This document shows positions 1 to 64,000 of a DNA stretch of 64,000 nt, piece by piece. The DNA is taken from contig NZ_CP146101.1 of assembly GCF_037023745.1 (NCBI RefSeq), positions 3,216,001 through 3,280,000 on the forward strand. The letters run 5' to 3'. The position numbers and the translations under genes are program-made. Position 1 is the stretch's first letter. Each line of letters starts with the position of its first letter. The notes under the pieces were generated by a model that had not been told where the DNA came from, searched no databases, and saw only the letters and a program-made list of their open reading frames with translations. The DNA comes from Streptomyces sp. SCSIO 30461 (GTDB taxonomy: Bacteria > Actinomycetota > Actinomycetes > Streptomycetales > Streptomycetaceae).

Positions 1-227
1 TGCGCGGCGCCCACGAGCAGTCCGCGCTGTTCGCCGAGGTGCTCCGCAGGCACGGGCTGCCGGTGCTGCCCGAAGAGATGGGCTTCTCTCCCGAGGAGTT
101 CGTCCGCGCCGTCGAGTACGCGCCGCGGACCCGGCCAGGGCGCTTCACCATCCTCGAACACCTCGACCTGTCCACCGACCAGATCAGGGACGCGTACGCC
201 GACTATGCCAAGACCATCCGTAGCTGA
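1..227 (+). CDS. Iron-containing alcohol dehydrogenase family protein, C-terminal fragment
   Basis: Only the last ~74 codons are in the window (reading frame starts at base 3, stop TGA at 225-227). The tail, with ARG-HIS-GLY-LEU-PRO then a TILEHLDLS motif, resembles the C-terminus of the iron-containing alcohol dehydrogenase / glycerol-1-phosphate dehydrogenase family. The stop lies inside the start region of the CDP-alcohol transferase gene (23-nt overlap), so the two are probably co-transcribed and translationally coupled. In this context it would supply a reduced alcohol head group for an envelope polymer or lipid. The family call comes from the tail only, with the catalytic domain outside the window. 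Confidence 0.55.
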   Translation, partial: RGAHEQSALFAEVLRRHGLPVLPEEMGFSPEEFVRAVEYAPRTRPGRFTILEHLDLSTDQIRDAYADYAKTIRS

Positions 228-984
228 ACTCCGCCCGGTGGTGCACCCGGCGGGTGTGAAGGACCGGCGCAGCGGTGAGCACTGGGGCGGCCGCCTCTAC
301 ATGCGGGAGATCTCGCTGCGCATCACCCGTGTCCTGGTCACCACCAAGGTCACGCCCAACCAGCTGACCTACCTGATGACCCTGGCCGGTGTGCTGGCCC
401 TGCCCGCCCTGCTGGTGCCGGGCATCTGGGGCGCCGTGCTCGGCGTCGTGATGGTCCAGCTCTACCTGCTGCTGGACTGCGTGGACGGCGAGGTCGCCCG
501 CTGGAAGAAGCAGTACTCCCTGTCCGGCGTGTACCTGGACCGGGTCGGCGCGTATCTGTGCGACGCCGCGGTGCTGACCGGCTTCGGGCTGCGCGCGGCC
601 GACCTGTGGGGAGGTGGGCAGATCGACTGGCTGTGGGCCTTCCTCGGCACCCTGGCCGCGCTCGGTGCCATCCTGATCAAGGCCGAGACCGACCTGGTCG
701 GTGTTGCCCGCCACCAGGCCGGGATGGAACCGGTGAAGGAAGCTGCGGCGGAGCCGCGCTCCTCCGGGATGGCGCTCGCCAGGCGGGCCGCGGCCGCGCT
801 GAAGTTCCACCGGCTGGTGCTCGGCATCGAGGCGTCGCTGCTCATCCTGGTGCTCGCCATCGCCGACCAGATCCGGGGCGACCTGTTCTTCACCCGCCTC
901 GGCGTCGCCGTGCTCGCGGGTATCGCGCTGCTCCAGACCGTGCTGCACCTCGTGTCGATCCTCGTCTCCAGCAGGCTGAGGTGA
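205..984 (+). CDS. CDP-alcohol phosphatidyltransferase family membrane protein
   Basis: 259-aa integral membrane enzyme that would transfer a phospho-alcohol from a CDP-alcohol donor to a lipid or glycan acceptor. The family signature is visible at about residues 91-112: D-x-x-D-G-x-x-A-R, an eight-residue spacer, then G-x-x-x-D. Hydrophobic segments lie on both sides (about 50-85 and in the C-terminal half). Odd point: the fourth conserved aspartate, expected four residues after the third, is alanine here (LDRVGA). The ATG start overlaps the upstream gene by 23 nt, and the glycosyltransferase start follows 8 nt after the stop. Context (glycosyltransferase, ABC-2 exporter) points to synthesis of an exported envelope glycopolymer or glycolipid. 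Confidence 0.85.
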   Translation: MPRPSVAELRPVVHPAGVKDRRSGEHWGGRLYMREISLRITRVLVTTKVTPNQLTYLMTLAGVLALPALLVPGIWGAVLGVVMVQLYLLLDCVDGEVARWKKQYSLSGVYLDRVGAYLCDAAVLTGFGLRAADLWGGGQIDWLWAFLGTLAALGAILIKAETDLVGVARHQAGMEPVKEAAAEPRSSGMALARRAAAALKFHRLVLGIEASLLILVLAIADQIRGDLFFTRLGVAVLAGIALLQTVLHLVSILVSSRLR

Positions 985-992
985 GCGGGGCC

Positions 993-1898
993 ATGACCAG
1001 TGACAGCACGACCGACGGCATGAAGCTCGGTGCCGTCATCATCACGATGGGCAACCGCCCCGACGATCTGCGCGCCCTGCTCGACTCCGTCACCAAGCAG
1101 GAGGGCGAGCCGGTCGAGGTGGTCGTGGTCGGCAACGGCGCCCCCGTGACCGGTGTGGACGGCTTCCCGTTCGTACGGACCGTCGATCTGCCCGAGAACC
1201 TGGGGATCCCGGGCGGGCGCAACGTCGGCATCGAGGCATTCGGGCCCGCCGGTACGCAAGTCGACGCGCTGCTGTTCCTCGACGACGACGGTCTGCTGCC
1301 CGACAACGACACCGCGGAACGGGTGCGCCGGGCCTTCGCCGACGATCCGAGCCTGGGCATCGTCAGCTTCCGGATCGCCGACCCGGAGACCGGTGCCACC
1401 CAGCGCCGCCATGTGCCGCGGCTGAGGGCGTCCGACCCGATGCGCTCCTCGCGTGTGACGACCTTCCTGGGCGGCGCCAACGCCGTCCGCACCGAGGTCA
1501 TCGCGCAGGTCGGCGGGCTCCCGGACGACTTCTTCTACGCCCACGAGGAGACCGATCTCGCCTGGCGGGCGCTGGACGCCGGCTGGATGATCGACTACCG
1601 CTCCGACATGGTGCTGCACCACCCCACCACCCCGCCGTCGCGGCATGCGGTCTACCACCGCATGGTGGCTCGCAACCGAGTGTGGCTGGCTCGTCGCAAT
1701 CTGCCTGCGCCCCTGGTGCCGCTGTATCTCGGCGTGTGGATTCTTCTCACACTCGCCAGGCGTCCTTCGACGTCGGCGCTCAAGGCGTGGTTCGGTGGAT
1801 TCAAGGAAGGCTGGACGACTCCGTGCGGACCCCGTAGGCCCATGAAGTGGCGTACGGTGTGGCGGCTGACAAGGCTGGGCCGACCACCGGTCGTATGA
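993..1898 (+). CDS. GT2 family glycosyltransferase
   Basis: 301-aa glycosyltransferase of the GT-A fold. It opens with a nucleotide-binding strand (GAVIITMGNRPDDLRALLDSV) and carries the metal/nucleotide-sugar DDD motif near residues 97-99 (LFLDDDGLL). A later HEETDLAWR segment resembles the acceptor/base ED-type motif of GT2 enzymes. I chose ATG 993, just after a GAGGTGAG ribosome binding site; ATG 1020 is an alternative, and the open frame extends far upstream without support. It sits between the CDP-alcohol transferase and the ABC exporter, so it probably glycosylates the polymer exported by those genes. The sugar and acceptor cannot be read from sequence. Confidence 0.85.
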   Translation: MTSDSTTDGMKLGAVIITMGNRPDDLRALLDSVTKQEGEPVEVVVVGNGAPVTGVDGFPFVRTVDLPENLGIPGGRNVGIEAFGPAGTQVDALLFLDDDGLLPDNDTAERVRRAFADDPSLGIVSFRIADPETGATQRRHVPRLRASDPMRSSRVTTFLGGANAVRTEVIAQVGGLPDDFFYAHEETDLAWRALDAGWMIDYRSDMVLHHPTTPPSRHAVYHRMVARNRVWLARRNLPAPLVPLYLGVWILLTLARRPSTSALKAWFGGFKEGWTTPCGPRRPMKWRTVWRLTRLGRPPVV

Positions 1899-1994
1899 CC
1901 GGCCGTGGTCTGAGAGCATCGGGCGTAATCCGGGTCCTGGCCGCCACCTGAGCGCCCAAACTGACGCGCATCTTGAACACGAAAGTTTCAACTT

Positions 1995-2924
1995 GTGAGT
2001 GACACAACCCATGACGGAGCGATCGTGACGACCGCTCTGCCATCTCCCGACGCCGGGCTGAAGCCGGCGGAGCTGGCCGCCAAGTACGGCCTCTCGGTGA
2101 GCGGTGCCCGACCGGGGCTCTTCGAGTACGTCGGGCAGCTCTGGGGCCGCCGGAACTTCATCCTCGCGTTCTCGTCGGCGAAGGTCACGGCCCAGTACAG
2201 CCAGGCCAAACTCGGTCAGCTGTGGCAGGTGGCGACGCCACTGCTGAACGCGTTCGTCTACTACCTGATCTTCGGGCTCATCCTCGGCGCGGGTCGCGGG
2301 ATGTCCAAGGAGGTCTACATCCCGTTCCTGGTGACGGGTGTGTTCGTGTTCGCCTTCACCCAGACCTCGGTGACCGCCGGGGTGCGGGCCATCTCCGGCA
2401 ACCTGGGCCTGGTGCGGGCCCTGCACTTCCCGCGCGCCTCGCTGCCGATCTCGTTCGCGCTCCAGCAGCTCCAGCAGCTGCTGTTCTCGATGATCGTGCT
2501 GGTGCTCGTCGCGGTCGGGTTCGGCAGCTACCCCTCGCTCAGCTGGCTGCTGGTCGTCCCGGCGCTGGCGCTCCAGTTCGTGTTCAACGCCGGACTCGCG
2601 CTGATCATGGCGCGCTGGGGCAGCAGCACCCCCGACCTGGCCCAGCTGATGCCGTTCATCATGCGCACATGGATGTACGGCTCCGGCGTGATGTTCTCGA
2701 TCAAGGAAATGCTCGCGGACAAGCCGGCCTGGATCGCCGAGGTCCTGATGTACAACCCGGCGGCCGTCTACATGGACCTCATCCGCTTCGCCCTGATCGA
2801 CGGGTACGACAGGTCGAACCTGCCCACGCATGTCTGGTTCGCTGCCCTGGCCTGGGCGGTCCTACTGGGCGTGGTCGGCTTCGTGTACTTCTGGAAGGCG
2901 GAGGAGCGTTATGGCCGTGGCTGA
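1995..2924 (+). CDS. ABC-2 type transporter permease (polysaccharide/teichoic acid export)
   Basis: 309-aa permease with the six-helix ABC-2 pattern. After a ~60-residue cytoplasmic N-terminus comes an amphipathic region (KVTAQYSQAKLGQLWQVATP) and then hydrophobic helices, as in TagG/Wzm polymer exporters. The start is GTG 1995; no ATG gives a better fit. The stop overlaps the ATPase start by 14 nt, so the two subunits are coupled. It would form the membrane channel for the envelope glycan assembled by the upstream genes. A 96-nt gap separates it from the glycosyltransferase and may hold a separate promoter. Confidence 0.85.
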   Translation: MSDTTHDGAIVTTALPSPDAGLKPAELAAKYGLSVSGARPGLFEYVGQLWGRRNFILAFSSAKVTAQYSQAKLGQLWQVATPLLNAFVYYLIFGLILGAGRGMSKEVYIPFLVTGVFVFAFTQTSVTAGVRAISGNLGLVRALHFPRASLPISFALQQLQQLLFSMIVLVLVAVGFGSYPSLSWLLVVPALALQFVFNAGLALIMARWGSSTPDLAQLMPFIMRTWMYGSGVMFSIKEMLADKPAWIAEVLMYNPAAVYMDLIRFALIDGYDRSNLPTHVWFAALAWAVLLGVVGFVYFWKAEERYGRG

Positions 2925-3732
2925 CGACATCAGGGACATCGGCGACATCGGGACGCGGAGTGACGCTCGTGTGCCCACCGTCATCGCCGACGATGTCCAT
3001 GTCGTGTACCGCGTCAACGGGGCGAGCAGCGGCAAAGGCAGCGCCACCGCCGCCCTGAGCCGGATCCTCAAGCGCGACCGCGGCGAAGAGGTACGCGGGG
3101 TCCGCAAGGTGCACGCCGTGCGCGGTGTCACCTTCACCGCCTACCGCGGCGAGGCAATCGGCCTCATCGGTACCAACGGTTCCGGCAAGTCGACCCTGCT
3201 GCGTGCCATCGCAGGACTGCTGCCCACCGAGAGCGGCAAGGTCTACACCGACGGTCAGCCCTCGCTGCTGGGAGTGAACGCCGCGCTGATGGGCGATTTG
3301 ACTGGTGAGCGCAACGTCATCCTCGGCGGTTTCGCCATGGGTATGTCGAAGGAGGAGATCCGCGAGCGGTACCAGGGCATCGTCGACTTCTCCGGCATCA
3401 ACGAGAAGGGCGACTTCATCACGCTGCCGATGCGCACGTACTCGTCCGGTATGGGTGCTCGGCTGCGGTTCGCCATCGCCGCCGCCAAGGACCACGACGT
3501 CCTCATGATCGACGAGGCGCTGGCCACGGGCGACCGGAAGTTCCAGATCCGCTCGGAAGAGCGCATCCGCGAGCTGCGCAAGCACGCGGGCACGGTGTTC
3601 CTGGTGAGCCACAGCCTGGGCTCCATCCGGGACACCTGCGACCGGGTGCTCTGGCTGGAGAAGGGCGAGCTGCTGATGGACGGACCGACCGCCGAGGTGC
3701 TCAAGGCGTACGAGCGGGAGACCGGGAAGTAG
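2911..3732 (+). CDS. ABC transporter ATP-binding protein (polysaccharide/teichoic acid export)
   Basis: 273-aa ATPase partner of the permease. It shows Walker A (GLIGTNGSGKST, about residues 85-96), the signature SSGMGARL, Walker B (DVLMIDEALATGD) and the H-loop (LVSHSLGSI), all in TagH/Wzt-like order. The preceding stretch that places a HAVRGVTFTAYRGEAIG strand before Walker A is typical of polymer exporters. The chosen ATG 2911 overlaps the permease stop. The last six codons including the stop are repeated exactly once directly downstream (see repeat). Confidence 0.88.
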   Translation: MAVADDIRDIGDIGTRSDARVPTVIADDVHVVYRVNGASSGKGSATAALSRILKRDRGEEVRGVRKVHAVRGVTFTAYRGEAIGLIGTNGSGKSTLLRAIAGLLPTESGKVYTDGQPSLLGVNAALMGDLTGERNVILGGFAMGMSKEEIRERYQGIVDFSGINEKGDFITLPMRTYSSGMGARLRFAIAAAKDHDVLMIDEALATGDRKFQIRSEERIRELRKHAGTVFLVSHSLGSIRDTCDRVLWLEKGELLMDGPTAEVLKAYERETGK

Positions 3733-3750
3733 CGGGAGACCGGGAAGTAG
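3715..3750 (+). repeat. 18-bp tandem duplication spanning a stop codon
   Basis: The 18 bp cgggagaccgggaagtag occur twice in a row (3715-3732 and 3733-3750). The first copy encodes the last residues and stop of the ABC ATPase; the second copy is non-coding. It is a direct, perfect tandem duplication, probably from replication slippage, with no effect on the protein because the first stop is retained. Confidence 0.9.
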
Positions 3751-4136
3751 GCGTCCCGGTCCCGGCGGCAGGCGATTGCGGCGGCTGGGGCCCACCGGAG
3801 CGACCGGTCGGGCCCGCCGCCGGGTGCGGTCGGGCCCCGCTGGGGGTGCGGCTGCGGTGCGGCGGACGGGTGCAGCGCGCAGGTATGTCGATCGGTCGTC
3901 AATCCCTGTGCCACCTGAGGTGGTTGGTCACGGATCGCAGTGCTCTTGTGACGCTCGCAGTACCCCGCCATGGACCTCGGGGCTGTACAACGTAAGCTGT
4001 GCCGGTGCTGATTCACGGCGGCGTGTCCGAAATAGGATGTATTGGGTCGGCAGTGTAGAACGGGAGATGTGACGGCTATGACGGAAGATCTCCAGCTCCG
4101 CGCGCGCGGTGCCGTCCCCGCAGCGGGCAGCCCGAC
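3751..4136. other. Intergenic region upstream of the hopanoid operon, with a possible leader ORF
   Basis: About 390 bp between the ABC ATPase and hpnC, with lower GC from about 3890 to 4080, as expected for a promoter region. A 20-codon ORF runs from ATG 4078 to TGA 4138-4140, and its stop overlaps an hpnC start codon (TGATG). It has GGGAGA upstream and may be a leader peptide that couples translation into hpnC. I see no recognised RNA element. Confidence 0.4.
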
Positions 4137-5099
4137 GTGATGGGAACCCGGCAGGTGCGCCCCGACGCCTCCCCGCGCACCACACTGGACAAGGCTGCGG
4201 ACGAGAACTTTCCCGTGGCCCCCTTCTTCCTGCCGAGGTCCTGGCGCGACGACCTGATGGCGGTGTACGGGTACGCCCGGCTCGTCGACGACATCGGCGA
4301 CGGTGACCTCGCATCCGGTGGCGCGGACGCCGTCCACTTCGGGCTTGACCCCGCCCAGGCCGCGGACCGGTTGGTGATGCTCGACGCGTTCGAGGCCGAT
4401 CTGCGGCGGGTCTTCCCCGACCCGGCCGCGGACGCCGACGGCCGCGTGGACGGGCACCCGGGCGAGGAGAGCACCCCGCACCATCCGCTGCTCCGCGCCC
4501 TGGCGTCCACGGTGCGCCGTCACTCGCTCACCCCCGAGCCGTTCATCGGGCTGATCGAGGCCAACCGCCAGGACCAGCTCGTCAGCCGCTACGAGACCTA
4601 CGGGGACCTCGTCGCCTACTGCGCGTTGTCCGCCGATCCCGTGGGCCGGCTCGTGCTCGCCGTCACCGGCAGCACCAGTCCCGAGCGGGTGCGCCTGTCG
4701 GACTCCGTATGCACCGCGCTCCAGATCATCGAGCACCTCCAGGATGTCGCGGAGGACCTGGCGGCCGACCGGATCTACCTCCCCGCCGAGGACATGGAAC
4801 GCTTCCGGGTGACCGAGGCGGATCTCGCCGCCCCGACCGCCGACGCTCAGGTGCGCGCGCTGGTCGCCTTCGAGGCGGACCGTGCGGGACGGCTGCTCGG
4901 TGACGGTCTTCCTCTCGTGGGCAGCGTGCACGGCAGGCTCAGGCTGCTGCTCGCCGGTTTCGTGGCGGGTGGGCGCGCCGCCATCGCGGCGATCGAGGCC
5001 GCCGGGTATGACGTACTCCCCGGACCACCCAGACCGACCAGGGCGGGACTGATGCGCGAAGTGGGAGTTGTCTTGCGTAGAGCCGGTAGAGAGGGGTGA
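4137..5099 (+). CDS. hpnC: Squalene synthase HpnC (hydroxysqualene to squalene branch)
   Basis: 320-aa trans-isoprenyl diphosphate synthase of the squalene/phytoene synthase fold. The first aspartate-rich motif DDIGD is at about 51-55 and the second (LQDVAEDLAADR) at about 200-210. In the HpnCDE pathway, HpnD makes presqualene diphosphate, HpnC converts it to hydroxysqualene and HpnE reduces that to squalene. GTG 4137 and ATG 4140 are adjacent possible starts; either overlaps the stop of a 20-codon upstream ORF. The stop overlaps the hpnD start (GTGA), showing translational coupling. First clear gene of the hopanoid operon. Confidence 0.93.
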   Translation: MMGTRQVRPDASPRTTLDKAADENFPVAPFFLPRSWRDDLMAVYGYARLVDDIGDGDLASGGADAVHFGLDPAQAADRLVMLDAFEADLRRVFPDPAADADGRVDGHPGEESTPHHPLLRALASTVRRHSLTPEPFIGLIEANRQDQLVSRYETYGDLVAYCALSADPVGRLVLAVTGSTSPERVRLSDSVCTALQIIEHLQDVAEDLAADRIYLPAEDMERFRVTEADLAAPTADAQVRALVAFEADRAGRLLGDGLPLVGSVHGRLRLLLAGFVAGGRAAIAAIEAAGYDVLPGPPRPTRAGLMREVGVVLRRAGREG

Positions 5100-6058
5100 G
5101 TCGCGGTATGCAGGGGCACTCGCCCGTGTCCGCGCCGGTGCGGGCCGCTTACAGCTACTGCGAGGCGGTCACCGGGCAGCAGGCGCGCAACTTCGCGTAC
5201 GGGATCCGGCTGCTGCCGACGGACAAGCGGCAGGCCATGTCCGCGCTGTACGCGTTCTCCCGCAGGGTCGACGACATCGGTGACGGTGGTCTCGGCGCGT
5301 CGGCCAAGCGCGAGCGGCTCGAATCGACCCGTGAACTGCTCAGCCGGATCCGCGGCGACAAGGTCGACGAGGACGACACCGATCCCGTGGCCGTGGCGCT
5401 CGCCGACGCCGCGCGACGCTTCCCGATCCCGCTCGGTGGACTCGACGAGCTGATCGACGGTGTCCTCATGGACGTCCGCGGCGAGACGTACGAGACCTGG
5501 GACGACCTGAAGGTCTACTGCCGGTGTGTCGCGGGCGCCATCGGCCGGCTCTCGCTCGGAGTGTTCGGTACGCAGCACGGTGCGCGGGGCGCCGACCGTG
5601 CCTCCGAGTACGCCGACACCCTGGGGCTCGCCCTCCAGCTCACCAACATCCTCCGCGACATCCGCGAGGACGCGGCGGGCGGTCGCACCTATCTGCCGTC
5701 CGACGACCTCGCCAAGTTCGGCTGCTCCACGGGTCTCACCGACCCGGTGCTGCCCGAGGGCGCGGACTTCGACGGCCTCGTCCACTTCGAAGTGCGGCGT
5801 GCCCGGGGCTTGTTCGTGGAGGGCTACCGGCTGCTTCCCATGCTCGACCGGCGAAGCGGTGCCTGTGTCGCGGCCATGGCCGGGATCTACCGGCGGCTGC
5901 TCGACCGCATCGAGCGCGACCCCGGCGCTGTGCTGCGCGGCCGGGTCTCGCTGCCGGGCCATGAGAAGGCCTATGTCGCCATGCGCGGTCTGTCGGGGTT
6001 CGACGCCCGGCATGTCTCCCGGCATGTCATCCCGCAGGCCGTCAGGAGGCGCACCTGA
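5096..6058 (+). CDS. hpnD: Presqualene diphosphate synthase HpnD
   Basis: 320-aa squalene/phytoene synthase family enzyme that condenses two farnesyl diphosphates to presqualene diphosphate. Both Mg-binding motifs are intact: DDIGD at about 59-63 and NILRDIREDAAGGRTYLP near 185-200. GTG 5096 overlaps the hpnC stop by 4 nt; ATG 5108 is an alternative start. Followed by a 295-bp interval before hpnE, unusual in an otherwise compact operon and filled by an open frame (see next entry). Confidence 0.93.
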   Translation: MSRGMQGHSPVSAPVRAAYSYCEAVTGQQARNFAYGIRLLPTDKRQAMSALYAFSRRVDDIGDGGLGASAKRERLESTRELLSRIRGDKVDEDDTDPVAVALADAARRFPIPLGGLDELIDGVLMDVRGETYETWDDLKVYCRCVAGAIGRLSLGVFGTQHGARGADRASEYADTLGLALQLTNILRDIREDAAGGRTYLPSDDLAKFGCSTGLTDPVLPEGADFDGLVHFEVRRARGLFVEGYRLLPMLDRRSGACVAAMAGIYRRLLDRIERDPGAVLRGRVSLPGHEKAYVAMRGLSGFDARHVSRHVIPQAVRRRT

Positions 6059-6357
6059 TGCGGTTCGGTACCACCTGCTCCTCCCGTTCGTCCCCCGCTG
6101 CCGAAAGGTCCCGTACGCTCCGTACTCCCGAGAGTCGTCCCCGCCGTGCCCGATGTGATCGCTGTGACTGCCGTGCTCTGAGTGTTCACGGTGTCGCCCG
6201 TTGTGTACCGTGTCCTCCGGGCATCCGTAACCGGTGTGCAACCCTCCGCGACATCGCCGCGTCTGTGACCATGGCGGAGGGCGGTAGCGCGGGGGACACG
6301 CAAGCCAGTGCGGCGCCGGCGTACCTGCCGTGCTTCGAGGCCGGGGAGGGTCCATGA
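6058..6357 (+). CDS. Hypothetical Cys-rich small protein in the hpnD-hpnE gap (uncertain)
   Basis: A 99-codon frame exactly fills the gap. Its ATG 6058 overlaps the hpnD stop (TGATG) and its TGA overlaps the hpnE ATG (ATGA), the overlap style used elsewhere in this operon. The product is Arg/Cys-rich with about eight cysteines, including CDRCDC and CVPC clusters in the middle, and has no recognised domain. Third-position GC, judged by eye, is clearly lower than in neighbouring genes, which argues against coding. From memory, a small ORF also sits at this place in the S. coelicolor hopanoid cluster; I could not check this. Confidence 0.35.
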   Translation: MRFGTTCSSRSSPAAERSRTLRTPESRPRRARCDRCDCRALSVHGVARCVPCPPGIRNRCATLRDIAASVTMAEGGSAGDTQASAAPAYLPCFEAGEGP

Positions 6358-7745
6358 CGGCACACGGCGCCACAAGGGCGCAGCCGCACGCGGTGGTCGT
6401 CGGTGGGGGACTCGCCGGTGTCACCGCGGCCATGCGCCTCGCCGATTCCGGACTGCGTGTCACCCTGGTCGAGAACCGGCCGCGTCTCGGCGGTCTCGCC
6501 TTCTCGTTCCGACGCGGTGAGCTGAGCGTCGACAACGGTCAGCACGTGTATCTGCGCTGCTGTACCGCCTACCGCTGGTTCCTCGACCGCGTCGAGGGTA
6601 CGCGGCTGGCCCCGCTCCAGGACCGGCTGGACGTCCCCGTGCTCGATGTCGCCGACCCGCGCCGCCCGCGGCTCGGGCATCTGCGCCGAGCCGCGCTGCC
6701 GGTGCCGCTGCACCTCGCCGGTACCCTGGCCGGGTATCCGCATCTGTCGCTCGCCGAGCGGGCGGCCGTGGGGCGTGCCGCGCTGGCACTCGCGCGCCTC
6801 GACCTCGCCGACCCCGCCCTGGACGCCGTGGACTTCGCAGGCTGGCTCGGTCGGCACGGCCAGTCCCGGCGCGCCATCGAGGCGCTCTGGGACCTCGTGG
6901 GGGTGGCGACCCTCAATGCCACGGCTGACCAGGCGTCACTGGGCCTGGCCGCGATGGTGTTCAAGACCGGGCTGCTCTCCACGCCCGGTGCCGCCGACAT
7001 CGGCTGGGCCCGTGTCCCGCTCGGCGACCTCCACGACACGCTGGCCCGCAAGGCTCTCGACTGCGCCGGGGTCCGCACCGAACTACGGACACGTGCCAGT
7101 GCGGTCACCCGCACCGACGACGGCCGCTGGAACGTCACAGCAGGCACACTGCGCCTCGACGCGGACACCGTCGTCCTGGCCGTCCCCCAGCGCGAGACCC
7201 ACGCCCTGCTGCCGGAAGGCGCGCTCGACCAGCCGGACCGGCTGCTGGGCATCGGCACCGCGCCCATTCTCAACATCCATGTGGTCTACGACCGCAAGGT
7301 GCTGCGAAAGCCGTTCTTCGCCGCGCTGGGCAGCCCCGTCCAGTGGGTGTTCGACCGCACGGACGCCTCCGGGCTCACCGAAGGGCAGTACCTGGCCCTG
7401 TCCCAGTCCGCCGCTCACGACGAGATCGACACCTCGGTCACCGTACTGCGTGAACGCTATCTCCCCGAGCTCGAGCGGCTGCTGCCGGCCGCGCACGGTG
7501 CGGAGGTGCGCGACTTCTTCGTCACCCGGGAGCGCACCGCCACCTTCGCCCCCACCCCAGGCGTGGGCAGGCTCCGGCCTGCCGCTCGCACTCTTGCGTC
7601 CGGCCTCTATCTGGCCGGCTCGTGGACCGCCACCGGCTGGCCCGCGACCATGGAGGGCGCCGTGCGCAGCGGTATCAGCGCCGCTGCCGCCGCGCTGACC
7701 GATCTCGGCCGCCCCCATGAACATCCGCTCAAGGAGGCGGCATGA
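6354..7745 (+). CDS. hpnE: Hydroxysqualene dehydroxylase HpnE (FAD-dependent)
   Basis: 463-aa flavoprotein of the phytoene desaturase/amine oxidase fold. The N-terminal dinucleotide-binding motif VVVGGGLAGVTAAMRLADSG is followed by the family motif NGQHVYLRCC. It reduces hydroxysqualene to squalene, the last step of the HpnCDE route. ATG 6354 is chosen because a strong GGGGAGGG site precedes it; the open frame extends 24 nt further upstream. The stop overlaps the start of the prenyl diphosphate synthase gene by 4 nt (ATGA). Confidence 0.92.
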   Translation: MTAHGATRAQPHAVVVGGGLAGVTAAMRLADSGLRVTLVENRPRLGGLAFSFRRGELSVDNGQHVYLRCCTAYRWFLDRVEGTRLAPLQDRLDVPVLDVADPRRPRLGHLRRAALPVPLHLAGTLAGYPHLSLAERAAVGRAALALARLDLADPALDAVDFAGWLGRHGQSRRAIEALWDLVGVATLNATADQASLGLAAMVFKTGLLSTPGAADIGWARVPLGDLHDTLARKALDCAGVRTELRTRASAVTRTDDGRWNVTAGTLRLDADTVVLAVPQRETHALLPEGALDQPDRLLGIGTAPILNIHVVYDRKVLRKPFFAALGSPVQWVFDRTDASGLTEGQYLALSQSAAHDEIDTSVTVLRERYLPELERLLPAAHGAEVRDFFVTRERTATFAPTPGVGRLRPAARTLASGLYLAGSWTATGWPATMEGAVRSGISAAAAALTDLGRPHEHPLKEAA

Positions 7746-8842
7746 CACCGAGCAGTGGAACCAGAGGAGAGAAAGTGCCGACTGCGCCCTCGGCGAACCC
7801 GGCTGTTGACACCGTGGACGTCACCGCGCTGCTCGAGCGCGGGCGGACGCTGTCCACCCCGGTGCTGCGTGCCGCCGTGGACCGGCTCGCGCCGCCCATG
7901 GACACCGTCGCCGCCTACCACTTCGGCTGGATCGACGCCCACGGGCGTCCCGCCGACGGCGACGGCGGCAAGGCGGTACGGCCCGCCCTGACCGTGCTGT
8001 CCGCCGAGGTCGCCGGGGCAGCCCCCGAAGTAGGTGTTCCCGGCGCCGTCGCCGTCGAACTGGTGCACAACTTCTCGCTGCTCCACGACGATCTGATGGA
8101 CGGTGACGAGCAGCGCCGCCACCGCGACACGGTGTGGAAGGTGCACGGCCCCGCCCAGGCCATTCTGGTCGGGGACGCGCTCTTCGCCCTGGCCAACGAG
8201 GTCCTGCTGGAACTCGGCACGGCCGAGGCCGGCCGCGCCACCCGCAGGCTGACCGCCGCCACCCGCAAGCTCATCGACGGCCAGGCCCAGGACATCTCCT
8301 TCGAGCACCGCGAGCGGGTCACCGTCGAGGAATGCCTGGAGATGGAGGGCAACAAGACCGGCGCGCTGCTCGCCTGCGCCGTGTCCATCGGTGCGGTACT
8401 CGGCGGCGCCGACGACCGCACCGCGGACACCCTGGAGGCCTACGGCTACCACCTCGGTCTCGCCTTCCAGGCCGTGGACGATCTGCTCGGCATCTGGGGT
8501 GATCCCGTGTCGACCGGCAAGCAGACCTGGAGCGACCTGCGCCAGCGCAAGAAGTCGCTTCCGGTCGTCGCCGCGCTCGCGGCCGGCGGCTCCGCCTCCG
8601 AGCGGCTCGGTGAGCTGCTCGCCGCGGATGCGAAGAGCAGCGACTTCGACAGCTTCTCCGAGGAGGAGTTCGCCACCCGGGCAGCGCTGATCGAGGAGGC
8701 CGGCGGTCGGCAGTGGACCGCCGACGAGGCCCGTCGGCAGCACGCGATCGCCGTGGACGCGCTGGACCGGATCGAGATGCCCGACCGGGTGAGGGCCCAG
8801 CTCGTCGCGCTCGCCGACTTCGTGGTCGTACGCGAGAGATGA
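7742..8842 (+). CDS. Polyprenyl diphosphate synthase (probably farnesyl diphosphate for hopanoids)
   Basis: 366-aa trans-prenyltransferase. The first aspartate-rich motif is the DDLMDGD form (about residues 117-123, in LLHDDLMDGDEQRRH) and the second is FQAVDDLLGIWGD near 240-252. It lies inside the hopanoid operon with a 4-nt overlap to hpnE, so it most likely supplies C15 diphosphate to HpnD. Chain length cannot be proved from sequence alone. A 210-bp gap with a strong inverted repeat separates it from shc. Confidence 0.9.
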   Translation: MTPSSGTRGEKVPTAPSANPAVDTVDVTALLERGRTLSTPVLRAAVDRLAPPMDTVAAYHFGWIDAHGRPADGDGGKAVRPALTVLSAEVAGAAPEVGVPGAVAVELVHNFSLLHDDLMDGDEQRRHRDTVWKVHGPAQAILVGDALFALANEVLLELGTAEAGRATRRLTAATRKLIDGQAQDISFEHRERVTVEECLEMEGNKTGALLACAVSIGAVLGGADDRTADTLEAYGYHLGLAFQAVDDLLGIWGDPVSTGKQTWSDLRQRKKSLPVVAALAAGGSASERLGELLAADAKSSDFDSFSEEEFATRAALIEEAGGRQWTADEARRQHAIAVDALDRIEMPDRVRAQLVALADFVVVRER

Positions 8843-8976
8843 CCGTGGCGGTACGGAGCGCCGGGCGCGCGGTCGGTCGCGGAGCCGACGACACGGCCGG
8901 TCGCGGAGTCGATCAGGCGAGAGGGAAGACCGCGCGAGAGATGATCACGCCCAACCGCATATGAGCTCGCAGTCGC

Positions 8977-9004
8977 CGGCCGGTACCTCTGACGGTACCG
9001 GCCG
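8977..9004. promoter_or_regulatory. Perfect 11-bp inverted repeat upstream of shc
   Basis: CGGCCGGTACC and its exact complement GGTACCGGCCG flank a 6-nt loop (TCTGAC), ending about 50 bp before the shc ATG. No T-run follows, so a simple intrinsic terminator is unlikely. It may be an attenuator, an mRNA-stabilising hairpin or a protein-binding site inside the operon. Confidence 0.6.
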
Positions 9005-9052
9005 ACGGCAGACCCGCAGCAGCAGAGATTCCGACTGCATGAAGGGGAAGCC

Positions 9053-11143
9053 ATGACAGCGACGACCGACGGAAGCTCCGGGACTCCAGGACCCCGCGCA
9101 GCCGTGGCCGGCGAACCGATCGACGCAACCGCCGACCCGGCTCCACCGGCCGGTCCACCTCCCGGCGCGGCCGCAGCCCCATCGGAGCCGACCGAGTCCG
9201 GTCCGACGGGTGAGGTGCTCTTCGCCGCCGAACGCGCGGCGCAGCGGTCCGCCGAGTATCTGCTCGGCCTGCAGGACTCCGCAGGCTGGTGGAAGGGCGA
9301 CCTCGAGACCAACGTCACGATGGACGCCGAAGACCTGATGCTCCGCCAGTTCCTCGGCATCCAGGACGAGAAGACCACGCTGGCCGCTGCCCGCTTCATC
9401 CGCGGCCTGCAGCGCGGCGACGGCGCCTGGGCCACCTTCCACGGCGGTCCTGGGGAGCTCTCCGCCACCGTCGAGGCCTATGTGGCGCTGCGCCTCGCAG
9501 GTGACCGGCCCGGCGACCCGCACATGGACCTGGCCGCGGCCTGGATCCGCGGGCAGGGAGGGATCGCGGCGAGCCGGGTGTTCACCCGCATCTGGCTGGC
9601 GCTCTTCGGCTGGTGGAAGTGGGAGGACCTGCCCGAGCTGCCGCCCGAACTGATCTTCCTGCCCTCGTGGTTCCCGCTGAACATCTACGACTTCGGCTGC
9701 TGGGCCCGTCAGACCATCGTCCCGCTCACCATCGTCTCCGCCAAGCGACCCGTACGCCCCGCGCCATTCCCGCTCGACGAGTTGCACACCGACCGGCACC
9801 GTCCCTGCCCTGCACGACCACTGGCACCGGCAGCGAGTTGGGACGGGCTCTTCCAGCGTCTCGACAAGGCCCTGCACGGTTACCGCAGGATCGCGCCGCG
9901 CCCGCTGCGCCGTGCGGCGATGAACGCCGCTGCCCGCTGGATCGTCGAGCGGCAGGAGAACGACGGCTGCTGGGGCGGCATCCAACCGCCCGCCGTCTAC
10001 TCGCTGATCGCGCTCCACCTGCTCGGATACGACCTCCGGCACCCGGTGATGCGTTCGGGCCTCGAGTCGCTCGACCGCTTCGCCGTCTGGCGGGACGAGG
10101 CGACGGAACGGGACGGCGGGCACACCGGTGGTCCGGTGCGCATGATCGAGGCATGCCAGTCCCCGGTCTGGGACACCTGCCTCGCCACCATCGCGCTCGC
10201 CGACGCCGGACTGCCGGGGGACCATCCGGCGCTGGTGAAGGCCGCCGACTGGATGCTCGCCGAAGAGGTCGTCAAACGCGGGGACTGGGCCGTACGCAGA
10301 CCCCGGCTCGCCCCCGGTGGCTGGGCCTTCGAGTTCCACAACGACAACTACCCCGACATCGACGACACCGCCGAGGTCATCCTGGCCCTGCGCAGGGTCG
10401 GACACCCCGATCCGGAACGGATCGAAGGGGCGATCGCCCGGGCGGGCAACTGGACGCTCGGGATGCAGTCGAAGAACGGCGCCTGGGCCGCGTTCGACGC
10501 CGACAACACCAGCCCGCTGCCCAACCGGCTGCCGTTCTGCGACTTCGGCGAGGTCATCGACCCGCCGTCCGCGGATGTCACGGCGCATGTCGTGGAGATG
10601 CTCGCGTACGAAGGCCGGGCCCACCACCCCCGTACCCGAGCGGCCGTCGAGTGGCTCCTCAGCGAACAGGAGCCGAACGGTGCCTGGTTCGGGCGTTGGG
10701 GTGTCAACTACCTCTATGGAACAGGCTCGGTGGTGCCCGCCCTCACCGCAGCGGGGCTGCCCGCCGGGCACCCGGCCATCCGGCGGGCCGTCCGCTGGCT
10801 CGACTCCGTGCAGAACGGCGACGGCGGCTGGGGCGAGGATCTGCGTTCCTACCGGGACACCGGGTCCGTCGGCAAGGGCGTCTCCACCGCGTCGCAGACC
10901 GCCTGGGCTCTGCTCGCCCTGCTGGCAGCGGGGGAACGGGACGGAAAGGCGGTCGAGCGGGGCATCGCCTTCCTCGGTGAAACGCAGCTCCCGGACGGTT
11001 CCTGGGACGAGCCGTACTTCACCGGCACCGGCTTTCCCTGGGACTTCTCCATCAACTACCACCTCTACCGGCAGGTCTTCCCGCTCACGGCGCTCGGCCG
11101 CTATGTGCACGGCGAGCCCTCCGCCCGCCGGAACAGGATCTGA
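9053..11143 (+). CDS. shc: Squalene-hopene cyclase
   Basis: 696-aa class II triterpene cyclase that converts squalene to hopene and diplopterol at the membrane. The catalytic DxDDTA motif is present as DIDDTA near residues 435-440. Several QW-type repeats are visible, including QNGDGGWGE, QLPDGSWDE and QEPNGAWFG. Length matches bacterial enzymes plus a ~50-residue Pro/Ala-rich N-terminal extension. ATG 9053 is preceded by GAAGGGGAAG. Only 2 nt separate its stop from the hpnG start. Confidence 0.97.
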   Translation: MTATTDGSSGTPGPRAAVAGEPIDATADPAPPAGPPPGAAAAPSEPTESGPTGEVLFAAERAAQRSAEYLLGLQDSAGWWKGDLETNVTMDAEDLMLRQFLGIQDEKTTLAAARFIRGLQRGDGAWATFHGGPGELSATVEAYVALRLAGDRPGDPHMDLAAAWIRGQGGIAASRVFTRIWLALFGWWKWEDLPELPPELIFLPSWFPLNIYDFGCWARQTIVPLTIVSAKRPVRPAPFPLDELHTDRHRPCPARPLAPAASWDGLFQRLDKALHGYRRIAPRPLRRAAMNAAARWIVERQENDGCWGGIQPPAVYSLIALHLLGYDLRHPVMRSGLESLDRFAVWRDEATERDGGHTGGPVRMIEACQSPVWDTCLATIALADAGLPGDHPALVKAADWMLAEEVVKRGDWAVRRPRLAPGGWAFEFHNDNYPDIDDTAEVILALRRVGHPDPERIEGAIARAGNWTLGMQSKNGAWAAFDADNTSPLPNRLPFCDFGEVIDPPSADVTAHVVEMLAYEGRAHHPRTRAAVEWLLSEQEPNGAWFGRWGVNYLYGTGSVVPALTAAGLPAGHPAIRRAVRWLDSVQNGDGGWGEDLRSYRDTGSVGKGVSTASQTAWALLALLAAGERDGKAVERGIAFLGETQLPDGSWDEPYFTGTGFPWDFSINYHLYRQVFPLTALGRYVHGEPSARRNRI

Positions 11144-11145
11144 GC

Positions 11146-11841
11146 GTGGACGCCCGGGATTCCGGCACCCCGGACTCCGACGCACCCACCGCGCGGTCCG
11201 ATGGTGGGATGCCCGAGTTGCTGATCGCCTGTGCCCTCGGCATCGAGCGGCTCGCCCTGCGCGGCGGGCGCAGGGGCCATGCCGACGCGCCGGGGCCGGT
11301 GACCGTGCTCCGCACGGGGATGGGCCCGGCGAACGCGCGGCGCGCCGTCGATCGCGCGCTCCTCGCCCCTCGGCTGCGTGACGCCGCTGTCCTGGCATCG
11401 GGCTTCTGCGCCGGGCTGGTCCCGGGAATGCATCCCGGCGACCTGGTCGTAGCCGTCGAGACCCGCGGCCCCTGGGGCGCCACTCCCTGCGACGATGCCC
11501 CGCTGCTCGTCCGGGAACTGGCCCGCGTCCTGCCGCCCGGACACACAGTCCACTGCGGCCCGCTCGCCGGGACCGACCATGTGGTGCGCGGCCAGGAACG
11601 GACGGCGCTCGGCGCCACCGGCGCGATCGCGGCGGACATGGAGTCCGCCGCCACGCTCCACAGCGCTCTGAGCGCCGGTGTGCGCCCCGTTGCGGCCGTC
11701 CGGGTGGTCGTGGACGCTCCAGAGCATGAACTGGTCCGCATTGGCACGGTCCGCGGTGGAATATCGGCAATCCGTGTCCTGCGTGCCGTCCTTCCTGCTT
11801 TCCATGAATGGCACCGTTCTTCGCTGCTCCCCAGGAGGTGA
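11146..11841 (+). CDS. hpnG: Hopanoid-associated nucleoside phosphorylase HpnG
   Basis: 231-aa protein of the nucleoside phosphorylase/MTA hydrolase fold. The segment GMGPANARRAVDRAL and the later AADMESAA motif (purine and ribose binding, with the family glutamate) support it. In hopanoid pathways it removes adenine from adenosylhopane, leading to ribosylhopane. GTG 11146 directly follows shc, and hpnH begins 5 nt after its stop, so it is an operon member. Confidence 0.9.
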   Translation: MDARDSGTPDSDAPTARSDGGMPELLIACALGIERLALRGGRRGHADAPGPVTVLRTGMGPANARRAVDRALLAPRLRDAAVLASGFCAGLVPGMHPGDLVVAVETRGPWGATPCDDAPLLVRELARVLPPGHTVHCGPLAGTDHVVRGQERTALGATGAIAADMESAATLHSALSAGVRPVAAVRVVVDAPEHELVRIGTVRGGISAIRVLRAVLPAFHEWHRSSLLPRR

Positions 11842-11846
11842 GCCAG

Positions 11847-12866
11847 ATGGCCATGCCGCTTCGCCAATCCATCAGGGTCGGGACCTACCTCTTCGAACAG
11901 AAGCTCCGCAAGCGGGAGAAGTTTCCGCTGATCGTGGAGCTGGAGCCGCTGTTCGCGTGCAATCTGAAGTGCGAGGGCTGCGGGAAGATCCAGCATCCGG
12001 CAGGCGTGCTCAAGCAGCGCATGCCCGTCGCCCAGGCGGTCGGAGCTGTGCTGGAGTCCGGGGCGCCGATGGTGTCCATCGCCGGTGGCGAGCCATTGAT
12101 GCACCCTCAGATCGACGAGATCGTGAAGCAGTTGGTGGACCGGAAGAAGTACGTCTTCCTGTGCACCAACGCGATGCTGCTGCGCAAGAAGATGGACGCC
12201 TTCACCCCGTCGCCGTACTTCGCCTTCGCCGTCCATATCGACGGCCTGCGCGAACGGCATGACGAGTCCGTCGCGAAAGAGGGCGTCTTCGACGAGGCGG
12301 TGGCGGCCATCAAGGAGGCCAAGCAGCGCGGCTTCCGGGTCACCACCAATTCCACCTTCTTCAACACCGACACACCCCAGACCATTATCGAGGTGCTGAA
12401 CTACCTCAACGACGAGCTCGAGGTGGACGAGATGATGATCTCGCCCGCCTACGCCTATGAGAAGGCGCCCGACCAGGAGCATTTCCTCGGAGTCGAGCAG
12501 ACCCGGGAGCTCTTCCGGAAAGCCTTCGCGGGAGGCAACCGAAAGCGCTGGCGGCTGAACCACTCACCCCTCTTCCTGGACTTCCTGGAAGGCCGGGTCG
12601 ACTTCCCGTGCACGGCGTGGGCCATCCCGAACTACTCGCTCTTCGGCTGGCAGCGGCCGTGCTATCTGATGAGCGACGGCTACGTACCGACGTACCGTCA
12701 ACTGGTCGAAGAGACCGACTGGAGCAAGTACGGCCGGGGCAAGGATCCGCGCTGCGCCAACTGCATGGCGCACTGCGGCTATGAGCCCACCGCGGTACTC
12801 GCCACCATGGGCTCTCTCAAGGAGTCGCTGAGGGCTGCCCGGGAGACCATGTCCGGCAACCGCTGA
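11847..12866 (+). CDS. hpnH: Adenosyl-hopene transferase HpnH (radical SAM)
   Basis: 339-aa radical SAM enzyme that joins a 5'-deoxyadenosyl group to diploptene to make adenosylhopane. The cluster motif C-x3-C-x2-C is at C38, C42 and C45 (ACNLKCEGC), and a C-terminal CANCMAHCGYEP segment gives the HpnH-type additional cysteines. ATG 11847 is chosen because AGGAGG precedes it at the right distance; the open frame starts earlier at 11808 within hpnG. It works with the adjacent hpnG in side-chain formation. Confidence 0.96.
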   Translation: MAMPLRQSIRVGTYLFEQKLRKREKFPLIVELEPLFACNLKCEGCGKIQHPAGVLKQRMPVAQAVGAVLESGAPMVSIAGGEPLMHPQIDEIVKQLVDRKKYVFLCTNAMLLRKKMDAFTPSPYFAFAVHIDGLRERHDESVAKEGVFDEAVAAIKEAKQRGFRVTTNSTFFNTDTPQTIIEVLNYLNDELEVDEMMISPAYAYEKAPDQEHFLGVEQTRELFRKAFAGGNRKRWRLNHSPLFLDFLEGRVDFPCTAWAIPNYSLFGWQRPCYLMSDGYVPTYRQLVEETDWSKYGRGKDPRCANCMAHCGYEPTAVLATMGSLKESLRAARETMSGNR

Positions 12867-12892
12867 CTGGGAGAGAGCGAGGGGCGCGGGCG

Positions 12893-14275
12893 ATGAGCGA
12901 GGGTTTCGACCTCGGACGGCTGCTGAGGGAGCGCGGCGGCGAGCGCTATGAGCTGCACAGCCGGTACCTCAACCACCAGCTGCCGCGCATGCTGCACACC
13001 ATCGGGTTCGACAAAGTGTACGAGCGCGGTGAGGGCGCGTACTTCTGGGACACGGACGGAGCCGACTACCTGGACATGCTCGCCGGATTCGGTGTCATGG
13101 GCCTCGGTCGGCACCATCCGGTCGTGCGCAGGGCGCTGCACGACGTCCTCGACGCCTCACTCGCCGACCTCACCCGCTTCGACTGCTCGCCACTGCCCGG
13201 GCTGCTGGCCGAGAGGCTGCTGACCCACAGTCCGCACCTGGACCGGGTGTACTTCGGCAACAGCGGTACGGAGGCCGTCGAGGCGGCCCTGAAGTTCGCC
13301 AGGTACGCCACCGGCAGGCCCAGGGTGCTCTATTGCGCGCACGCCTTCCACGGGCTGACCACCGGCTCGCTCTCGATCAACGGAGAGGCGGGCTTCCGTG
13401 ACGGCTTCGCCCCGCTGCTTCCCGACACGGCCGTCGAGCTCGGAGATCTGGCGGCCCTGGAACGTGAGCTGGGGCGCGGAGACGTTGCGGCCTTCGTCGT
13501 GGAACCCATCCAGGGCAAGGGCGTGCACGAGGCTCCGCCCGGGTTCCTGGGCGCGGCGCAGGAACTGCTGCGCCGCAACGGCGCCCTGCTGATCGCCGAC
13601 GAGGTGCAGACCGGCCTCGGCAGGACCGGTGACTTCTACGCCTACCAGCACGAGGAGGGGGTGGAGCCCGACCTGGTGTGCGTCGCCAAGGCTCTCTCGG
13701 GCGGCTACGTCCCGGTCAGTGCGACGCTCTGCCGGGATTGGATCTTCAAGAAGGTGTACTCGTCCATGGACCGGGTGCTGGTGCACTCGGCGAGCTTCGG
13801 AGCGAACGCGCAGGCGATGGCCGCCGGGCTCGCGGTGCTGGCGGTCCTGGAGGACGAGCGGCTCGTCGCCAACGCGCGAACCACCGGCGAACTGCTGAAG
13901 TCCCGGCTCGCGGCGCTCGTGGACCGCTATGAGCTGCTGAAAGAGGTCCGGGGCCGGGGCCTGATGATCGGCATCGAGTTCGGCAGGCCGTCATCGCTGA
14001 GACTGCGCGGCCGGTGGACCATGTTGCAAGCCGCTCGCAAGGGGCTTTTCGCGCAGATGGTGGTGTCGCCGTTGCTTGAGAAGCACCGCATCCTCACTCA
14101 GGTCTCGGGGGACCACATGGAGGTGATCAAGTTGATTCCCCCGCTGGTCATCGGGGCGGCGGAGGTCGACCGGTTCGTCGCCGCGTTCACCGCTGTGATG
14201 GACGAGGCGCACGGCGGCGGGCTGATGTGGGACTTCGGCAGGACTCTGGTGAAGCAGGCCGTGGCCCAGCGATAG
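12893..14275 (+). CDS. PLP-dependent aminotransferase, hopanoid side chain (HpnO-like)
   Basis: 460-aa class III aminotransferase. The PLP lysine is visible in LVCVAKALSGGYVPVSATL (about residue 266), with IADEVQTGLGRTG upstream as the cofactor-binding aspartate region. By position after hpnH it most likely converts the ribosyl/aldehyde side chain to the amino form (aminobacteriohopanetriol), as HpnO does. ATG 12893 lies 26 nt after hpnH. In S. coelicolor, as I recall, ispG and dxs homologues sit between hpnH and this gene; here they are absent. Confidence 0.88.
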   Translation: MSEGFDLGRLLRERGGERYELHSRYLNHQLPRMLHTIGFDKVYERGEGAYFWDTDGADYLDMLAGFGVMGLGRHHPVVRRALHDVLDASLADLTRFDCSPLPGLLAERLLTHSPHLDRVYFGNSGTEAVEAALKFARYATGRPRVLYCAHAFHGLTTGSLSINGEAGFRDGFAPLLPDTAVELGDLAALERELGRGDVAAFVVEPIQGKGVHEAPPGFLGAAQELLRRNGALLIADEVQTGLGRTGDFYAYQHEEGVEPDLVCVAKALSGGYVPVSATLCRDWIFKKVYSSMDRVLVHSASFGANAQAMAAGLAVLAVLEDERLVANARTTGELLKSRLAALVDRYELLKEVRGRGLMIGIEFGRPSSLRLRGRWTMLQAARKGLFAQMVVSPLLEKHRILTQVSGDHMEVIKLIPPLVIGAAEVDRFVAAFTAVMDEAHGGGLMWDFGRTLVKQAVAQR

Positions 14276-14284
14276 GCTTGCTGA

Positions 14285-14320
14285 TTTGCCCCAGAGGCAA
14301 AGAGTTTGCCTCTGGGGAAA
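14285..14320. promoter_or_regulatory. Candidate operator: 13-bp inverted repeat ahead of the XRE-cupin gene
   Basis: CCCCAGAGGCAAA (14289-14301) is followed by a 3-nt spacer and its exact complement TTTGCCTCTGGGG (14305-14317). The left half is itself a palindrome, TTTGCC-n5-GGCAAA. It ends 23 nt before the regulator ATG and starts 9 nt after the aminotransferase stop, so it could be an autoregulatory operator, the hopanoid operon terminator, or both. Confidence 0.6.
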
Positions 14321-14340
14321 GACCCTGGCGCAATGGACGC

Positions 14341-14976
14341 ATGAGCCTTTCCGCCTCAGGCCCCGCAGAGCAGTCGGAGCACCCGGGCCGGCCGTCGGAC
14401 GACCTGCCCGACATGGCCCCCCGCCTGCGGGCCCTGCGCCGCCGTCGCGGCCTCACCCTGGAGGCCGCCGCCCAGCGGGCGGGCCTGTCGCCCGCGCATC
14501 TGTCCCGGCTGGAGACCGGTCGGCGGCAGCCTTCGCTGCCGATGCTGCTCACCCTCGCGAGGGTCTACGGCACGACCGTCGCCGAACTGCTCGGCGAGCA
14601 CCCACCGGAACGCGACTCCGTCATCCGCGGCGGCAGGATGGGTCCCGCGGAAGCCGACGGCTGGAGCTACCGGCAGGCCGGCGGGCGGGGGCGCGCCATG
14701 CAGGCCCTCAGGGTGCGGGTGCCTTACGGAGCCCAGGGCGATCTCGTGCGGGTCCACCCGGGCGAGGAGTGGCTGCACGTACTGGAGGGACGACTGCGGC
14801 TCGGCCTCGGCGACACCGTGCACGAACTCGACCCGGGGGACAGCGCCCATTTCGACTCGCTCACACCGCACCGTATCGCCGCAGCCACGCCAGGCGGCGT
14901 GGAACTGATGTTCGTCCACACCCTGCTGCAGAGCCCCGATCCGCATGCCCGCCCGCACACCCGAGGAGAAGCGTGA
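14341..14976 (+). CDS. XRE-family transcriptional regulator with C-terminal cupin domain
   Basis: 211-aa regulator. Residues ~25-80 form a helix-turn-helix (RLRALRRRRGLTLEAAAQRAGLSPAHLSRLETGRRQPS, shown in parts), and residues ~125-200 a cupin barrel with HPGEEWLHVLEG and DSAHFD segments, typical of small-ligand sensing. ATG 14341 is chosen because the upstream in-frame extension crosses the operator. The stop overlaps the start of the DUF6126 gene (TGATG). The target is probably its own promoter and a nearby transport or metabolic function. Confidence 0.9.
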   Translation: MSLSASGPAEQSEHPGRPSDDLPDMAPRLRALRRRRGLTLEAAAQRAGLSPAHLSRLETGRRQPSLPMLLTLARVYGTTVAELLGEHPPERDSVIRGGRMGPAEADGWSYRQAGGRGRAMQALRVRVPYGAQGDLVRVHPGEEWLHVLEGRLRLGLGDTVHELDPGDSAHFDSLTPHRIAAATPGGVELMFVHTLLQSPDPHARPHTRGEA

Positions 14977-15116
14977 TGACTGAAAAGCGTGGAAAGTCGC
15001 GATCGAGCGATCAGAGGTTCCCGCTCGGACTGGCTGTCCGTCTTTTCGCCTATCTCGTCGCGGGGCACCTGTTCGCGGCGTTCCTCTATCTGCTGTTCAC
15101 CGTCGGCGGGCAGTGA
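14976..15116 (+). CDS. DUF6126-type single-pass membrane miniprotein
   Basis: 46-aa protein with a basic N-terminus (MTEKRGKSRSSDQRF) and one hydrophobic helix (LGLAVRLFAYLVAGHLFAAF plus LYLLFTVGG). The RLF-YL-A-HLFA-FLYLLFTVG pattern matches the DUF6126 family, which I recall as a common neighbour of XRE-cupin regulators in Streptomyces. ATG 14976 overlaps the regulator stop, with GAGGAGAAG upstream. Function unknown; coupling suggests a partner of the regulator at the membrane. Confidence 0.75.
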   Translation: MTEKRGKSRSSDQRFPLGLAVRLFAYLVAGHLFAAFLYLLFTVGGQ

Positions 15117-15135
15117 GTCCCGAGCGGGCAGGTGC

Positions 15136-15951
15136 TCAGACCGATCCGTCCAGCAGGCGGTCGCGCAGCCGCTCCCGGGTTGCGGAGGTGAGGCCGAGTC
15201 CCTCGGTCAGATAGCGCTCAGTGCCGCCCCAGGTCTCCTCGATGGTGTCGAAGGCGGCCGCCAGGTACTCCGCACGCGCGTCGAAGAGCGGTCGCAGCAG
15301 CTCCATGACCTCAGGGGACATTCCGGCCGGTGATGTGTCGCTGCGGCGCACCCTGTAGCGGCGGTGGGGGTCGTTCGACTTCAGATAGTCGGCCTCGATG
15401 GCGTCCCGCTCGACGCCGACCGCGAGCAGTGAGATCGCGATCGACAGGCCCGCGCGGTCCTTGCCCGCAGCACAGTGCATCAGTGCGGGGACGCTGTCCT
15501 CGGCCAGGGAGTGCAGGACCCGGCTGTGCTCGTCCGTCCGTTCGCGGACCATCTTCCGGTACGAATCGGACATCCGGTCGGCGGCCTTGCCCTCGGAGAG
15601 GATCGAGCGCAGCTGCTCCAGATCGCCGTCATGCACCATCCTCCAGAACTCGGCGCCGTCGGCGGGGTCGCTGAGCGGGATGTTCACGTTCCGCACCCCG
15701 GGCAGCTCGACATCGGGCCCCTCCAGCCTGTGGTCGGCGGAGTTGCGGAAGTCGAAGATCGTGTGGAGTGCGAGGGAAGTCAGGAACGCTGCGTCGTCGG
15801 CGGTGGCATGGGCGAGGTGCCCGCTGCGGAACAGCCTGCCGTGTCGCACCCGGCGCCCGTCCACGGTCGGCAGTCCACCCACGTCCCGGAAGTTGCGCAC
15901 GCCCGAGAGTTCGGGCTCGGTCGAGGGGGCCTGGGGCAGCTGCTGTGTCAC
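15136..15951 (-). CDS. Tyrosine-protein phosphatase (DSP/PTP-like, Y_phosphatase3)
   Basis: 271-aa phosphatase with the P-loop HCAAGKDRAG, where Cys is the nucleophile and Arg binds phosphate. The N-terminal GVRNFRDVGG signature is typical of the MptpB/IphP family. I chose GTG 15951, which follows GGAGCCCCC on the coding strand; the frame remains open to 16029. It probably dephosphorylates phosphotyrosine or phosphoinositide substrates. It converges on the DUF6126 gene, ending 19 nt from it. Confidence 0.85.
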   Translation of the reverse strand: MTQQLPQAPSTEPELSGVRNFRDVGGLPTVDGRRVRHGRLFRSGHLAHATADDAAFLTSLALHTIFDFRNSADHRLEGPDVELPGVRNVNIPLSDPADGAEFWRMVHDGDLEQLRSILSEGKAADRMSDSYRKMVRERTDEHSRVLHSLAEDSVPALMHCAAGKDRAGLSIAISLLAVGVERDAIEADYLKSNDPHRRYRVRRSDTSPAGMSPEVMELLRPLFDARAEYLAAAFDTIEETWGGTERYLTEGLGLTSATRERLRDRLLDGSV

Positions 15952-16340
15952 GGGGGCTCCTCCGTGTCTGCGGTGGGTGTCGCACGCCGACGGCGGTGTG
16001 CACCCGACCATACGACATGGATTCCCCAAAAAATCACCCCGCCCGATGCGCTCCTCTCTGGGTTGAATGCGGCTTGTGTCCGTTTTAGTTGATTAAGGCA
16101 GAGTGCACCCATTGGTAATGGGATGGTATTCCCGTCGTGAGCGGGATCATATTCGTGACGGTCCGTCGCCGTGTCTCCCCATCAAAACCCTTTGCCTATA
16201 AGGCGATCAAAGATCCGTAATCCACGCAGAGTGACCGTAAAATCCCCGTTGATATCGCGCGGGCGAATGCCGACTGAATAGCACTGCTTGTACGGCTCGT
16301 CCGACTCGCCTACGGTCACCGCAATCCGGTCGGACCGCCG
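15952..16340. other. Intergenic region between phosphatase and riboswitch
   Basis: About 390 bp without a credible gene. Bases 16020-16200 are clearly richer in A/T than the surroundings and probably contain divergent promoters for the phosphatase and the riboswitch-controlled peptidase. No specific element was identified. Confidence 0.5.
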
Positions 16341-16344
16341 AATC

Positions 16345-16507
16345 CTGCCGCCGACCGGAATTCCGCACACACCCACGCGTGGCAGGAGCGGGGGACCCAG
16401 GTAAGCCGCCGTCCCGGGATTCCGGACGGCTAGGGGTGTAGTCGCGCCTTCGCGCGGCCGGGCAGCTCCAGCCCGAATCCGACAGCTCACCTCGCAGGCG
16501 CCGGAGA
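16345..16507 (+). ncRNA. c-di-AMP (ydaO/yuaA) riboswitch
   Basis: The leader contains the conserved ydaO-type blocks in order: GGCAGGAGCGGGGGACCCA, an internal stem-loop, a TAGGGGTGTAGTCG region, then GCAGCTCCAGCCCGAATCC, GACAGCTCACCTCGCAGGCG. This is the c-di-AMP riboswitch as found in actinobacterial leaders of cell-wall hydrolase genes. It ends about 10 nt before the peptidase start, so it probably controls transcription or ribosome access in response to c-di-AMP. Exact ends are approximate. A GAATTCC (16358-16364) could pair with GGAATTC at the ribosome binding site (16508-16514), but this is only a suggestion. Confidence 0.9.
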
Positions 16508-16517
16508 GGAATTCGCC

Positions 16518-17513
16518 ATGCCCGGACGGGGTAAGCACCGCCGACCGAAGACCAGCCCGCTCGCCCGCGGATTCGTTGCCGCGGGTACGGGTGGCGCCGC
16601 CATCGCACTACCGCTCATCGGCGCCGCGGGTGCGGCGCACGCCACGGGGCAGTCCGCTCCCACGGTCACCGCCGAACGCACCGCCGCCATCCGCCAGGCC
16701 GCAGTCCCACAGGCCGTCGCCGCACCGAAGTCGCCCAAGACCTACACGGTCGCGCCCGGCGACCACCTCTCCAAGATCGCCGTCGAACAGCGGGTTCGTG
16801 GCGGCTGGCAGAAGCTGTACGCCGACAACCGCGAGGCTGTCGGTGAGAATCCCTCGCTGATCCACCCGGGCCTCAAGCTCGCCCTCGGCGCCCCGGCGAG
16901 GGCCGCGGCCCCGGCGGAGCGCCCCGCCCAGGCGCCGGCGCGGCCGGACCGGGCCTCGCGCTCGGCCGACCGTACCGCCGACGCCCCCAAGACGGCCCCG
17001 ACCGCCCCGCAGATCAAGTCCGAGGCCAAGGCCAAGGGTGAGTCCGCGGTCAAGGCCAAGGTCGAGGCTGCCGCGGCTCCCGAGGTCCCGGCCCCGCAGG
17101 ACAAGGCGTCCTTCTACTCCGCCCCGGTCACCGGAGGTGTCAGCACCGCGTACCGCACCCCGGGTGCCCTGTGGTCCAGCGGCTACCACACCGGTCTCGA
17201 CTTCATCGCCTCCACGGGCACCTCGGTCAAGTCCGTCGGTCCCGGCTCTGTCGTCTCGGCCGGTTGGGCGGGAGCGTATGGGAACCAGGTCGTCATCCGG
17301 CACACCGACGGCACCTACGCCCAGTACGCTCACCTCTCCGTCCTGTCCGTCTCGGCCGGACAGGACGTGAGCGGCGGACAGCAGATCGGCCTCTCCGGCT
17401 CCACCGGCAACTCCACGGGTCCGCACCTCCACTTCGAGATCCGCACCGCACCCGGCTACGGCTCCGACATAGATCCGCTGGCCTACCTCCGGAAGCACGG
17501 CGTCCGCCTCTGA
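16518..17513 (+). CDS. Secreted LysM and M23 metallopeptidase (peptidoglycan endopeptidase)
   Basis: 331-aa exported cell-wall hydrolase. A basic N-terminus and hydrophobic stretch (to about residue 43, GAAHA) form the signal. A LysM domain (KTYTVAPGDHLSKIAVEQ, about 75-120) binds peptidoglycan, and an Ala/Lys/Pro-rich linker follows. The M23 domain has both zinc motifs: HTGLD near 224 and HLHFE near 302. ATG 16518 follows GAGAGGAA. Expression is very likely under the c-di-AMP riboswitch directly upstream. An IS element is inserted 25 bp after the stop. Confidence 0.95.
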   Translation: MPGRGKHRRPKTSPLARGFVAAGTGGAAIALPLIGAAGAAHATGQSAPTVTAERTAAIRQAAVPQAVAAPKSPKTYTVAPGDHLSKIAVEQRVRGGWQKLYADNREAVGENPSLIHPGLKLALGAPARAAAPAERPAQAPARPDRASRSADRTADAPKTAPTAPQIKSEAKAKGESAVKAKVEAAAAPEVPAPQDKASFYSAPVTGGVSTAYRTPGALWSSGYHTGLDFIASTGTSVKSVGPGSVVSAGWAGAYGNQVVIRHTDGTYAQYAHLSVLSVSAGQDVSGGQQIGLSGSTGNSTGPHLHFEIRTAPGYGSDIDPLAYLRKHGVRL

Positions 17514-17538
17514 ACCACCTCTCCGACTGAGGCGACGT

Positions 17539-19404
17539 CTAGGTGACTGGTGTTAAGCGGGTCGTCCTGGGCGTGCGGTGTCGCCGTTGGGGGTGTCAGG
17601 GTCGTGGTTGCTGGCTGGTGGTCGGGCGGCGTGTGGGCGGTTCGTGGCCGTCGTGGGGGCTGTTGAGGGCTTGGCACGGCCGCGTGCGGGTCGTTTGCAT
17701 GGTCCAGGGCGCCCTCGGGACGGTCAGCCGGCGGCGACCGCCCACTTGTCACTGCCTGTGGACATGATTCCGAGCACGCCGAGCCGCGCGACGTTGACGG
17801 CGGCGGCCAGCAAGGAGAAGTCGGCGGCGATCTTGGCCCGGCCCCGCACCCGGGCGCGGCGTCCGCCGTGTCGCCGCCGCATCAGGTGGGCGATCTTGCG
17901 TTCGACCTTGGGGCGGGTGGCCCGGTAGGCGGCCAGCCAGACGGGGTCCGCACTGCGAGCCCGGCCCCGGGCCAGGTGTTCTTCGTGAGGGCCGATGGTG
18001 ATGACGCGTCCGTTCCTGGCGGTAGTGCACTGCGCCGCAAGGGGGCAGGCGGCGCAGGCGGTCTTGAAGCAGGCCGTCCCACCGCCATCAGACTTCGGGC
18101 GGATCGCGGCGGTCACCTGGTTCGGGCAGGTGACCTGCCCTGCCTCCAGATCGATGGTGAAGGCGTCCTTGGAGAACCGCCCACCGGGCGCGTTGGCCGC
18201 CTGCACCTTGACCATCACCCGGGCGCCCGCGTCGTCCAGCTCGGCCAGCAGCGGCCCGGTCCCGTAAGCGGCGTCGCCGTAGACTTCGGCCCGCGCCTGG
18301 TCTGCCTGCTCGGCGGCAGGTGGTTGGAGAACGTCGGCGAGCAGGTCGGCGGCGGGCTCGGCATCGCCGGCGTTGCCCGCCGTGACCTCGGTCGCGGTGA
18401 TGACCTCGCTGTCGGGTTCCTCGGCCACATGACCCTTGTAACCGTCGAAGGACCGGCGGACGGTCTTGTGGCCGTGCCGGGCCTCGGGATCAACCGTGGA
18501 GATGACCCGGTCCGCGGCCACCTTGCGGGCGATCTTGAAGACGCCCCCGTCCTGCTCCAGGTCCTGGCCCAGCACGGTGGCCAGCAACCGCGCGGCCTGG
18601 CCCACATCCCCGGGCACGGCCCGGCCGTCCAGCACGGTCAGCAGCGCGAACCCGTCACGGGCCCGCGAATCGATGAGGGCTTCCCGCTCGGCCGCGTCCG
18701 TCCAGTCGATGACCGGCTTGTCCGTGCTGGTGTAGGCGTCCCCGCTGGAGATCACCGCCCGCAGCTCGGCCCGCAGCACGTGATCGGCCGCCCGCAGCAG
18801 GCCGCGGATGGCCGAACGGATCAGCGTGATGGTGTCCTGCGTGGCCACCGCGTCATAGATCGGTGCCGAGTCCAGCACCCTCCTGCGGCCGACCAGTCCG
18901 GCTTGTGCAGCAACCTCTACCGTCCGCTCGAAGATCCGGTTCGGCCGGGCGGAAGCGGCAAGCCTCGCCCGCATGTCGACCAGCACGGTGTGCACGAACC
19001 CCGGATGGTCGAAGTCCAGCCCGCCGGCGGCGTACTTCCAGCGCACATCGAACGCGAACCGCTCGACCGCCTCGCGATCGGACAAACCCTCCAGACGCTG
19101 CAGGACCATCACGACCGCCACGATCATCGGCGGCACCGACCTGCGGCCGTCCTCGGCGAACAGATCGGCGAACATCTCATCGGGGAACAACGCCCGGCAC
19201 TCGCGGTGCAGCACCGCGTAGATCGAGTTCGGCGCCAGCCGACCCTCGCAGAAACCCACTGTGGAGGAGAGCAACCCCGGCTGCATCGGAGTCCGGCCCA
19301 CTGCCATCGCTCAACCTCTCCCCACACCCAGCGACCAACACCCCGCAGCCTGACACAGGACGAAGACCCAGCGCGAGCTCACACGATTAACACCAGTCAC
19401 CTAG
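17539..19404. mobile_element. IS1182-family insertion sequence, apparently intact
   Basis: The element is bounded by perfect inverted ends: CTAGGTGACTGGTGTTAA (17539-17556) and TTAACACCAGTCACCTAG (19387-19404). The palindromic CTAG at each tip may be a 4-bp target duplication, leaving 14-bp terminal repeats. It carries one transposase on the minus strand and no visible frameshift. It lies directly downstream of the M23 peptidase gene and separates it from a strong hairpin at 19411. Confidence 0.92.
17724..19307 (-). CDS. IS1182-family DDE transposase
   Basis: 527-aa full-length transposase. The N-terminal part is the IS1182/transposase InsH N-type domain (LHRECRALFPDEMFADLF). The catalytic core shows D146 in VLDSAPIYD, a second Asp in VYGDAAYGTG (about 341) and a Glu in the C-terminal PKVERKIAHLMRR. 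Start at ATG 19307, 80 bp inside the right terminal repeat. Coding appears uninterrupted, so the element may still be mobile. Confidence 0.93.
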   Translation of the reverse strand: MAVGRTPMQPGLLSSTVGFCEGRLAPNSIYAVLHRECRALFPDEMFADLFAEDGRRSVPPMIVAVVMVLQRLEGLSDREAVERFAFDVRWKYAAGGLDFDHPGFVHTVLVDMRARLAASARPNRIFERTVEVAAQAGLVGRRRVLDSAPIYDAVATQDTITLIRSAIRGLLRAADHVLRAELRAVISSGDAYTSTDKPVIDWTDAAEREALIDSRARDGFALLTVLDGRAVPGDVGQAARLLATVLGQDLEQDGGVFKIARKVAADRVISTVDPEARHGHKTVRRSFDGYKGHVAEEPDSEVITATEVTAGNAGDAEPAADLLADVLQPPAAEQADQARAEVYGDAAYGTGPLLAELDDAGARVMVKVQAANAPGGRFSKDAFTIDLEAGQVTCPNQVTAAIRPKSDGGGTACFKTACAACPLAAQCTTARNGRVITIGPHEEHLARGRARSADPVWLAAYRATRPKVERKIAHLMRRRHGGRRARVRGRAKIAADFSLLAAAVNVARLGVLGIMSTGSDKWAVAAG

Positions 19405-19410
19405 AGACCT

Positions 19411-19443
19411 CCGCCGCTCCCCACCTGACGGGGGGAGCGGCGG
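19411..19443. terminator. Strong hairpin, probable terminator displaced by the IS
   Basis: CCGCCGCTCCCC (19411-19422) pairs perfectly with GGGGAGCGGCGG (19432-19443) across a 9-nt loop. It lies 7 bp beyond the right IS end. Without the IS it would lie about 30 nt after the M23 peptidase stop, so it was probably that gene's terminator. Confidence 0.7.
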
Positions 19444-19562
19444 ACGCATGTGCGGTGCCGCTATTCCCGTCCGCCGGGAGCCGGCTCGGTGGTCTATGTC
19501 ACGCCCCGTCAACCCCTCCTACGGTGGCGTAGGTCACTTCCGGCCGTGAATGATGTCGTGAC

Positions 19563-20354
19563 GTGGCAGACGATTCGAGATCGACAACAGACACGGCATT
19601 CGGGTCGTACGCGGCGATCGGTGACAGCTTCACCGAGGGCGTGGGGGATCCGGGGCCCGACGAGCAGTTCGTCGGCTGGGCAGACCGCCTCGCCGTGCTG
19701 CTCGACGACCGTGTACCGGAGCACACCTTCCGTTACGCCAACCTCGCCGTGCGCGGCAGGCTTCTCGACCAGATCGTGGCGGAGCAGGTCCCCCGAGCGA
19801 AGGAACTCGCCCCCGACCTGGTGACCTTCTGCGCGGGGGGCAACGACATCATCCGGCCCGGCACCGACCCCGACGACGTCGCCGAGCGCTTCGAGCGCGC
19901 CGTGGCCGACCTCCGCGCATCCGTCGGCACCGTCATGGTGACCACCGGGTTCGACACCCGTGGCGTGCCCGTACTCCGCCATCTGCGCGGCAAGATCGCC
20001 ACGTACACCGCGCACGTACGGGCCATCGCCGACCGCCATGGCTGCCCGGTGCTCGATCTCTGGTCGCTCAGGTCCGTCCAGGACCGCCGCGCCTGGGACG
20101 ACGACCGGCTCCACCTCTCACCGGAAGGCCACACCCGCGTCGCCCTGCGTGCCGCCCAGGTGCTCGGCATCGAGGTCCCCGCCGACCCGGACCAGGAGTG
20201 GCCCCCGCTGCCGCCCCGCAACACGCTGGATGTCCGCCGCGACGACATCAACTGGGCCAGGGAGTACTTGGTCCCGTGGATCGGCAGGCGGTTGCGAGGT
20301 GAGTCCTCGGGCGACCATGTGGAGCCGAAGCGTCCCGATCTGCTGCCTCTCTGA
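19563..20354 (+). CDS. SGNH/GDSL-family hydrolase (esterase/lipase)
   Basis: 263-aa cytosolic hydrolase. The nucleophile block AIGDSFTEG places Ser at residue 22, block III is FCAGGNDI, and block V DRLHLSPEGH supplies the Asp-His pair near 180-183. GTG 19563 is the first start with the SGNH core complete. No signal peptide. Substrate cannot be inferred. It ends in a short region holding decayed coding sequence on the other strand. Confidence 0.92.
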   Translation: MADDSRSTTDTAFGSYAAIGDSFTEGVGDPGPDEQFVGWADRLAVLLDDRVPEHTFRYANLAVRGRLLDQIVAEQVPRAKELAPDLVTFCAGGNDIIRPGTDPDDVAERFERAVADLRASVGTVMVTTGFDTRGVPVLRHLRGKIATYTAHVRAIADRHGCPVLDLWSLRSVQDRRAWDDDRLHLSPEGHTRVALRAAQVLGIEVPADPDQEWPPLPPRNTLDVRRDDINWAREYLVPWIGRRLRGESSGDHVEPKRPDLLPL

Positions 20355-20612
20355 GGCGTGCACCGCGCCCTACGGGGACCGCTCGGTGTGTTCGCGGGCG
20401 GGGATCCGCTCCAGGACCCCGCCCGCGAACACGTCGTACAGCGGCAGCGACTCCAGATGGATACGGCCGACACGGCAGTCGCAGACAGCACTCGCCCGTG
20501 CGGCACCAGCCTGGTCAGCTCGGCGGCGGTGAGGAAGGTCGGGATGCCCCCACCGAAGGCCGCCGCGGTGAACCGCACCGGACGTCCCCCAGGGTTTCCC
20601 GGACCGCCGTGC
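20355..20612 (-). pseudogene. Decayed coding remnant (possible radical-SAM fragment)
   Basis: The 258-bp gap holds protein-like pieces on the minus strand that do not form one frame. One reads FTAAAFGGGIPTFLTAAELTRL (given in part), like the GGGTPT segment of HemW/coproporphyrinogen-oxidase-type radical SAM proteins. The other reads HLESLPLYDVFAGGVLERIPAREH and ends in a stop at the 5' end of the gap. A frameshifted or deleted gene remnant is the simplest reading; identity is weak. Confidence 0.3.
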
Positions 20613-21233
20613 CTACGGGGTCTGCCGGGTGAGCGCCCCGCGTTCGAGATCCAGCTCGCGGGCCAGTGCCTCGTCCGTCCAGGCCAGCATCGCGGCCCGG
20701 GTGAGCGTGCCGCCATAAGCGGTCATCTGTACGGCCAGGCCGTCCAGCAGGGCCGTGAGCCGCCAGGCGGCGGAGGCGGGGTCGGAGCAGTGGAACTCGC
20801 CCGCTGCCGTGCCTTCGGCGATGACCGCGGTCATCGCGGCCTTCCACTGCTGGTCGAGGTCGCGCGCGACCACGCGCAGCGCGGGGTCGCGCAGCGAAGA
20901 CGCCCAGCCTTCGATCCACAGCCGCCAGCCCTTGGCCTTGCCCGTGGGGGCGTACCAGCGAACAGCGGCGCGCAGTCGGCGCAGCGCGGAGGTACGGCGG
21001 CCCAGAATGCGGCGGAGACGGGACAGGTCAGCGTCGGCGGCGTGCGCGAAGGCGGCGGCGACCAGCTTTTCCTTGGTCTCGAAGTGGTACAGGACCAGCG
21101 CGTTGCTGACTCCGAGCGACGCGGCGACATCGGCGACGCGTACGGCCGTCACACCGCGGGCCTCGATCTGTGCCACGGCGGCGCGCAGCAGTTCCTCGCG
21201 CCGTTCGGCCACGCTCAACCGGACTCTCGCCAC
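20613..21233 (-). CDS. TetR-family transcriptional regulator
   Basis: 206-aa regulator. The N-terminal HTH is clear (REELLRAAVAQIEARGVTAV, then VADVAASLGVSNALVLYHFETKEKL in two parts). The C-terminal ligand-binding domain has several Trp and an acid-rich helix. It lies 55 nt downstream of the amino acid dehydrogenase gene on the same strand, so they may form an operon. A palindrome in the dehydrogenase promoter (22517-22534) is a candidate target. Confidence 0.9.
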   Translation of the reverse strand: MARVRLSVAERREELLRAAVAQIEARGVTAVRVADVAASLGVSNALVLYHFETKEKLVAAAFAHAADADLSRLRRILGRRTSALRRLRAAVRWYAPTGKAKGWRLWIEGWASSLRDPALRVVARDLDQQWKAAMTAVIAEGTAAGEFHCSDPASAAWRLTALLDGLAVQMTAYGGTLTRAAMLAWTDEALARELDLERGALTRQTP

Positions 21234-21288
21234 GCGGTCACCCTACACACGCGTGTACGAGCCGGACGGGGCTTCGCCACGGATGCCC

Positions 21289-22494
21289 TCAGCCGTACCA
21301 GCCATAGCGTTCCGTGATCACCGGCAGTCGTTCGGCGGCGATCGCGTGCGCGGCGGCACGGGGGGTGGTGGCGTCCGCCTCGGCGCGGGCGAGCATCTGG
21401 TCGACCAGGGCGCGCATGGAACGGCGGGTGTGGGCGAAGGCCTCGTCCGCGTCGGCGGCGATGTCGCCGAAGAGGGTCCACCACCACCAGGCGTTGGTGC
21501 CCGAGTTCACGACCACATCAGGCAGCACCGTCACCCCGCGGGCGGCGAGGAGGCGTTCGGCGTCGGGAAGCACCGGCATATTGGCCGCCTCGACGATCCA
21601 GCGGGCCCGCACCCCGGCCTGGTTGGCCGGGTCGACGGCATAGGAGACGGCGGCGGGGACCAGCACATCCGCGTCGGCCGAGAGCCAGGCTTCACCCGGC
21701 AGTTCGGTGTCGTGCGACCGCAGCGCGCTGCGATCCACCGTGCCGTACGCGTCCCGCGCGGCGAGGAGGGACTCCACGTCCAGGCCGTCGGGGTTGGCGA
21801 TGGTGCCCTTGACATCCGCCACGGCGACGATACGCAGGCCTGCCCGGGACAGGAACCGCGCGGTGGCTCCACCCATCGTGCCGAACCCCTGCACGGAGAC
21901 CCGGGCTCCGGCCCGGACGGTGCCGGCGCGGTCGAGAGCGGTGAGCACCGACTCGGCGACACCGCAGCCGCCGACCAACTCGTCGAGGCCGATGCCGTCG
22001 ACCTCGATGGCGAAGGCGTCCGCGAGCCGCCTCCGTGCCGCCGACTCGTCGTCGAGCAGTCGGAACACAGCCTGCACGGACGAGACGAGTCCCGCCTCCG
22101 CGGCTGCCCGGTCGACCAGGTCCTGACTGAGCCCCAGGTCCTCCCCTGTGGTCCAGCAACTCTCGATGTAGGGACGCATCGCGCGCAGATAGCGGACGAG
22201 TACGCCGTAGGCCTCCGGGTCCCGCGGGTCGCAGTCGATCCCGCCCTTCGCGCCACCGAGCGGTACATAGCGAGCGGTCGGGTCGTCCGCGTGGAAGTGC
22301 AGGGCCTCCTTCATGGTCATACCGCGCGCCAGCCCGGCGACCTCGTCCAGGGTGCATCCCGCGCGCATCCGCAGTCCGCCGCTGGCCACCCCGCGTACGA
22401 GACGGTCGACCACCAGATGGCCCTGTCGCCCCGTCACCTGGTCGGTCCAGGTGAGCGAGATGAGCGGAGCGGCGGTGGTGTCCACGGCGGACAT
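21289..22494 (-). CDS. Glu/Leu/Phe/Val dehydrogenase family protein
   Basis: 401-aa oxidative deaminase family enzyme that interconverts an amino acid and its 2-oxo acid with NAD(P). The substrate and catalytic lysines are visible in MTMKEAL (K62) and GGAKGGID (K83). The Rossmann motif is VQGFGTMGGATARFL. ATG 22494 gives the usual family length; the open frame extends far upstream without support. Specificity (Glu, Val or other) is not clear. Divergent from the MBL-fold gene, sharing a 249-bp promoter region. Confidence 0.9.
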   Translation of the reverse strand: MSAVDTTAAPLISLTWTDQVTGRQGHLVVDRLVRGVASGGLRMRAGCTLDEVAGLARGMTMKEALHFHADDPTARYVPLGGAKGGIDCDPRDPEAYGVLVRYLRAMRPYIESCWTTGEDLGLSQDLVDRAAAEAGLVSSVQAVFRLLDDESAARRRLADAFAIEVDGIGLDELVGGCGVAESVLTALDRAGTVRAGARVSVQGFGTMGGATARFLSRAGLRIVAVADVKGTIANPDGLDVESLLAARDAYGTVDRSALRSHDTELPGEAWLSADADVLVPAAVSYAVDPANQAGVRARWIVEAANMPVLPDAERLLAARGVTVLPDVVVNSGTNAWWWWTLFGDIAADADEAFAHTRRSMRALVDQMLARAEADATTPRAAAHAIAAERLPVITERYGWYG

Positions 22495-22516
22495 GGAGCC
22501 TCCAGCGGGGTGACGG

Positions 22517-22534
22517 ACTGAACCGTCGGTCAGT
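22517..22534. promoter_or_regulatory. Candidate TetR operator in the dehydrogenase/MBL divergent promoter
   Basis: ACTGAACCGTCGGTCAGT is an imperfect palindrome: the outer ACTGA/TCAGT arms match exactly and the core is GC-rich, as in many TetR operators. It lies 23 bp upstream of the dehydrogenase start, and a TetR gene follows that dehydrogenase. Confidence 0.4.
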
Positions 22535-22743
22535 ATCTGGAGACCGCGGACTCGTGTCAACGCGATATCCGCGCAGGCCGGAGGCAGCAACACGGCCGGT
22601 CCGTACGCCATGGCACCCGCCGACCTGATGTGACATGCCTCATCGTCGGGAATCAGCCGCCCCACGGGCGCGTTCCCGCACTGTCGTACCCCCGCACATA
22701 ATGGAAGTCCCGCAAGGAAGACTTCCGGACCCCAGGAGGCCCA

Positions 22744-23985
22744 GTGGCCGGCGCCGCAACCCCGAGTTCCCTGCGCTCCAGGCTGCGGTCCCTGCGCCCA
22801 GCCGCGTTCGGGGCCGACCCGGACGGGGAGCGGATGGAGCGGATCCGCCGCTCGCCCAACTTCGCGGACGGGGTCTTCCGGAACCCGGTGGATGCCAGGA
22901 CCAGGCCGTCCGGCTCCACGTTCGAGTTCGCGAAGATCTACTTCGAGCGGGAGGCCCGCCGGCTGCGTACGCCCGCCGCGCCCATTCCGCTGTACCTCGA
23001 CGCCCTCGCGGATCTGGCGGCGCCGCCCGCCACGGGACTCCGGCTCACCTGGACGGGTCATTCGAGCGTCCTGGCCGAGATCGACGGCCGCCGGGTGCTC
23101 TTCGACCCGGTGTGGGGCTCGCGCTGCTCGCCGTTCGCGTTCGCCGGCCCCAAGCGGTTGCATCCCGTGCCCGTACCGCTCACCGCACTCGGTCCGGTGG
23201 ACGTCGTGGTGATCTCGCACGACCACTACGACCATCTGGACATGCCCACGATCCGCGCCCTGGCGTCCACGGACAGCGTGTTCGTGGCACCTCTCGGCGT
23301 GGGCGCGCACCTGGAGCGCTGGGGTGTGTCCGAGACCCGGCTGCGTGAGCTCGACTGGGGCGAGTCGGCTGAGATCGCGGGGCTGCGGCTGACCGCCACC
23401 CCGGCCCGCCACTTCTGCGGGCGCGGGTTGCGCAACCAGCAGCACACGCTCTGGGCCTCCTGGGCGGTGCTCGGGCTGTCCGGCGGCCACCGCCTCTTCC
23501 ACAGCGGTGACACCGGCTACTTCCCGGGCTTCAAGGAGATCGGCGCCGAACACGGCCCGTTCGAGGCGACCATGATCCAGATCGGTGCCTACAGCGAGTA
23601 CTGGCCAGACATACACATGACCCCGGCCGAAGGCCTGCAGGCCCACCGGGACCTCCAGGGCGGCCGGCCGACCGGGGTGATGCTGCCGATCCACTGGGCG
23701 ACGTTCAACCTCGCGCCGCATCCGTGGGACGAGCCCGGCGAGGGCTGTGTCAGCGCCGCGGCGGCGAGCGGAGCGCAGCTCGCTCTGCCGCTGCCGGGGC
23801 AGCCCTTCGAGCCCACCGCGCCCGGTGTCCCCGCCACGCCCTGGTGGCGCCCGATCTCAGCGTCCCCCTCGGCTGCGCCGGCAACGGCCACCGCCCCGGC
23901 GCCGGGGGGTTCCGCGCCGCGGAGCCCCGGAGCCGGTGCGAGCGGCACCGACGCGGAGGCTCCCGAGGCTGCCCCGGCGGGCTGA
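22744..23985 (+). CDS. MBL-fold metallohydrolase (UlaG/NAPE-PLD-like)
   Basis: 413-aa metallo-beta-lactamase fold protein. The metal site HDHYDHLD (HxHxDH) is at about 159-166, with further ligands in ARHFCGRG and HSGDTGYF. The first ~60 residues and the F-DPVWG strand match the NAPE-PLD/UlaG-like branch, suggesting phosphodiesterase or lactonase activity. GTG 22744 follows AGGAGGCCCA. The last ~40 residues are a Ser/Ala/Pro-rich low-complexity tail. Confidence 0.9.
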   Translation: MAGAATPSSLRSRLRSLRPAAFGADPDGERMERIRRSPNFADGVFRNPVDARTRPSGSTFEFAKIYFEREARRLRTPAAPIPLYLDALADLAAPPATGLRLTWTGHSSVLAEIDGRRVLFDPVWGSRCSPFAFAGPKRLHPVPVPLTALGPVDVVVISHDHYDHLDMPTIRALASTDSVFVAPLGVGAHLERWGVSETRLRELDWGESAEIAGLRLTATPARHFCGRGLRNQQHTLWASWAVLGLSGGHRLFHSGDTGYFPGFKEIGAEHGPFEATMIQIGAYSEYWPDIHMTPAEGLQAHRDLQGGRPTGVMLPIHWATFNLAPHPWDEPGEGCVSAAAASGAQLALPLPGQPFEPTAPGVPATPWWRPISASPSAAPATATAPAPGGSAPRSPGAGASGTDAEAPEAAPAG

Positions 23986-24588
23986 GACGCGTACCACTGC
24001 GAGCGAATGGGGTTCATCCTGCCGTGACCTGATGGGTCCTCACCGGCTCGCGCCTTCCCTGAGCCTGGCCTGGGAGGTGCCCCGGCACGGCTGAGTTCCA
24101 TCGTCACGTCGTCGTGCGGGTGTGCGGCGAAGAGCGCCGCCGCGGCGTCCAGGAGTTGGCGAGGGGCGGCGCGGCATCTCCCGGGCTCGCCGGGTCCGAC
24201 GCCTCGGTGAGTCATGGAGGGCGTGACGCCTGGGGAATGTGACCCGGTGCGGGCTTGGCGGGGAGGGGGAAGGGCCTCCCGTCAAGCGCGTACCCGGCTC
24301 GCTCCCCGCAGGTGCTGGTCGTCCAGGCGCCCGTGGCCGCGTCACCGTCGTCAGCGACGGAAGGGAGAGGTCCCTGTTTGAGCGCGGTGGGATTTCGTTC
24401 TGCCGTACGAAGGCTCATACCAGAGACGGACCCTTCCCGGGCAAGTTTGTCAACTGCCCACCGCAGATGAACGGTTGACGACTACCGTGTGTGTCCGGTG
24501 ATCAACGGTGGGCTCACGTCGTCTTGTGGTGCCCGTCCGCTGAGCCGCAGCTGAACACCCGTAGTACGGCCACGTACCAAGGACGCTG
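23986..24588. other. Intergenic region with a TetR-like gene fragment
   Basis: About 600 bp without an intact gene. Minus-strand bases ~24100-24175 encode a TetR-like start (see pseudogene). The part from 24350 to 24588 has lower GC and probably holds the conservon promoter. Confidence 0.5.
24085..24215 (-). pseudogene. Truncated TetR-family N-terminus
   Basis: On the minus strand the segment APRQLLDAAAALFAAHPHDD followed by VTME is a good match to the first helix of TetR DNA-binding domains (expected to continue into VAARAGVSR). Instead the frame passes into SRAGAPPRPGSGKAR, which has lost the HTH pattern. No ligand-binding domain follows. Probably a degraded regulator. Confidence 0.4.
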
Positions 24589-26361
24589 ATGTCTCAACTT
24601 CGCGCACCCGCCGCGCGGCCGGAGCGCCGCGAGGGCGGCGGACGCCACGGTCGGTCGGGCTCACGCACCCCCGCCGCAGGCCCCCGTTCCCCCCGCACTC
24701 CTCCCTCAGGCAGGCAGCAGCCCAGACCGGCATCGGCACCGGAGTCCCGGATACGTCCCCGACTGCTGCGCAGCGCGGTCATCCCCGCCGTGGTCGCCAC
24801 GCTCAGCGGCGCCGCCGCGGTGCTCTTCACCATCCGGTCGACCGCACTGCGGCCATCGATCGCCCTCTGGCTCGCCCTGCTGGGCTCAGCAGCCCTGGCC
24901 ATCGCGGCCGTGGTTGCCGCGGTCCTCAGCGCGAACCGGACCGCGAGGTCCGTCGCCGACCGCTGCGACAGGCTGCGCCGCTCGACCGCCCGCAGCCAGG
25001 CGGAGCTCCGCACGGTCATGGAGGGACTGCGCCGAGGTGAGCGCCCGGGGCCCCGCTGCGATATAGCGGTCCCCGACGGAGAAGCTGACGAATTCGAGCT
25101 GCTCGCCCATGAGCTCAACCGGTCCCATGACGCCGCCGTCGCCGCGGTGGTCCAGGCATCCCGGCTCGCCGGCGCCGGCAGCGATCAGAGGGTAGAGGTC
25201 TTCGTCAACCTGGCTCGCAGACTGCAGTCCCTTGTCCATCGTGAGATCCAGCTGCTCGACGAGCTGGAGAACGAGGTCGAGGACCCCGAGCTGCTCAAGG
25301 GCCTCTTCCATGTCGACCACCTCGCCACCCGGATTCGCCGCCACGCGGAGAACCTCGCCGTGCTCGGTGGTGCCATCTCCCGCCGTCAGTGGTCGAATCC
25401 GGTCACGATGACCGAAGTGCTTCGTTCCTCGATCGCCGAGGTCGAACAGTACCCGCGAGTGAAACTCGTGCCGCCGATCGACGGCACCCTACGCGGCCAC
25501 GCCGTGGCCGATGTCATCCATCTGCTCGCCGAACTGGTCGAGAACGCCACGCTGTTCTCAGCCCCGCACACCCAGGTCCTGCTGCGTGCCTCCCATGTCA
25601 CGGCCGGCCTCGCCGTCGAGGTGGAGGACCGGGGCCTCGGCATGTCCGCCGATGAGCAGCACCGGATGAACTCCCTGCTCGCCGACCCCGACCAGGCCAA
25701 CGTGGCCAAGATGCTGCAGGACGGCCGCATCGGGCTGTTCGTGGTGTCCGCTCTCGCGCGTCGGCACGGTGTCGCGGTGCGCCTCCAGTCCAATATCTAC
25801 GGTGGCATCCAGGCCGTACTCGTACTGCCGAAGGGCCTGCTCGGTGAGGAGGCCGACGCCGCCCCGCAGACGGGACAGACTCCGGTGTACGAGCCCGACC
25901 GGATCGGCCCGAACTCCGTCGTGCCGCCTCCGGTGCACAACGCCCCCGCACCCGCCACGGCTTCCGCACCCGTCACCGACCCGCCGCCCACGACCACCCC
26001 GGTCGGCGGCCCGCAGCGCTCACTCACCTACGTCACCACGGGTCCCGGCATCCCGCACCAGCCACCTCAGCGACCGGCTCATCCCCCGCGGCCGGCGCAG
26101 CGACCGGACGCCACCGCCCACAGCCCGCTCCCGACACCCGGTGCGACCGGCCCGCGCCCCACGCTCCCCAAGCGCCGCGCCCAGGAACACCTGGCGCCGC
26201 AACTGCGCCACGATCCGGTCCCGCGGCCCGCAGAGGAGCAGGCGATCCACGACCCGGGCCTGATAGCCGCCTTCCAGCGCGGTATCGGCCTCGCACAGAA
26301 CCAGAGTCCCCCGACCGCCCCCCACGAACCGCACCTTCGGGGCGACACCCACAAGGAGTAG
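24589..26361 (+). CDS. cvnA: Conservon sensor-like histidine kinase (CvnA)
   Basis: 590-aa membrane sensor. A ~55-residue disordered basic N-terminus precedes two helices (about 63-84 and 90-115), then a coiled linker and an ATPase domain. The N-box ELVENATLFSAP (~316-327), G1 EDRGLGM and G2-like GRIGLFVVSALARRHG are present; the phosphoacceptor His region is less standard, as in other CvnA proteins. A long Pro-rich C-terminal tail (~430-590) follows. ATG 24589. It heads a five-gene conservon thought to act like a GPCR/G-protein complex at the membrane. Confidence 0.93.
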   Translation: MSQLRAPAARPERREGGGRHGRSGSRTPAAGPRSPRTPPSGRQQPRPASAPESRIRPRLLRSAVIPAVVATLSGAAAVLFTIRSTALRPSIALWLALLGSAALAIAAVVAAVLSANRTARSVADRCDRLRRSTARSQAELRTVMEGLRRGERPGPRCDIAVPDGEADEFELLAHELNRSHDAAVAAVVQASRLAGAGSDQRVEVFVNLARRLQSLVHREIQLLDELENEVEDPELLKGLFHVDHLATRIRRHAENLAVLGGAISRRQWSNPVTMTEVLRSSIAEVEQYPRVKLVPPIDGTLRGHAVADVIHLLAELVENATLFSAPHTQVLLRASHVTAGLAVEVEDRGLGMSADEQHRMNSLLADPDQANVAKMLQDGRIGLFVVSALARRHGVAVRLQSNIYGGIQAVLVLPKGLLGEEADAAPQTGQTPVYEPDRIGPNSVVPPPVHNAPAPATASAPVTDPPPTTTPVGGPQRSLTYVTTGPGIPHQPPQRPAHPPRPAQRPDATAHSPLPTPGATGPRPTLPKRRAQEHLAPQLRHDPVPRPAEEQAIHDPGLIAAFQRGIGLAQNQSPPTAPHEPHLRGDTHKE

Positions 26362-26368
26362 ATGCACC

Positions 26369-26803
26369 ATGGCGAGCGATACGCCGACCGGTCATTCATC
26401 GGATCTCGACTGGCTGCTCAGCGGACTGGTCCAGAGAGTGCCGTACACCCACAACGCGGTGCTGCTTTCCTGTGACGGCCTGGTGAAGTCCGTGCACGGC
26501 CTCGACGCCGACAGCGCCGACCACATGGCCGCGTTGGCATCCGGGCTGTACTCACTCGGCCGCAGCGCAGGTGCCCGGTTCGGTGACGGCGGCGAGGTCC
26601 GCCAGGTCGTGGTCGAACTCGACTCGACCCTGCTCTTCGTGTCCACCGCGGGTTCGGGCACCTGCCTGGCCGTGCTCGCCGGGCGCGAGGCGGACGCCGC
26701 GGTCCTCGGATACGAGATGGCGATGCTCGTCAAGAGCGTGCGGCCCTATCTGGTCACCCCGGCGAGACAGCCGGCCGGAGCGCCCACCATCACGGGCCAC
26801 TGA
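26369..26803 (+). CDS. cvnB: Conservon roadblock/LC7 protein (CvnB)
   Basis: 144-aa roadblock/LC7-domain protein (DLDWLLSGLVQRVPYTHNAV at the N-terminus, then the five-strand core). In conservons it binds CvnA and CvnD and may act as a GTPase-activating partner. ATG 26369 is 7 nt after cvnA, and the next gene starts 2 nt after its stop. Confidence 0.93.
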   Translation: MASDTPTGHSSDLDWLLSGLVQRVPYTHNAVLLSCDGLVKSVHGLDADSADHMAALASGLYSLGRSAGARFGDGGEVRQVVVELDSTLLFVSTAGSGTCLAVLAGREADAAVLGYEMAMLVKSVRPYLVTPARQPAGAPTITGH

Positions 26804-26805
26804 CC

Positions 26806-27177
26806 GTGCCCGCCCCGCAGGACGGGCCCTGGCTCGACGACGCGGCCGGGCGCCTCATCCGTCCGTACACGGTGAGCGGCGGCAGGACCCGTCCGACGGC
26901 CGCACTCGACCTGCTCTCGCTGGTGATGGCGACCGGCTCGGCGCCGCAGTCCCATCTGGGCCCCGAGCACACCCTGGCGCTCGGGCTGTGTGACGGACCC
27001 ACATCGGTGGCGGAGATCTCCGCGCATCTGCGGCTCCCGGCGGTCGTCACCAAAGTGCTCCTGTCCGATCTCGTGGAGTGCGGCGCCGTCACCGCGCGGG
27101 CGCCCCGCTTCCAGGAGGCCCCTACCGACCGCTCTCTGCTGGAGGCAGTGCTCGATGGCCTACGACGACGGCTCTGA
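26806..27177 (+). CDS. cvnC: Conservon DUF742 protein (CvnC)
   Basis: 123-aa DUF742 protein. The RLIRPYTVSGGRTRPTAALD segment and the predicted winged-helix part (TSVAEISAHLRLPAVVTKV) are typical. GTG 26806. Its stop lies 23 nt inside cvnD, so translation is coupled. Its precise role in the conservon is unknown. Confidence 0.92.
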   Translation: MPAPQDGPWLDDAAGRLIRPYTVSGGRTRPTAALDLLSLVMATGSAPQSHLGPEHTLALGLCDGPTSVAEISAHLRLPAVVTKVLLSDLVECGAVTARAPRFQEAPTDRSLLEAVLDGLRRRL

Positions 27178-27790
27178 AATCCGCAGCCTCCCGGGACGTT
27201 CGGCCGCTGACCGCTTCCCCTCCGCGTTGAAGATCCTGGTCGCGGGGGGATTCGGGGTCGGCAAGACGACCTTCGTCGGAGCGGTGAGCGAGATCGAGCC
27301 GCTGAGCACGGAGGAACTGCTGACCACGGTCGGTGAGGCGACGGACCGGCTCGACGGGGTCGAGTCCAAGACCACCACGACCGTCGCCATGGACTTCGGC
27401 CGTATCACCCTCGACGAACACCATGTGCTGTACCTCTTCGGCACGCCGGGCCAGGAGCGCTTCTGGTTCATGTGGGACGAACTCTCCGAAGGAGCACTGG
27501 GTGCCGTCGTGCTGGCCGACACCCGCCGCCTGGAGGAGTCCTTCGCCGCTGTCGACTTCTTCGAACGGCGGGGTATCGGGTTCGTCGTCGCCGTCAACGA
27601 GTTCGACGGTGCCCACCGATATGAGCCGGATGAGGTGCGGGCCGCCATCGACCTCAAACCGGAGATACCCGTCGTGCTGTGCGACGCCCGTATCGGCAGT
27701 TCCGGGATACGGACCCTGGTCACCCTCGTCCAGTATCTGCTGACCACCACACCGGCACCCGCGGCGGTGCCGAGCTACGGAGCACACTGA
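27155..27790 (+). CDS. cvnD: Conservon small GTPase (CvnD)
   Basis: 211-aa Ras-like ATP/GTP-binding protein. G1 is GGFGVGKTTF, G3 is FGTPGQERFWFMWDE, and the G4 position reads NEFDG instead of NKxD, as usual in this family. ATG 27155 overlaps cvnC by 23 nt. The stop overlaps the start of the GAF-domain gene (TGATG). Confidence 0.93.
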   Translation: MAYDDGSEIRSLPGRSAADRFPSALKILVAGGFGVGKTTFVGAVSEIEPLSTEELLTTVGEATDRLDGVESKTTTTVAMDFGRITLDEHHVLYLFGTPGQERFWFMWDELSEGALGAVVLADTRRLEESFAAVDFFERRGIGFVVAVNEFDGAHRYEPDEVRAAIDLKPEIPVVLCDARIGSSGIRTLVTLVQYLLTTTPAPAAVPSYGAH

Positions 27791-28365
27791 TGACGTACGA
27801 CCCCACCGGGCACCTGCTGCTCACCCCCATCGACCGCGACGCGCCGATACGGGTGGGCAGGCTGCGCCAACTAGGGCTGGGGGAGCGGGCGGAGCCGGCC
27901 TTCGACGACTTCGCGCACCGCCTTGCCGAAGTGACCCGAGCCCCGTACTCGATGGTCAACTTCATCGATGAGAACCAGCAGTTCTTCGCCGGGCTGCACA
28001 CTCCGACGGGCAGCCACTCCGGAGAGCAGCTCGACGCGGCGACCGCGGCGACGGGCGCCGACGTGAGCCGCTTCATGGCACGCGACCACGGCTACTGCCC
28101 CCATGTGGTGGTGCGGCGCAAGGCACTCGTCCTGGAGGACGTGTGCGACTACCCGCGATTCGCCGGGAATCCGGTCGTCGACGAGATCGGTATCCGGTCC
28201 TATCTCGGGGCGCCGTTGATCGACCGTACGGGGATCGCGCTCGGCACGATCTGCGTGGTGGACACGGAGCCGCGCCCCTGGGGCCGGGCCGGGCTCGAGA
28301 CGATCAAGGCACTGGCCGCCGAACTGGCGGAGCAGATCCACCGCCGTGAGGACGTCGGAATCTGA
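27790..28365 (+). CDS. GAF-domain protein, fifth conservon gene
   Basis: 191-aa protein with a GAF fold (LAEVTRAPYSMVNFIDENQQ FFAGL at ~45-70, then CPHVVVRRKALVLEDVCDYP and SYLGAPLI). The motif set resembles GAF proteins found after cvnD in several conservons, where it may sense a small molecule or redox state for the complex. ATG 27790 overlaps the cvnD stop by 1 nt, so it belongs to the operon. Confidence 0.88.
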   Translation: MTYDPTGHLLLTPIDRDAPIRVGRLRQLGLGERAEPAFDDFAHRLAEVTRAPYSMVNFIDENQQFFAGLHTPTGSHSGEQLDAATAATGADVSRFMARDHGYCPHVVVRRKALVLEDVCDYPRFAGNPVVDEIGIRSYLGAPLIDRTGIALGTICVVDTEPRPWGRAGLETIKALAAELAEQIHRREDVGI

Positions 28366-28544
28366 TGGTGTGTCGTGACACCGGGGCGACGGCGGAGCGC
28401 ACGGTGTGATGTGGTGATGGAATGCCGCGTCGGCACCGAGGGTGGGCAGTGACGCGGGATGCCGCAGGCGTGTGGGACGGAGGGCCGGGACACCGAACGA
28501 TGACCGCGCCGAAGACGCTTCGTCGGCCGGTCGGCCCCACCCCG

Positions 28545-29741
28545 TCACAGGGCGGGAGTCAGCCGGGTGACCTCCGAAAGGGTCTGCGACCACTGCCCCT
28601 TGGCGGTGCCCAACGCCACCTCACCGAGCCGTAGCAGTTGGACGTCCGAGGTGCCGGCGGGCGCGAAGATGTGGTGGGCGTCTCGCAGATAGCGCTCGAT
28701 GGGGCGGTCGGTGAAGAGTCCGGCCGCCGCATGGATCTCCATCGCGTTCCGCGCCGAGTCCAGGGCCGATTCGACATTGACCAGCTTCGCGTTCATCAGC
28801 TCCGCGTCGCAGGGAATCCCCTGGTCCAGCAGATGAACCGCGTGGTAGGCGGCAAGCCGCGCAGTCATCAGACGTGACTGTAGCTGCCCCAACTTCATCT
28901 TGATGGAGGGGAGTTCATGCAGAGGCGCGCCGTAACGTCGGCGTTCCGAGCAGAAGCGCGTGCTCTCCTCCAGGATCGCCTCGTGGATGCCGAGCGCGAC
29001 CGCGGTGAGGTTCGCCCGTCCGTACAGCACGCTGGAGGAATAGGCGACGGCGAGGCCGTCTCCCTCCGCGCCGAGCCGGTTCGTCACCGGTACCCGGCAG
29101 TTGTCGAAGAACAGCTCTCCGAAGCTGAAACCGTGCAGGCCCATGGTCGGCTTCTGTTCACCCGTGCGAAAGCCGGGCCGGCCCGATTCGACCAGGAGGG
29201 CGGTCAGGCCCCCTGATCCCGGACCCGTGCGGACCACGACGCCGTGCAGATCGCCGACATGGCTGTTGCCGACGTACACCTTTCGGCCATTGACGACATA
29301 CTCGTCGCCGTCACGTACGGCGGTGGCGGTCATGCCCAGCACATGACCGCCCGACTCGGGCTCGGTGACCGCGATCGTGGGCAGGCACTCCCCGGCGGCG
29401 ATCGCCGGAAGCCAGGTCTTCTTCTGCTCTTCGCTGCCGAAGTGGACCACCTTCGCGGCGCCCAGCTGGGAGGCCTGGACCATGGCCCCCATGGCGGCGC
29501 TGACCCGGGACAGCTCCTCGATGATGATGGTCTTGGCGAGGTGCCCGGCTCCCATGCCGCCGTACGCCTTGTCGATCGTCGCCCCGAGCCAGCCCCGACG
29601 TGCGATCAGCCGCGACAACTCGTGGTGCACCGTCCGGGCCGACTCCATCGCGGCAACCCGGGGGCGGACTTCGTTCTCGGCGAAACGCCTGACGCTCTCC
29701 CTGAGCTGATGGTGCGGTCGGCTGGTGAAGTACCCGTCCAT
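28545..29741 (-). CDS. Acyl-CoA dehydrogenase family protein lacking the usual catalytic Glu
   Basis: 398-aa flavoprotein with the ACAD fold: an N-terminal helical domain, the middle beta domain (AVTEPESGGHVLGM) and a C-terminal helical domain with RRRYGAPLHELPSIKMKLG. ATG 29741 follows AGAGGAGGG. Where medium-chain enzymes carry the base in an IYEGT motif, this protein reads IFAPAGTSDVQ, and no Glu is seen at the alternative site in the YGRANLTAV helix. It may be a non-dehydrogenating member, such as an acyl-ACP or carrier-bound oxidase. Monocistronic as far as visible. Confidence 0.88.
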   Translation of the reverse strand: MDGYFTSRPHHQLRESVRRFAENEVRPRVAAMESARTVHHELSRLIARRGWLGATIDKAYGGMGAGHLAKTIIIEELSRVSAAMGAMVQASQLGAAKVVHFGSEEQKKTWLPAIAAGECLPTIAVTEPESGGHVLGMTATAVRDGDEYVVNGRKVYVGNSHVGDLHGVVVRTGPGSGGLTALLVESGRPGFRTGEQKPTMGLHGFSFGELFFDNCRVPVTNRLGAEGDGLAVAYSSSVLYGRANLTAVALGIHEAILEESTRFCSERRRYGAPLHELPSIKMKLGQLQSRLMTARLAAYHAVHLLDQGIPCDAELMNAKLVNVESALDSARNAMEIHAAAGLFTDRPIERYLRDAHHIFAPAGTSDVQLLRLGEVALGTAKGQWSQTLSEVTRLTPAL

Positions 29742-30389
29742 GGCGAGCCCTCCTCTGCGAAAACGCCTGCTCGCGCGGGTGTGCGAACTGGTGGTGCATC
29801 GGCGCGGTCCCGTGCCGTACGGGCCGGCCACCATGTGGCACCCCATGGTGTTGATCACCGCCAACGGCATCCAGGCAGACTGACAACTATGGCTGAAACC
29901 CGGACCGTTGACGTTTGATTGAAGCTGTGCGTTGGGTGGTAGCGGCCCGCCGGTCCTCCCGAAGGGCATTCCCTCCCGGCCGCTCCTTGCCACATGCCAA
30001 GGGCAAAGGTTTTGCGGAAGCGCCGGGCGCGTGGTTGTGCCGTCCCGCGCCCCGGTCCGCTCCGGGCGCTGCAGTGTTGCCGCGTCGGCGGCGGCACCCC
30101 GCGTTTCGGGCTCGACCGGGGTGGAAAGTATTCGCTCACTGGATGTCAGACAGCTCCCGACTCGGCGAGAACTGGGTTATGTCTACAGGGAGTTGGGGGC
30201 CATCAGCGCGCAGTCACTTCGGCGCCGACCCGCGTTTCTGGAAGACGAGAGTCAGGGGTCGAAAGGTTGAGCGAACATATTGTGATGACATTCACCACCA
30301 TCCCGGCCTGCGGTAACGCATGGTGATGAGTTGCCTACGACTTCAGCACGTACAGTTACGCGTGTGCAGACAGTCGACGAAGGAGACTC
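29742..30389. other. Divergent intergenic region upstream of the graspetide locus
   Basis: About 650 bp. It includes a possible small frame, GTG 30120 to TGA 30270 (50 codons, with a LDVRQLPTRRELGYVYRELG segment) that looks protein-like but has no recognised family. The AT-rich stretch 30275-30380 probably holds the promoter of the graspetide genes. No RNA element recognised. Confidence 0.4.
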
Positions 30390-30581
30390 ATGCGACCGTT
30401 CGTACTGAACTTCGTACTTCCGGCCGAGAGTCCAGCGGTCACGATTTCCTACAGCTACGACCCCGCCCTCCAGCTGAACGTGCTGGCGGACGGGCGTCCC
30501 GCCGTCGATGACAGGGCGGTGCTGCTGGCGACCGGGACGACCACATCCACGGCCGGTTCCAAGACCCACTTCGACGACTGA
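30390..30581 (+). CDS. tgmA: Graspetide (ATP-grasp-modified RiPP) precursor peptide
   Basis: 63-aa precursor of the 'ATP-grasp target RiPP' family. The leader starts MRPFVLNFVLP, the usual recognition start, and the C-terminal core is TTTSTAGSKTHFDD, matching the Thr-rich, Asp-ending cores in which side-chain esters join Thr/Ser hydroxyls to acidic residues. AAGGAGACTC precedes ATG 30390. The ATP-grasp ligase gene begins 17 nt after its stop. Product mass and ring number cannot be read from sequence. Confidence 0.88.
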   Translation: MRPFVLNFVLPAESPAVTISYSYDPALQLNVLADGRPAVDDRAVLLATGTTTSTAGSKTHFDD

Positions 30582-30598
30582 ACAGACCGGCGCGAGAA

Positions 30599-31582
30599 AT
30601 GACCGTGCTCATCCTGACCTGTCGGCAGGACGTGACCGCCGACATGGTGGTCGCCAAGCTGCATGAACGAGGCGTGCCCCTGGTGCGCCTTGATCCCGCC
30701 GACGTTCCCGGCGAGGCCGCCATGTCCGCCGAATACGTGCAAGGCGACTTCTACGGCCATCTGTCCACCGAGGGGCGCCTGCTCAGTATGGGCGCCCTGC
30801 GCTCGATATGGGTGCGCAGACCGGGGGAACCCGCGGCCCACGCCCCGGCGCCGTCGAAGTGGCTCACCGCCGAAACCGAACAGGCGCTCTACGGGATGCT
30901 GTACTCCGCCACCGCGCGGTGGATGAACCATCCCGCCATGTCCGCCCAGGCCCGATGCAAGCCCTGGCAGCTGAGCCTCGCGCACCGCAGCGGTTTCGCC
31001 GTGCCACCCACCGTCATCACCACCTTCCCGCGGGTGGCGCGGCAGTTCGCCGCCCAGTACCGGGACATCGTCGTGAAATCGGCTTCCGGGCCGCCGGTCG
31101 GTGATCCGCCGGTCGCCCTGCCCACCACCCGGATCAACCAGGACGCCGACTTCTCCTCGGTCGCCGCCGCCCCGACTTTGCTCCAGCAGTACATCGCCAA
31201 GCGTGCCGACATCCGGCTCACCGCGGTGGGCGGCAGGCTGTTCGCGGCGCGCAAGCTCGCCGCGTCCGACCAGGTCGACGGGCGCTACGGCAGCACCGGC
31301 CACAGCTGGGAAGGTGTGGAGGTGCCCCATCGGATCGCCCGGGCCGTCCGCGACTACGCGGGCGAGGCGGGCCTCGCGTATGCCGCCTTCGACTTCGCGG
31401 AGGACGAGGAGGGGGTGTGGTGGTTCCTGGAGTGCAACCAGGGCGGGCAGTTCGGGTTCATCGAACTGGAGACAGGCCAGCCCATCGCGGACGCGGTCGC
31501 CGGTTGGCTCGCCGCTGCGCCGAACGGGTCGAGCCGCGTTATGCCGAGAGCGTCCGCGGGGGATGGTCATCGTGTTCTATGA
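30599..31582 (+). CDS. tgmB: ATP-grasp peptide ligase for the graspetide
   Basis: 327-aa ATP-grasp enzyme that forms omega-ester or amide cross-links in the precursor peptide. It begins with the MTVLILTCRQDVTADMVV strand typical of the family, includes IVVKSASGPP and LLQQYIAKRADIRLTAVGGRL (ATP-binding region), and ends with the metal site DFAEDEEGVWWFLECNQGGQFGF, read in parts. Directly downstream of the precursor gene, with no other modification gene close by. The frame ends at 31582, 22 nt before the chaplin gene. Confidence 0.92.
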   Translation: MTVLILTCRQDVTADMVVAKLHERGVPLVRLDPADVPGEAAMSAEYVQGDFYGHLSTEGRLLSMGALRSIWVRRPGEPAAHAPAPSKWLTAETEQALYGMLYSATARWMNHPAMSAQARCKPWQLSLAHRSGFAVPPTVITTFPRVARQFAAQYRDIVVKSASGPPVGDPPVALPTTRINQDADFSSVAAAPTLLQQYIAKRADIRLTAVGGRLFAARKLAASDQVDGRYGSTGHSWEGVEVPHRIARAVRDYAGEAGLAYAAFDFAEDEEGVWWFLECNQGGQFGFIELETGQPIADAVAGWLAAAPNGSSRVMPRASAGDGHRVL

Positions 31583-31604
31583 CCACCTCCCCCAAGGAGA
31601 GACC

Positions 31605-31844
31605 ATGCGTATGCGCACTCTGGTGGCATCGGCCGCGCTGGCCACCGCCGCGGTCCTCGGCGGCGCCGGTGCCGCCGCGGCCCACGACGGCCCCACCGCC
31701 ATCGGTGTGGTGTCGGGTTCGCCGGGCGTGCTGTCGGGCAACGTGATCCAGATGCCGGTGTACATGCCGTTCACCTTCTGCGGCAACAGCTTCACCGTCA
31801 TCGGGTTCCTCAATCCGGCGATGGGTGTCTACTGCCTCGCGTAG
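31605..31844 (+). CDS. Short chaplin (secreted amyloid-like surface protein)
   Basis: 79-aa secreted protein. A signal peptide of ~26 residues (MRMRTLVASAALATAAVLGG, then AGAAAA) precedes one chaplin domain with the core GSPGVLSGNVIQMPVYMPF, the two conserved Cys (CGN and VYC) and the VIGFLNPA motif. It has no sortase signal, so it belongs to the short-chaplin class that coats aerial hyphae. ATG 31605 follows CAAGGAGAG. Its location 22 nt after the graspetide ligase gene is unusual for chaplin genes. Confidence 0.95.
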   Translation: MRMRTLVASAALATAAVLGGAGAAAAHDGPTAIGVVSGSPGVLSGNVIQMPVYMPFTFCGNSFTVIGFLNPAMGVYCLA

Positions 31845-32082
31845 TCGTCGGGCGGGACGGTACGGCAACAGGCGGCGGGACGCCCTGACGCCTGGGCCCG
31901 GTGGATTCTGAACGGGGGAACGTGGCGTAGGACCACCGGGCCCGACCGTGCCCGAGCCGTTACACATCGTGCTCGTCGAGCCGTCTGACGGCCGACCGGG
32001 AAACGGTTCGTGACCACCCTGGGAAGTGCGGTATGGTTCTCGTGCGCGATCGGCCGGGGGAAACCCCAGGTCAGACGGGCAC

Positions 32083-32159
<77 letters not shown>

Positions 32160-32176
32160 GCGAATCCGCCGGTCGG

Positions 32177-32213
32177 AGGCCGTTTCCTCGTAACAAGAGG
32201 AGACGGCCTTTTT
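32177..32213 (+). terminator. Intrinsic terminator after tRNA-Pro copy 1
   Basis: AGGCCGTTTCCTC (32177-32189) pairs with GAGGAGACGGCCT (32197-32209) with one G-U pair, followed by a T run. Classic rho-independent terminator 18 bp after the tRNA. Confidence 0.9.
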
Positions 32214-32311
32214 CGTTCTCCCCTATCTGTCGCACTGCATGTGTCGTGCCGGAAACGCCGGACTACGGGGATGGTGCTCCAGGTCTGCATCGGGGGCTCC
32301 GGATGTGAAGC

Positions 32312-33397
32312 TCAGTCCCGCCGCGCCACCAGCCGGTAGGCGTTCGCGAGTCCGAGGCGCTCCGCGAACGGCGCGAGAGCACGGTCCGTCAGCGTTGCCG
32401 CCAGCAGGGCCGGCAGCCCTGCCAGCAGTACCGAGGTGCGTAGCGCGCGTCTCGCGGCGCCGGGTCTGGCGGGCAGCCAGGGGAGATCGTCCCGCGGCGC
32501 CGCCTCGTCCAGCCCCAGCCAGACCGCCGCCACCAGATCGACCGCCTCGTGCGCCGATCCGTGCTGCTGCGCCACCATGGTGAAACCGTGTCCCGCCAGC
32601 GCCCGGCGCAGGTTGGCCACCGGCACCAGATGCAGATGCTGCGGCTGGAGCCAGGGGAGCCACCAGCGCCCGAGCAGCCGGGCATAGCGACTGTCCGGGT
32701 CCGGCACTTCGATCACCAGATGCCCACCGGGGCGCAGTGCCGCACGTGCCGCCTCCAGCTCCCGCACGGGCTCGGTGCTGTGCTCCAGGTAGTGGAACAT
32801 GCTCACCACGTCGTATTCGCCGGTCATACCGGGCGCGAGCTCCGTGAAGCCACCGCGGTGACCACGCTCGACCCGCCCCTCGCGGGCGGCGAGCTCGGCG
32901 CCGTCGGAGCGGTCGAGCCCATCGAAGACCACGTCCGGCAGCACCTCCCGGGCGACCTCGCAGAAGTGGCCGTGGCCCGTACCCACATCCAGCCACCGCT
33001 TTGCCTCGCCGACATAGGGGAGCACCGACTCGGCACGGCGGCGGTACGAGGCGGTGCGCCCGCTGAACATCCCGTCGAGCTGCCGCTCGCCGAGGCCGTC
33101 ATAGAAGTCCCGGTAGTAGAAGTCGAGCCCCCTGGCGTTGAGCCGGGGGTTCTGGAACAGGTGCCGGCAGGAGTGGCAGCGGTCGATCCGGAACGTGCCG
33201 GGCTTGTGCTGGAGAAGGTCGGCTGTGCGCAGCTGCCCGCCGATCCGCGCCGATCCGCACCATGGGCAGGTGTGCCGCATCGGTTCGAAGAAGACCTGCG
33301 GCCCGTCGGCGAGCTCGTTCCGGTAGGCGGGTCGCAGCGCGGCCACCAGTTCATGCCGTGACTGCTGGGGACGGGAGCGCTGGGAGCGGGCGGTCAT
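32312..33397 (-). CDS. SAM-dependent methyltransferase with N-terminal zinc ribbon (PKS cluster)
   Basis: 361-aa class I methyltransferase. The N-terminal part has two CxxC knuckles (C44/C47 and C74/C77) as in the zinc-binding sugar or carboxylate methyltransferase group. SAM motif I is WLDVGTGHGHF; motif with FHYLEHSTEP follows. Its start overlaps the glycosyltransferase stop by 4 nt (ATGA), so it is the last gene of the PKS transcript. It may methylate the sugar or lipid chain; zinc-ribbon methyltransferases of this type often act on NDP-sugars. Ends 99 bp from the tRNA terminator. Confidence 0.87.
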   Translation of the reverse strand: MTARSQRSRPQQSRHELVAALRPAYRNELADGPQVFFEPMRHTCPWCGSARIGGQLRTADLLQHKPGTFRIDRCHSCRHLFQNPRLNARGLDFYYRDFYDGLGERQLDGMFSGRTASYRRRAESVLPYVGEAKRWLDVGTGHGHFCEVAREVLPDVVFDGLDRSDGAELAAREGRVERGHRGGFTELAPGMTGEYDVVSMFHYLEHSTEPVRELEAARAALRPGGHLVIEVPDPDSRYARLLGRWWLPWLQPQHLHLVPVANLRRALAGHGFTMVAQQHGSAHEAVDLVAAVWLGLDEAAPRDDLPWLPARPGAARRALRTSVLLAGLPALLAATLTDRALAPFAERLGLANAYRLVARRD

Positions 33398-34620
33398 ACG
33401 GCGTTCTCCTCGGGGGCCCGGGTGCTTGCGGTGTAGGTGTCGTCATCGCGGGCAAGCAGTTCCAGATGGGTGGCGGCGGCCTCGGCGCCGCCCGCGGCAC
33501 GGAAGGCGGAACCGATCTCCCGCGCTGCGGCCCGGTAGCCGGGCGTGTACAGCACGGCGTCGACGGCCGCACCGATCCTGGCCTCGGTCGCGCGTCCGAA
33601 GCGGACCCGTACCCCGGCACCCGCGTCGGCGACCTGCGCGGCGATCACCGGCTGGTCGTCCCTGATCGGTGCCACGACAAGGGGTACGCCGTGCCACAGC
33701 GACTCGCACACCGTGTTGTGACCCGCGTGGCAGACCACCGCGTCGACGTGCCTGAGCAGCGCCAGTTGCGGCACCAGGGGGACGCACAGCAGATCCTTGT
33801 CCTGGTCCCCGTGCGCGGAACCGGCGTCCACGACGCCCTCGGGGTCCACGATGACGGCCTGCATCCGGTCGGCACGCGCCCGCAGCGCCCGGGCGCACTC
33901 GGTGAGGAAGCGCTCACCCACGTCGGTGTTCGCGGTGCCGAGGGTGACGAGGACCTTCGCCCGTTCCGGGTCGAACCACTCCCAGGGAAAGCCGGCCGGG
34001 CTGGGTCGCGCGGCCAGCGACGGGCCCACCCAGCGGATCCGGTCCCCGCCGCGGGCGGGCGGACCGGCCAGCTCCTGGGTGGTGAAGGCCAGCACCAGAT
34101 GGGGTGAGAACCGCGGATCCGCCGTTCCGTCCGGGGCGCCGATACGCCCGCGCAGCTCCTGCAGCAGGGCCTCGTTCCAGGCCGCGACCTTCGGCATCGA
34201 CGCAAGGACATCGGCGAACTCCGCCGATGTCGTCGCCGACGTCGCCCACCTCACCCGCAGCCGCTCGGCGACGAGTCCGCCCGCAGCGGCCTGCTGGTCC
34301 GCGACCAGCACATCGGGACGGAACACCTCCACCGCGTCCCGTACGCCCTCCGCCATCGCGTCGGCGAGCGGCACCAGAAAGCGCTCCCAGAGGAATCGCA
34401 GCGCTTCAGGGCCCCGGATGTCCGCGGGCCGTTCCGGACCGTCCGTCCAGGTTGCCGGGGACGGGAACACCCGCGCGTCCTGTCCGGCGAGGCGGTGCAC
34501 CGCGTCGGGCAGCCCTGCCCAGGCCACCTGGTGTCCACGTCCGGTCAGCGCCGCCGCCACGCCGACCAGCGGATTGATGTGCCCGACGAGCGGCGGGACG
34601 ACGAACAGGAAGCGGCTCAC
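33394..34620 (-). CDS. GT1-family glycosyltransferase (macrolide/calicheamicin-type)
   Basis: 408-aa GT-B enzyme. The C-terminal nucleotide-sugar motif VVCHAGHNTVCESLWHGVPL followed by APIRDDQP is diagnostic for the UGT/MGT group acting on secondary metabolites. The N-terminus FLFVVPPLVGHINPLVGVA is the acceptor-side signature. Overlaps the hydrolase stop and the methyltransferase start by 4 nt each. It probably attaches a sugar to the PKS product; no NDP-sugar biosynthesis genes are adjacent, so a common cellular sugar is likely used. Confidence 0.92.
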   Translation of the reverse strand: MSRFLFVVPPLVGHINPLVGVAAALTGRGHQVAWAGLPDAVHRLAGQDARVFPSPATWTDGPERPADIRGPEALRFLWERFLVPLADAMAEGVRDAVEVFRPDVLVADQQAAAGGLVAERLRVRWATSATTSAEFADVLASMPKVAAWNEALLQELRGRIGAPDGTADPRFSPHLVLAFTTQELAGPPARGGDRIRWVGPSLAARPSPAGFPWEWFDPERAKVLVTLGTANTDVGERFLTECARALRARADRMQAVIVDPEGVVDAGSAHGDQDKDLLCVPLVPQLALLRHVDAVVCHAGHNTVCESLWHGVPLVVAPIRDDQPVIAAQVADAGAGVRVRFGRATEARIGAAVDAVLYTPGYRAAAREIGSAFRAAGGAEAAATHLELLARDDDTYTASTRAPEENAV

Positions 34621-35459
34621 AGTATGTTCACCTCCATGGGCGCGGCCGGCAGCGGACTGCCGTAACGGTGCGGATGGCGCCCGATCCAGTCCAGTACGAG
34701 GTCGCGCACCTGGCCCGGCGCCTCCACCAGCACCGAGTGCTCATGACCCGGCAGCAGTACGGTCCTGCACCGGGGGAGCAGGGCGCGAAGCCACGGAGCC
34801 TGCTCGGCGAGGTCGGAGTCCTCGCCGTACACCGCCAGCACCGGGCAGTGCAGAGAACGGAGCTGCTGTTCGCCGACCACCTCGCAGGCGGTGACCTCGG
34901 CTGCGATCGCGGTGTCCCGCACCAGCCGTCCCGCCGCCTTCGCCAGCCGTGCCGTGTGGCCGCCGCGGTGCGCGGCGATCCAGTCGAGAGCGTCGCGCTC
35001 GTTGGCCGTCATCTCGTGCCGCACCCGGTCCAGCAGGCCGAAGATCTTGCGCGCCCAGGAAGGCGTGGCCGGTTCGGACTCGATGACCGCGATGCTCGCC
35101 ACCCGCTCGGGGTGCCGCAGGGCGTAGCCGAAGGACACCGTGCCGCCGAAGGAGTTCCCGACCAGATGCACAGGACCGTGGATCTCCAGGCGTGCGAGGA
35201 GCGCCCCGAGATCGCCCGTGAACGCGTCGAGGCTGTACCCCGTGGCCGGGCGCTCACTCCGGCCGTGCCCCCGCTGGTCGTACATCACCACATCGAGTCC
35301 GGCCGCGGCGAAAGCCGGTGCGACGGTGAAGTAGTAGCTCGCCAGACTGTCGGTCAGCAGACCGTGCAGCAGGACGACGGTGGCCCTGGCCGGGCGCCCG
35401 TCGCCGGGACCGAGCCGCTGGACGTGCAGCCGGACACCGCCGGCATCGATGATCGCCAT
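34617..35459 (-). CDS. Alpha/beta hydrolase, possible chain-release enzyme
   Basis: 280-aa hydrolase. The nucleophile elbow is VGNSFGG (Ser near residue 103); the acid is in YGEDSDLA and the His in LPGHEHSVLVEAP, giving a complete triad. The oxyanion segment LHGLLTDS is intact. ATG 35459 begins 3 nt after the ACP stop. In this cluster it is the only candidate thioesterase or esterase to release or trim the acyl chain, which I infer from context. Confidence 0.88.
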   Translation of the reverse strand: MAIIDAGGVRLHVQRLGPGDGRPARATVVLLHGLLTDSLASYYFTVAPAFAAAGLDVVMYDQRGHGRSERPATGYSLDAFTGDLGALLARLEIHGPVHLVGNSFGGTVSFGYALRHPERVASIAVIESEPATPSWARKIFGLLDRVRHEMTANERDALDWIAAHRGGHTARLAKAAGRLVRDTAIAAEVTACEVVGEQQLRSLHCPVLAVYGEDSDLAEQAPWLRALLPRCRTVLLPGHEHSVLVEAPGQVRDLVLDWIGRHPHRYGSPLPAAPMEVNIL

Positions 35460-35462
35460 CGG

Positions 35463-35786
35463 TCAGCCCGCTCCCGCGCTCTTGAGGCAGTGCGCGACGT
35501 GTTCCACGAGCCGGCCGACGGTGAGCTCGATGATGTCGTCGAGCTCCATGGACGCCACGAACTCGGCGAAGTTGACCGTCCGCCCGTACCGGTCCTCCAG
35601 ATGACCGGCCAGGGTGACCAGGTCGATGCTCTCGAACTCCAGATCCCGGCTGAACCGGGTCTCCATCCCGATCTCGGTGTCGTCGAGTCCGTAGTCCTCC
35701 AGGACAAGTCCGATCATGGCTCTGATATCGGCGAGGATCTCGTCCTGGTCCGCCCGTAACGGCCCCGCAGGCTGTGTCGTGGTCAC
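35463..35786 (-). CDS. Free-standing acyl carrier protein (PKS cluster)
   Basis: 107-aa carrier protein. The phosphopantetheine serine lies in FSRDLEFESIDLVTLAGHLE. Acidic helices and the ~25-residue tail match discrete ACPs. Its ATG overlaps the PKS2 stop by 4 nt (ATGA). PKS2 has no ACP of its own, so this protein may serve its KS/AT/DH, or pass the chain to the hydrolase and glycosyltransferase genes that follow. Likely activated by the PPTase domain of PKS2. Confidence 0.9.
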   Translation of the reverse strand: MTTTQPAGPLRADQDEILADIRAMIGLVLEDYGLDDTEIGMETRFSRDLEFESIDLVTLAGHLEDRYGRTVNFAEFVASMELDDIIELTVGRLVEHVAHCLKSAGAG

Positions 35787-38700
35787 TTCCCGTCCTCCTC
35801 GTCGCTCGCTGTTCCGGACCGTTCCGGGCCGTTCGCGCTGTTCGGGTCATTCGGGCGGTTCGGTTCACTCGGGCTGCCCGGGCCGGTGGGGGCGGCCGGG
35901 CCTCCGGTCCACGCGACGACGTAGGAGCGCTCCGGCAGCCCCGGGGGATTGCTCACCTGCTCGCAGGCGACCCGATGGGTACGCGGCGGTTCACCTGATG
36001 CGGTACGCACCTCGACGGTCAGCCGGTCGTGTGCCGCGGCCACCACCGCGAAGTCCCTGGGGCGGCCTGCGAATCCCGTGCCCTCCGCCTTGGCGGCTGC
36101 CTCCTTCGCCGCCCAGAAGCGGGTGAACCACAGTGCCTCGGACTCACCGGTGGCTTCTCGGCAGGTGGTCAGCAGCGCACGCTCATCCGGGCCCAGGGCA
36201 GCGGTCAGCGTGGTCTCGGGGCGCTCGGTGATCTCCTCGATGTCGATTCCCGGACCGGCACCACCGCCTGCTGCCTGTGCGGTGGCCCGGGGGGTCACGA
36301 GGGCGACGGCCGCCTCGGCCCGGTGGGCGATCGAAACGGACAGGGGCGGCAGTGTCCGGCCGTGCCGTCCGCTCACCACGGGCCGGCCGTCCGCTTCGTT
36401 GTCCACGCACAGCTCGGCGGGGAAGACCGGGCCCTCACCCTGCCGCCAGAGAACGCCGCGCACCGCGTCCTTGGCGGCGATCCGGCCCAGCAGCCACTGC
36501 CGACGCCCGCGCGGTGGCTGCCGTTCGTAGGCCCGGCGCTCGGCGCTGCCCAGCATGTTGCGCATGATCAGGTCACGCGATGCCAGGTCTGGCCAGCGCT
36601 CATGGACCAGCGACCAACCACCCGCACGGCTCTCGGACAGGGTGTTGTGCTCGGGGAAGCGCTCGACCGGCCGGGTCTTCGGGTCGTTGTCGAACCGGCG
36701 GTCCTGCCAGCCGGACAGCTCGGCCCACACCGTTCCCCCGATGAGCAGCAGCGCGTCGGCTTCGAGGAGGGAACCGGTCAGCGCGGTGACGCGGATGAGG
36801 CACTCCAGCGCGGTGCCGGGCGGGGGTGGCGGGCCGAAGAACCGCATTCGCCGCATCCTGACGGGGAACACCACGGTCCGTTCGGTGGCGGTCGCCATGA
36901 TCCAGTAGCCGAGCACCTGCCCGACGTTGTCCAGCAGCGCACCGGGTGCGGGCGGCACGGTCAGCACGGCGCGTGCATGACGGTCGCCGATTCCGGTCAG
37001 CTCGGTCACACCCTGGTAGGCGGGGCCGTGGAACATCCAGCGCTCGTCGTACAACTGGGCCGCCCGGTGTGCCGGTCGGCGCTCGTCGCCGAACGTGCCG
37101 CGGTCCCAGACCGGTGGGGGAGGGCCATGGCGTTCGGCGAGCTCGACCGTGGCACGGGCGTGCGGGCCGAAGGACACATCGGCGAGCCCCGGTCCCGACG
37201 GGGTGACGGTGACGGTGACGTCCATCGGCTCGGCCGCCGTCAGCCAGCGGTCGAACCGGGCTTCGTGCACGGCGATCGCCCGCAGGCCGGGGGCGCCTCC
37301 TTCCGCCGCGTCCATCATGTGGTGGACGATCGTGGTGGCGGGGACCACCGGCCACCGGTCCGCGACGTCGGGCCAGTCCGGACGCTGCCGGAAGAAGCAG
37401 TGGTCGAGCAGATAGGGCATGGAGTCCGGCCCCACACGGACCGTGAACGCGGATCCGGCGGGCGCCGGGTCGGTCGGACGGGCCGGAGCCGGTGTGGGCA
37501 TCGCACGAGCCGTCGGCATCCTGGGCGGCGGCGGTGCGGTGCGGGCGGTCGCGGAGATCAGTTCGGCCGCGACGGCAGCGGTGTCCTGCATCAGCGCGTC
37601 GAGTTCGGCGAGTACGGGGAATCGCGCGGCTGCCGCGCCGGTGGTGACCGGGGCCGACGCGGACGGCAGGGACCGGGCCGTCGCGTGCCGGGGAGGTGCC
37701 GGGAGCAGCGAGGAGCGCAGCGCGGCGGCGGTGCCGCGGTCCAGCGAGACAAGGGCGCCGCTCAGATCGAGCCGCACCGGCGGCGGCGCCTTCGGCTCTG
37801 TGCCGGCGACGCCCGTGGCCGCTGCTGTGGCTGCGGTGGTGGCTGTGATGGTGACTGCGGGGGGGCGGTCGACCGCGTCGGGCCGCACCAGAGCGCCCTC
37901 GGCCCACAATGCGACCGCGACCCGCCGCAGCTGTGCGAGACCGGAGCGATGGGGTGAGTTGGCGGCCACCACCAGATGCTCCCGGCCCGCCAGAGTGTCG
38001 TCGATCAGCGAGCCCAACTGCCCCGTGCCGACCTGGATGAACGCCCGGAAGCCGGACGCGTACAGAGCTTCGGTCAGTTGCCGGAACCGGACCGGCTCCA
38101 GCAGATGGCGTACGAACAGCGCGCGGACACCCGCCTCGTCGTCGGGGAACGGGGCCGCCGTCGTACCCGACCAGACCGGCACCGACGGCCGGTGCAGGGA
38201 GAACCGTTCGGCCGCCGCCCGGAACGGTCCGAGGCTGGGCTCCAGCATCGGAGTGTGGAATCCGGACCGGAACGGCAGCACTCTGCAGAGCACCCCGTCG
38301 GACCGCAACGCGCCGACGAACTCCTCGACGGCGTCCGGTGGCCCGCACACCATCGACTGGTGTGGTGCGTTGTCATGCGACAGACTCACCGGAAGACCGG
38401 AGTGCCGCAGAGCCTCCGACACCTGCAGCGCGGACCTGCCGACCGCGGCGAAGGCGAGGTCGGGCACCGTGACCGTGTCGGGGTCGAGCGAGGCCATGAA
38501 TTCGTCGACGGCGTGCTCGGCGTACACTCCGGCCGCCGCCATCGCCGTCCACTCACCGATGCTGTGCCCGGCCACCGCCTCCGCCACGACGCCCATCCGG
38601 CGCAGCGCCGCGTCCAGCAGCCGCCCCACCGCGACCACACCGAGACCGTGTCGGCCGATGTCGTCCACCTCGGCAGCCGCCGTGCCACTGCCCGCACCAG

Positions 38701-40570
38701 TGGCCGAAGCCAGGCCGAAGTGCTCGGCCACTCCCTCCACCCGCGGTGCGAAGTCGCCTTCGAGCCCCGGGAAGACAAAGGCCACACGACCGGGACTGGC
38801 ACCCCCGAGCAGCGGCTCATGAGCGAACCAGACGTCGTTGCGACCGCGCCAGGCCTGGCCCTTGGCGAAGGCGCGCCGGGCCAGCGCCAGCCGTTTCGGG
38901 GTGGGCGCGACGATGCCGAGCCGGATCCGGCTCGCCGGCTCCGCGGCAGCGGAAGGTGCGATGCCCATGGCCAGTACGGTGTGGTCGTCGGCGTCCAGCA
39001 GGGCGGTCAGCCGCTCCGGGCTGTCGGCCGCGAGCAGCAGCGTCCGTTCGGGCTCGGTGATGGACAGCGACCGCTGCGCCCCGTCAGTCGACCGCGTCGC
39101 CCCCGAAGGCCTGGCCGACTGGTGTGGTGCCGGGGCCTGTTCGAGGATCACATGGGCGTTGATCCCGCCGAAGCCGAAGGCGTTCACCGCCGCGCGGCGC
39201 CCGCTGCCGCAGGCCGTCTCCCAGGGAACCGGAGCGGTCAGCGGACGGAACCGGGTGTCCGCGAGGGCTGGGTGCGGGACTTCGCAGTGCAGGGTCGGCA
39301 GCAGCATCCCGTGATGGACGGCCAGTGCCGCCTTGACGAGACCGGCCACTCCCGCCGCGGGCATGGCGTGGCCGATCATGGACTTCACGGAACCGATGAC
39401 CGGACGGCCGTTCCCGGGACGGTCACCGCTCTGTCCGCCGTACGGCCCGAACACCTCTGCCAGGGTGCGTAGTTCGGCCGCGTCACCGGCTGGTGTCGCG
39501 GTGCCGTGCGCCTCCAGCAGACCGATGGACCCCGGGTCGGCGGGATCGATGCCGGCAGCCTGCCAGGCCTGCCGCACCGCCCTGATCTGTCCCCCCGGAT
39601 CGGGGTTGACCAGACCGGCCGTACGGCCGTCGCTGCTCACCCCCGTGCCCCGGATCACCGCGTAGACGCGATCGCCGTCCCGCTCGGCGTCCGCCAGCCG
39701 TTTGAGTACCACCACCCCAGTGCCCTCGCCGATAAGGATGCCGTCCGCGTCCCGATGGAACGGGCGGACACGCTGGCTCGGCGACAGTGCCCGCAGCTGC
39801 GAGAACACACTCCAGAGGGTGATGTCATGGCAGTGGTGCACACCGCCCGCCAGCATCACGTCGCAGCGTCCGGAAGCCAGCTCGCCCACCGCCTGGTCCA
39901 CCGCCACGAGCGAGGAGGCGCACGCGGCGTCCACGGTGTAGGCGGGTCCGCGCAGATCCAGCCGGTTGGCCATACGCGAGGCGGCGAGGTTGGGCACCAG
40001 GCCGATCGCGTTCTCGGGCCGGTCGGGGCCGAGCCGCTCGGTGAACGCAGCGCGCACCCTGTTGAGTTGGGATTCACCGAGCTCCGGCAGCAGTTCGCCG
40101 AGTGTGCGCACGAGCTGGCCTGCCGTGCGTACCCGCTGGTCCAGCCGGACCAGGCCGGGGGTCAGATAGCCGCCGCGTCCCAGCACGACCCCGACCCGCT
40201 CCCGCACCGGCAACCGTTCCTCGCCGCCCGCGTCGGCGAGCGCCGCGGCCGCCACGTGCAGGGCGATCAGCTGGTCGGGCTCGGTACCGGACACGGAGCT
40301 GGGCATGATGCCGTACCGCGTCACATCGACGTCGGTCAGTGTGTCCACGAAACCGCCCCTGCGGCAGTACACCCGGTCCGCGGCAGCGGGACCTGATGCG
40401 GAATCCGGCCGGTAGTAGGCCGCGTCCCAACGCCCTTCGGGTACCTCGCTGATGGCATCGAATCCGGTCAGGAGATTGCGCCAGTACGCCGCCAGGTCCG
40501 GTGCACCCGGCAGCAGTACGGCCATCCCGGTGATGGCGACGGGCGTGCTGCGGAAGTCGGGACGCGACAT
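35783..40570 (-). CDS. PKS2: iterative type I PKS/PUFA synthase-like, KS-AT-DH-PPTase
   Basis: 1595 aa. KS (~10-470) has Cys in VDAACASSLVAVD (~217), His in EAHGTATPAGD and GHAMPAAG. AT-like domain (~590-880) has GHSIGEW. A hotdog DH (~1040-1290) has LLDHCFF (His) and LLDNVGQ (Asp/Gln). The C-terminus (~1400-1560) is a Sfp-type phosphopantetheinyl transferase with GIDIEE and WFTRFWAAKEAAAKAEGTG. No ACP or KR. ATG 40570 begins 1 nt after the PKS1 stop. The fused PPTase resembles enediyne and PUFA-type synthases. It probably partners with PKS1 and the discrete ACP in iterative chain building. Confidence 0.93.
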   Translation of the reverse strand: MSRPDFRSTPVAITGMAVLLPGAPDLAAYWRNLLTGFDAISEVPEGRWDAAYYRPDSASGPAAADRVYCRRGGFVDTLTDVDVTRYGIMPSSVSGTEPDQLIALHVAAAALADAGGEERLPVRERVGVVLGRGGYLTPGLVRLDQRVRTAGQLVRTLGELLPELGESQLNRVRAAFTERLGPDRPENAIGLVPNLAASRMANRLDLRGPAYTVDAACASSLVAVDQAVGELASGRCDVMLAGGVHHCHDITLWSVFSQLRALSPSQRVRPFHRDADGILIGEGTGVVVLKRLADAERDGDRVYAVIRGTGVSSDGRTAGLVNPDPGGQIRAVRQAWQAAGIDPADPGSIGLLEAHGTATPAGDAAELRTLAEVFGPYGGQSGDRPGNGRPVIGSVKSMIGHAMPAAGVAGLVKAALAVHHGMLLPTLHCEVPHPALADTRFRPLTAPVPWETACGSGRRAAVNAFGFGGINAHVILEQAPAPHQSARPSGATRSTDGAQRSLSITEPERTLLLAADSPERLTALLDADDHTVLAMGIAPSAAAEPASRIRLGIVAPTPKRLALARRAFAKGQAWRGRNDVWFAHEPLLGGASPGRVAFVFPGLEGDFAPRVEGVAEHFGLASATGAGSGTAAAEVDDIGRHGLGVVAVGRLLDAALRRMGVVAEAVAGHSIGEWTAMAAAGVYAEHAVDEFMASLDPDTVTVPDLAFAAVGRSALQVSEALRHSGLPVSLSHDNAPHQSMVCGPPDAVEEFVGALRSDGVLCRVLPFRSGFHTPMLEPSLGPFRAAAERFSLHRPSVPVWSGTTAAPFPDDEAGVRALFVRHLLEPVRFRQLTEALYASGFRAFIQVGTGQLGSLIDDTLAGREHLVVAANSPHRSGLAQLRRVAVALWAEGALVRPDAVDRPPAVTITATTAATAAATGVAGTEPKAPPPVRLDLSGALVSLDRGTAAALRSSLLPAPPRHATARSLPSASAPVTTGAAAARFPVLAELDALMQDTAAVAAELISATARTAPPPPRMPTARAMPTPAPARPTDPAPAGSAFTVRVGPDSMPYLLDHCFFRQRPDWPDVADRWPVVPATTIVHHMMDAAEGGAPGLRAIAVHEARFDRWLTAAEPMDVTVTVTPSGPGLADVSFGPHARATVELAERHGPPPPVWDRGTFGDERRPAHRAAQLYDERWMFHGPAYQGVTELTGIGDRHARAVLTVPPAPGALLDNVGQVLGYWIMATATERTVVFPVRMRRMRFFGPPPPPGTALECLIRVTALTGSLLEADALLLIGGTVWAELSGWQDRRFDNDPKTRPVERFPEHNTLSESRAGGWSLVHERWPDLASRDLIMRNMLGSAERRAYERQPPRGRRQWLLGRIAAKDAVRGVLWRQGEGPVFPAELCVDNEADGRPVVSGRHGRTLPPLSVSIAHRAEAAVALVTPRATAQAAGGGAGPGIDIEEITERPETTLTAALGPDERALLTTCREATGESEALWFTRFWAAKEAAAKAEGTGFAGRPRDFAVVAAAHDRLTVEVRTASGEPPRTHRVACEQVSNPPGLPERSYVVAWTGGPAAPTGPGSPSEPNRPNDPNSANGPERSGTASDEEDGK

Positions 40571-40571
40571 C

Positions 40572-43500
40572 TCACCACTCCGAGGCGGTGTGGACGACGG
40601 CCCCGGCCGTCCCGTCGCCCCATGCCAGCTCCCGCAGCAGGGCGAGCGAGCCCTCTTCCGGGTCGATCAGGGTGATCCCGCGCCGCGAATAGGACCTGGC
40701 CAGCTCGGGGCCGACCATGCCCGAGTGGATACCGGAGGGCGCCCAGGGCCCCCAGTGAACGGTCAGCACCCGGCGTCCGGTGCGTGCACGCCAGTGCTCG
40801 CCGAGGCTCTCCAGCGCGTCGTTCGCCGCGGCGTAGTCCGCCTGACCGCGGTTGCCGAGCACAGCGGAGATACTTCCGAACAGCACGGTGAACGAAGGGC
40901 CGTCGGGCAGTTCGTCGAGCGCGGACAGCAAGGATGCGGCGCCCGCCACCTTGGTGCCGTAGACACGCTCGAAGGATTCGGCCGACTTCTCCTCGATCAG
41001 GCGGTCCTCGATCACACCGGCGGCGTGGACCACTCCGTCGAGCCGTCCGTGCTCGGCATGGATCTCCTTGACCGCTTGGAGCACGGCTGCGGAGTCACGG
41101 CAATCGACACTGCGATAGCGTGCTTCGCTGCCCGCGGATTCCAGAGCCGCGAGCGTGGCGGTGATCTCGCGCTGGGCGAGAATGAGCCCGGCGGCACGGG
41201 CGATCTCGGCCGGCGAGGTGTAGCGTCCCCGCGTCGCGAGCACCGCCCGCAGAGCGGCCTCGTCCTCGGCCACCGCCGTCGCCGGGTCTTCGGGACCGGC
41301 GGGCGCGGGGGTCCTCCCCAGCAGCTCGATGCGGCAACCGCATGCCCTGGCGAGTGCGACGGCGCAGGCGGCCGTGATGCCGCGGGCTCCGCCCGTCAGC
41401 AGCACCACGGCGTCCCGGCCGAGCCCGATGGCCTCGGCTTCGGCCGCTCCTTCGCCCGCAGGGCCCGCGCCGGTCAGCGCGATCGGCCCGAACGGTGCCT
41501 CGGCCAGCGCTCGAACGTTACGGCCTTCGCGCCCGCGCAGCACGGCTGGGGCGCCGCCGGGCGCGGTCAGTTCATCGAGTACGGCGGCGGCGACCGCGGC
41601 CGGTCGGTCCGTTCCGCCGAGTCCATCCGATCCGTCCGGTCCGTCGGCTCCGTACGGCCCGGATGCCGCGTCCGGCAGTAGATCGATCACCGTAGCCGCC
41701 GTGTCCGGGTACTCGCGGGCGATGCTGCGGAACAGACCGCCCAGCCCCGCCGCCCGCTCGCCCACACGACCGTCCTCCGTTGGGCGTACCGCGATAAGCG
41801 TCCGTGGGCGGATCCGCAGTGCGGCCTTGACGACGGGGAACGAGCCGGGGAGCACGGGCGGTCCCGAGGCCGCAAGGGAGTCAAGGAGGATGACTCCGTC
41901 GAGCGGCCCGTCCTCGTCGGTGAGCAGCCTCCCTGCGGGGAAGCGGACCGCCGTGGCGCCGGTGCCGGCCAGCAGTTCCGTCAACGCCGAAGCGGCACCG
42001 GCGTGTTCACCGTCACCGTCGCCGATGAGCGCGAATCGTCGCCCGGTGAGGCGCTCATCGGCTGCGGTGGTCTTCGGCAGGGGCGCGGGACGCAGGAAGA
42101 ACCGTTTGGGCGCGGCGATCGCAAGAGGGGCGGCGTCCGGTGTCCCGTCGGCCTCGATCCCGTCGGTATCGGTACGGTCGGCACCTGTCCCGGTGGTCCC
42201 GGTCTCCGTCGTCTCGGACGCCGTTGTAGTAGACGGCGGGAGCGACACCGGGGGCGCGTCGGCGGATCCTCCGGTCGCGAGTGCGGCGATCCGGGCAGCC
42301 AGTGCCTCCGCGGTCCTGGCTTTGGCCAGTTCCTCCATGGCGGCGTCATCCAGGGTCGCGGCGTCTGCCGACACCGCTCCGGCGGCGACCAGTCTCCCCG
42401 CCGACTCACCGACGATCTCGGTGCGTTTGATCGAGTCGATGCTGAGGTCGGCCTCGAGGTCGAGACCCGGCTCGACCATGTCCGCCGGATATCCGGTGCG
42501 TTCGCTGATGATCTCGACCACCATGCGCAGGACATCCGCGTCGGACAGCACGACGGGCCCGTGGCCCGCCACGGCGCCTTCCACCACGGCGTCCGGCGGA
42601 CCAGGAACCGAAGCCGGACCAGGAACCGGAACCGGATCGGGCAGCGCGTGCGAGCGGGTCGCCGCGGGAACCACATGCGGCGGCGCCGCGACCGGGCTCG
42701 TGCCGTCGACGGCCGGAGCGCCGCCGAAGTAGGTGAGCAGGACATCGCGTTGCGCCGCCACCATGTCCCGGCTGGTCCGCAGGAATTCGGCGATCAGTGC
42801 GTCCTGGCGGGCCGCCGCCCCCTCGGCCTCTTGCGCGCCCACGGGGTGATTCGTCGTCACAGTCGTCTCCACGACACGTCGGGCCGGTGCCAGCGCACCG
42901 GGCAGCAGCTCACCGGATGCGGTGCGCACCAGATGTCCGTCGACCGTCCAACCCGGCCGCCGTTCGACGACGGCGGCGCGGCCCGGGTCGACGGCGTCCC
43001 GCCCCCGGAACATCCAGCCGGTGCGGACCGGCAGCCCGGCCACCGCCAGCCGGGCGAGCGCGTCCAGCAGCCCTGACAGTCCGCTGTCCGGTCGGGGTTC
43101 GCAGGCGACGGCGAGGTGCGGCCGGTCGCCGAGTATCTCGGCGACCAACCGGGTCAGCACCCGCCCCGGACCCGCCTCGACGAAGATCCGGGCACCGGCC
43201 TCGTACATCGCCTCGATCTGTGCGGCGAACCGCACCGGAGCGCCGATCTGCGCCGCCAGCTCCGCGCGGACGGCATCCGGCCCGTCCTCGTACGGTCGCG
43301 CCGTGCGATTGGACCACACGGCGAACTCCGGTTCTCGAAGGCCGTGTTCGGCCAGCGCCCGGGCGAAGCTGTCGGCGGCGCCCGCCACCAGCGGACTGTG
43401 GAAGGCACAGGCCACCGGGAGCCGCTTCGCGCCGTGCCCCGCCTCTCGCAGCAGCCGTACGGCGGCCTCGACGGCCGCGGTCGGTCCCGACACCACCGTC

Positions 43501-46500
43501 TGGCGCGGTGCGTTGTGGTTGGCGATGACCAGGCCCGTCACTCCACCCGCCTCGCGCGCCGGGCCGACGGCCTGTTCGATCTCCGCCGCTGATGCGGACA
43601 CCGCGGCCATGGCACCCGGGTCGCCTCCGGCTGCCGCCAGGATCACCGCGGCACGCTCCCGGCTCAGCTCCAACAGCGTTTCTGAGTCGAAGGAGCCCGC
43701 CGCGCACAGGGCCACCAGCTCCCCGTAGCTGTGGCCCGCTGCCATGTCCGGTTCGACACCGGCCTGGGTGAGCAGAGTGTGCGCGGCGAGGTCCACCATC
43801 CCGAGTGCCGGCTGGGCGGCCCTGGTGTCCATGAGGTCGGTGCGCAGCCGCTCGCGCGCACCGTCGGCGAAGGCGGCGGGTGGGAGCAGCGTCGCGGCGG
43901 TGCCGCTGTCGCAGGCCAGCAGGTGATGCAGTCCGGGGAAGGAGGTGAACACCTCAGCGAACATCCCAGGGCGCTGGCTGCCCTGCCCAGGAAAGAGGAA
44001 CGCCACCTTGCCGCGCTCGGCCCCGGTGAGTGCGTCGGATCCGGCCCCCGCCTCGGGGCGGTCGTCGACATGGACGCCTGCCTGAGGCGAGTGCTCCCCG
44101 GCCAGCACGCGACGCAGCCGCTCGCGCAGTTCCGCCCGGTCCTTCGCCACGACGGCGAACCGCACCGGGCCGCGTCCCTTGTCAGCGCGCCGGGAGGCGG
44201 CCAGAGCCAGATCCCGCAGCCGCCACCGGCCGGGTCCTTCCGCGTCGGCCGACTCCAGGGCCAGCAGCTCTTCGACCGCCCTGCGCGCTGCTTCGGCGTC
44301 CGCGCCGCGAAACAGGAACAGCTCGGCCGGCCAGGCGTCACGTCCGTGCGCGGCCGGCGGTGCGCCGTGGTCGTGGGCGCTCAGTACCACGTGGAAGTTC
44401 GTGCCGCCGAAGCCGAACGCGCTCAGTCCGGCCAGCCGCCGCCGGGGCGAAGCGGTCCACGGCAGCGCCTCGCGGTGGAACACGAACGGACTCCGGCCCT
44501 CCTGCCAGGCGCGGTTGGGTCGTTCCAGATGCAGTGTCGGCGGTCGCACTCCCGTGTGCAGGGCCAGCGCGGTCTTGATCAGACCGGCCAGTCCCGCCGC
44601 GCACTTGGTGTGCCCGATCTGCGACTTGACCGAGCCCAGGACGCAGCTCCCCCTGTCCGCACCGGCGGCTTCGAACACCTCGGTGAGGACTTCCAGTTCG
44701 GTGCGGTCGCCGACCACCGTGCCGGTGCCGTGCGCCTCCACCAGACCGATGTCGGCGGGTGAGGTCCCGGCATTGCGGTGTGCCCGTTCGAGCGCCCTGC
44801 GTTGTCCTTCCGGCCGGGGAGCCGTCAGTCCGAGCGAACGGCCGTCGCTCGAGCTGCCGACACCCTTGATCACTCCGTAGACGCGGTCCCCGTCGCGTTC
44901 GGCGTCGGCAAGCCGCTTGAGCACCACACAGGCCACGCCCTCGCCGAGCGCGATTCCGTCGGCACCGCTGTCGAAGGCTCGCGATCTGCCCGTGGGCGAG
45001 AGCGCATGCACCGACGAGAACAGCACGTAGTCGTTGATCCCGTTGTGCAGGTCGGCGCCGCCGCACAGCATGATGTCGCTGGTGCCTGCGACAAGCTCCT
45101 TGCAGGCCACGTCGACGGCGGCGAGCGACGACGCGCAGGCGGCGTCGACGGTGAAGTTGGGGCCGCCGAGGTCGAGGCGGTTGGCGATCCGCCCGGAGAT
45201 CACGTTGGAGAGCATCCCGGGGAACGAGTCCTCGGTCAGCGCAGGCAGCTGCCCGTTCAGACCTTCGGGCACAGCGCCGTAGTACGAGGGCAGCACCGCG
45301 CGCAGCGTCGCCGCGTTCGACAGGTCGCTGCCCGGCTCGGCGCCGAACACCACACCTGTGCGCGTCCGGTCGAAGTCCCTTCCCCCCGAGCCGATTCCGG
45401 CGTCCTCAAGTGCCCGCCGAGCCGCCTCCAGCGCCAGCAGCTGCACGGGTTCGATGCTGCCGAGTGAGGCGGGCGGTATGCCGTAGCGCAGCGGGTCGAA
45501 TGGTACGGGCGCCAGGAAGCCGCCCCAGCGCGATGCGGACGCACCACTCGCATCGGGACCGTGCACAGCGGGGTCCCAGCGTTCGGGCGGGACCTCGCCG
45601 ACGGAGTCCACCCCGTCCAGGACGTTTGCCCAGAAGGAGGCGAGGTCGGGTGCTCCCGGGAACATGCATGCCATCCCGACCACGGCCACGTCCAGCGGCC
45701 GCGGTGCTTGGGGTTCCGTGCCAGCCTCCCGGTCGGGGCCGAGCCCGGGGCGTGTCCGCAGCGCGGCCCTGCGCTCGCCGATGTAGCGTGCGGCGGCGTC
45801 GCTGACCGCGGTGTGCAGTTCCGCCACCGTGGTGGTGGCGGACCGCAGTACGGCGACCTCGCCGGCCATGAACATGCCCTCGGTCAGCTGCCGTTCCTCG
45901 TCCACGGCGGAGAGTGCCCCGCCGTCGGAGCGCTCCAGACCCTTGGCGGCCATCCGGAGGCGTCCGACGTTGAGCCGTTCGAGCCGCTCCCAGACCTCGC
46001 GATCACCGAGCCCCTCGCGACGCAGGTCGTCGCCCAGCGCCCGGAAGGCCTCGCTGAACGGGCTCGGCACACAGCGGGTGGCATGGCCGGGCGCGGTCTC
46101 CAGGAGTGCCGTGCGTTCCGCCGCCACGACCCGACGCTGGAAGAGCGGCCGGACCGCGCCGCATGTCACGGCTTCCTCGGTGAACAGATACGCCGTGCCC
46201 ATGAGCACCCCGACGGCGCAGCCGCGTGCGGTGAGCGGGGCGGCGAGCGCGGCGGCCATCGCGGCGGACCGTTCGTCATGGATACCGCCGGCGAGCAGCA
46301 CCTCGATCCGTGCGGTGTTCCGCTGCGCCTCGGGTCCGGTCTCGCCCGTGCGATCCCCCGCGCCGTCCGGCCCGTGTCGGCCGTGCCTGCCGTCCAGGAA
46401 ATCCTGCAGAACGCCGAGTTGGGCCTCCCACAACGGGAAGCTGTTGCGCGGCCCGACATGCCCACCGCATTCGGCACCCTCGAAGACGAACCGGCGCGCA

Positions 46501-47777
46501 CCCGCGTCCAGGAACTGCCGCAGCAGACCGGGCGACGGCACATGCAGGAAGGCCTTGATCCCTGCCTCCTCCAGGACGTGTGCCTGCGAGGGCCGCCCCC
46601 CGGCGACGATGGCGTGCGTCGGGCGGGCGTCGATCACCGCCTCCAACTGGGCGGACCGGGTCTCCTCCGGAGCGAATCCGAGGATTCCGACCCCCCACGG
46701 CCTTTCGGCGAGGGCGTCCCGTACCTCCGCGAGCATCGTCCGTGACTGCTCGGCTCCGGCGAGCGCCAGGGCGATGAAGGGGAGGGCGCCTTCGGCGGCG
46801 ACGGCTTCGGCGAAGTCCGCACGGTCGCTGACCCGGGTCATCGGCCCCTGGGCGATCGGCAGGCGGGTGCCCAGCGCCCCGCTCATCGCGGAGCCCACTG
46901 TGAGGCTTCGCTCGGCGGTGTCCTCGCGGACGGCGGCGTGTACGGCATCGCTGACGGCACGTAGCGCACGGCCGGTGTCTCCCCAACGTTCGGCGAACCG
47001 GGCCGCGAGGAACCCGTCCTGACCGACCGGCAGTGGTTCAACCGCCGCGCCGTGCTGCGGCGATCCGAGGCGACGCAGGGTCCGCAGGCCGGCCACTACA
47101 CGAGTCTCCGAGCCGTCCATCGTCCGGAGCACCGCCGCGATGTGTTCGGGCGTCTCCGACTCGGCCAGCAGCGCCAGTTGGGTGTCCAGCACCACTCCGG
47201 TAGCGCCACCGACGACAGCCGCCGCCGCGGTCCCCGGTGCGATCCCTCCACAGGCCCACACCGGGATACCCGATAGCTCCCCGGCACTGAGGAGCTGTTG
47301 GAGGAGGACAAAGGTACTGAGCTCACCGACCGGGCCGCCGCACTCATTGCCGCGGGCGATCAGCCCGTCGGCCCGCGACCGTGCGGCGGCGCGTGCCGAG
47401 TCGAGGTCGGTGACCTCGACCAGCACGCGGTGGCCGGGCGGTACGTCCCCAGGCGCCCAGGTGGATCCGGGGGCCAGCACCACGGTGCCGGGTCGGGATG
47501 GGCGGGCCCGCACGGAGCCGGTTTCGGCGCTGCGGGCCCGATCGGGCCCGAGCTCGTCCGGGCCGAGCCGGCACCGTGGGCCGACCCGGATTCCGTAGTG
47601 GCCGGGAGCCCAGCGACGCAGTGCCGCAAGGGCATCCCGGGCTCTTCGGTCGCCGGTCCCCAGGTCGAGCACTCCGAGCCCGCCGGAGCGGCTGACCGCT
47701 GCGGCGAGTCGGGCGTCCGGCTCACCGAAGGGGGTGATTCCGATGACCAGGTCCACGATGTGCTCTGCCGACGTCAT
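40572..47777 (-). CDS. PKS1: tandem NPD-like domains-KS-AT-ACP-KR
   Basis: 2401 aa, read in order: first FMN-barrel (NPD/PfaD-like) domain (~5-240, with GNECGGPVGE and ACGGIAPG); second, fuller NPD-like domain (~290-650, QGPMTRVSD, GAECGGHVGP, LAGGIHD); KS (~690-1130, Cys in VDAACASSLAAVD near 880, His in EAHGTGTVVGD and IGHTKCAAG); AT (~1255-1560, GHSYGE near 1344); ACP (Ser in LEADLSIDSIKRTE, ~1777); KR (~1870-2330, GGARGITAAC and ADYAAANDALES). The ACP and KR motifs are of the PUFA-synthase type. ATG 47777 heads the six-gene transcript. The NPD domains probably act as enoyl reductases, giving a saturated or partly reduced chain. Confidence 0.93.
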   Translation of the reverse strand: MTSAEHIVDLVIGITPFGEPDARLAAAVSRSGGLGVLDLGTGDRRARDALAALRRWAPGHYGIRVGPRCRLGPDELGPDRARSAETGSVRARPSRPGTVVLAPGSTWAPGDVPPGHRVLVEVTDLDSARAAARSRADGLIARGNECGGPVGELSTFVLLQQLLSAGELSGIPVWACGGIAPGTAAAAVVGGATGVVLDTQLALLAESETPEHIAAVLRTMDGSETRVVAGLRTLRRLGSPQHGAAVEPLPVGQDGFLAARFAERWGDTGRALRAVSDAVHAAVREDTAERSLTVGSAMSGALGTRLPIAQGPMTRVSDRADFAEAVAAEGALPFIALALAGAEQSRTMLAEVRDALAERPWGVGILGFAPEETRSAQLEAVIDARPTHAIVAGGRPSQAHVLEEAGIKAFLHVPSPGLLRQFLDAGARRFVFEGAECGGHVGPRNSFPLWEAQLGVLQDFLDGRHGRHGPDGAGDRTGETGPEAQRNTARIEVLLAGGIHDERSAAMAAALAAPLTARGCAVGVLMGTAYLFTEEAVTCGAVRPLFQRRVVAAERTALLETAPGHATRCVPSPFSEAFRALGDDLRREGLGDREVWERLERLNVGRLRMAAKGLERSDGGALSAVDEERQLTEGMFMAGEVAVLRSATTTVAELHTAVSDAAARYIGERRAALRTRPGLGPDREAGTEPQAPRPLDVAVVGMACMFPGAPDLASFWANVLDGVDSVGEVPPERWDPAVHGPDASGASASRWGGFLAPVPFDPLRYGIPPASLGSIEPVQLLALEAARRALEDAGIGSGGRDFDRTRTGVVFGAEPGSDLSNAATLRAVLPSYYGAVPEGLNGQLPALTEDSFPGMLSNVISGRIANRLDLGGPNFTVDAACASSLAAVDVACKELVAGTSDIMLCGGADLHNGINDYVLFSSVHALSPTGRSRAFDSGADGIALGEGVACVVLKRLADAERDGDRVYGVIKGVGSSSDGRSLGLTAPRPEGQRRALERAHRNAGTSPADIGLVEAHGTGTVVGDRTELEVLTEVFEAAGADRGSCVLGSVKSQIGHTKCAAGLAGLIKTALALHTGVRPPTLHLERPNRAWQEGRSPFVFHREALPWTASPRRRLAGLSAFGFGGTNFHVVLSAHDHGAPPAAHGRDAWPAELFLFRGADAEAARRAVEELLALESADAEGPGRWRLRDLALAASRRADKGRGPVRFAVVAKDRAELRERLRRVLAGEHSPQAGVHVDDRPEAGAGSDALTGAERGKVAFLFPGQGSQRPGMFAEVFTSFPGLHHLLACDSGTAATLLPPAAFADGARERLRTDLMDTRAAQPALGMVDLAAHTLLTQAGVEPDMAAGHSYGELVALCAAGSFDSETLLELSRERAAVILAAAGGDPGAMAAVSASAAEIEQAVGPAREAGGVTGLVIANHNAPRQTVVSGPTAAVEAAVRLLREAGHGAKRLPVACAFHSPLVAGAADSFARALAEHGLREPEFAVWSNRTARPYEDGPDAVRAELAAQIGAPVRFAAQIEAMYEAGARIFVEAGPGRVLTRLVAEILGDRPHLAVACEPRPDSGLSGLLDALARLAVAGLPVRTGWMFRGRDAVDPGRAAVVERRPGWTVDGHLVRTASGELLPGALAPARRVVETTVTTNHPVGAQEAEGAAARQDALIAEFLRTSRDMVAAQRDVLLTYFGGAPAVDGTSPVAAPPHVVPAATRSHALPDPVPVPGPASVPGPPDAVVEGAVAGHGPVVLSDADVLRMVVEIISERTGYPADMVEPGLDLEADLSIDSIKRTEIVGESAGRLVAAGAVSADAATLDDAAMEELAKARTAEALAARIAALATGGSADAPPVSLPPSTTTASETTETGTTGTGADRTDTDGIEADGTPDAAPLAIAAPKRFFLRPAPLPKTTAADERLTGRRFALIGDGDGEHAGAASALTELLAGTGATAVRFPAGRLLTDEDGPLDGVILLDSLAASGPPVLPGSFPVVKAALRIRPRTLIAVRPTEDGRVGERAAGLGGLFRSIAREYPDTAATVIDLLPDAASGPYGADGPDGSDGLGGTDRPAAVAAAVLDELTAPGGAPAVLRGREGRNVRALAEAPFGPIALTGAGPAGEGAAEAEAIGLGRDAVVLLTGGARGITAACAVALARACGCRIELLGRTPAPAGPEDPATAVAEDEAALRAVLATRGRYTSPAEIARAAGLILAQREITATLAALESAGSEARYRSVDCRDSAAVLQAVKEIHAEHGRLDGVVHAAGVIEDRLIEEKSAESFERVYGTKVAGAASLLSALDELPDGPSFTVLFGSISAVLGNRGQADYAAANDALESLGEHWRARTGRRVLTVHWGPWAPSGIHSGMVGPELARSYSRRGITLIDPEEGSLALLRELAWGDGTAGAVVHTASEW

Positions 47778-48258
47778 AATTCTCCGAATAAGCGTTGGCG
47801 TTGCCCGGAGGTTAAATTTCGGTCAATCAGAAGCTCAAGACGTACAGGGTCTTGCATGGCCCGGAGGAATGAAATTCGGGCCTTCTGCGGAACGGCTTGA
47901 AGATAGCGTCGGGTTACTCAACGGTCAACCATCGCAGGATGGCCAAATGACCTTGTTCATCAGCAGGTTGGGAGGCGGTGCGGTAAACGGGCATGGCGGA
48001 ATCGGGCGGCGAGTGTGAGAACTCCCGGCCCATGACCGCCAAGGAATTGAGCGAAGAAAGGGTGTAGGGGAAGGCGCGAGGGGAAGAGGTGGGGGATTCC
48101 GGCGGCGCGGCCAGTCATCGTTTCGCGTTGGCGGTGGACTGTCAACAAGGTCGCCGGAGGTCATCTGACGGTTCATCAGTCAACTGGCGGTCATTGATTG
48201 AGCGATCAATGAACCGGGGGATTCCGTGTCGTCCGTCTCCGGGATCCGGGAGAGGCCC
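47778..48258. other. Intergenic promoter region of the PKS cluster
   Basis: About 480 bp between PKS1 and the marR gene, both on the minus strand. GC is lower at 47780-47830 and 48120-48215. TCATTGAT-n6-ATCAATGA (48191-48212) is a perfect 8-bp inverted repeat 46 bp after the marR stop, which could be an operator or a terminator. No SARP or other cluster-situated regulator gene is present. No gene seen. Confidence 0.5.
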
Positions 48259-48726
48259 TCAGCCCTGACCCTCCTTGGCGGCTTTGAGTTTCCGCCATAC
48301 GGAGCTCAGGGCCTCCAGGTCCTCCTGGTCGAGCAGGTCGGTGAAGACCGGGGCGAGGCTGGCCCGTCGCGTGTCGTCCGCTTCCGCGAACAGTCGGTGG
48401 CCTTCCGGTGTGAGCGCCACCTCCACGGATCGCGCGTCCCGCGTCGACGGGGTGCGGGTGACCAGGCCTCGCGCCTGGAGCGCATCGATGACCCGGGACA
48501 CCTGGCTGCGACTGAGCATCGTGCTGTTGCCGAGCACCGAAGCGGGCACCGGCTCGGGGTTGGATGCCAGCCACAGCATCACCTCGAACCATGAGACGGG
48601 GAGGTCGTGGGCCTTGCCGAGCGCTCGGTCGACGCGCTCCGTGAGCACGGTGCCGGCCCAGACGAGGCCGTAGAAGGCGTGGTCGGCGACGGGCATCTCG
48701 GCCTGCGTGAGCTTCCTTTTCGGCAT
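48259..48726 (-). CDS. MarR-family transcriptional regulator
   Basis: 155-aa winged-helix regulator with the recognition region ASVLGNSTMLSRSQVSRVID and wing TRTPSTRDARSVEVALTPEG. ATG 48726. Divergent from the SDR gene; two palindromes lie in the shared promoter. It is the regulator closest to the PKS promoter, so it may also affect that operon, but this is only suggested by position. Confidence 0.93.
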   Translation of the reverse strand: MPKRKLTQAEMPVADHAFYGLVWAGTVLTERVDRALGKAHDLPVSWFEVMLWLASNPEPVPASVLGNSTMLSRSQVSRVIDALQARGLVTRTPSTRDARSVEVALTPEGHRLFAEADDTRRASLAPVFTDLLDQEDLEALSSVWRKLKAAKEGQG

Positions 48727-48745
48727 AGCCTGAGTCTACGGGTTG

Positions 48746-48786
48746 TGTGTGCGCACACATAATGGTTATGGTGTGTGTACACGCAC
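48746..48786. promoter_or_regulatory. Pair of candidate MarR operators
   Basis: TGTGTGCGCACACA (48746-48759) is a perfect 14-bp palindrome, and GTGTGTGTACACGCAC (48771-48786) is a 16-bp palindrome with one mismatched pair. Their centres are 26 bp apart, between the divergent marR and SDR start codons, an arrangement typical of MarR autoregulation. Confidence 0.7.
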
Positions 48787-48830
48787 AGATGTGCGTCGTG
48801 TTTGCCGCTTTGCCATCGAAAGGCCTCGCC

Positions 48831-49688
48831 ATGTCCTCTCAGTCTGTTGAGTCCTCACCCGTCGTCCTGATCACCGGCACCTCATCCGGGATCGGCCTCG
48901 CCGCCGCGGTCGCCGCGGCGCAGGCCGGCTGGCGCACCGTGGCGACCCTGCGCGACACCAGTCGCTCCGACGCGCTGCGCGAGGCCGCAGCGGAAGCGGG
49001 GGTGGAGCTCGACATCCGGCAGCTCGACGTCACCGACGCCGCGTCCGTCACCGCTGCGATCGACAGTGTGGTGGCGGACCACGGCCGACTTGATGCTCTG
49101 GTCAACAATGCCGGGGCCGGCCACCTCGGCACCCTGGAGAACGAGACCGTCGATGACGTCCGCAAGGTCATGGAGGTCAACTTCTTCGGCGTGCTGGCCG
49201 CTTCCAAGGCCGCCCTGCCCCATCTGCGTGCTTCGGGCGGTCGGCTGATCACCGTCACCAGTGTCGGCGGAATCATCGGCCAGCCCTTCAACGAGGCCTA
49301 CTGCGCTGCCAAGTTCGCCGTCGAGGGCTACATGGAGAGCCTGGCCCCGGTGGCGGCCACCCTCGGTGTGAAGGTGTCGGTCATCGAACCGGGAGCCGTG
49401 GCCACCGAGTTCGTCAGCAACATCGGGGTGGACCTCGAAGGAGTGGTCGCCGAGGCCGGTGTGTACGCCCCGGCCCTCCAGGCGTACATCAACCGCACCG
49501 TCGGGCAGTTCCTCAACGGTGCCCAGACCCCGGCCCAGGTCGCCGAGTCGGTCATGGAGGCGCTCACCGCCGAGAGCCCCGCGTTCCGCATCCAGACCTC
49601 CGACTGGGCCCGCGGCTTCACCGGCACCAAGATCGCCGACCTGGACGGTTCCGCGGTGCTCGGACTCACCAGTACCTGGGTCGCCTGA
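48831..49688 (+). CDS. Short-chain dehydrogenase/reductase
   Basis: 285-aa classical SDR. NAD(P)-binding TGTSSGIG near residue 16, NNAG motif, and the catalytic Ser/Tyr/Lys set as TSVGG... YCAAK are present. Start ATG 48831 is preceded by AAAGGCCTCGCC; the frame opens earlier at 48747 inside the operators. Likely regulated by the divergent MarR. Substrate unknown. Confidence 0.92.
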   Translation: MSSQSVESSPVVLITGTSSGIGLAAAVAAAQAGWRTVATLRDTSRSDALREAAAEAGVELDIRQLDVTDAASVTAAIDSVVADHGRLDALVNNAGAGHLGTLENETVDDVRKVMEVNFFGVLAASKAALPHLRASGGRLITVTSVGGIIGQPFNEAYCAAKFAVEGYMESLAPVAATLGVKVSVIEPGAVATEFVSNIGVDLEGVVAEAGVYAPALQAYINRTVGQFLNGAQTPAQVAESVMEALTAESPAFRIQTSDWARGFTGTKIADLDGSAVLGLTSTWVA

Positions 49689-49741
49689 CCGATCCGCCGT
49701 CTACTCGCGGTACGACGCCGGGCCGACCGCTCACGATCTCG

Positions 49742-52700
49742 TCAGGTGGGCGCCGGTCCGGCGTCCGTCGGCAGGGAGCCGGCGCGACCACCCGCCCACG
49801 CGCCCAGCGCGGTGGCGAGCTGGGCACGGGACCTGACATCCAGCTTCTGGTAGATCCGCGTCAGCCGTGCCTCGACCGTCTTCACACTCAGATACAGCCG
49901 GGCAGCCGCCTCCTGGTTGCTGGCACCCTGTCCCACCATCTGCGCAAGCCGCAGCTCCGCCTCCGTCAAGGACGACAGCGCACCGCCGCGAGAGGCCGGG
50001 GCCGGCTCGGGGGCGCCTGCCGGTGTCTCCTTCGCGAGCGCCAGCCAGGGCGCCGCGCCCGCCCGCTCGAAGACCGAGGCCGCGGTGTGCAGTGCGTGCT
50101 GTGCGGCCGAACGCCGCCGCCTGCGCCGTTCCACGCGGGACAGCGCCACCAGCGCCCGGCCCTGTTCGAGAGGTAGCCCGGCCGTCGCGAAGCGCTCCGC
50201 CGTACGGGTCAGCAGGGCGGCAGCCTCGTCAGGCTTACCGCCCGCGGCCAACAAAAGCGCTTCGGCGCGATCGCATCCCAGCAGCACCGAGCGGCGGCCG
50301 AGGCGCTCCGCGACCGGTCGCACATCGGCGAGCAGGGCGGACGCCTCATCGAGGGAGTCGCTCGCGACGAGCGCCTCCGCCAGCTCTTCGTGCCAGCGCA
50401 GCATGGACGGATCGACGGCCGCCTGAGCCCGCTCACCGGCCTGCACCCGGCGCAGCGTCTCCAGGGAGTTGCTGACATCACCCATGATCAGCTGGACGCG
50501 GCCGAGCGCGTACAGGCTCCGGGAGAGGAAGACGTTGTCGCCCTCCTCGTCCGACGCCTGGGCGCTTCGACGCGCGTAGCTCGCCGCGCGGGCGAAGCTG
50601 CCGCCCGCCGTCTCGGCGAGCGCCAGGGCGTACCAGGCGGGGCCGGGGGACAGTCCCGCCTCCAGGGTCAGCGCGAGCGACCGCCCGGCGTGGGACAGCG
50701 CTGCAGCGCACTGGCCCTGCCGGGCCTCGACCTCGGCCAGCGTACGGAACAGCTCGATGGCGTCCTCGACCGAACCGCGCCGTTCGACCAGCGGCAGCAG
50801 CGCGTTCATCTCGTCGCGCGCGTCCAGGAGCCGGTCATCGAACAGCGCGTGGCGGATGGTGAGGATCTGCGCGGCGTTGCGGATGCCGAGCGGCCGGTCG
50901 ACCATCTCCAGCTCCCGCGCCTCCTGGAGCACCCGCTCCTCGTCCGGTGAGCCGAGTACGCGTTCCATCCGGGCCTGGACCGTCAGCGCCTTCGCCGCGG
51001 TCATACGGTCGCCGACCGAAGCGGCGAGAGCCGCCGAGTCGATCGCGGCCGCCCGGGAGCGGACCGGGTCGCCGTCGGCCAGGACGTACTTCACCGCCAG
51101 GCGCAGTTGTACGGCGGCCCGCAGCGCCGTGTCGCCCTCCGAGTCCTCCATCGCGTGGGCGTAGATCTCGTCCAGACCGGTCAGTCCCTGACCGGCCGTG
51201 TCCAGCACCGCGAGCCTGGCCCGTACCCGCTCGCCGGGCGATGCGTCACGTGCCAGCAGGTCCGTCGCCGCGCGCATCGCCAGATCGGCGCGGGCCGCGC
51301 GGGCTGCCTCCTCCGCCGCGTCCACGAGGCGGGCGATGCGCTGGGTGCCGTTGCGTCCGGGCGTGGACTCGGCGGCGAGAAGGGCGAGTTCGGCAGCCAG
51401 AGCGGTGTTGCCGCGCCGCCGGGCGCTGTCAGCGGCAGCCGCGACCTCGGCGGCCAGCTCCTCGTCCGGGATGTCGGTGGCCAGTGCCCGGTGCCTGACC
51501 TCCTCGACAGGGTCGTCCACGACCCGGGCGAGCGCCGCGTGCCCCTCGCTGCGGTCGGTCCAGCAGGCGTCGTGGACCAGGGTCGAAGGGAGGATGCCGG
51601 CCCGGAAGGCCACCGTCCCGTCCTCGGTGAGCAGCACGAGACCGGCCCGTTCGGCAGCCGCCAGGTCGGCCTCGGCCGTGGGTCGGCCCGCGCGGCGGAT
51701 GAGCGATGCGGTGGGGCGCAGGGCGAGGGCCGCGAGGAGCAGGGTGTCCCGGACCGCGGGCGAGACCAGCCCCAGCAGCTGCCGCGACAGATCGCGCGCC
51801 CGCCCGGAGAGCGACAGCGCCTCAGCGTGGTGCACCGGTGTGCGCGCGTCCGCGAGCGAGCGGCCGACGGCGAGCGCCAGCCGCGGATTGCCGCCGCTGG
51901 CCTTGTGGATGCGCCCGGCCATCCGGGACGGAAGCCGGTGGTGGATGAGGAGCTCGGCGATGTCGTCGGCGTGAAGCGGCGGCACGAGCAGTACATCGGC
52001 CTCGGAGGGCACCCAGAGCTGCTCGGGCCCGGTGGTGCCGGCGTCCGGGTCGTGCGCCTCCGGGGTCTCGATCGCGATCACCCGCAGCGTCGGCGGTGCC
52101 AGATGGAGGGCGAAGCGCAGCAGATCGGCGCTGTCCGGGTCGATCCGCTGTACGCCGTCGACCACGAGCAGCACCGGCCGGTGCCCGGCCAGGGAACGAA
52201 GGATCTGCGCCAGGGCCAGCCGCAGGGCGATGGGGTCCCAGCCGCCCTCGGGAGCCGGGGCCTCGCGGCAGAGCATGGCGACGGCGTCCCGCTGGGGGCC
52301 CGGCAGCCCTTCGCGGACGTCGTACGGCGCGCTCGGCGCGGTGGCCGCGCCGGGCAGGCCGGACGCGCCGGGCGGACCCGCCGACCCCGAGGGTCCGGCG
52401 GACGGGGCGTCGGCGGGCCGGGTCACATCGGCCGCGGCGCGCACGAGGGCGTCGACGCCGGTGGCTCCTTCGGCGCCGTTCGGCCCGAGCTGCCCGGCCG
52501 GGGACAGGGTCGCGGACACGGAGGCGACGAGCGCGGCGGCGGTGGCACCGGGGATGGCGTGGTCACCGGGGAGGGTCGCGAGCCACAGCACGGTCTCGCC
52601 GCGCGCCTGGGCGCGGGCGGAGATGGCCAGGGCGACCTCGGTCTTGCCGACCCCCGCCGAACCGGTGAGCAGGGCGCGCCCGCGCGCTTGCAGCACCCTT

Positions 52701-52762
52701 TCGAGGCGTTCGATGACTTCTGCCCGGCCGACGGGCGCAGTGCGCTTCTGAGCGGACGACAC
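49742..52762 (-). CDS. LuxR-family ATPase regulator (LAL type)
   Basis: About 1006 aa. Walker A GSAGVGKT is at residues 34-41 and the Walker B-type VLLVVDGVQRIDPDSAD follows. A long helical/TPR-like middle region leads to the C-terminal LuxR HTH (LTEAELRLAQMVGQGASNQE, then AARLYLSVKTVEARLTRIYQKL, about 930-1000). GTG 52762 follows GGAAGGGGG; an in-frame ATG at 52837 is an alternative that adds 25 residues. Pathway-specific or global activators of this class often control secondary metabolism, but its target is unknown. Confidence 0.9.
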   Translation of the reverse strand: MSSAQKRTAPVGRAEVIERLERVLQARGRALLTGSAGVGKTEVALAISARAQARGETVLWLATLPGDHAIPGATAAALVASVSATLSPAGQLGPNGAEGATGVDALVRAAADVTRPADAPSAGPSGSAGPPGASGLPGAATAPSAPYDVREGLPGPQRDAVAMLCREAPAPEGGWDPIALRLALAQILRSLAGHRPVLLVVDGVQRIDPDSADLLRFALHLAPPTLRVIAIETPEAHDPDAGTTGPEQLWVPSEADVLLVPPLHADDIAELLIHHRLPSRMAGRIHKASGGNPRLALAVGRSLADARTPVHHAEALSLSGRARDLSRQLLGLVSPAVRDTLLLAALALRPTASLIRRAGRPTAEADLAAAERAGLVLLTEDGTVAFRAGILPSTLVHDACWTDRSEGHAALARVVDDPVEEVRHRALATDIPDEELAAEVAAAADSARRRGNTALAAELALLAAESTPGRNGTQRIARLVDAAEEAARAARADLAMRAATDLLARDASPGERVRARLAVLDTAGQGLTGLDEIYAHAMEDSEGDTALRAAVQLRLAVKYVLADGDPVRSRAAAIDSAALAASVGDRMTAAKALTVQARMERVLGSPDEERVLQEARELEMVDRPLGIRNAAQILTIRHALFDDRLLDARDEMNALLPLVERRGSVEDAIELFRTLAEVEARQGQCAAALSHAGRSLALTLEAGLSPGPAWYALALAETAGGSFARAASYARRSAQASDEEGDNVFLSRSLYALGRVQLIMGDVSNSLETLRRVQAGERAQAAVDPSMLRWHEELAEALVASDSLDEASALLADVRPVAERLGRRSVLLGCDRAEALLLAAGGKPDEAAALLTRTAERFATAGLPLEQGRALVALSRVERRRRRRSAAQHALHTAASVFERAGAAPWLALAKETPAGAPEPAPASRGGALSSLTEAELRLAQMVGQGASNQEAAARLYLSVKTVEARLTRIYQKLDVRSRAQLATALGAWAGGRAGSLPTDAGPAPT

Positions 52763-52963
52763 GCACCCACCACCCCCTTCCGGCCTGCGAGCCCCCTGCC
52801 CGTCCGTGCGCGTGTGCAGTGAGGATACGAAGCCCATCGTCCCAGTCCATGCCCGTTGTCCGGCATGCGGACAGGACTGTACCCGGAAAGCGGCGGGGCG
52901 CGCCCGTGGCCCAAGCCCACGAACGCGCCCCTGACCTGCGATTATGACCTCAAAGAGGCTGTC

Positions 52964-54799
52964 TCAGAAGGTGAGGCTCCAGCTGTCGATGTAGCCGGTG
53001 TCACCCGAGGCGGCATCGCGGACCTGGAGCTTCCAGGTGCCGTTGGCGACTTCGCTGGACGCGTCGACCGTGTACGTCGTGAGGACGTTGTCGGCGCTGT
53101 CGGAGCCCGAGAAGGTCTTGAGGCCGCGCACCGTGCCGTCCGGGGCGATCAGGTCGATGATCAGGTCCCCTCGCCAGGTGTGCTTGATGTCCACGGCGAC
53201 CTTGAGGGCGGAGGGTGCGTTGCCGGTGCGGCCGGTGACGGTGATCGACGACGACACGGTGGCGTTGTCGTTGATCGTCACATTGGTGCTGTTGGTGAAG
53301 GTCGCGCCGGAACCGGTGTCGGTGCCGAGGACGGCGTTGACGGTCTTGGCCGCATCCGCGATGCCGGAGCCGCAGCCACCGGAGCAGGTGCCGGGAAGCG
53401 TGCGGGCGTTCGCCTTGATGGCGGCTTCGATCTCGGCCGGGGTCAGCGAGGACTTCGCGGACTTCAGCAGCGCCGCGAGGCCGGCGATGTGCGGGGCGGC
53501 CATCGACGTGCCCTGGTACGGCTCGTAGTTCTCGGCAGACTGGGTGGTGTCACCGGAGTTCAGCGTCGAGAGGATGCCGTTCTCGGGCGTGGTGATGGTG
53601 CCGGGGGTGTCGGTCGAGCGACGGGTCTCGCCACCGGGCGCCGAGACGTCGACCGCGCTGCCGTAGTTGGAGTAGAACGAGCGGTTGCCCTCACGGCTGG
53701 TGGACGCCACGGTGATGACGTTGGGGCAGTTCGCCGGGGTGGAGCTGGAGGCGCTGGAGTTCTCGTTGCCCGCCGCGACCACGACCGTCGTGCCGCGGGA
53801 GACGGCGCCGTTGATCGCGTTCCTGTAGACGCTCGGGCAGGTGGAGCTGGAGCCGCCGAGGCTGAGGTTCAGCACCTTCGCCGGGGTCGGGTTCGCGGCG
53901 ACCCCCGGGACGCTGCCGCCGGAGGCCCAGGTGATCGCGTCGGCGATGTCGGACGACGAGCCGCCGCACTTGCCGAGCACACGCACGGGCTGGATCTTCG
54001 CGTTGTACGCGATACCCGCGATGCCCTTGTTGTTGCCGGCCGCCGCGGCGATGGTGCCCGCGACATGCGTGCCGTGCCAGGAGGAGTCACCGGCCGTCGA
54101 GCCGAGGCCGCACTCGCCGTCGGTGGCGTTCCAGTCGCCCTCGTCCTTGGGGTTGCTGTCCCGTCCGCTGCCGTCGCGAGCGTCGGCCGAGTCGGAGATG
54201 AAGTCGTAACCGGAGACGATGTTCGCGGCCAGGTCCGAGTGGGTGGCGTAGCCGGTGTCGATGACGGCGACCGTGACACCGCTGCCGGTGGTCTTGTCCC
54301 AGGCGGTCGGCACATTCATGCCGCCGGTGCTCTCGAAGAGGTCCCACTGGGCGGCGTACTGGGTGTCGTTGGGCGTGATCGCCATCGGGTAGGCGCGGAT
54401 GTCCGGCTCCACCGAGGCGACCGAGGGGTCGGCGCGGAAGGCGGCCATGACCTCGCCGAGGTCCTGCTTGGATGCGGCGCCACCCAGGTCCACCAGCGCG
54501 GCACCGCCGGCGAGGCGGCGCTCGAAGACGAGCTTCTCACCGGTCTCGGTGGCCTTCGTGGCGGCGTCGGTCTTGGCGGCGGTGTTCGAACTCGCCTCTG
54601 TGGCCTGCGCCTTGTAGGTCACGATGACCTTCTCGACCGGCGCGGTCGGCAGCTGCGGCAGCGACTGCGCGGCAGGTGCGGCCTGCGGTGACGAGTTCGC
54701 CGGGGCGGCGGCAAACGCCACGGCGGAAGTGGCGGCGACACCGACGATGGTGGCGGTCGCGGCCACGACGGATATGAGTCTCCGTCCGGAACCGTTCAA
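52964..54799 (-). CDS. Secreted S8 subtilisin-like serine protease with P-domain
   Basis: About 611 aa. Signal peptide (RRLISVVAATATIVGVAATS), I9-type propeptide (VEKVIVTYKAQ...), and the catalytic domain with Asp in VAVIDTGYATHSDL (~180), His in SSWHGTHVAGT (~238) and Ser in GTSMAAPHIAG (~430). The C-terminal ~115 residues form a proprotein-convertase P-domain (DIKHTWRGDLIIDLIAPDG, DTGYIDSWSL). TTG 54799 is chosen because AAGGGAACACC precedes it and gives a clean signal peptide; the frame stays open to 54991. Extracellular proteinase, monocistronic. Confidence 0.92.
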   Translation of the reverse strand: MNGSGRRLISVVAATATIVGVAATSAVAFAAAPANSSPQAAPAAQSLPQLPTAPVEKVIVTYKAQATEASSNTAAKTDAATKATETGEKLVFERRLAGGAALVDLGGAASKQDLGEVMAAFRADPSVASVEPDIRAYPMAITPNDTQYAAQWDLFESTGGMNVPTAWDKTTGSGVTVAVIDTGYATHSDLAANIVSGYDFISDSADARDGSGRDSNPKDEGDWNATDGECGLGSTAGDSSWHGTHVAGTIAAAAGNNKGIAGIAYNAKIQPVRVLGKCGGSSSDIADAITWASGGSVPGVAANPTPAKVLNLSLGGSSSTCPSVYRNAINGAVSRGTTVVVAAGNENSSASSSTPANCPNVITVASTSREGNRSFYSNYGSAVDVSAPGGETRRSTDTPGTITTPENGILSTLNSGDTTQSAENYEPYQGTSMAAPHIAGLAALLKSAKSSLTPAEIEAAIKANARTLPGTCSGGCGSGIADAAKTVNAVLGTDTGSGATFTNSTNVTINDNATVSSSITVTGRTGNAPSALKVAVDIKHTWRGDLIIDLIAPDGTVRGLKTFSGSDSADNVLTTYTVDASSEVANGTWKLQVRDAASGDTGYIDSWSLTF

Positions 54800-55544
54800 G
54801 GTGTTCCCTTTCCGAGAAACTGGGGATCGGACGAACGGCGCGGAACCGCGGTTCGCTGTGGGGGTGCGACCCGTGGTTCCCGGGCTCCTTCGCCCGCTGC
54901 GCCGCCGCCGGCACGACGGCTCCTGGTCAAGAGCCGCCACCGGACGAAACGCCGCGTTCACATGATGTTTACATGAACCTGACATGTGCACTCAGGGGCA
55001 GTGAATCGCCGGTTCGGCAGACAGTAGGGAAAGGCGAGATGAACCCGATACGGGGAAAACCCTTGCCTCGTAGGGGGCTCACAGCGGGGGCTCCCGAGAG
55101 GGCCCGCAGTGTCGGAGCGGGTGAGCCTTCGCGACACCCCGGTCGCCGGTGCGGCCCGGTCCCGTGGAGGCCGGTCAACCGGAATCCCGCCGGGGGTGCC
55201 GTCGCCGGAGGTCACAGCGGATACCCCGGTGCCGGTCGGACCGGGGTGCGGGTGCCCGCCGTCACCCGCGCTCGCCCGCGGCGAAACGAGTGGCCGCCGC
55301 CGAGTAGCGACACGCAGGCTCGGCGGAGCGCACCACCCGACGGCTTTTCCGGACGCCCGAGTTCACCCCCCGTGTCTCCTGAACACCACGGCACATATCC
55401 CGGCGACGACCTTCAACGGACTCGCCGTCGGCGTCCTCTGCCCAAGCGGAGACCGGCTCGCGGGAGTCCGGTTCGGGGCAGTCCGGTGCGGTTGGGCTCG
55501 CCCGGAGCCGGTGTGCCTGGTGTGGCGTAGCGCCCCGCCTTGCC
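54800..55544. other. Intergenic region between protease and LUD pseudogene
   Basis: About 745 bp. The part 54955-54995 is AT-richer with three spaced CATG motifs (ACATGATG, ACATGAAC, ACATGTGC) and is the likely protease promoter area. The rest is GC-rich with no supported gene. Some is probably lost 5' sequence of the LUD gene. Confidence 0.4.
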
Positions 55545-55877
55545 GACCGCGCGGACGCCACGCCGGAGGAACCCGACGCGGTCGACAGTGTCGTCACGGG
55601 CTGCGCGCTCGCCATCGCCGAAACCGGCACCATCGTGCTGGACGGCGGCCCCGACCAGGGCCGACGGCGGATCAGCCTCATCCCCGACCATCACATCTGC
55701 GTGGTACGAGCCCCCGAGCAGGTCGTCGCGGCCGTGCCCCAGGCGCTGCCCCGGCCGGACCCGGTCCGCCCGATGACATGGATCTCCGGACCATCGGCCA
55801 CCAGCGGCATCGAACTCGACCGGGTCGAGGGTGTGCACGGCCCACGGACCCTGGAAGTCGTGATCGTCACCGGCTGA
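55545..55877 (+). pseudogene. 5'-truncated LUD-domain (LutC-like) protein
   Basis: The frame reads ADRADATPEEPDAVDSVVTG, CALAIAETGTIVLDGGPDQG, RRRISLIPDHHICVVRAPEQ and ends GVHGPRTLEVVIVTG, which is the C-terminal half of the LutC/YkgG lactate-utilisation family (about 110 of ~210 residues). No start codon or N-terminal half is seen; upstream sequence does not continue the family in any frame. The last 11 nt overlap the convergent DUF309 gene. Confidence 0.8.
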
Positions 55878-56361
55878 GCCGCAGCCGCGGAGCACGCTCC
55901 GCCGCCGGGACGGCGGCTCCGTCCCGGCGCAGCTCCCGCGCCAGTTCGCCTGCCCAGCCGACGAGCCCTGTCACATCGACGCCATACAGGCCCGCGGGCG
56001 GAGCGGAAGCCGCGTAGGACGCCACCGACTCCGCTCCACGGGTCAGCAGCGCCGCGCCGCCCCTCGTGTTGCCGCGGGCGGCGTGCGTCAGCCCGACCGC
56101 GAGCTGCGCAAGCCCCCGCCACAACGCCCGCTCCTCATCGGGCCCGGACTTCCAGGCGTCCTCCAGCACCTCATGGGCGTGGAAAGGCATCCCCGCGTCC
56201 AGCAGACGCTGGGCCTCGCCCAGCGTCTCCCGCGGTGCGCGCACCAGCCCCTCCGGTTGCCGGGGCACTCCCTCCGCCCCGTAGGGCAAGGGGCGCCCGA
56301 GCCCGTCACGCGGGCGCGCGTTGCGTGCCCGGCCCTCGGGATCGCGGTCTCTCGGCGTCAT
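55867..56361 (-). CDS. DUF309 domain protein
   Basis: About 164 aa. The DUF309 signature is clear: FHAHEVLEDAWKSGPDEERA then LWRGLAQLAVGLTHAARGN. Helical all-alpha protein of unknown function. ATG 56361 chosen; GTG 56367 is a possible earlier start. Convergent with the LUD pseudogene, sharing 11 nt. Confidence 0.9.
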   Translation of the reverse strand: MTPRDRDPEGRARNARPRDGLGRPLPYGAEGVPRQPEGLVRAPRETLGEAQRLLDAGMPFHAHEVLEDAWKSGPDEERALWRGLAQLAVGLTHAARGNTRGGAALLTRGAESVASYAASAPPAGLYGVDVTGLVGWAGELARELRRDGAAVPAAERAPRLRLSR

Positions 56362-56474
56362 GTCCACGCCTCGATTGTCACTCGCGCGGCGGGGCCTGCC
56401 GGAACCGTGTCCGCCATCGCCGCGACAGGACTACTCTCAGCCATCTGACACCTCGTGGGGAGGGGAGGTCGCCC

Positions 56475-59129
56475 ATGCCGTACCGGGCGCAACACCATGA
56501 ACGTATTGCGCTCTTGGAGCGCGAACCGGAAGTCGCCGCGGCCGCGCGCGCCGTCGAGGCACTGCGTTCGGAACGCGCCACCGGCGGCCTGCTGATCTAC
56601 AGCGGCGAGGCGGGCCTCGGAAAGACCTCCCTCCTCGCGGAGGTGAGCGGCATCGCCACGGCCCGCGGTTGCACCGTCCGCACCGCGCGCGGCAGCGAGA
56701 CCGCGACCTCCGTACCCTTCCACGTCGTGCGGCAACTGCTCCAGCCGGCGCTCGGCGGCATGGCACCGGACGAGGCGCGAGAGCTGTTCGGCGACTGGTA
56801 CGACATCACCGCGCCCGCACTCGGCATCGCGGCGCCGTCCGGCCCGCCCGCCGACCCCCAAGGCGTACGCGACGGCCTCGACCGAGTCGTCACCGCCCTG
56901 TCCGAACGTCTCCGCAAGCGCCCTCTCGTGGTACTCGTCGACGACGCCCACTGGTCGGACGGAGAGTCGCTCGGCTGGCTCGTTTCCTTCGCCACCCGGC
57001 TCAGTACGCTCCCGCTCCTCATCGTCATCGCCCACCGCCCGGAAGACGCGTCGGACACGTCGTCCGCCCTCCTGAACACCGCGGGGACCGCTGCGCGCCT
57101 GCGCATCCCGCTGCGCGAGCTGACCGCCGAGGCCGTGTCGGAGCTCGTCCGGGCCACCGTCGGCGAGGGGGCCGACGACGCGTTCTGCCGCGAAGTGTGG
57201 ACCGTCACCCACGGCAACCCGTACGAGGCGGTCGAGCTCATCGCCAAGGTGCAGGACCACAGCCTCGAACCCGTCGGGCCCCGCACCCGTGAGCTGCGAG
57301 CCCTGGGCGCCACCGCGCGCGGCAGCGGGCTGGTCTCCCGGCTCGAAGGGCTGGGGCCCGACGCCACCAGATTCGCCTGGGCCGCCGCCGTACTCGGCAC
57401 GGACATCTCCCTCGGACTCGCCGCCTCCCTCGCCGGAATGCCCCCGGCCAAGGCCGCCGCCTGCGCGGAGCGGCTGCGTGAGGCGCGTATCGTCACCGGG
57501 CCCGACCCGCTCGAATTCGTCCACCCCCTCATCGCCACCGCCGTCTACCGGGCCATTCCACCGGCCCTGTGCACCGCCATGCACGGTCGTGCGGCCTGGG
57601 CCGTCACCGAAGCCGGACTCGGCTCCGCCGCGGCATCCCGCCATCTGCTCGAAGTGCACCCAGACGACGACCAGGAGGTCGTCCGGCAGCTGAGGGAGGC
57701 GGCCAGGGACCATCTGGCGGTCGGTGCGCCGGAGGCGGCCTGCCGCTGTCTCGAGCGGGCGCTCCAGGAGCCGCCGCGCAGCGGCGTCCGCGCGCAGGTG
57801 CTGTACGAACTCGGCTGCGCCACGCTGCTGACCTCGCCGCCGACCACCATCCGGCATCTGCGCCAGGCCCTCGACCTGCCCGGACTCGACCGAGGACTCC
57901 GCGTCGACGCCACCTATCGCCTGGCACAGGCGCTCGCCCACAACGACCAGCTCAGCGAAGCGGCCGTGGCCCTCGCAACCGAGGCCGGCGACACCCCGCC
58001 CGGCCCGGCCCGGATGCGGCTCCAGGCCGCTCAGTTCCTGTGGGAGGGCACCCAGGCCAGGGAGAACGACGGGCCGGCGCGCTCACGCCGGCTCGCGGAA
58101 CTCGCCGACCGGCTGCCGGGCCGCGACAACGCCGAGCGGGCCCTGCTCACCATCAGGGCCTTCGACGCGATGCTGCGTGGTGAGGACGCCGAACTCGTCG
58201 TCGAGCTGTGCGACCGGGCCCTGGTCGACGGGCGCCCGGCGCCCGGTCTCGGCTGGACCGACACCGAGTGGGGCTTCGAACCACCCGCACTCGCCGGGAT
58301 CAGCTACGCGTTCACCGACCGGCTCGACCACGCGGAGGAGCTCTTCACCGAGGCGGTCCGGGCGTACGAGATCTCCGGCTGGAGCGGTGCCCACCTGGCC
58401 TTCGCACACACTCTGCTCGGCCTTGTCCACCGCCGCAGGGGCAATCTCCCCGAGGCCGAGTCGTTCCTGCGCGAAGGACTGCGGCTCGCCGATCGCATAG
58501 GGAGCGGCCTGCCCGTGCACTGGATCTCGGTGGGCCTGCTCATCGACACACTGCTGGCGCGCGGCGACACGTCCGAGGCCGAGACGGTGGCGGAGCGCTA
58601 TGCCTTCCGGCCGCCCTATCCCAACGCCATCGTCATTCCCGACGGCCCGAGCGTACGTGGAAGGCTGCTGCTGGCCACCGGTCACACCAAGGAAGGGGTG
58701 GCCGAACTTGAGGCAGGCGGGGGCGACTTGGAGGTCCGTGGACGCCACAACGGCGTCTGGGCTCCGTGGTCCGTCGACCTGGCTCGAGCCATCGCCGCCG
58801 AATCCCCGGCTCGCGCCGCCCAGCTGACCACCCGTGCCCGTGCTCATGCCGAGCGCTTCGGCACGGGCACGGCCATCGGGGAAGCCCTTCGCTGTGCCGC
58901 CGCACTCGCCCCCGAACCCGAAGCGGTCCCACTGCTCGCCCGGGCGGTACGCCACTTGGAGGCGTCCCCCTCCGGGTATGAGCACGCACGGGCCCGCTAT
59001 GAGTACGGTCTCGCCCTCCGCTCCTCGCACGAGCTCACTCGTGCCGCCGATCTGGCCGCCACCTGCGGCGCCACCACTCTCGCGGCACGCGCCCGGGAGG
59101 CGTGCGTGACCATCCTGGCCATGGAGTGA
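56475..59129 (+). CDS. LAL-like AAA ATPase regulator without HTH
   Basis: 884 aa. Walker A GEAGLGKTS is at ~44-52 and Walker B VVLVDDAHWSD near 157; the long TPR-like region follows as in LuxR-type LAL regulators. The protein ends TTLAARAREACVTILAME, about where the C-terminal LuxR HTH should begin, and no HTH is encoded in the next 52 nt before the tRNA. It may be a truncated regulator or a genuine HTH-less ATPase. ATG 56475 follows GGGGAGGGGAGG. Confidence 0.88.
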   Translation: MPYRAQHHERIALLEREPEVAAAARAVEALRSERATGGLLIYSGEAGLGKTSLLAEVSGIATARGCTVRTARGSETATSVPFHVVRQLLQPALGGMAPDEARELFGDWYDITAPALGIAAPSGPPADPQGVRDGLDRVVTALSERLRKRPLVVLVDDAHWSDGESLGWLVSFATRLSTLPLLIVIAHRPEDASDTSSALLNTAGTAARLRIPLRELTAEAVSELVRATVGEGADDAFCREVWTVTHGNPYEAVELIAKVQDHSLEPVGPRTRELRALGATARGSGLVSRLEGLGPDATRFAWAAAVLGTDISLGLAASLAGMPPAKAAACAERLREARIVTGPDPLEFVHPLIATAVYRAIPPALCTAMHGRAAWAVTEAGLGSAAASRHLLEVHPDDDQEVVRQLREAARDHLAVGAPEAACRCLERALQEPPRSGVRAQVLYELGCATLLTSPPTTIRHLRQALDLPGLDRGLRVDATYRLAQALAHNDQLSEAAVALATEAGDTPPGPARMRLQAAQFLWEGTQARENDGPARSRRLAELADRLPGRDNAERALLTIRAFDAMLRGEDAELVVELCDRALVDGRPAPGLGWTDTEWGFEPPALAGISYAFTDRLDHAEELFTEAVRAYEISGWSGAHLAFAHTLLGLVHRRRGNLPEAESFLREGLRLADRIGSGLPVHWISVGLLIDTLLARGDTSEAETVAERYAFRPPYPNAIVIPDGPSVRGRLLLATGHTKEGVAELEAGGGDLEVRGRHNGVWAPWSVDLARAIAAESPARAAQLTTRARAHAERFGTGTAIGEALRCAAALAPEPEAVPLLARAVRHLEASPSGYEHARARYEYGLALRSSHELTRAADLAATCGATTLAARAREACVTILAME

Positions 59130-59181
59130 GGTAACCTTGTTCCGCGCGCACAGCCGGGGCCCAGCCCCGACGAAGGCGCAT

Positions 59182-59255
<74 letters not shown>

Positions 59256-59274
59256 CTTTGCGAAGTCGCAGGTC

Positions 59275-59315
59275 AGGGGCCGTTTTTTCAGAGCGAGACT
59301 GAAAAAACGGCCCCT
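59275..59315. terminator. Bidirectional intrinsic terminator after tRNA-Pro copy 2
   Basis: AGGGGCCGTTTTTTCAG (59275-59291) and its exact complement CTGAAAAAACGGCCCCT (59299-59315) give a perfect 17-bp stem with a 7-nt loop and A/T tracts in both arms, so it can act in both directions. Confidence 0.9.
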
Positions 59316-59360
59316 TGATCATTTTGGGGACCGGTTGGGGACCGATTCGCGTCGACCGGC

Positions 59361-59696
59361 TCAACGCACTGCCACGAACGGGATCGGCATCCGGCGAGCT
59401 CGCTTGCCCTTTGTGGCCTTGTCGACGAGGCCGCCGGGAGCCGATGTGGTCTGGCGCCGGACGGTCCGGATCCAGTTGGTGGTGTCGCTGTCCCCGATTC
59501 TGCAGCCGGAAACCTCGCCGATGCGCGCGGACGTGCACGCGGCGGAGAGGGCGACCTCGCCCCCACACTGATACCCGTCGTGGGAAGCGCATACAAGGGC
59601 GTCGGCCGGCTCGACGAGTGCCTCCCGGTCGGGAAGTGCCGGCGTGCGCGGGTCGAGAAGCTCGTCCTCTGCGTGCTTGTAGAGCCATTGCCGGCC
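59361..59696 (-). pseudogene. int: Tyrosine integrase remnant (pSAM2-type)
   Basis: The minus strand encodes GRQWLYKHAEDELLDPRTPA, LPDREALVEPADALVCASHD and SAACTSARIGEVSGCRIGDS, then VRRQTTSAPGGLVDKATKGK. This is the start of the catalytic domain of pSAM2-like integrases, including the first catalytic Arg (ARIGEV). The later HxxR and Tyr motifs are missing and the DNA-binding N-domain is absent. It lies 106 bp from the tRNA-Pro, which is the expected place for int. An epimerase gene ends 15 nt away. Confidence 0.85.
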
Positions 59697-59710
59697 TGCC
59701 ACGCGGGGCG

Positions 59711-60670
59711 TCAGCCCGCGGCGAGGGTCGCCTCCAGCCCCGTGGCGAACGGCGTGGTGGTCCATCCCAGGTGGGTGCGCGCGGCGCTGGCGTCGGGCAC
59801 CGAGTGCGAGCGCAGGAAGTGCAGTTCGCCGAACGACAGCAGCGGCGGGCGCCGGGTGATCCGGGACACCCCTTCGCCCAGCGCGGCCACCGCCAGGGCG
59901 ATCGGCGCGGGCATGCTCGGCGGGACTTTGGCCCCGGGGGCGGCGGCTGCCACGGCCTGGGCGATCTCGCGCATCGTCAGATAGGTGTCGGACAGGATCC
60001 ATCGAGAGCCGACCGGCGCGTTCGCCGCCAGGACCTGCCCCTTGGCCACGTCGTCGGCGAAGACGACCGGCATACCGCCCGGCGGCAGCATCGGCACCTT
60101 GTTGCGGGCCAGGTGAGCCAAGGCGAGGTTCAGCGTCGCGTCGGCGCGCCCGGGCCCGTACACCGCGGAGGGGTGGACGAACCGCGCGGGCAGGCCGCGC
60201 TCGGCCACGGCGGCGGCGACCAGGCGGTCGGCATCCTGCTTGGTGCGCTCATAGGCGGTACCGAGCGCCCGGCTCGCCAGCCGTGTCTCGTCGAACGGAC
60301 GGCCCGGAATGCGCTCGAAGACATCGATGGTGCTGGTGTGCACGAAGCACTCCACGCCGACGGCAAGGGCCGCGTCCACCAGGTGCCGAGTGCCCCCGAC
60401 GTTGACTCGCTCGAAGACCGACGGGTCGGCCAGCCACTGTTCGGCGAGCCCGCCGGTGTGGAACACCGTGTCGCATCCTTCGAGAGCCGCGCTCAGTGAG
60501 TCGGGATCGGTGAGGTCGCCGCGTACCGGGACCACTCCCGCGGGCAGCGCCTGGCTGTCCCGTTCGGGCGAGCGCAGCAACGCGATCACGCGGTGGCCGG
60601 AGGCGGCCAGCAGACGTACCAGCGGTCCCCCCACGGTTCCGGTTGCTCCGGTGACCAGTACCTGCCGCAC
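59711..60670 (-). CDS. NAD-dependent epimerase/dehydratase (extended SDR)
   Basis: 319-aa extended SDR. GATGTVGG near the N-terminus binds NAD; the catalytic YERTK motif and STIDV segment are visible. GTG 60670 gives 5-nt spacing from GGAGG; the frame extends to 60757. Probably a nucleotide-sugar or dihydroflavonol-type reductase; the substrate is unclear. It ends next to the integrase remnant, so the boundary of the deleted element lies here. Confidence 0.88.
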   Translation of the reverse strand: MRQVLVTGATGTVGGPLVRLLAASGHRVIALLRSPERDSQALPAGVVPVRGDLTDPDSLSAALEGCDTVFHTGGLAEQWLADPSVFERVNVGGTRHLVDAALAVGVECFVHTSTIDVFERIPGRPFDETRLASRALGTAYERTKQDADRLVAAAVAERGLPARFVHPSAVYGPGRADATLNLALAHLARNKVPMLPPGGMPVVFADDVAKGQVLAANAPVGSRWILSDTYLTMREIAQAVAAAAPGAKVPPSMPAPIALAVAALGEGVSRITRRPPLLSFGELHFLRSHSVPDASAARTHLGWTTTPFATGLEATLAAG

Positions 60671-61305
60671 CACTGCCTCCTCGATGTCTCCACAGCGTCG
60701 TACGGCCCGATTATCACAGCGACCCCTCGTCGGCGCACGAATCCCGCGCCTCGCCAATGCTCAGGAGTAACTGATCGTTCATCCAAGTGCTCTGCGTGCA
60801 GCGGCGTAGCCACCGGGCGCCGTCCTTTCAGCACAGGCGGTCAAGGGAGTGCCCATGCTGTTCAGGCGAGCCGGTTGCCGCTGCCCGGCAGTGGGCACGC
60901 CTGTAGTGCGATCCATCACACGTGCGTACGTGCGTGGACTTGCCCGCACCTACCAGACCGCCGGCGGCGGCCGGACGGAGTCGGTGCGCTGCGGCATCCG
61001 GCGCATGCACCTGAGTCCGCTCCATGGGGCGGTCGGCGATCCGGGGTCACTCCACGTCCAATTCCGGAGGCACCATGACGTTTCGTGCTCGCAGGGCCTC
61101 CCGCCGGCGCGATCGATGTGCGAAGATCTTCACGCCTTGGGGGAGGCGGGGGCGGCGCGCTCGACTGGTGCGCCGAGAGGCGATTCTTCATCTCTTAGTT
61201 GCCTGACTGACCATCAGATGACTTCCTGGGCGCGCGATGTGTCGTGCCGTCATCACCATCTGCTTCTTCCCGGGGCGTGAACTGTTCCTAGAAGAATCGG
61301 ACTGA
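60671..61305. other. Intergenic region without a convincing gene
   Basis: About 635 bp. A 43-codon Arg-rich frame (ATG 61076 to TGA 61205) has a fair GGAGG site but no recognised family, and I do not call it. Bases 61190-61305 have lower GC and are likely the promoter of the downstream large secreted protein. Confidence 0.4.
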
Positions 61306-64000
61306 GTGGCCTTGAGAGCTTTTCTGCGAAAGGAGCCGCGTGCGAGACGCGCGGCTTTGACAGGGGGGGTCGCGGCAACCGCGCTGACGACTGCGTCGAC
61401 CTTGTTGGCGGGACTGGTGTACGCGGTCCCGGCACAGGCTGACGAGCCAGGCGACAATCCGACCGATCCGTATCTGAGGACCTTGCGGATCAGTCTGGGC
61501 GCCCAGGCGCGCAAGGACCGCTGTCAGGTGGCGCAGGCCGTGCCCTACGGCGGCCCCGAGATGAAGGCCGTCGCCAATACCGCGTTGGCCGGTGCGGACA
61601 CCGATGTAGCGGCAGCCTGGAAGGACTGGTACTGGGGCTACGGACCGCTGGGCGAGGCGCAGAAGCGCGACGAAGCCGCCCAGAGCGCCCGCAGCGATGC
61701 CTGGAAGGCTCGCCAGGAGAAGCTGAACGCGACCAACAAGCCCTACGCCTCGACGAATTCCACCGGTGGGCGGGACTACCACGCACCGGAGTTCGGCGCG
61801 GACATCGTCGCCTTCGCTCGGGCTGAACGCGAGTTCTCGTTCAAGGTCAGTGGCGACCCGGCACCCAAGCCCGGCAAGGCAGCGCTGGACAAGGCGAAGG
61901 AGATCCTCGCCGCTCTCGACACGACCGGCGACGCGTGGGCCACCGCGTACAAGCCCTTCGCCGCGGACGCCTTGGTCGGCATGAACAACGGCCAGAACAG
62001 TCCGCCTGGCTCGGCCAATGACGTGGCGACCTTCCTGCGCTTCGGGGGCTTCGCGACAAAGGCACCGGCGCCGGACTCGATGGAGCACCGCACCGAGGTC
62101 GAGGCGCTGAAGGCGGCCTGGGCGAGCTGCGACAGCGACAACCCGATCGACCACTACCGCGCGCTGACCGGCGCCGTGGTCGATGCGCACACCGAGTGGG
62201 AGGCGGAGTACGCCTCGCAGAGCAAGCAGCGCAAGGACATCGTCGCTGCCGAGACTGCCGCGTCCAAGGAGGTGCGCACCGCCACCGAAGCCATGGTGGA
62301 GGCGATCCGGCAGGCATGGCAGGCCGACCAGATCCTGTTCTTCCAGAAGTATTGGGCGGGCCAGAAGGACAGCATCCTCAAGCCGAAGCCCGCCGTGTTC
62401 ACCCGGGCCGCGAAGGACCTCGACGCGGCGCGCAAGGCAGCGGCGGCTCAGGTTCCGATCGCGGACAAGGCCGTCGCGGCTGCCAAGGCGGCATCTGAGA
62501 AGGCCGTCGCTGCACGGAACGCCGCGTGGGCCATCGCGGACGCGGCCAAGACGCCGCGCGGCCGTGGCCTGGTGTACGCCCAGCAGTCGGTGCAGGTGGC
62601 CAAGGCTTCGTATGCGGCCGCCCAGGCAGCGTCGAAGACCGCCCTCACCGCGTCGAACGCCGCGAAGGCGACCGCCGGCGACAGCCAGGCGCTGCTGGCG
62701 CTCGCCAAGACGCAGTCGCACGCACTGCAGACCGAGTTCCGCAAGGCTGCCGCGCAGGAGGCGGCGGCACAGGCCAAGGCTGCGGCTGACGCGGCGGACA
62801 TGCAGGCCAAGGAAGCCGCGGACAACGCCATCAAGGCGAAGAACGCGCAGGCGACCGCGGAGAAGGAGGAAGCCACCGCCCGCACCCAGGCCGGCAAGGC
62901 CAGGGAGTTGCGTGGAGTCGCCGAGGCCGAGCGGGACAAGGCCGCGGCGGCGCGCAAGGACGCTGCGCGGGAGCGTGGGAAGGCGCAGGCCGCGGAGGCG
63001 CGCGCCCAGGCGGAGCGGGTGAATGCCTCGACAGCGATGTTGACTGCCACATCCGCCGAATCCACGGCCGCGACGAAGCACGCGGCCGCGAAGGACGCGG
63101 AGGCGCGTGCCGCTCAGGCACGCGATGAGGCGGTCCGGGCGGAGCGTGAGGAGCGAGCCGCAGCCGCGCGTGCTGCGGCCTTCGAGGCCGCTGCTGCCGC
63201 CGTGGACGGATCCGACGCCGCTGCCGAAACCCGGCAAGCGGCGGCTGAGGCCCGGACCGCGGCCGGAGAGGCCACTGTCGCGGCAAAGGCTGCACGTACC
63301 GCAGCCAACGAGGCCGGCAGCGCCGCTGTCGCGGCTCGTGCAGCGGCGACGCGTGCGAAGGCAGCGGCAAGCAGGTCACGTGCCGCCGCAGACGGAGCCT
63401 GGTCCGCAGCATTGGCCACAAGTGCCGCCGCGGCCAATGCGCACGCTGCCGCAGCCGAGGCGATCGATGCCTCTGCCGCCGCCGCGCGGAACGTGAGAAA
63501 TGCCGAGGCCGAGGCCAAGAAGGCGGCCGTGGCCGCCGTCACAGCCCAGACTCGGGCTGCCGAGGCCAGGGATGAGGCGCGTAAGACTCGCGCGTGGGCA
63601 GCCGTCACAGCAGGCCACGCCATGGCCACCGCCCAGTTCGCGGTCGCTGCCCGGGATGCGGCAAAGCAGGTGACGATCTCTGCGGACAAGGCCATCGCCC
63701 TCGGTAGCCCCTATCGCGAAAGCGATGTTTCCGCCGCGTTCGCCGTACTCGTCGGCCAGGCGTCCAAGACGCTCGCCGAACAGCAGGCCGCCGCTGCCGA
63801 AGCCAAGGCCAAGGAGGCGACGAAGGCCGCTGCTGACGCCAAGGCGCTGGCCGACAAGGCCACCGCAAGTGCGAAGGCGGCCACTCTGGCCGCAGCCGCG
63901 GCAGCCGCGGATGCCGCACGCGCGGCCGAAGCGGTCAAACGGGCCAAGGCCTCCGCCGCCGAGGCGGCGAAAGCGGCCGAGGCCGCAAAGAAGGCCGACG
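61306..64000 (+). CDS. Large secreted Ala-rich coiled-coil protein, 5' part (runs off window)
   Basis: Open from GTG 61306 (directly after an in-frame TGA at 61303) to the window end: at least 898 codons. A signal sequence with a basic start and a hydrophobic core ends in VPAQA before DEPGDN. Residues ~60-300 are globular with Trp-rich parts (WKDWYWGYGPLGEA, WQADQILFFQKYWAG). From about 360 onward the protein is dominated by Ala/Lys/Glu/Arg heptad-like sequence, a long coiled coil. It resembles the large secreted Streptomyces proteins that carry such helical stalks before a C-terminal toxin or other module; the C-terminus is outside the window. Confidence 0.8.
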   Translation, partial: MALRAFLRKEPRARRAALTGGVAATALTTASTLLAGLVYAVPAQADEPGDNPTDPYLRTLRISLGAQARKDRCQVAQAVPYGGPEMKAVANTALAGADTDVAAAWKDWYWGYGPLGEAQKRDEAAQSARSDAWKARQEKLNATNKPYASTNSTGGRDYHAPEFGADIVAFARAEREFSFKVSGDPAPKPGKAALDKAKEILAALDTTGDAWATAYKPFAADALVGMNNGQNSPPGSANDVATFLRFGGFATKAPAPDSMEHRTEVEALKAAWASCDSDNPIDHYRALTGAVVDAHTEWEAEYASQSKQRKDIVAAETAASKEVRTATEAMVEAIRQAWQADQILFFQKYWAGQKDSILKPKPAVFTRAAKDLDAARKAAAAQVPIADKAVAAAKAASEKAVAARNAAWAIADAAKTPRGRGLVYAQQSVQVAKASYAAAQAASKTALTASNAAKATAGDSQALLALAKTQSHALQTEFRKAAAQEAAAQAKAAADAADMQAKEAADNAIKAKNAQATAEKEEATARTQAGKARELRGVAEAERDKAAAARKDAARERGKAQAAEARAQAERVNASTAMLTATSAESTAATKHAAAKDAEARAAQARDEAVRAEREERAAAARAAAFEAAAAAVDGSDAAAETRQAAAEARTAAGEATVAAKAARTAANEAGSAAVAARAAATRAKAAASRSRAAADGAWSAALATSAAAANAHAAAAEAIDASAAAARNVRNAEAEAKKAAVAAVTAQTRAAEARDEARKTRAWAAVTAGHAMATAQFAVAARDAAKQVTISADKAIALGSPYRESDVSAAFAVLVGQASKTLAEQQAAAAEAKAKEATKAAADAKALADKATASAKAATLAAAAAAADAARAAEAVKRAKASAAEAAKAAEAAKKAD

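Follow-up and report, generated by a model that had tools for sequence, protein, structure and literature searches.

A recurrent six-gene Pfa-like synthase operon of actinomycetes predicted to make a glycosylated, often methylated acyl product

The question raised by the locus analysed here is which kind of acyl product may be expected from two multidomain synthases encoded together with a free acyl carrier protein (ACP), a hydrolase, a glycosyltransferase (GT) and a methyltransferase (MT) in Streptomyces sp. SCSIO 30461, within a stretch of 64,000 nt referred to as the window (Table 1). To begin with, the ORF coordinates and a Pfam domain scan agreed with the original prediction, in that all six genes were found at the positions that it had given, all of them on the minus strand. 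In synthase 1, two NMO barrels, KS, AT and KR were matched, while synthase 2 matched KS, AT, a divergent DH and PPTase, and the small genes matched ACP, alpha/beta-hydrolase, UDPGT and Methyltransf_23. The genes are tightly packed, three of the five junctions being overlaps of 4 nt and the other two gaps of 1 and 3 nt.

Table 1. Positions of the cluster, its genes and domains, and the bordering tRNA genes in the window
Feature	Position	Strand	Details
tRNA-Pro (ggg), cluster-side border of variable interval	32083..32159	+	
Second tRNA-Pro (ggg), other border of variable interval	59182..59256	+	
Six-gene cluster	32312..47777	-	Streptomyces sp. SCSIO 30461, NZ_CP146101.1
Synthase 1	40572..47777	-	2401 aa; NPD1-NPD2-KS1-AT1-ACP-KR
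NPD1, FMN-type TIM barrel, probable pseudo-enoylreductase	46908..47777	-	PF03060, 53.8 bits scanned alone
NPD2, FabK/PfaD-like barrel, probable active enoylreductase	45828..46907	-	Met313 and His440 kept
KS1	44376..45692	-	Cys881-His1016-His1056
AT1, malonyl-type	43098..44006	-	Q1265, S1350, R1375, H1460
In-line ACP (borders approximate)	42288..42545	-	Ser1782 in DSIKR motif
KR	40740..41411	-	Tyr2315; PF08659, 128.5 bits
Synthase 2	35783..40570	-	1595 aa; KS2-AT2-DH-PPTase
KS2	39137..40546	-	Cys217-His355-His401, complete
AT2, PfaB-like	38021..38785	-	Ser670-His772 kept; oxyanion Gln replaced by Leu603, malonate Arg by Leu695
DH, divergent PKS type (borders approximate)	36671..37447	-	His1057, Asp1214; PF14765 (PS-DH), 32.0 bits
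Integrated phosphopantetheinyl transferase	35936..36553	-	PF01648, 58.8 bits
Free type II-like ACP	35463..35786	-	107 aa; Ser53
Alpha/beta-hydrolase, putative chain release	34617..35459	-	280 aa
GT1 (MGT-like) glycosyltransferase	33394..34620	-	408 aa
Zinc-ribbon class I SAM methyltransferase	32312..33397	-	361 aa

The same genes were found together well beyond this strain. Among the 80 best loci in other genomes (tblastn), synthase 1 lay upstream in 79, and the ACP, GT, hydrolase and MT were found within 6 kb downstream in 80, 80, 78 and 53, respectively, with the complete six-gene set in 51; the one locus missing synthase 1 (L080) is cut by contig ends. The co-occurrence of the six genes is far above chance. 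Relatives span at least ten named actinomycete genera, those of synthase 2 occurring in Streptomyces, Actinosynnema and Frankia/Pseudofrankia/Parafrankia. Moreover, DH-PPTase relatives were present in 113 of the 392 congeneric genomes sampled, which together with the 51 complete sets contradicts the view that the arrangement is unusual, yet no product of the cluster was found in print among open-licence full texts, PMC4882568 also being without the terms sought. The six adjacent genes were also found together on two linear plasmids, as a well-bounded expression unit, and no other group of flanking genes was conserved in more than 10 of the 80 loci, as judged with a crude GC3-based gene caller.

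On the chromosome, the two tRNA-Pro genes bound a variable interval, which is the safer reading of this pair. That they mark the element that brought the cluster in was not supported, because a cluster-free congener (G006) carries the same pair around other DNA. Beyond the second tRNA, a gene at 59711-60757 had a match (E <= 1e-60) only in its own genome among 61, and no synteny was gained from it.

Two sets of homologues were used to follow the catalytic residues. Counts refer to samples of the nearest relatives, namely the best 119 of 6498 homologues reported for synthase 1, with the window protein not counted, and the best 120 of 7887 reported for synthase 2, for which a Pseudofrankia relative served as query. 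In addition, a locus set was aligned for each gene, keeping homologues of 0.75-1.4 times the query length and without long runs of X; reading frames were taken between successive stop codons, so that many of them are lengthened. The rows kept, each plus the window, were 71 of 80 for synthase 1, 77 of 80 for synthase 2, 18 of 80 for the ACP, 56 of 78 for the hydrolase, 32 of 80 for the GT and 22 of 53 for the MT.

For synthase 1, the residues required for elongation were invariable: among the best 119 of 6498 homologues, KS1 Cys, His and His, AT1 Gln, Ser, Arg and His, the attachment Ser of the in-line ACP and the KR Tyr were each kept in 119. The in-line ACP scored slightly under the Pfam cut-off (PF00550, 19.5 vs. 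20.8 bits) and matched the ACP region of TIGR02813 with an E-value of 4.6e-12. The two FMN barrels were compared by the pattern of FabK/PfaD enoylreductases, a motif I Met plus a motif III His. Both residues were found in NPD2 in 119 of the best 119 of 6498 homologues, and each in 71 of 72 sequences of the locus set, so NPD2 is probably an active enoylreductase. In NPD1, which was aligned to FabK at the GGH motif, the motif III His is replaced by Pro in the window protein and mostly by Arg elsewhere (R105, P12, Q1 and H1 in the best 119 of 6498), while the motif I Met position, placed by eye, holds Phe in the window and Phe (115) or Leu (4) in the same 119 homologues. As the His was lacking in 118 of these best 119 of 6498, NPD1 is probably a pseudo-enoylreductase, and the expectation of two working FMN reductases was not supported.

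In synthase 2, KS2 was found with Cys in 119 and both His in 120 of the best 120 of 7887 homologues, and with this full Cys-His-His set it is therefore not a chain-length factor (CLF). AT2 presented a different pattern, its Ser and His being kept in all of the best 120 of 7887 homologues, while the oxyanion-hole Gln (L94, V15, I8, F3) and the malonate-binding Arg (F99, Y5, I5, L5, V4, H2) were found in none of them. Loss of this Gln and Arg with Ser-His retained is the pattern of the PfaB type (PMC12895367), PfaB itself lacking the same two residues and transferring long acyl chains (PMC12895367). However, the likeness is partial, because PfaB has GYSxG and AT2 has GHSxG, without the PfaB-type Tyr before the catalytic Ser, this His being present in 78 of 78 sequences of the locus set. 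Since NPD1 and AT2 are without key catalytic or specificity residues, the statement of the original prediction that all inspected catalytic residues are present fails for these two domains. Furthermore, the DH kept its His in 120 and its Asp in 119, and the PPTase its D, E and K in 115, 110 and 114 of the best 120 of 7887 homologues. No FabA-type dehydratase/isomerase was detected in either synthase by Pfam at E-values up to 0.01, and in the DH segment, at E-values up to 1, PS-DH was found alongside PKS_DH_N below its cut-off and a single weak, unrelated hit, with no FabA-type domain.

Regarding the small genes, the locus set showed the ACP Ser in 19 of 19 aligned sequences, the MT motif CxxC...CxxC in 23 of 23, and a hydrolase nucleophile that was Ser in 51 and Cys in 6 of 57. 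Not every tailoring step is essential, because the MT was absent from 27 and the hydrolase from 2 of the 80 loci, the nucleophile was Cys in those 6 of 57 hydrolases, and one locus with a DH-PPTase 50% identical (L129) gave no GT match.

Given this gene content, these residue patterns and this conservation, it is fairly probable that the cluster is a self-sufficient operon for an iterative secondary-lipid (Pfa-like) synthase, making a glycosylated, often methylated acyl product. The prediction of a Pfa-related iterative synthase with a fused PPTase, an NPD-type reductase and GT and MT genes is supported. From these patterns we infer every reaction step. Synthase 1 would elongate with malonyl units through KS1, AT1, ACP and KR, while the DH, another functional KS and the PPTase that arms the ACPs would come from synthase 2. 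NPD2 would act as the enoylreductase, with NPD1 possibly retained as a His-less pseudo-barrel that offers an internal scaffold or partner for dimerisation. AT2, presumably unable to bind malonate in the usual way, would be a PfaB-like long-chain acyltransferase that unloads the completed chain from the in-line ACP, perhaps to the free ACP. The hydrolase would then release the chain, the GT would add a sugar and the MT would methylate; it is reasonable to infer both modifications of the acyl chain. A more specific proposal, held tentatively, joins an enoylreductase that is an intramolecular pseudo-heterodimer, with a dead and a live FMN barrel in the same chain, to a PfaB-like AT passing the finished chain to a separate ACP for release and glycosylation, in a glycolipid pathway spread over at least ten genera. 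In the literature passages covered, such a chain transfer from an in-line to a separate ACP was not seen described for a Pfa system. The residue patterns predict a dead barrel, a non-malonyl AT and no isomerising DH, and thus offer simple enzyme tests for an orphan cluster.

Other readings were weighed against this one. A relative of the enediyne PKSs, with one iterative set (KS-AT-ACP-KR-DH-PPTase) split in two and forming a linear polyene with conjugated double bonds for subsequent release and glycosylation, is rather unlikely. The enediyne PKS order is KS-AT-ACP-KR followed by DH-PPTase, as here, and the single in-line ACP, the fused PPTase and the discrete hydrolase would fit, but the additional KS2-AT2 and the two FMN barrels would not. 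On one plasmid, the gene adjoining the MT is annotated as 'SgcJ/EcaC family oxidoreductase', a name which derives from an enediyne cluster; however, this neighbour is a DUF4440/SnoaL-like protein, found by tblastn on the two plasmids only (as a 58-residue piece on the second) and not in the 80 loci, ten further loci or the window. It is improbable that the GT and hydrolase form a self-protection pair against the product, comparable to the macrolide-inactivating GTs, instead of catalysing assembly steps. The GT does match the MGT family (TIGR01426), with 143.2 bits against a family cut-off of 260, and its weaker matches include self-immunity GTs, but the OleI self-immunity model reached only 51.7 bits against a cut-off of 700, the start of the GT gene overlaps the hydrolase gene, and the GT was kept in 80 of 80 loci (one match, at a contig end, being of 24 residues only). 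Finally, a true PUFA synthase making methylene-interrupted EPA/DHA-like acids is highly improbable, and a PUFA product in the literal sense was rejected for lack of both a FabA-type DH and a CLF: although both synthases had their best NCBIfam match in TIGR02813 (omega_3_PfaA) and the in-line ACP matches that region of PfaA, the curated cut-off of 1010.1 bits was missed (871.8 for synthase 1 and 446.9 for synthase 2), KS2 with its complete Cys-His-His leaves no KS-CLF pair, one in-line ACP was found, and GT and MT are not known to belong to the EPA/DHA pathway. Across the genome, synthase 1 reached 664.1 bits with the PfaA model, ahead of synthase 2 (352.6) and the next PKS place (342.9), and the fit of synthase 2 is no closer than that of an ordinary PKS in the same genome. 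We read the cluster as a Pfa-like synthase whose finished chain would be saturated or trans-unsaturated, with some hydroxyls retained.

Compared with known systems, the S. coelicolor cluster, which we take to be SCO0126-0127, is likewise a Pfa-like actinomycete synthase with an unproven product, its 5' end being formed by an ER gene. The comparison originally drawn with it holds as far as the tailoring was said to differ, but close kinship is rejected, since PMC3098273 assigns strain A3(2) to Type L, in which KS-CLF-DH2-AT form one fusion protein. Unlike Type L, the present cluster has no CLF and a single DH of the PKS type, and its synthase 1 carries two FMN barrels within the same chain. On the other hand, the Type M secondary lipid synthase, whose product was uncharacterised, was assigned to S. 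avermitilis, Actinosynnema mirum, Renibacterium and three Frankia strains (Shulse & Allen 2011, PMC3098273), and synthase 2 relatives similarly occur in Frankia, Actinosynnema and Streptomyces. The Frankia relatives point to Type M, to which the cluster may belong, as compared here by occurrence. In the passages covered, neither GT/MT tailoring nor residue losses like those of the present cluster were mentioned for Type M, 'glycosyltransferase' appearing 0 times in the main text of PMC3098273. The antiSMASH label for such clusters is likely hglE-KS / T1PKS (e.g. PMC12472026, PMC7896053); a T1PKS,hglE-KS region that may be of this kind was cloned with the outcome 'No new peak' (PMC7896053). With the marine PfaA-E EPA/DHA synthase the cluster shares the KS-MAT-ACP-KR core and the functions of a PfaD-like ER, a PfaB-like AT and a PfaE-like PPTase, but here two proteins contain all the parts in fused form, neither a FabA-type DH nor a CLF was detected, one barrel is a probable pseudo-ER, and hydrolase, GT and MT are added. 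Finally, the thraustochytrid PUFA synthase also has two FMN TIM-barrel ER domains, which form a heterodimer (ERb/ERc), ERb expressed alone being insoluble and without FMN (PMC13311796). In contrast to that synthase, where the two ERs lie on two proteins and both keep their His (PMC13311796), the barrels of the present cluster stand in tandem on one protein, and one of them is His-less.

The six genes of the Pfa-like cluster lie on the minus strand of a source genome of one contig (8.05 Mb), with three of their junctions overlapping by 4 nt and the other two gapped by 1 and 3 nt. The six-gene set and the domain list of the original prediction were upheld by the Pfam and NCBIfam profile scans, in which synthase 1 presented the order NPD1-NPD2-KS-AT-ACP-KR and synthase 2 the order KS-AT-DH-PPTase. 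The four genes after them encode a free ACP, an alpha/beta-hydrolase, a glycosyltransferase (GT) of MGT-like type and a methyltransferase (MT) with two CxxC pairs. Among the matches listed, the closest to synthase 1 was a Streptomyces protein with 84% identity over the full length. The observation of the cluster was confirmed and its first interpretation was partly supported.

Features of the cluster and its surroundings (window positions)
Feature	Position	Remarks
MvdD-like pre-ATP-grasp protein	30599-31582	Type found in graspetide clusters
First tRNA-Pro(ggg)	32083-32159	
Six-gene cluster	32312-47777	
Synthase 2	35783-40570	1595 aa
Synthase 1	40572-47777	2401 aa
Large AAA ATPase, LuxR-type HTH	49742-52837	Between cluster and second tRNA
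Large AAA ATPase, TPRs	56235-59129	Between cluster and second tRNA; matched in 35 of the 41 congeners searched
Second tRNA-Pro(ggg)	59182-59256	

The catalytic residues were inspected in two alignments, one of length-filtered homologues from 80 fetched loci (with the window, synthase 1 gave 72 rows and synthase 2 gave 78) and another of the homologues among the protein-search matches listed (119 and 120, respectively). All the checked residues of KS1, AT1, ACP, KR and the second FMN barrel (NPD2) were kept in 119 of 119 matches listed, and in 70 to 72 of the 72 rows of the locus set. Among the 120 listed homologues of synthase 2, KS2 kept its Cys in 119 and both His in all, and the DH kept its His in 120 and its Asp in 119. 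At the catalytic His position of the first barrel (NPD1), which falls opposite the GGH motif in the FabK alignment, Arg stood in 105 of the 119 matches listed, Pro in 12, and Gln and His in one each, whereas the motif I Met site, placed by eye, held Phe in 115 and Leu in 4. The nomenclature of the motifs and the role suggested for the barrel His come from PMC13311796. For AT2, Ser and His were kept in all 120 homologues listed, with Leu, Val, Ile or Phe at the oxyanion Gln position and mostly Phe at the malonate Arg position (+25 after Ser), where AT1 had Arg in 119 of 119 matches listed. The earlier claim that all inspected catalytic residues were present held for KS1, AT1, ACP, KR, NPD2, KS2 and DH, and failed for NPD1 (His lost) and AT2 (Gln and Arg lost). 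A putatively dead barrel and a PfaB-like AT2, both predicted from sequence, are the new points.

The two residues lost from AT2 are also missing from PfaB proteins, which act on long acyl chains (PMC12895367); because of this, AT1 would load malonate and AT2 would transfer the finished chain, perhaps onto the free ACP. The enoylreductase role would fall to NPD2, and a structural one to NPD1 if the thraustochytrid ERb/ERc pair is a guide; according to PMC13311796, ERb on its own was insoluble and FMN-free. However, the likeness is partial, since ERb and ERc are there both given with the His, whereas NPD1 lacks it. No FabA-type dehydratase was detected in the cluster synthases and KS2 is no chain-length factor; therefore, methylene-interrupted double bonds would not be expected. 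Judged by gene content, a sugar and a methyl group would also be added.

The near-identical tRNA-Pro genes flank the cluster-bearing interval, 27,099 nt apart. In G006, a congeneric genome without a DH-PPTase match, the same pair lies ~46.6 kb apart and, of the DNA between them, only the AAA/TPR gene beside the second tRNA matched the window by blastn. Outside the pair, the blastn match resumed on the first-tRNA side at window positions 24393-30012 and from 32001 onward, and past the second tRNA it ended after ~90 nt. The interval between the tRNA-Pro genes is variable, because the G006 pair encloses DNA other than that of the window pair. Two linear Streptomyces plasmids (846 and 869 kb) carried the six cluster genes consecutively; the genes listed in their incomplete gene tables include a nearby IS3 transposase. 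On the first plasmid, an SgcJ/EcaC-family (DUF4440/SnoaL-like) gene adjoins the MT on the opposite strand, and the second has a 58-residue piece of it, likewise beside the MT; the gene was found neither in the other loci nor in the window.

The gene content of the best 80 of at least 567 synthase 2 relatives was determined by tblastn with the six cluster proteins. Synthase 1 lay upstream of synthase 2 in 79 loci, the ACP (80), GT (80), hydrolase (78) and MT (53) were found within 6 kb downstream of it, and 51 of these best 80 loci had the complete set. In the sole locus without synthase 1 (L080), the contig starts 63 bases ahead of the match, and the GT match covers 24 residues at the opposite contig end. 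The 80 loci belonged to Streptomyces, Kitasatospora, Streptantibioticus, Wenjunlia, Amycolatopsis, Actinosynnema, Actinophytocola, Umezawaea, Longimycelium and Catenulispora. A DH-PPTase relative (E ≤1e-40) appeared in 113 of 392 congeneric genomes, the source genome of the window included, with a best match of ≥55% identity in 88 and of 41-47% in 25, and five genomes (G055, G150, G165, G383 and G387) had two distinct places each, both at ≥59%. Class-wide, 54 of 394 genomes had such a relative, spread over 12 of 137 genera. Eight more distant loci had the ACP (8), hydrolase (8), GT (7) and MT (4); one of them is from Pseudofrankia inefficax, its synthase 2 being 100% identical to a named protein. 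The synthase 1 relatives of two Frankia-type loci among these (L125 and L127) matched two or more tandem ACPs, compared with one in the window, and in another locus (L128:653-6534) the GT is followed downstream by four distinct methyltransferase matches at 41-43% identity. The architecture had been called unusual, a view that the spread of the set (51 of the best 80 loci, 113 of 392 congeneric genomes) does not sustain; the cluster is a member of an uncharacterised yet widespread class.

No published product for such a cluster was found in the available portions of open-licence full texts. Relatives of SCO0126-0127 were assigned to eicosapentaenoic acid by similarity (PMC5932044), a cloned T1PKS,hglE-KS region gave no new peak (PMC7896053), and two T1PKS/hglE-KS regions of S. 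olivoreticuli showed 13% similarity to a known cluster (PMC12472026), the regions of these last two sources being at most candidate counterparts of the window cluster. Shulse & Allen 2011 (PMC3098273) give no product for Type M, which they report from Frankia, Actinosynnema, Renibacterium and S. avermitilis, and place S. coelicolor A3(2) in Type L. The cluster may be a Type M candidate, matched by organism only. Finally, the Streptomyces Pfa-like genes described in PMC13291983 sit in NRPS-PKS hybrids, a setting other than that of the window cluster.
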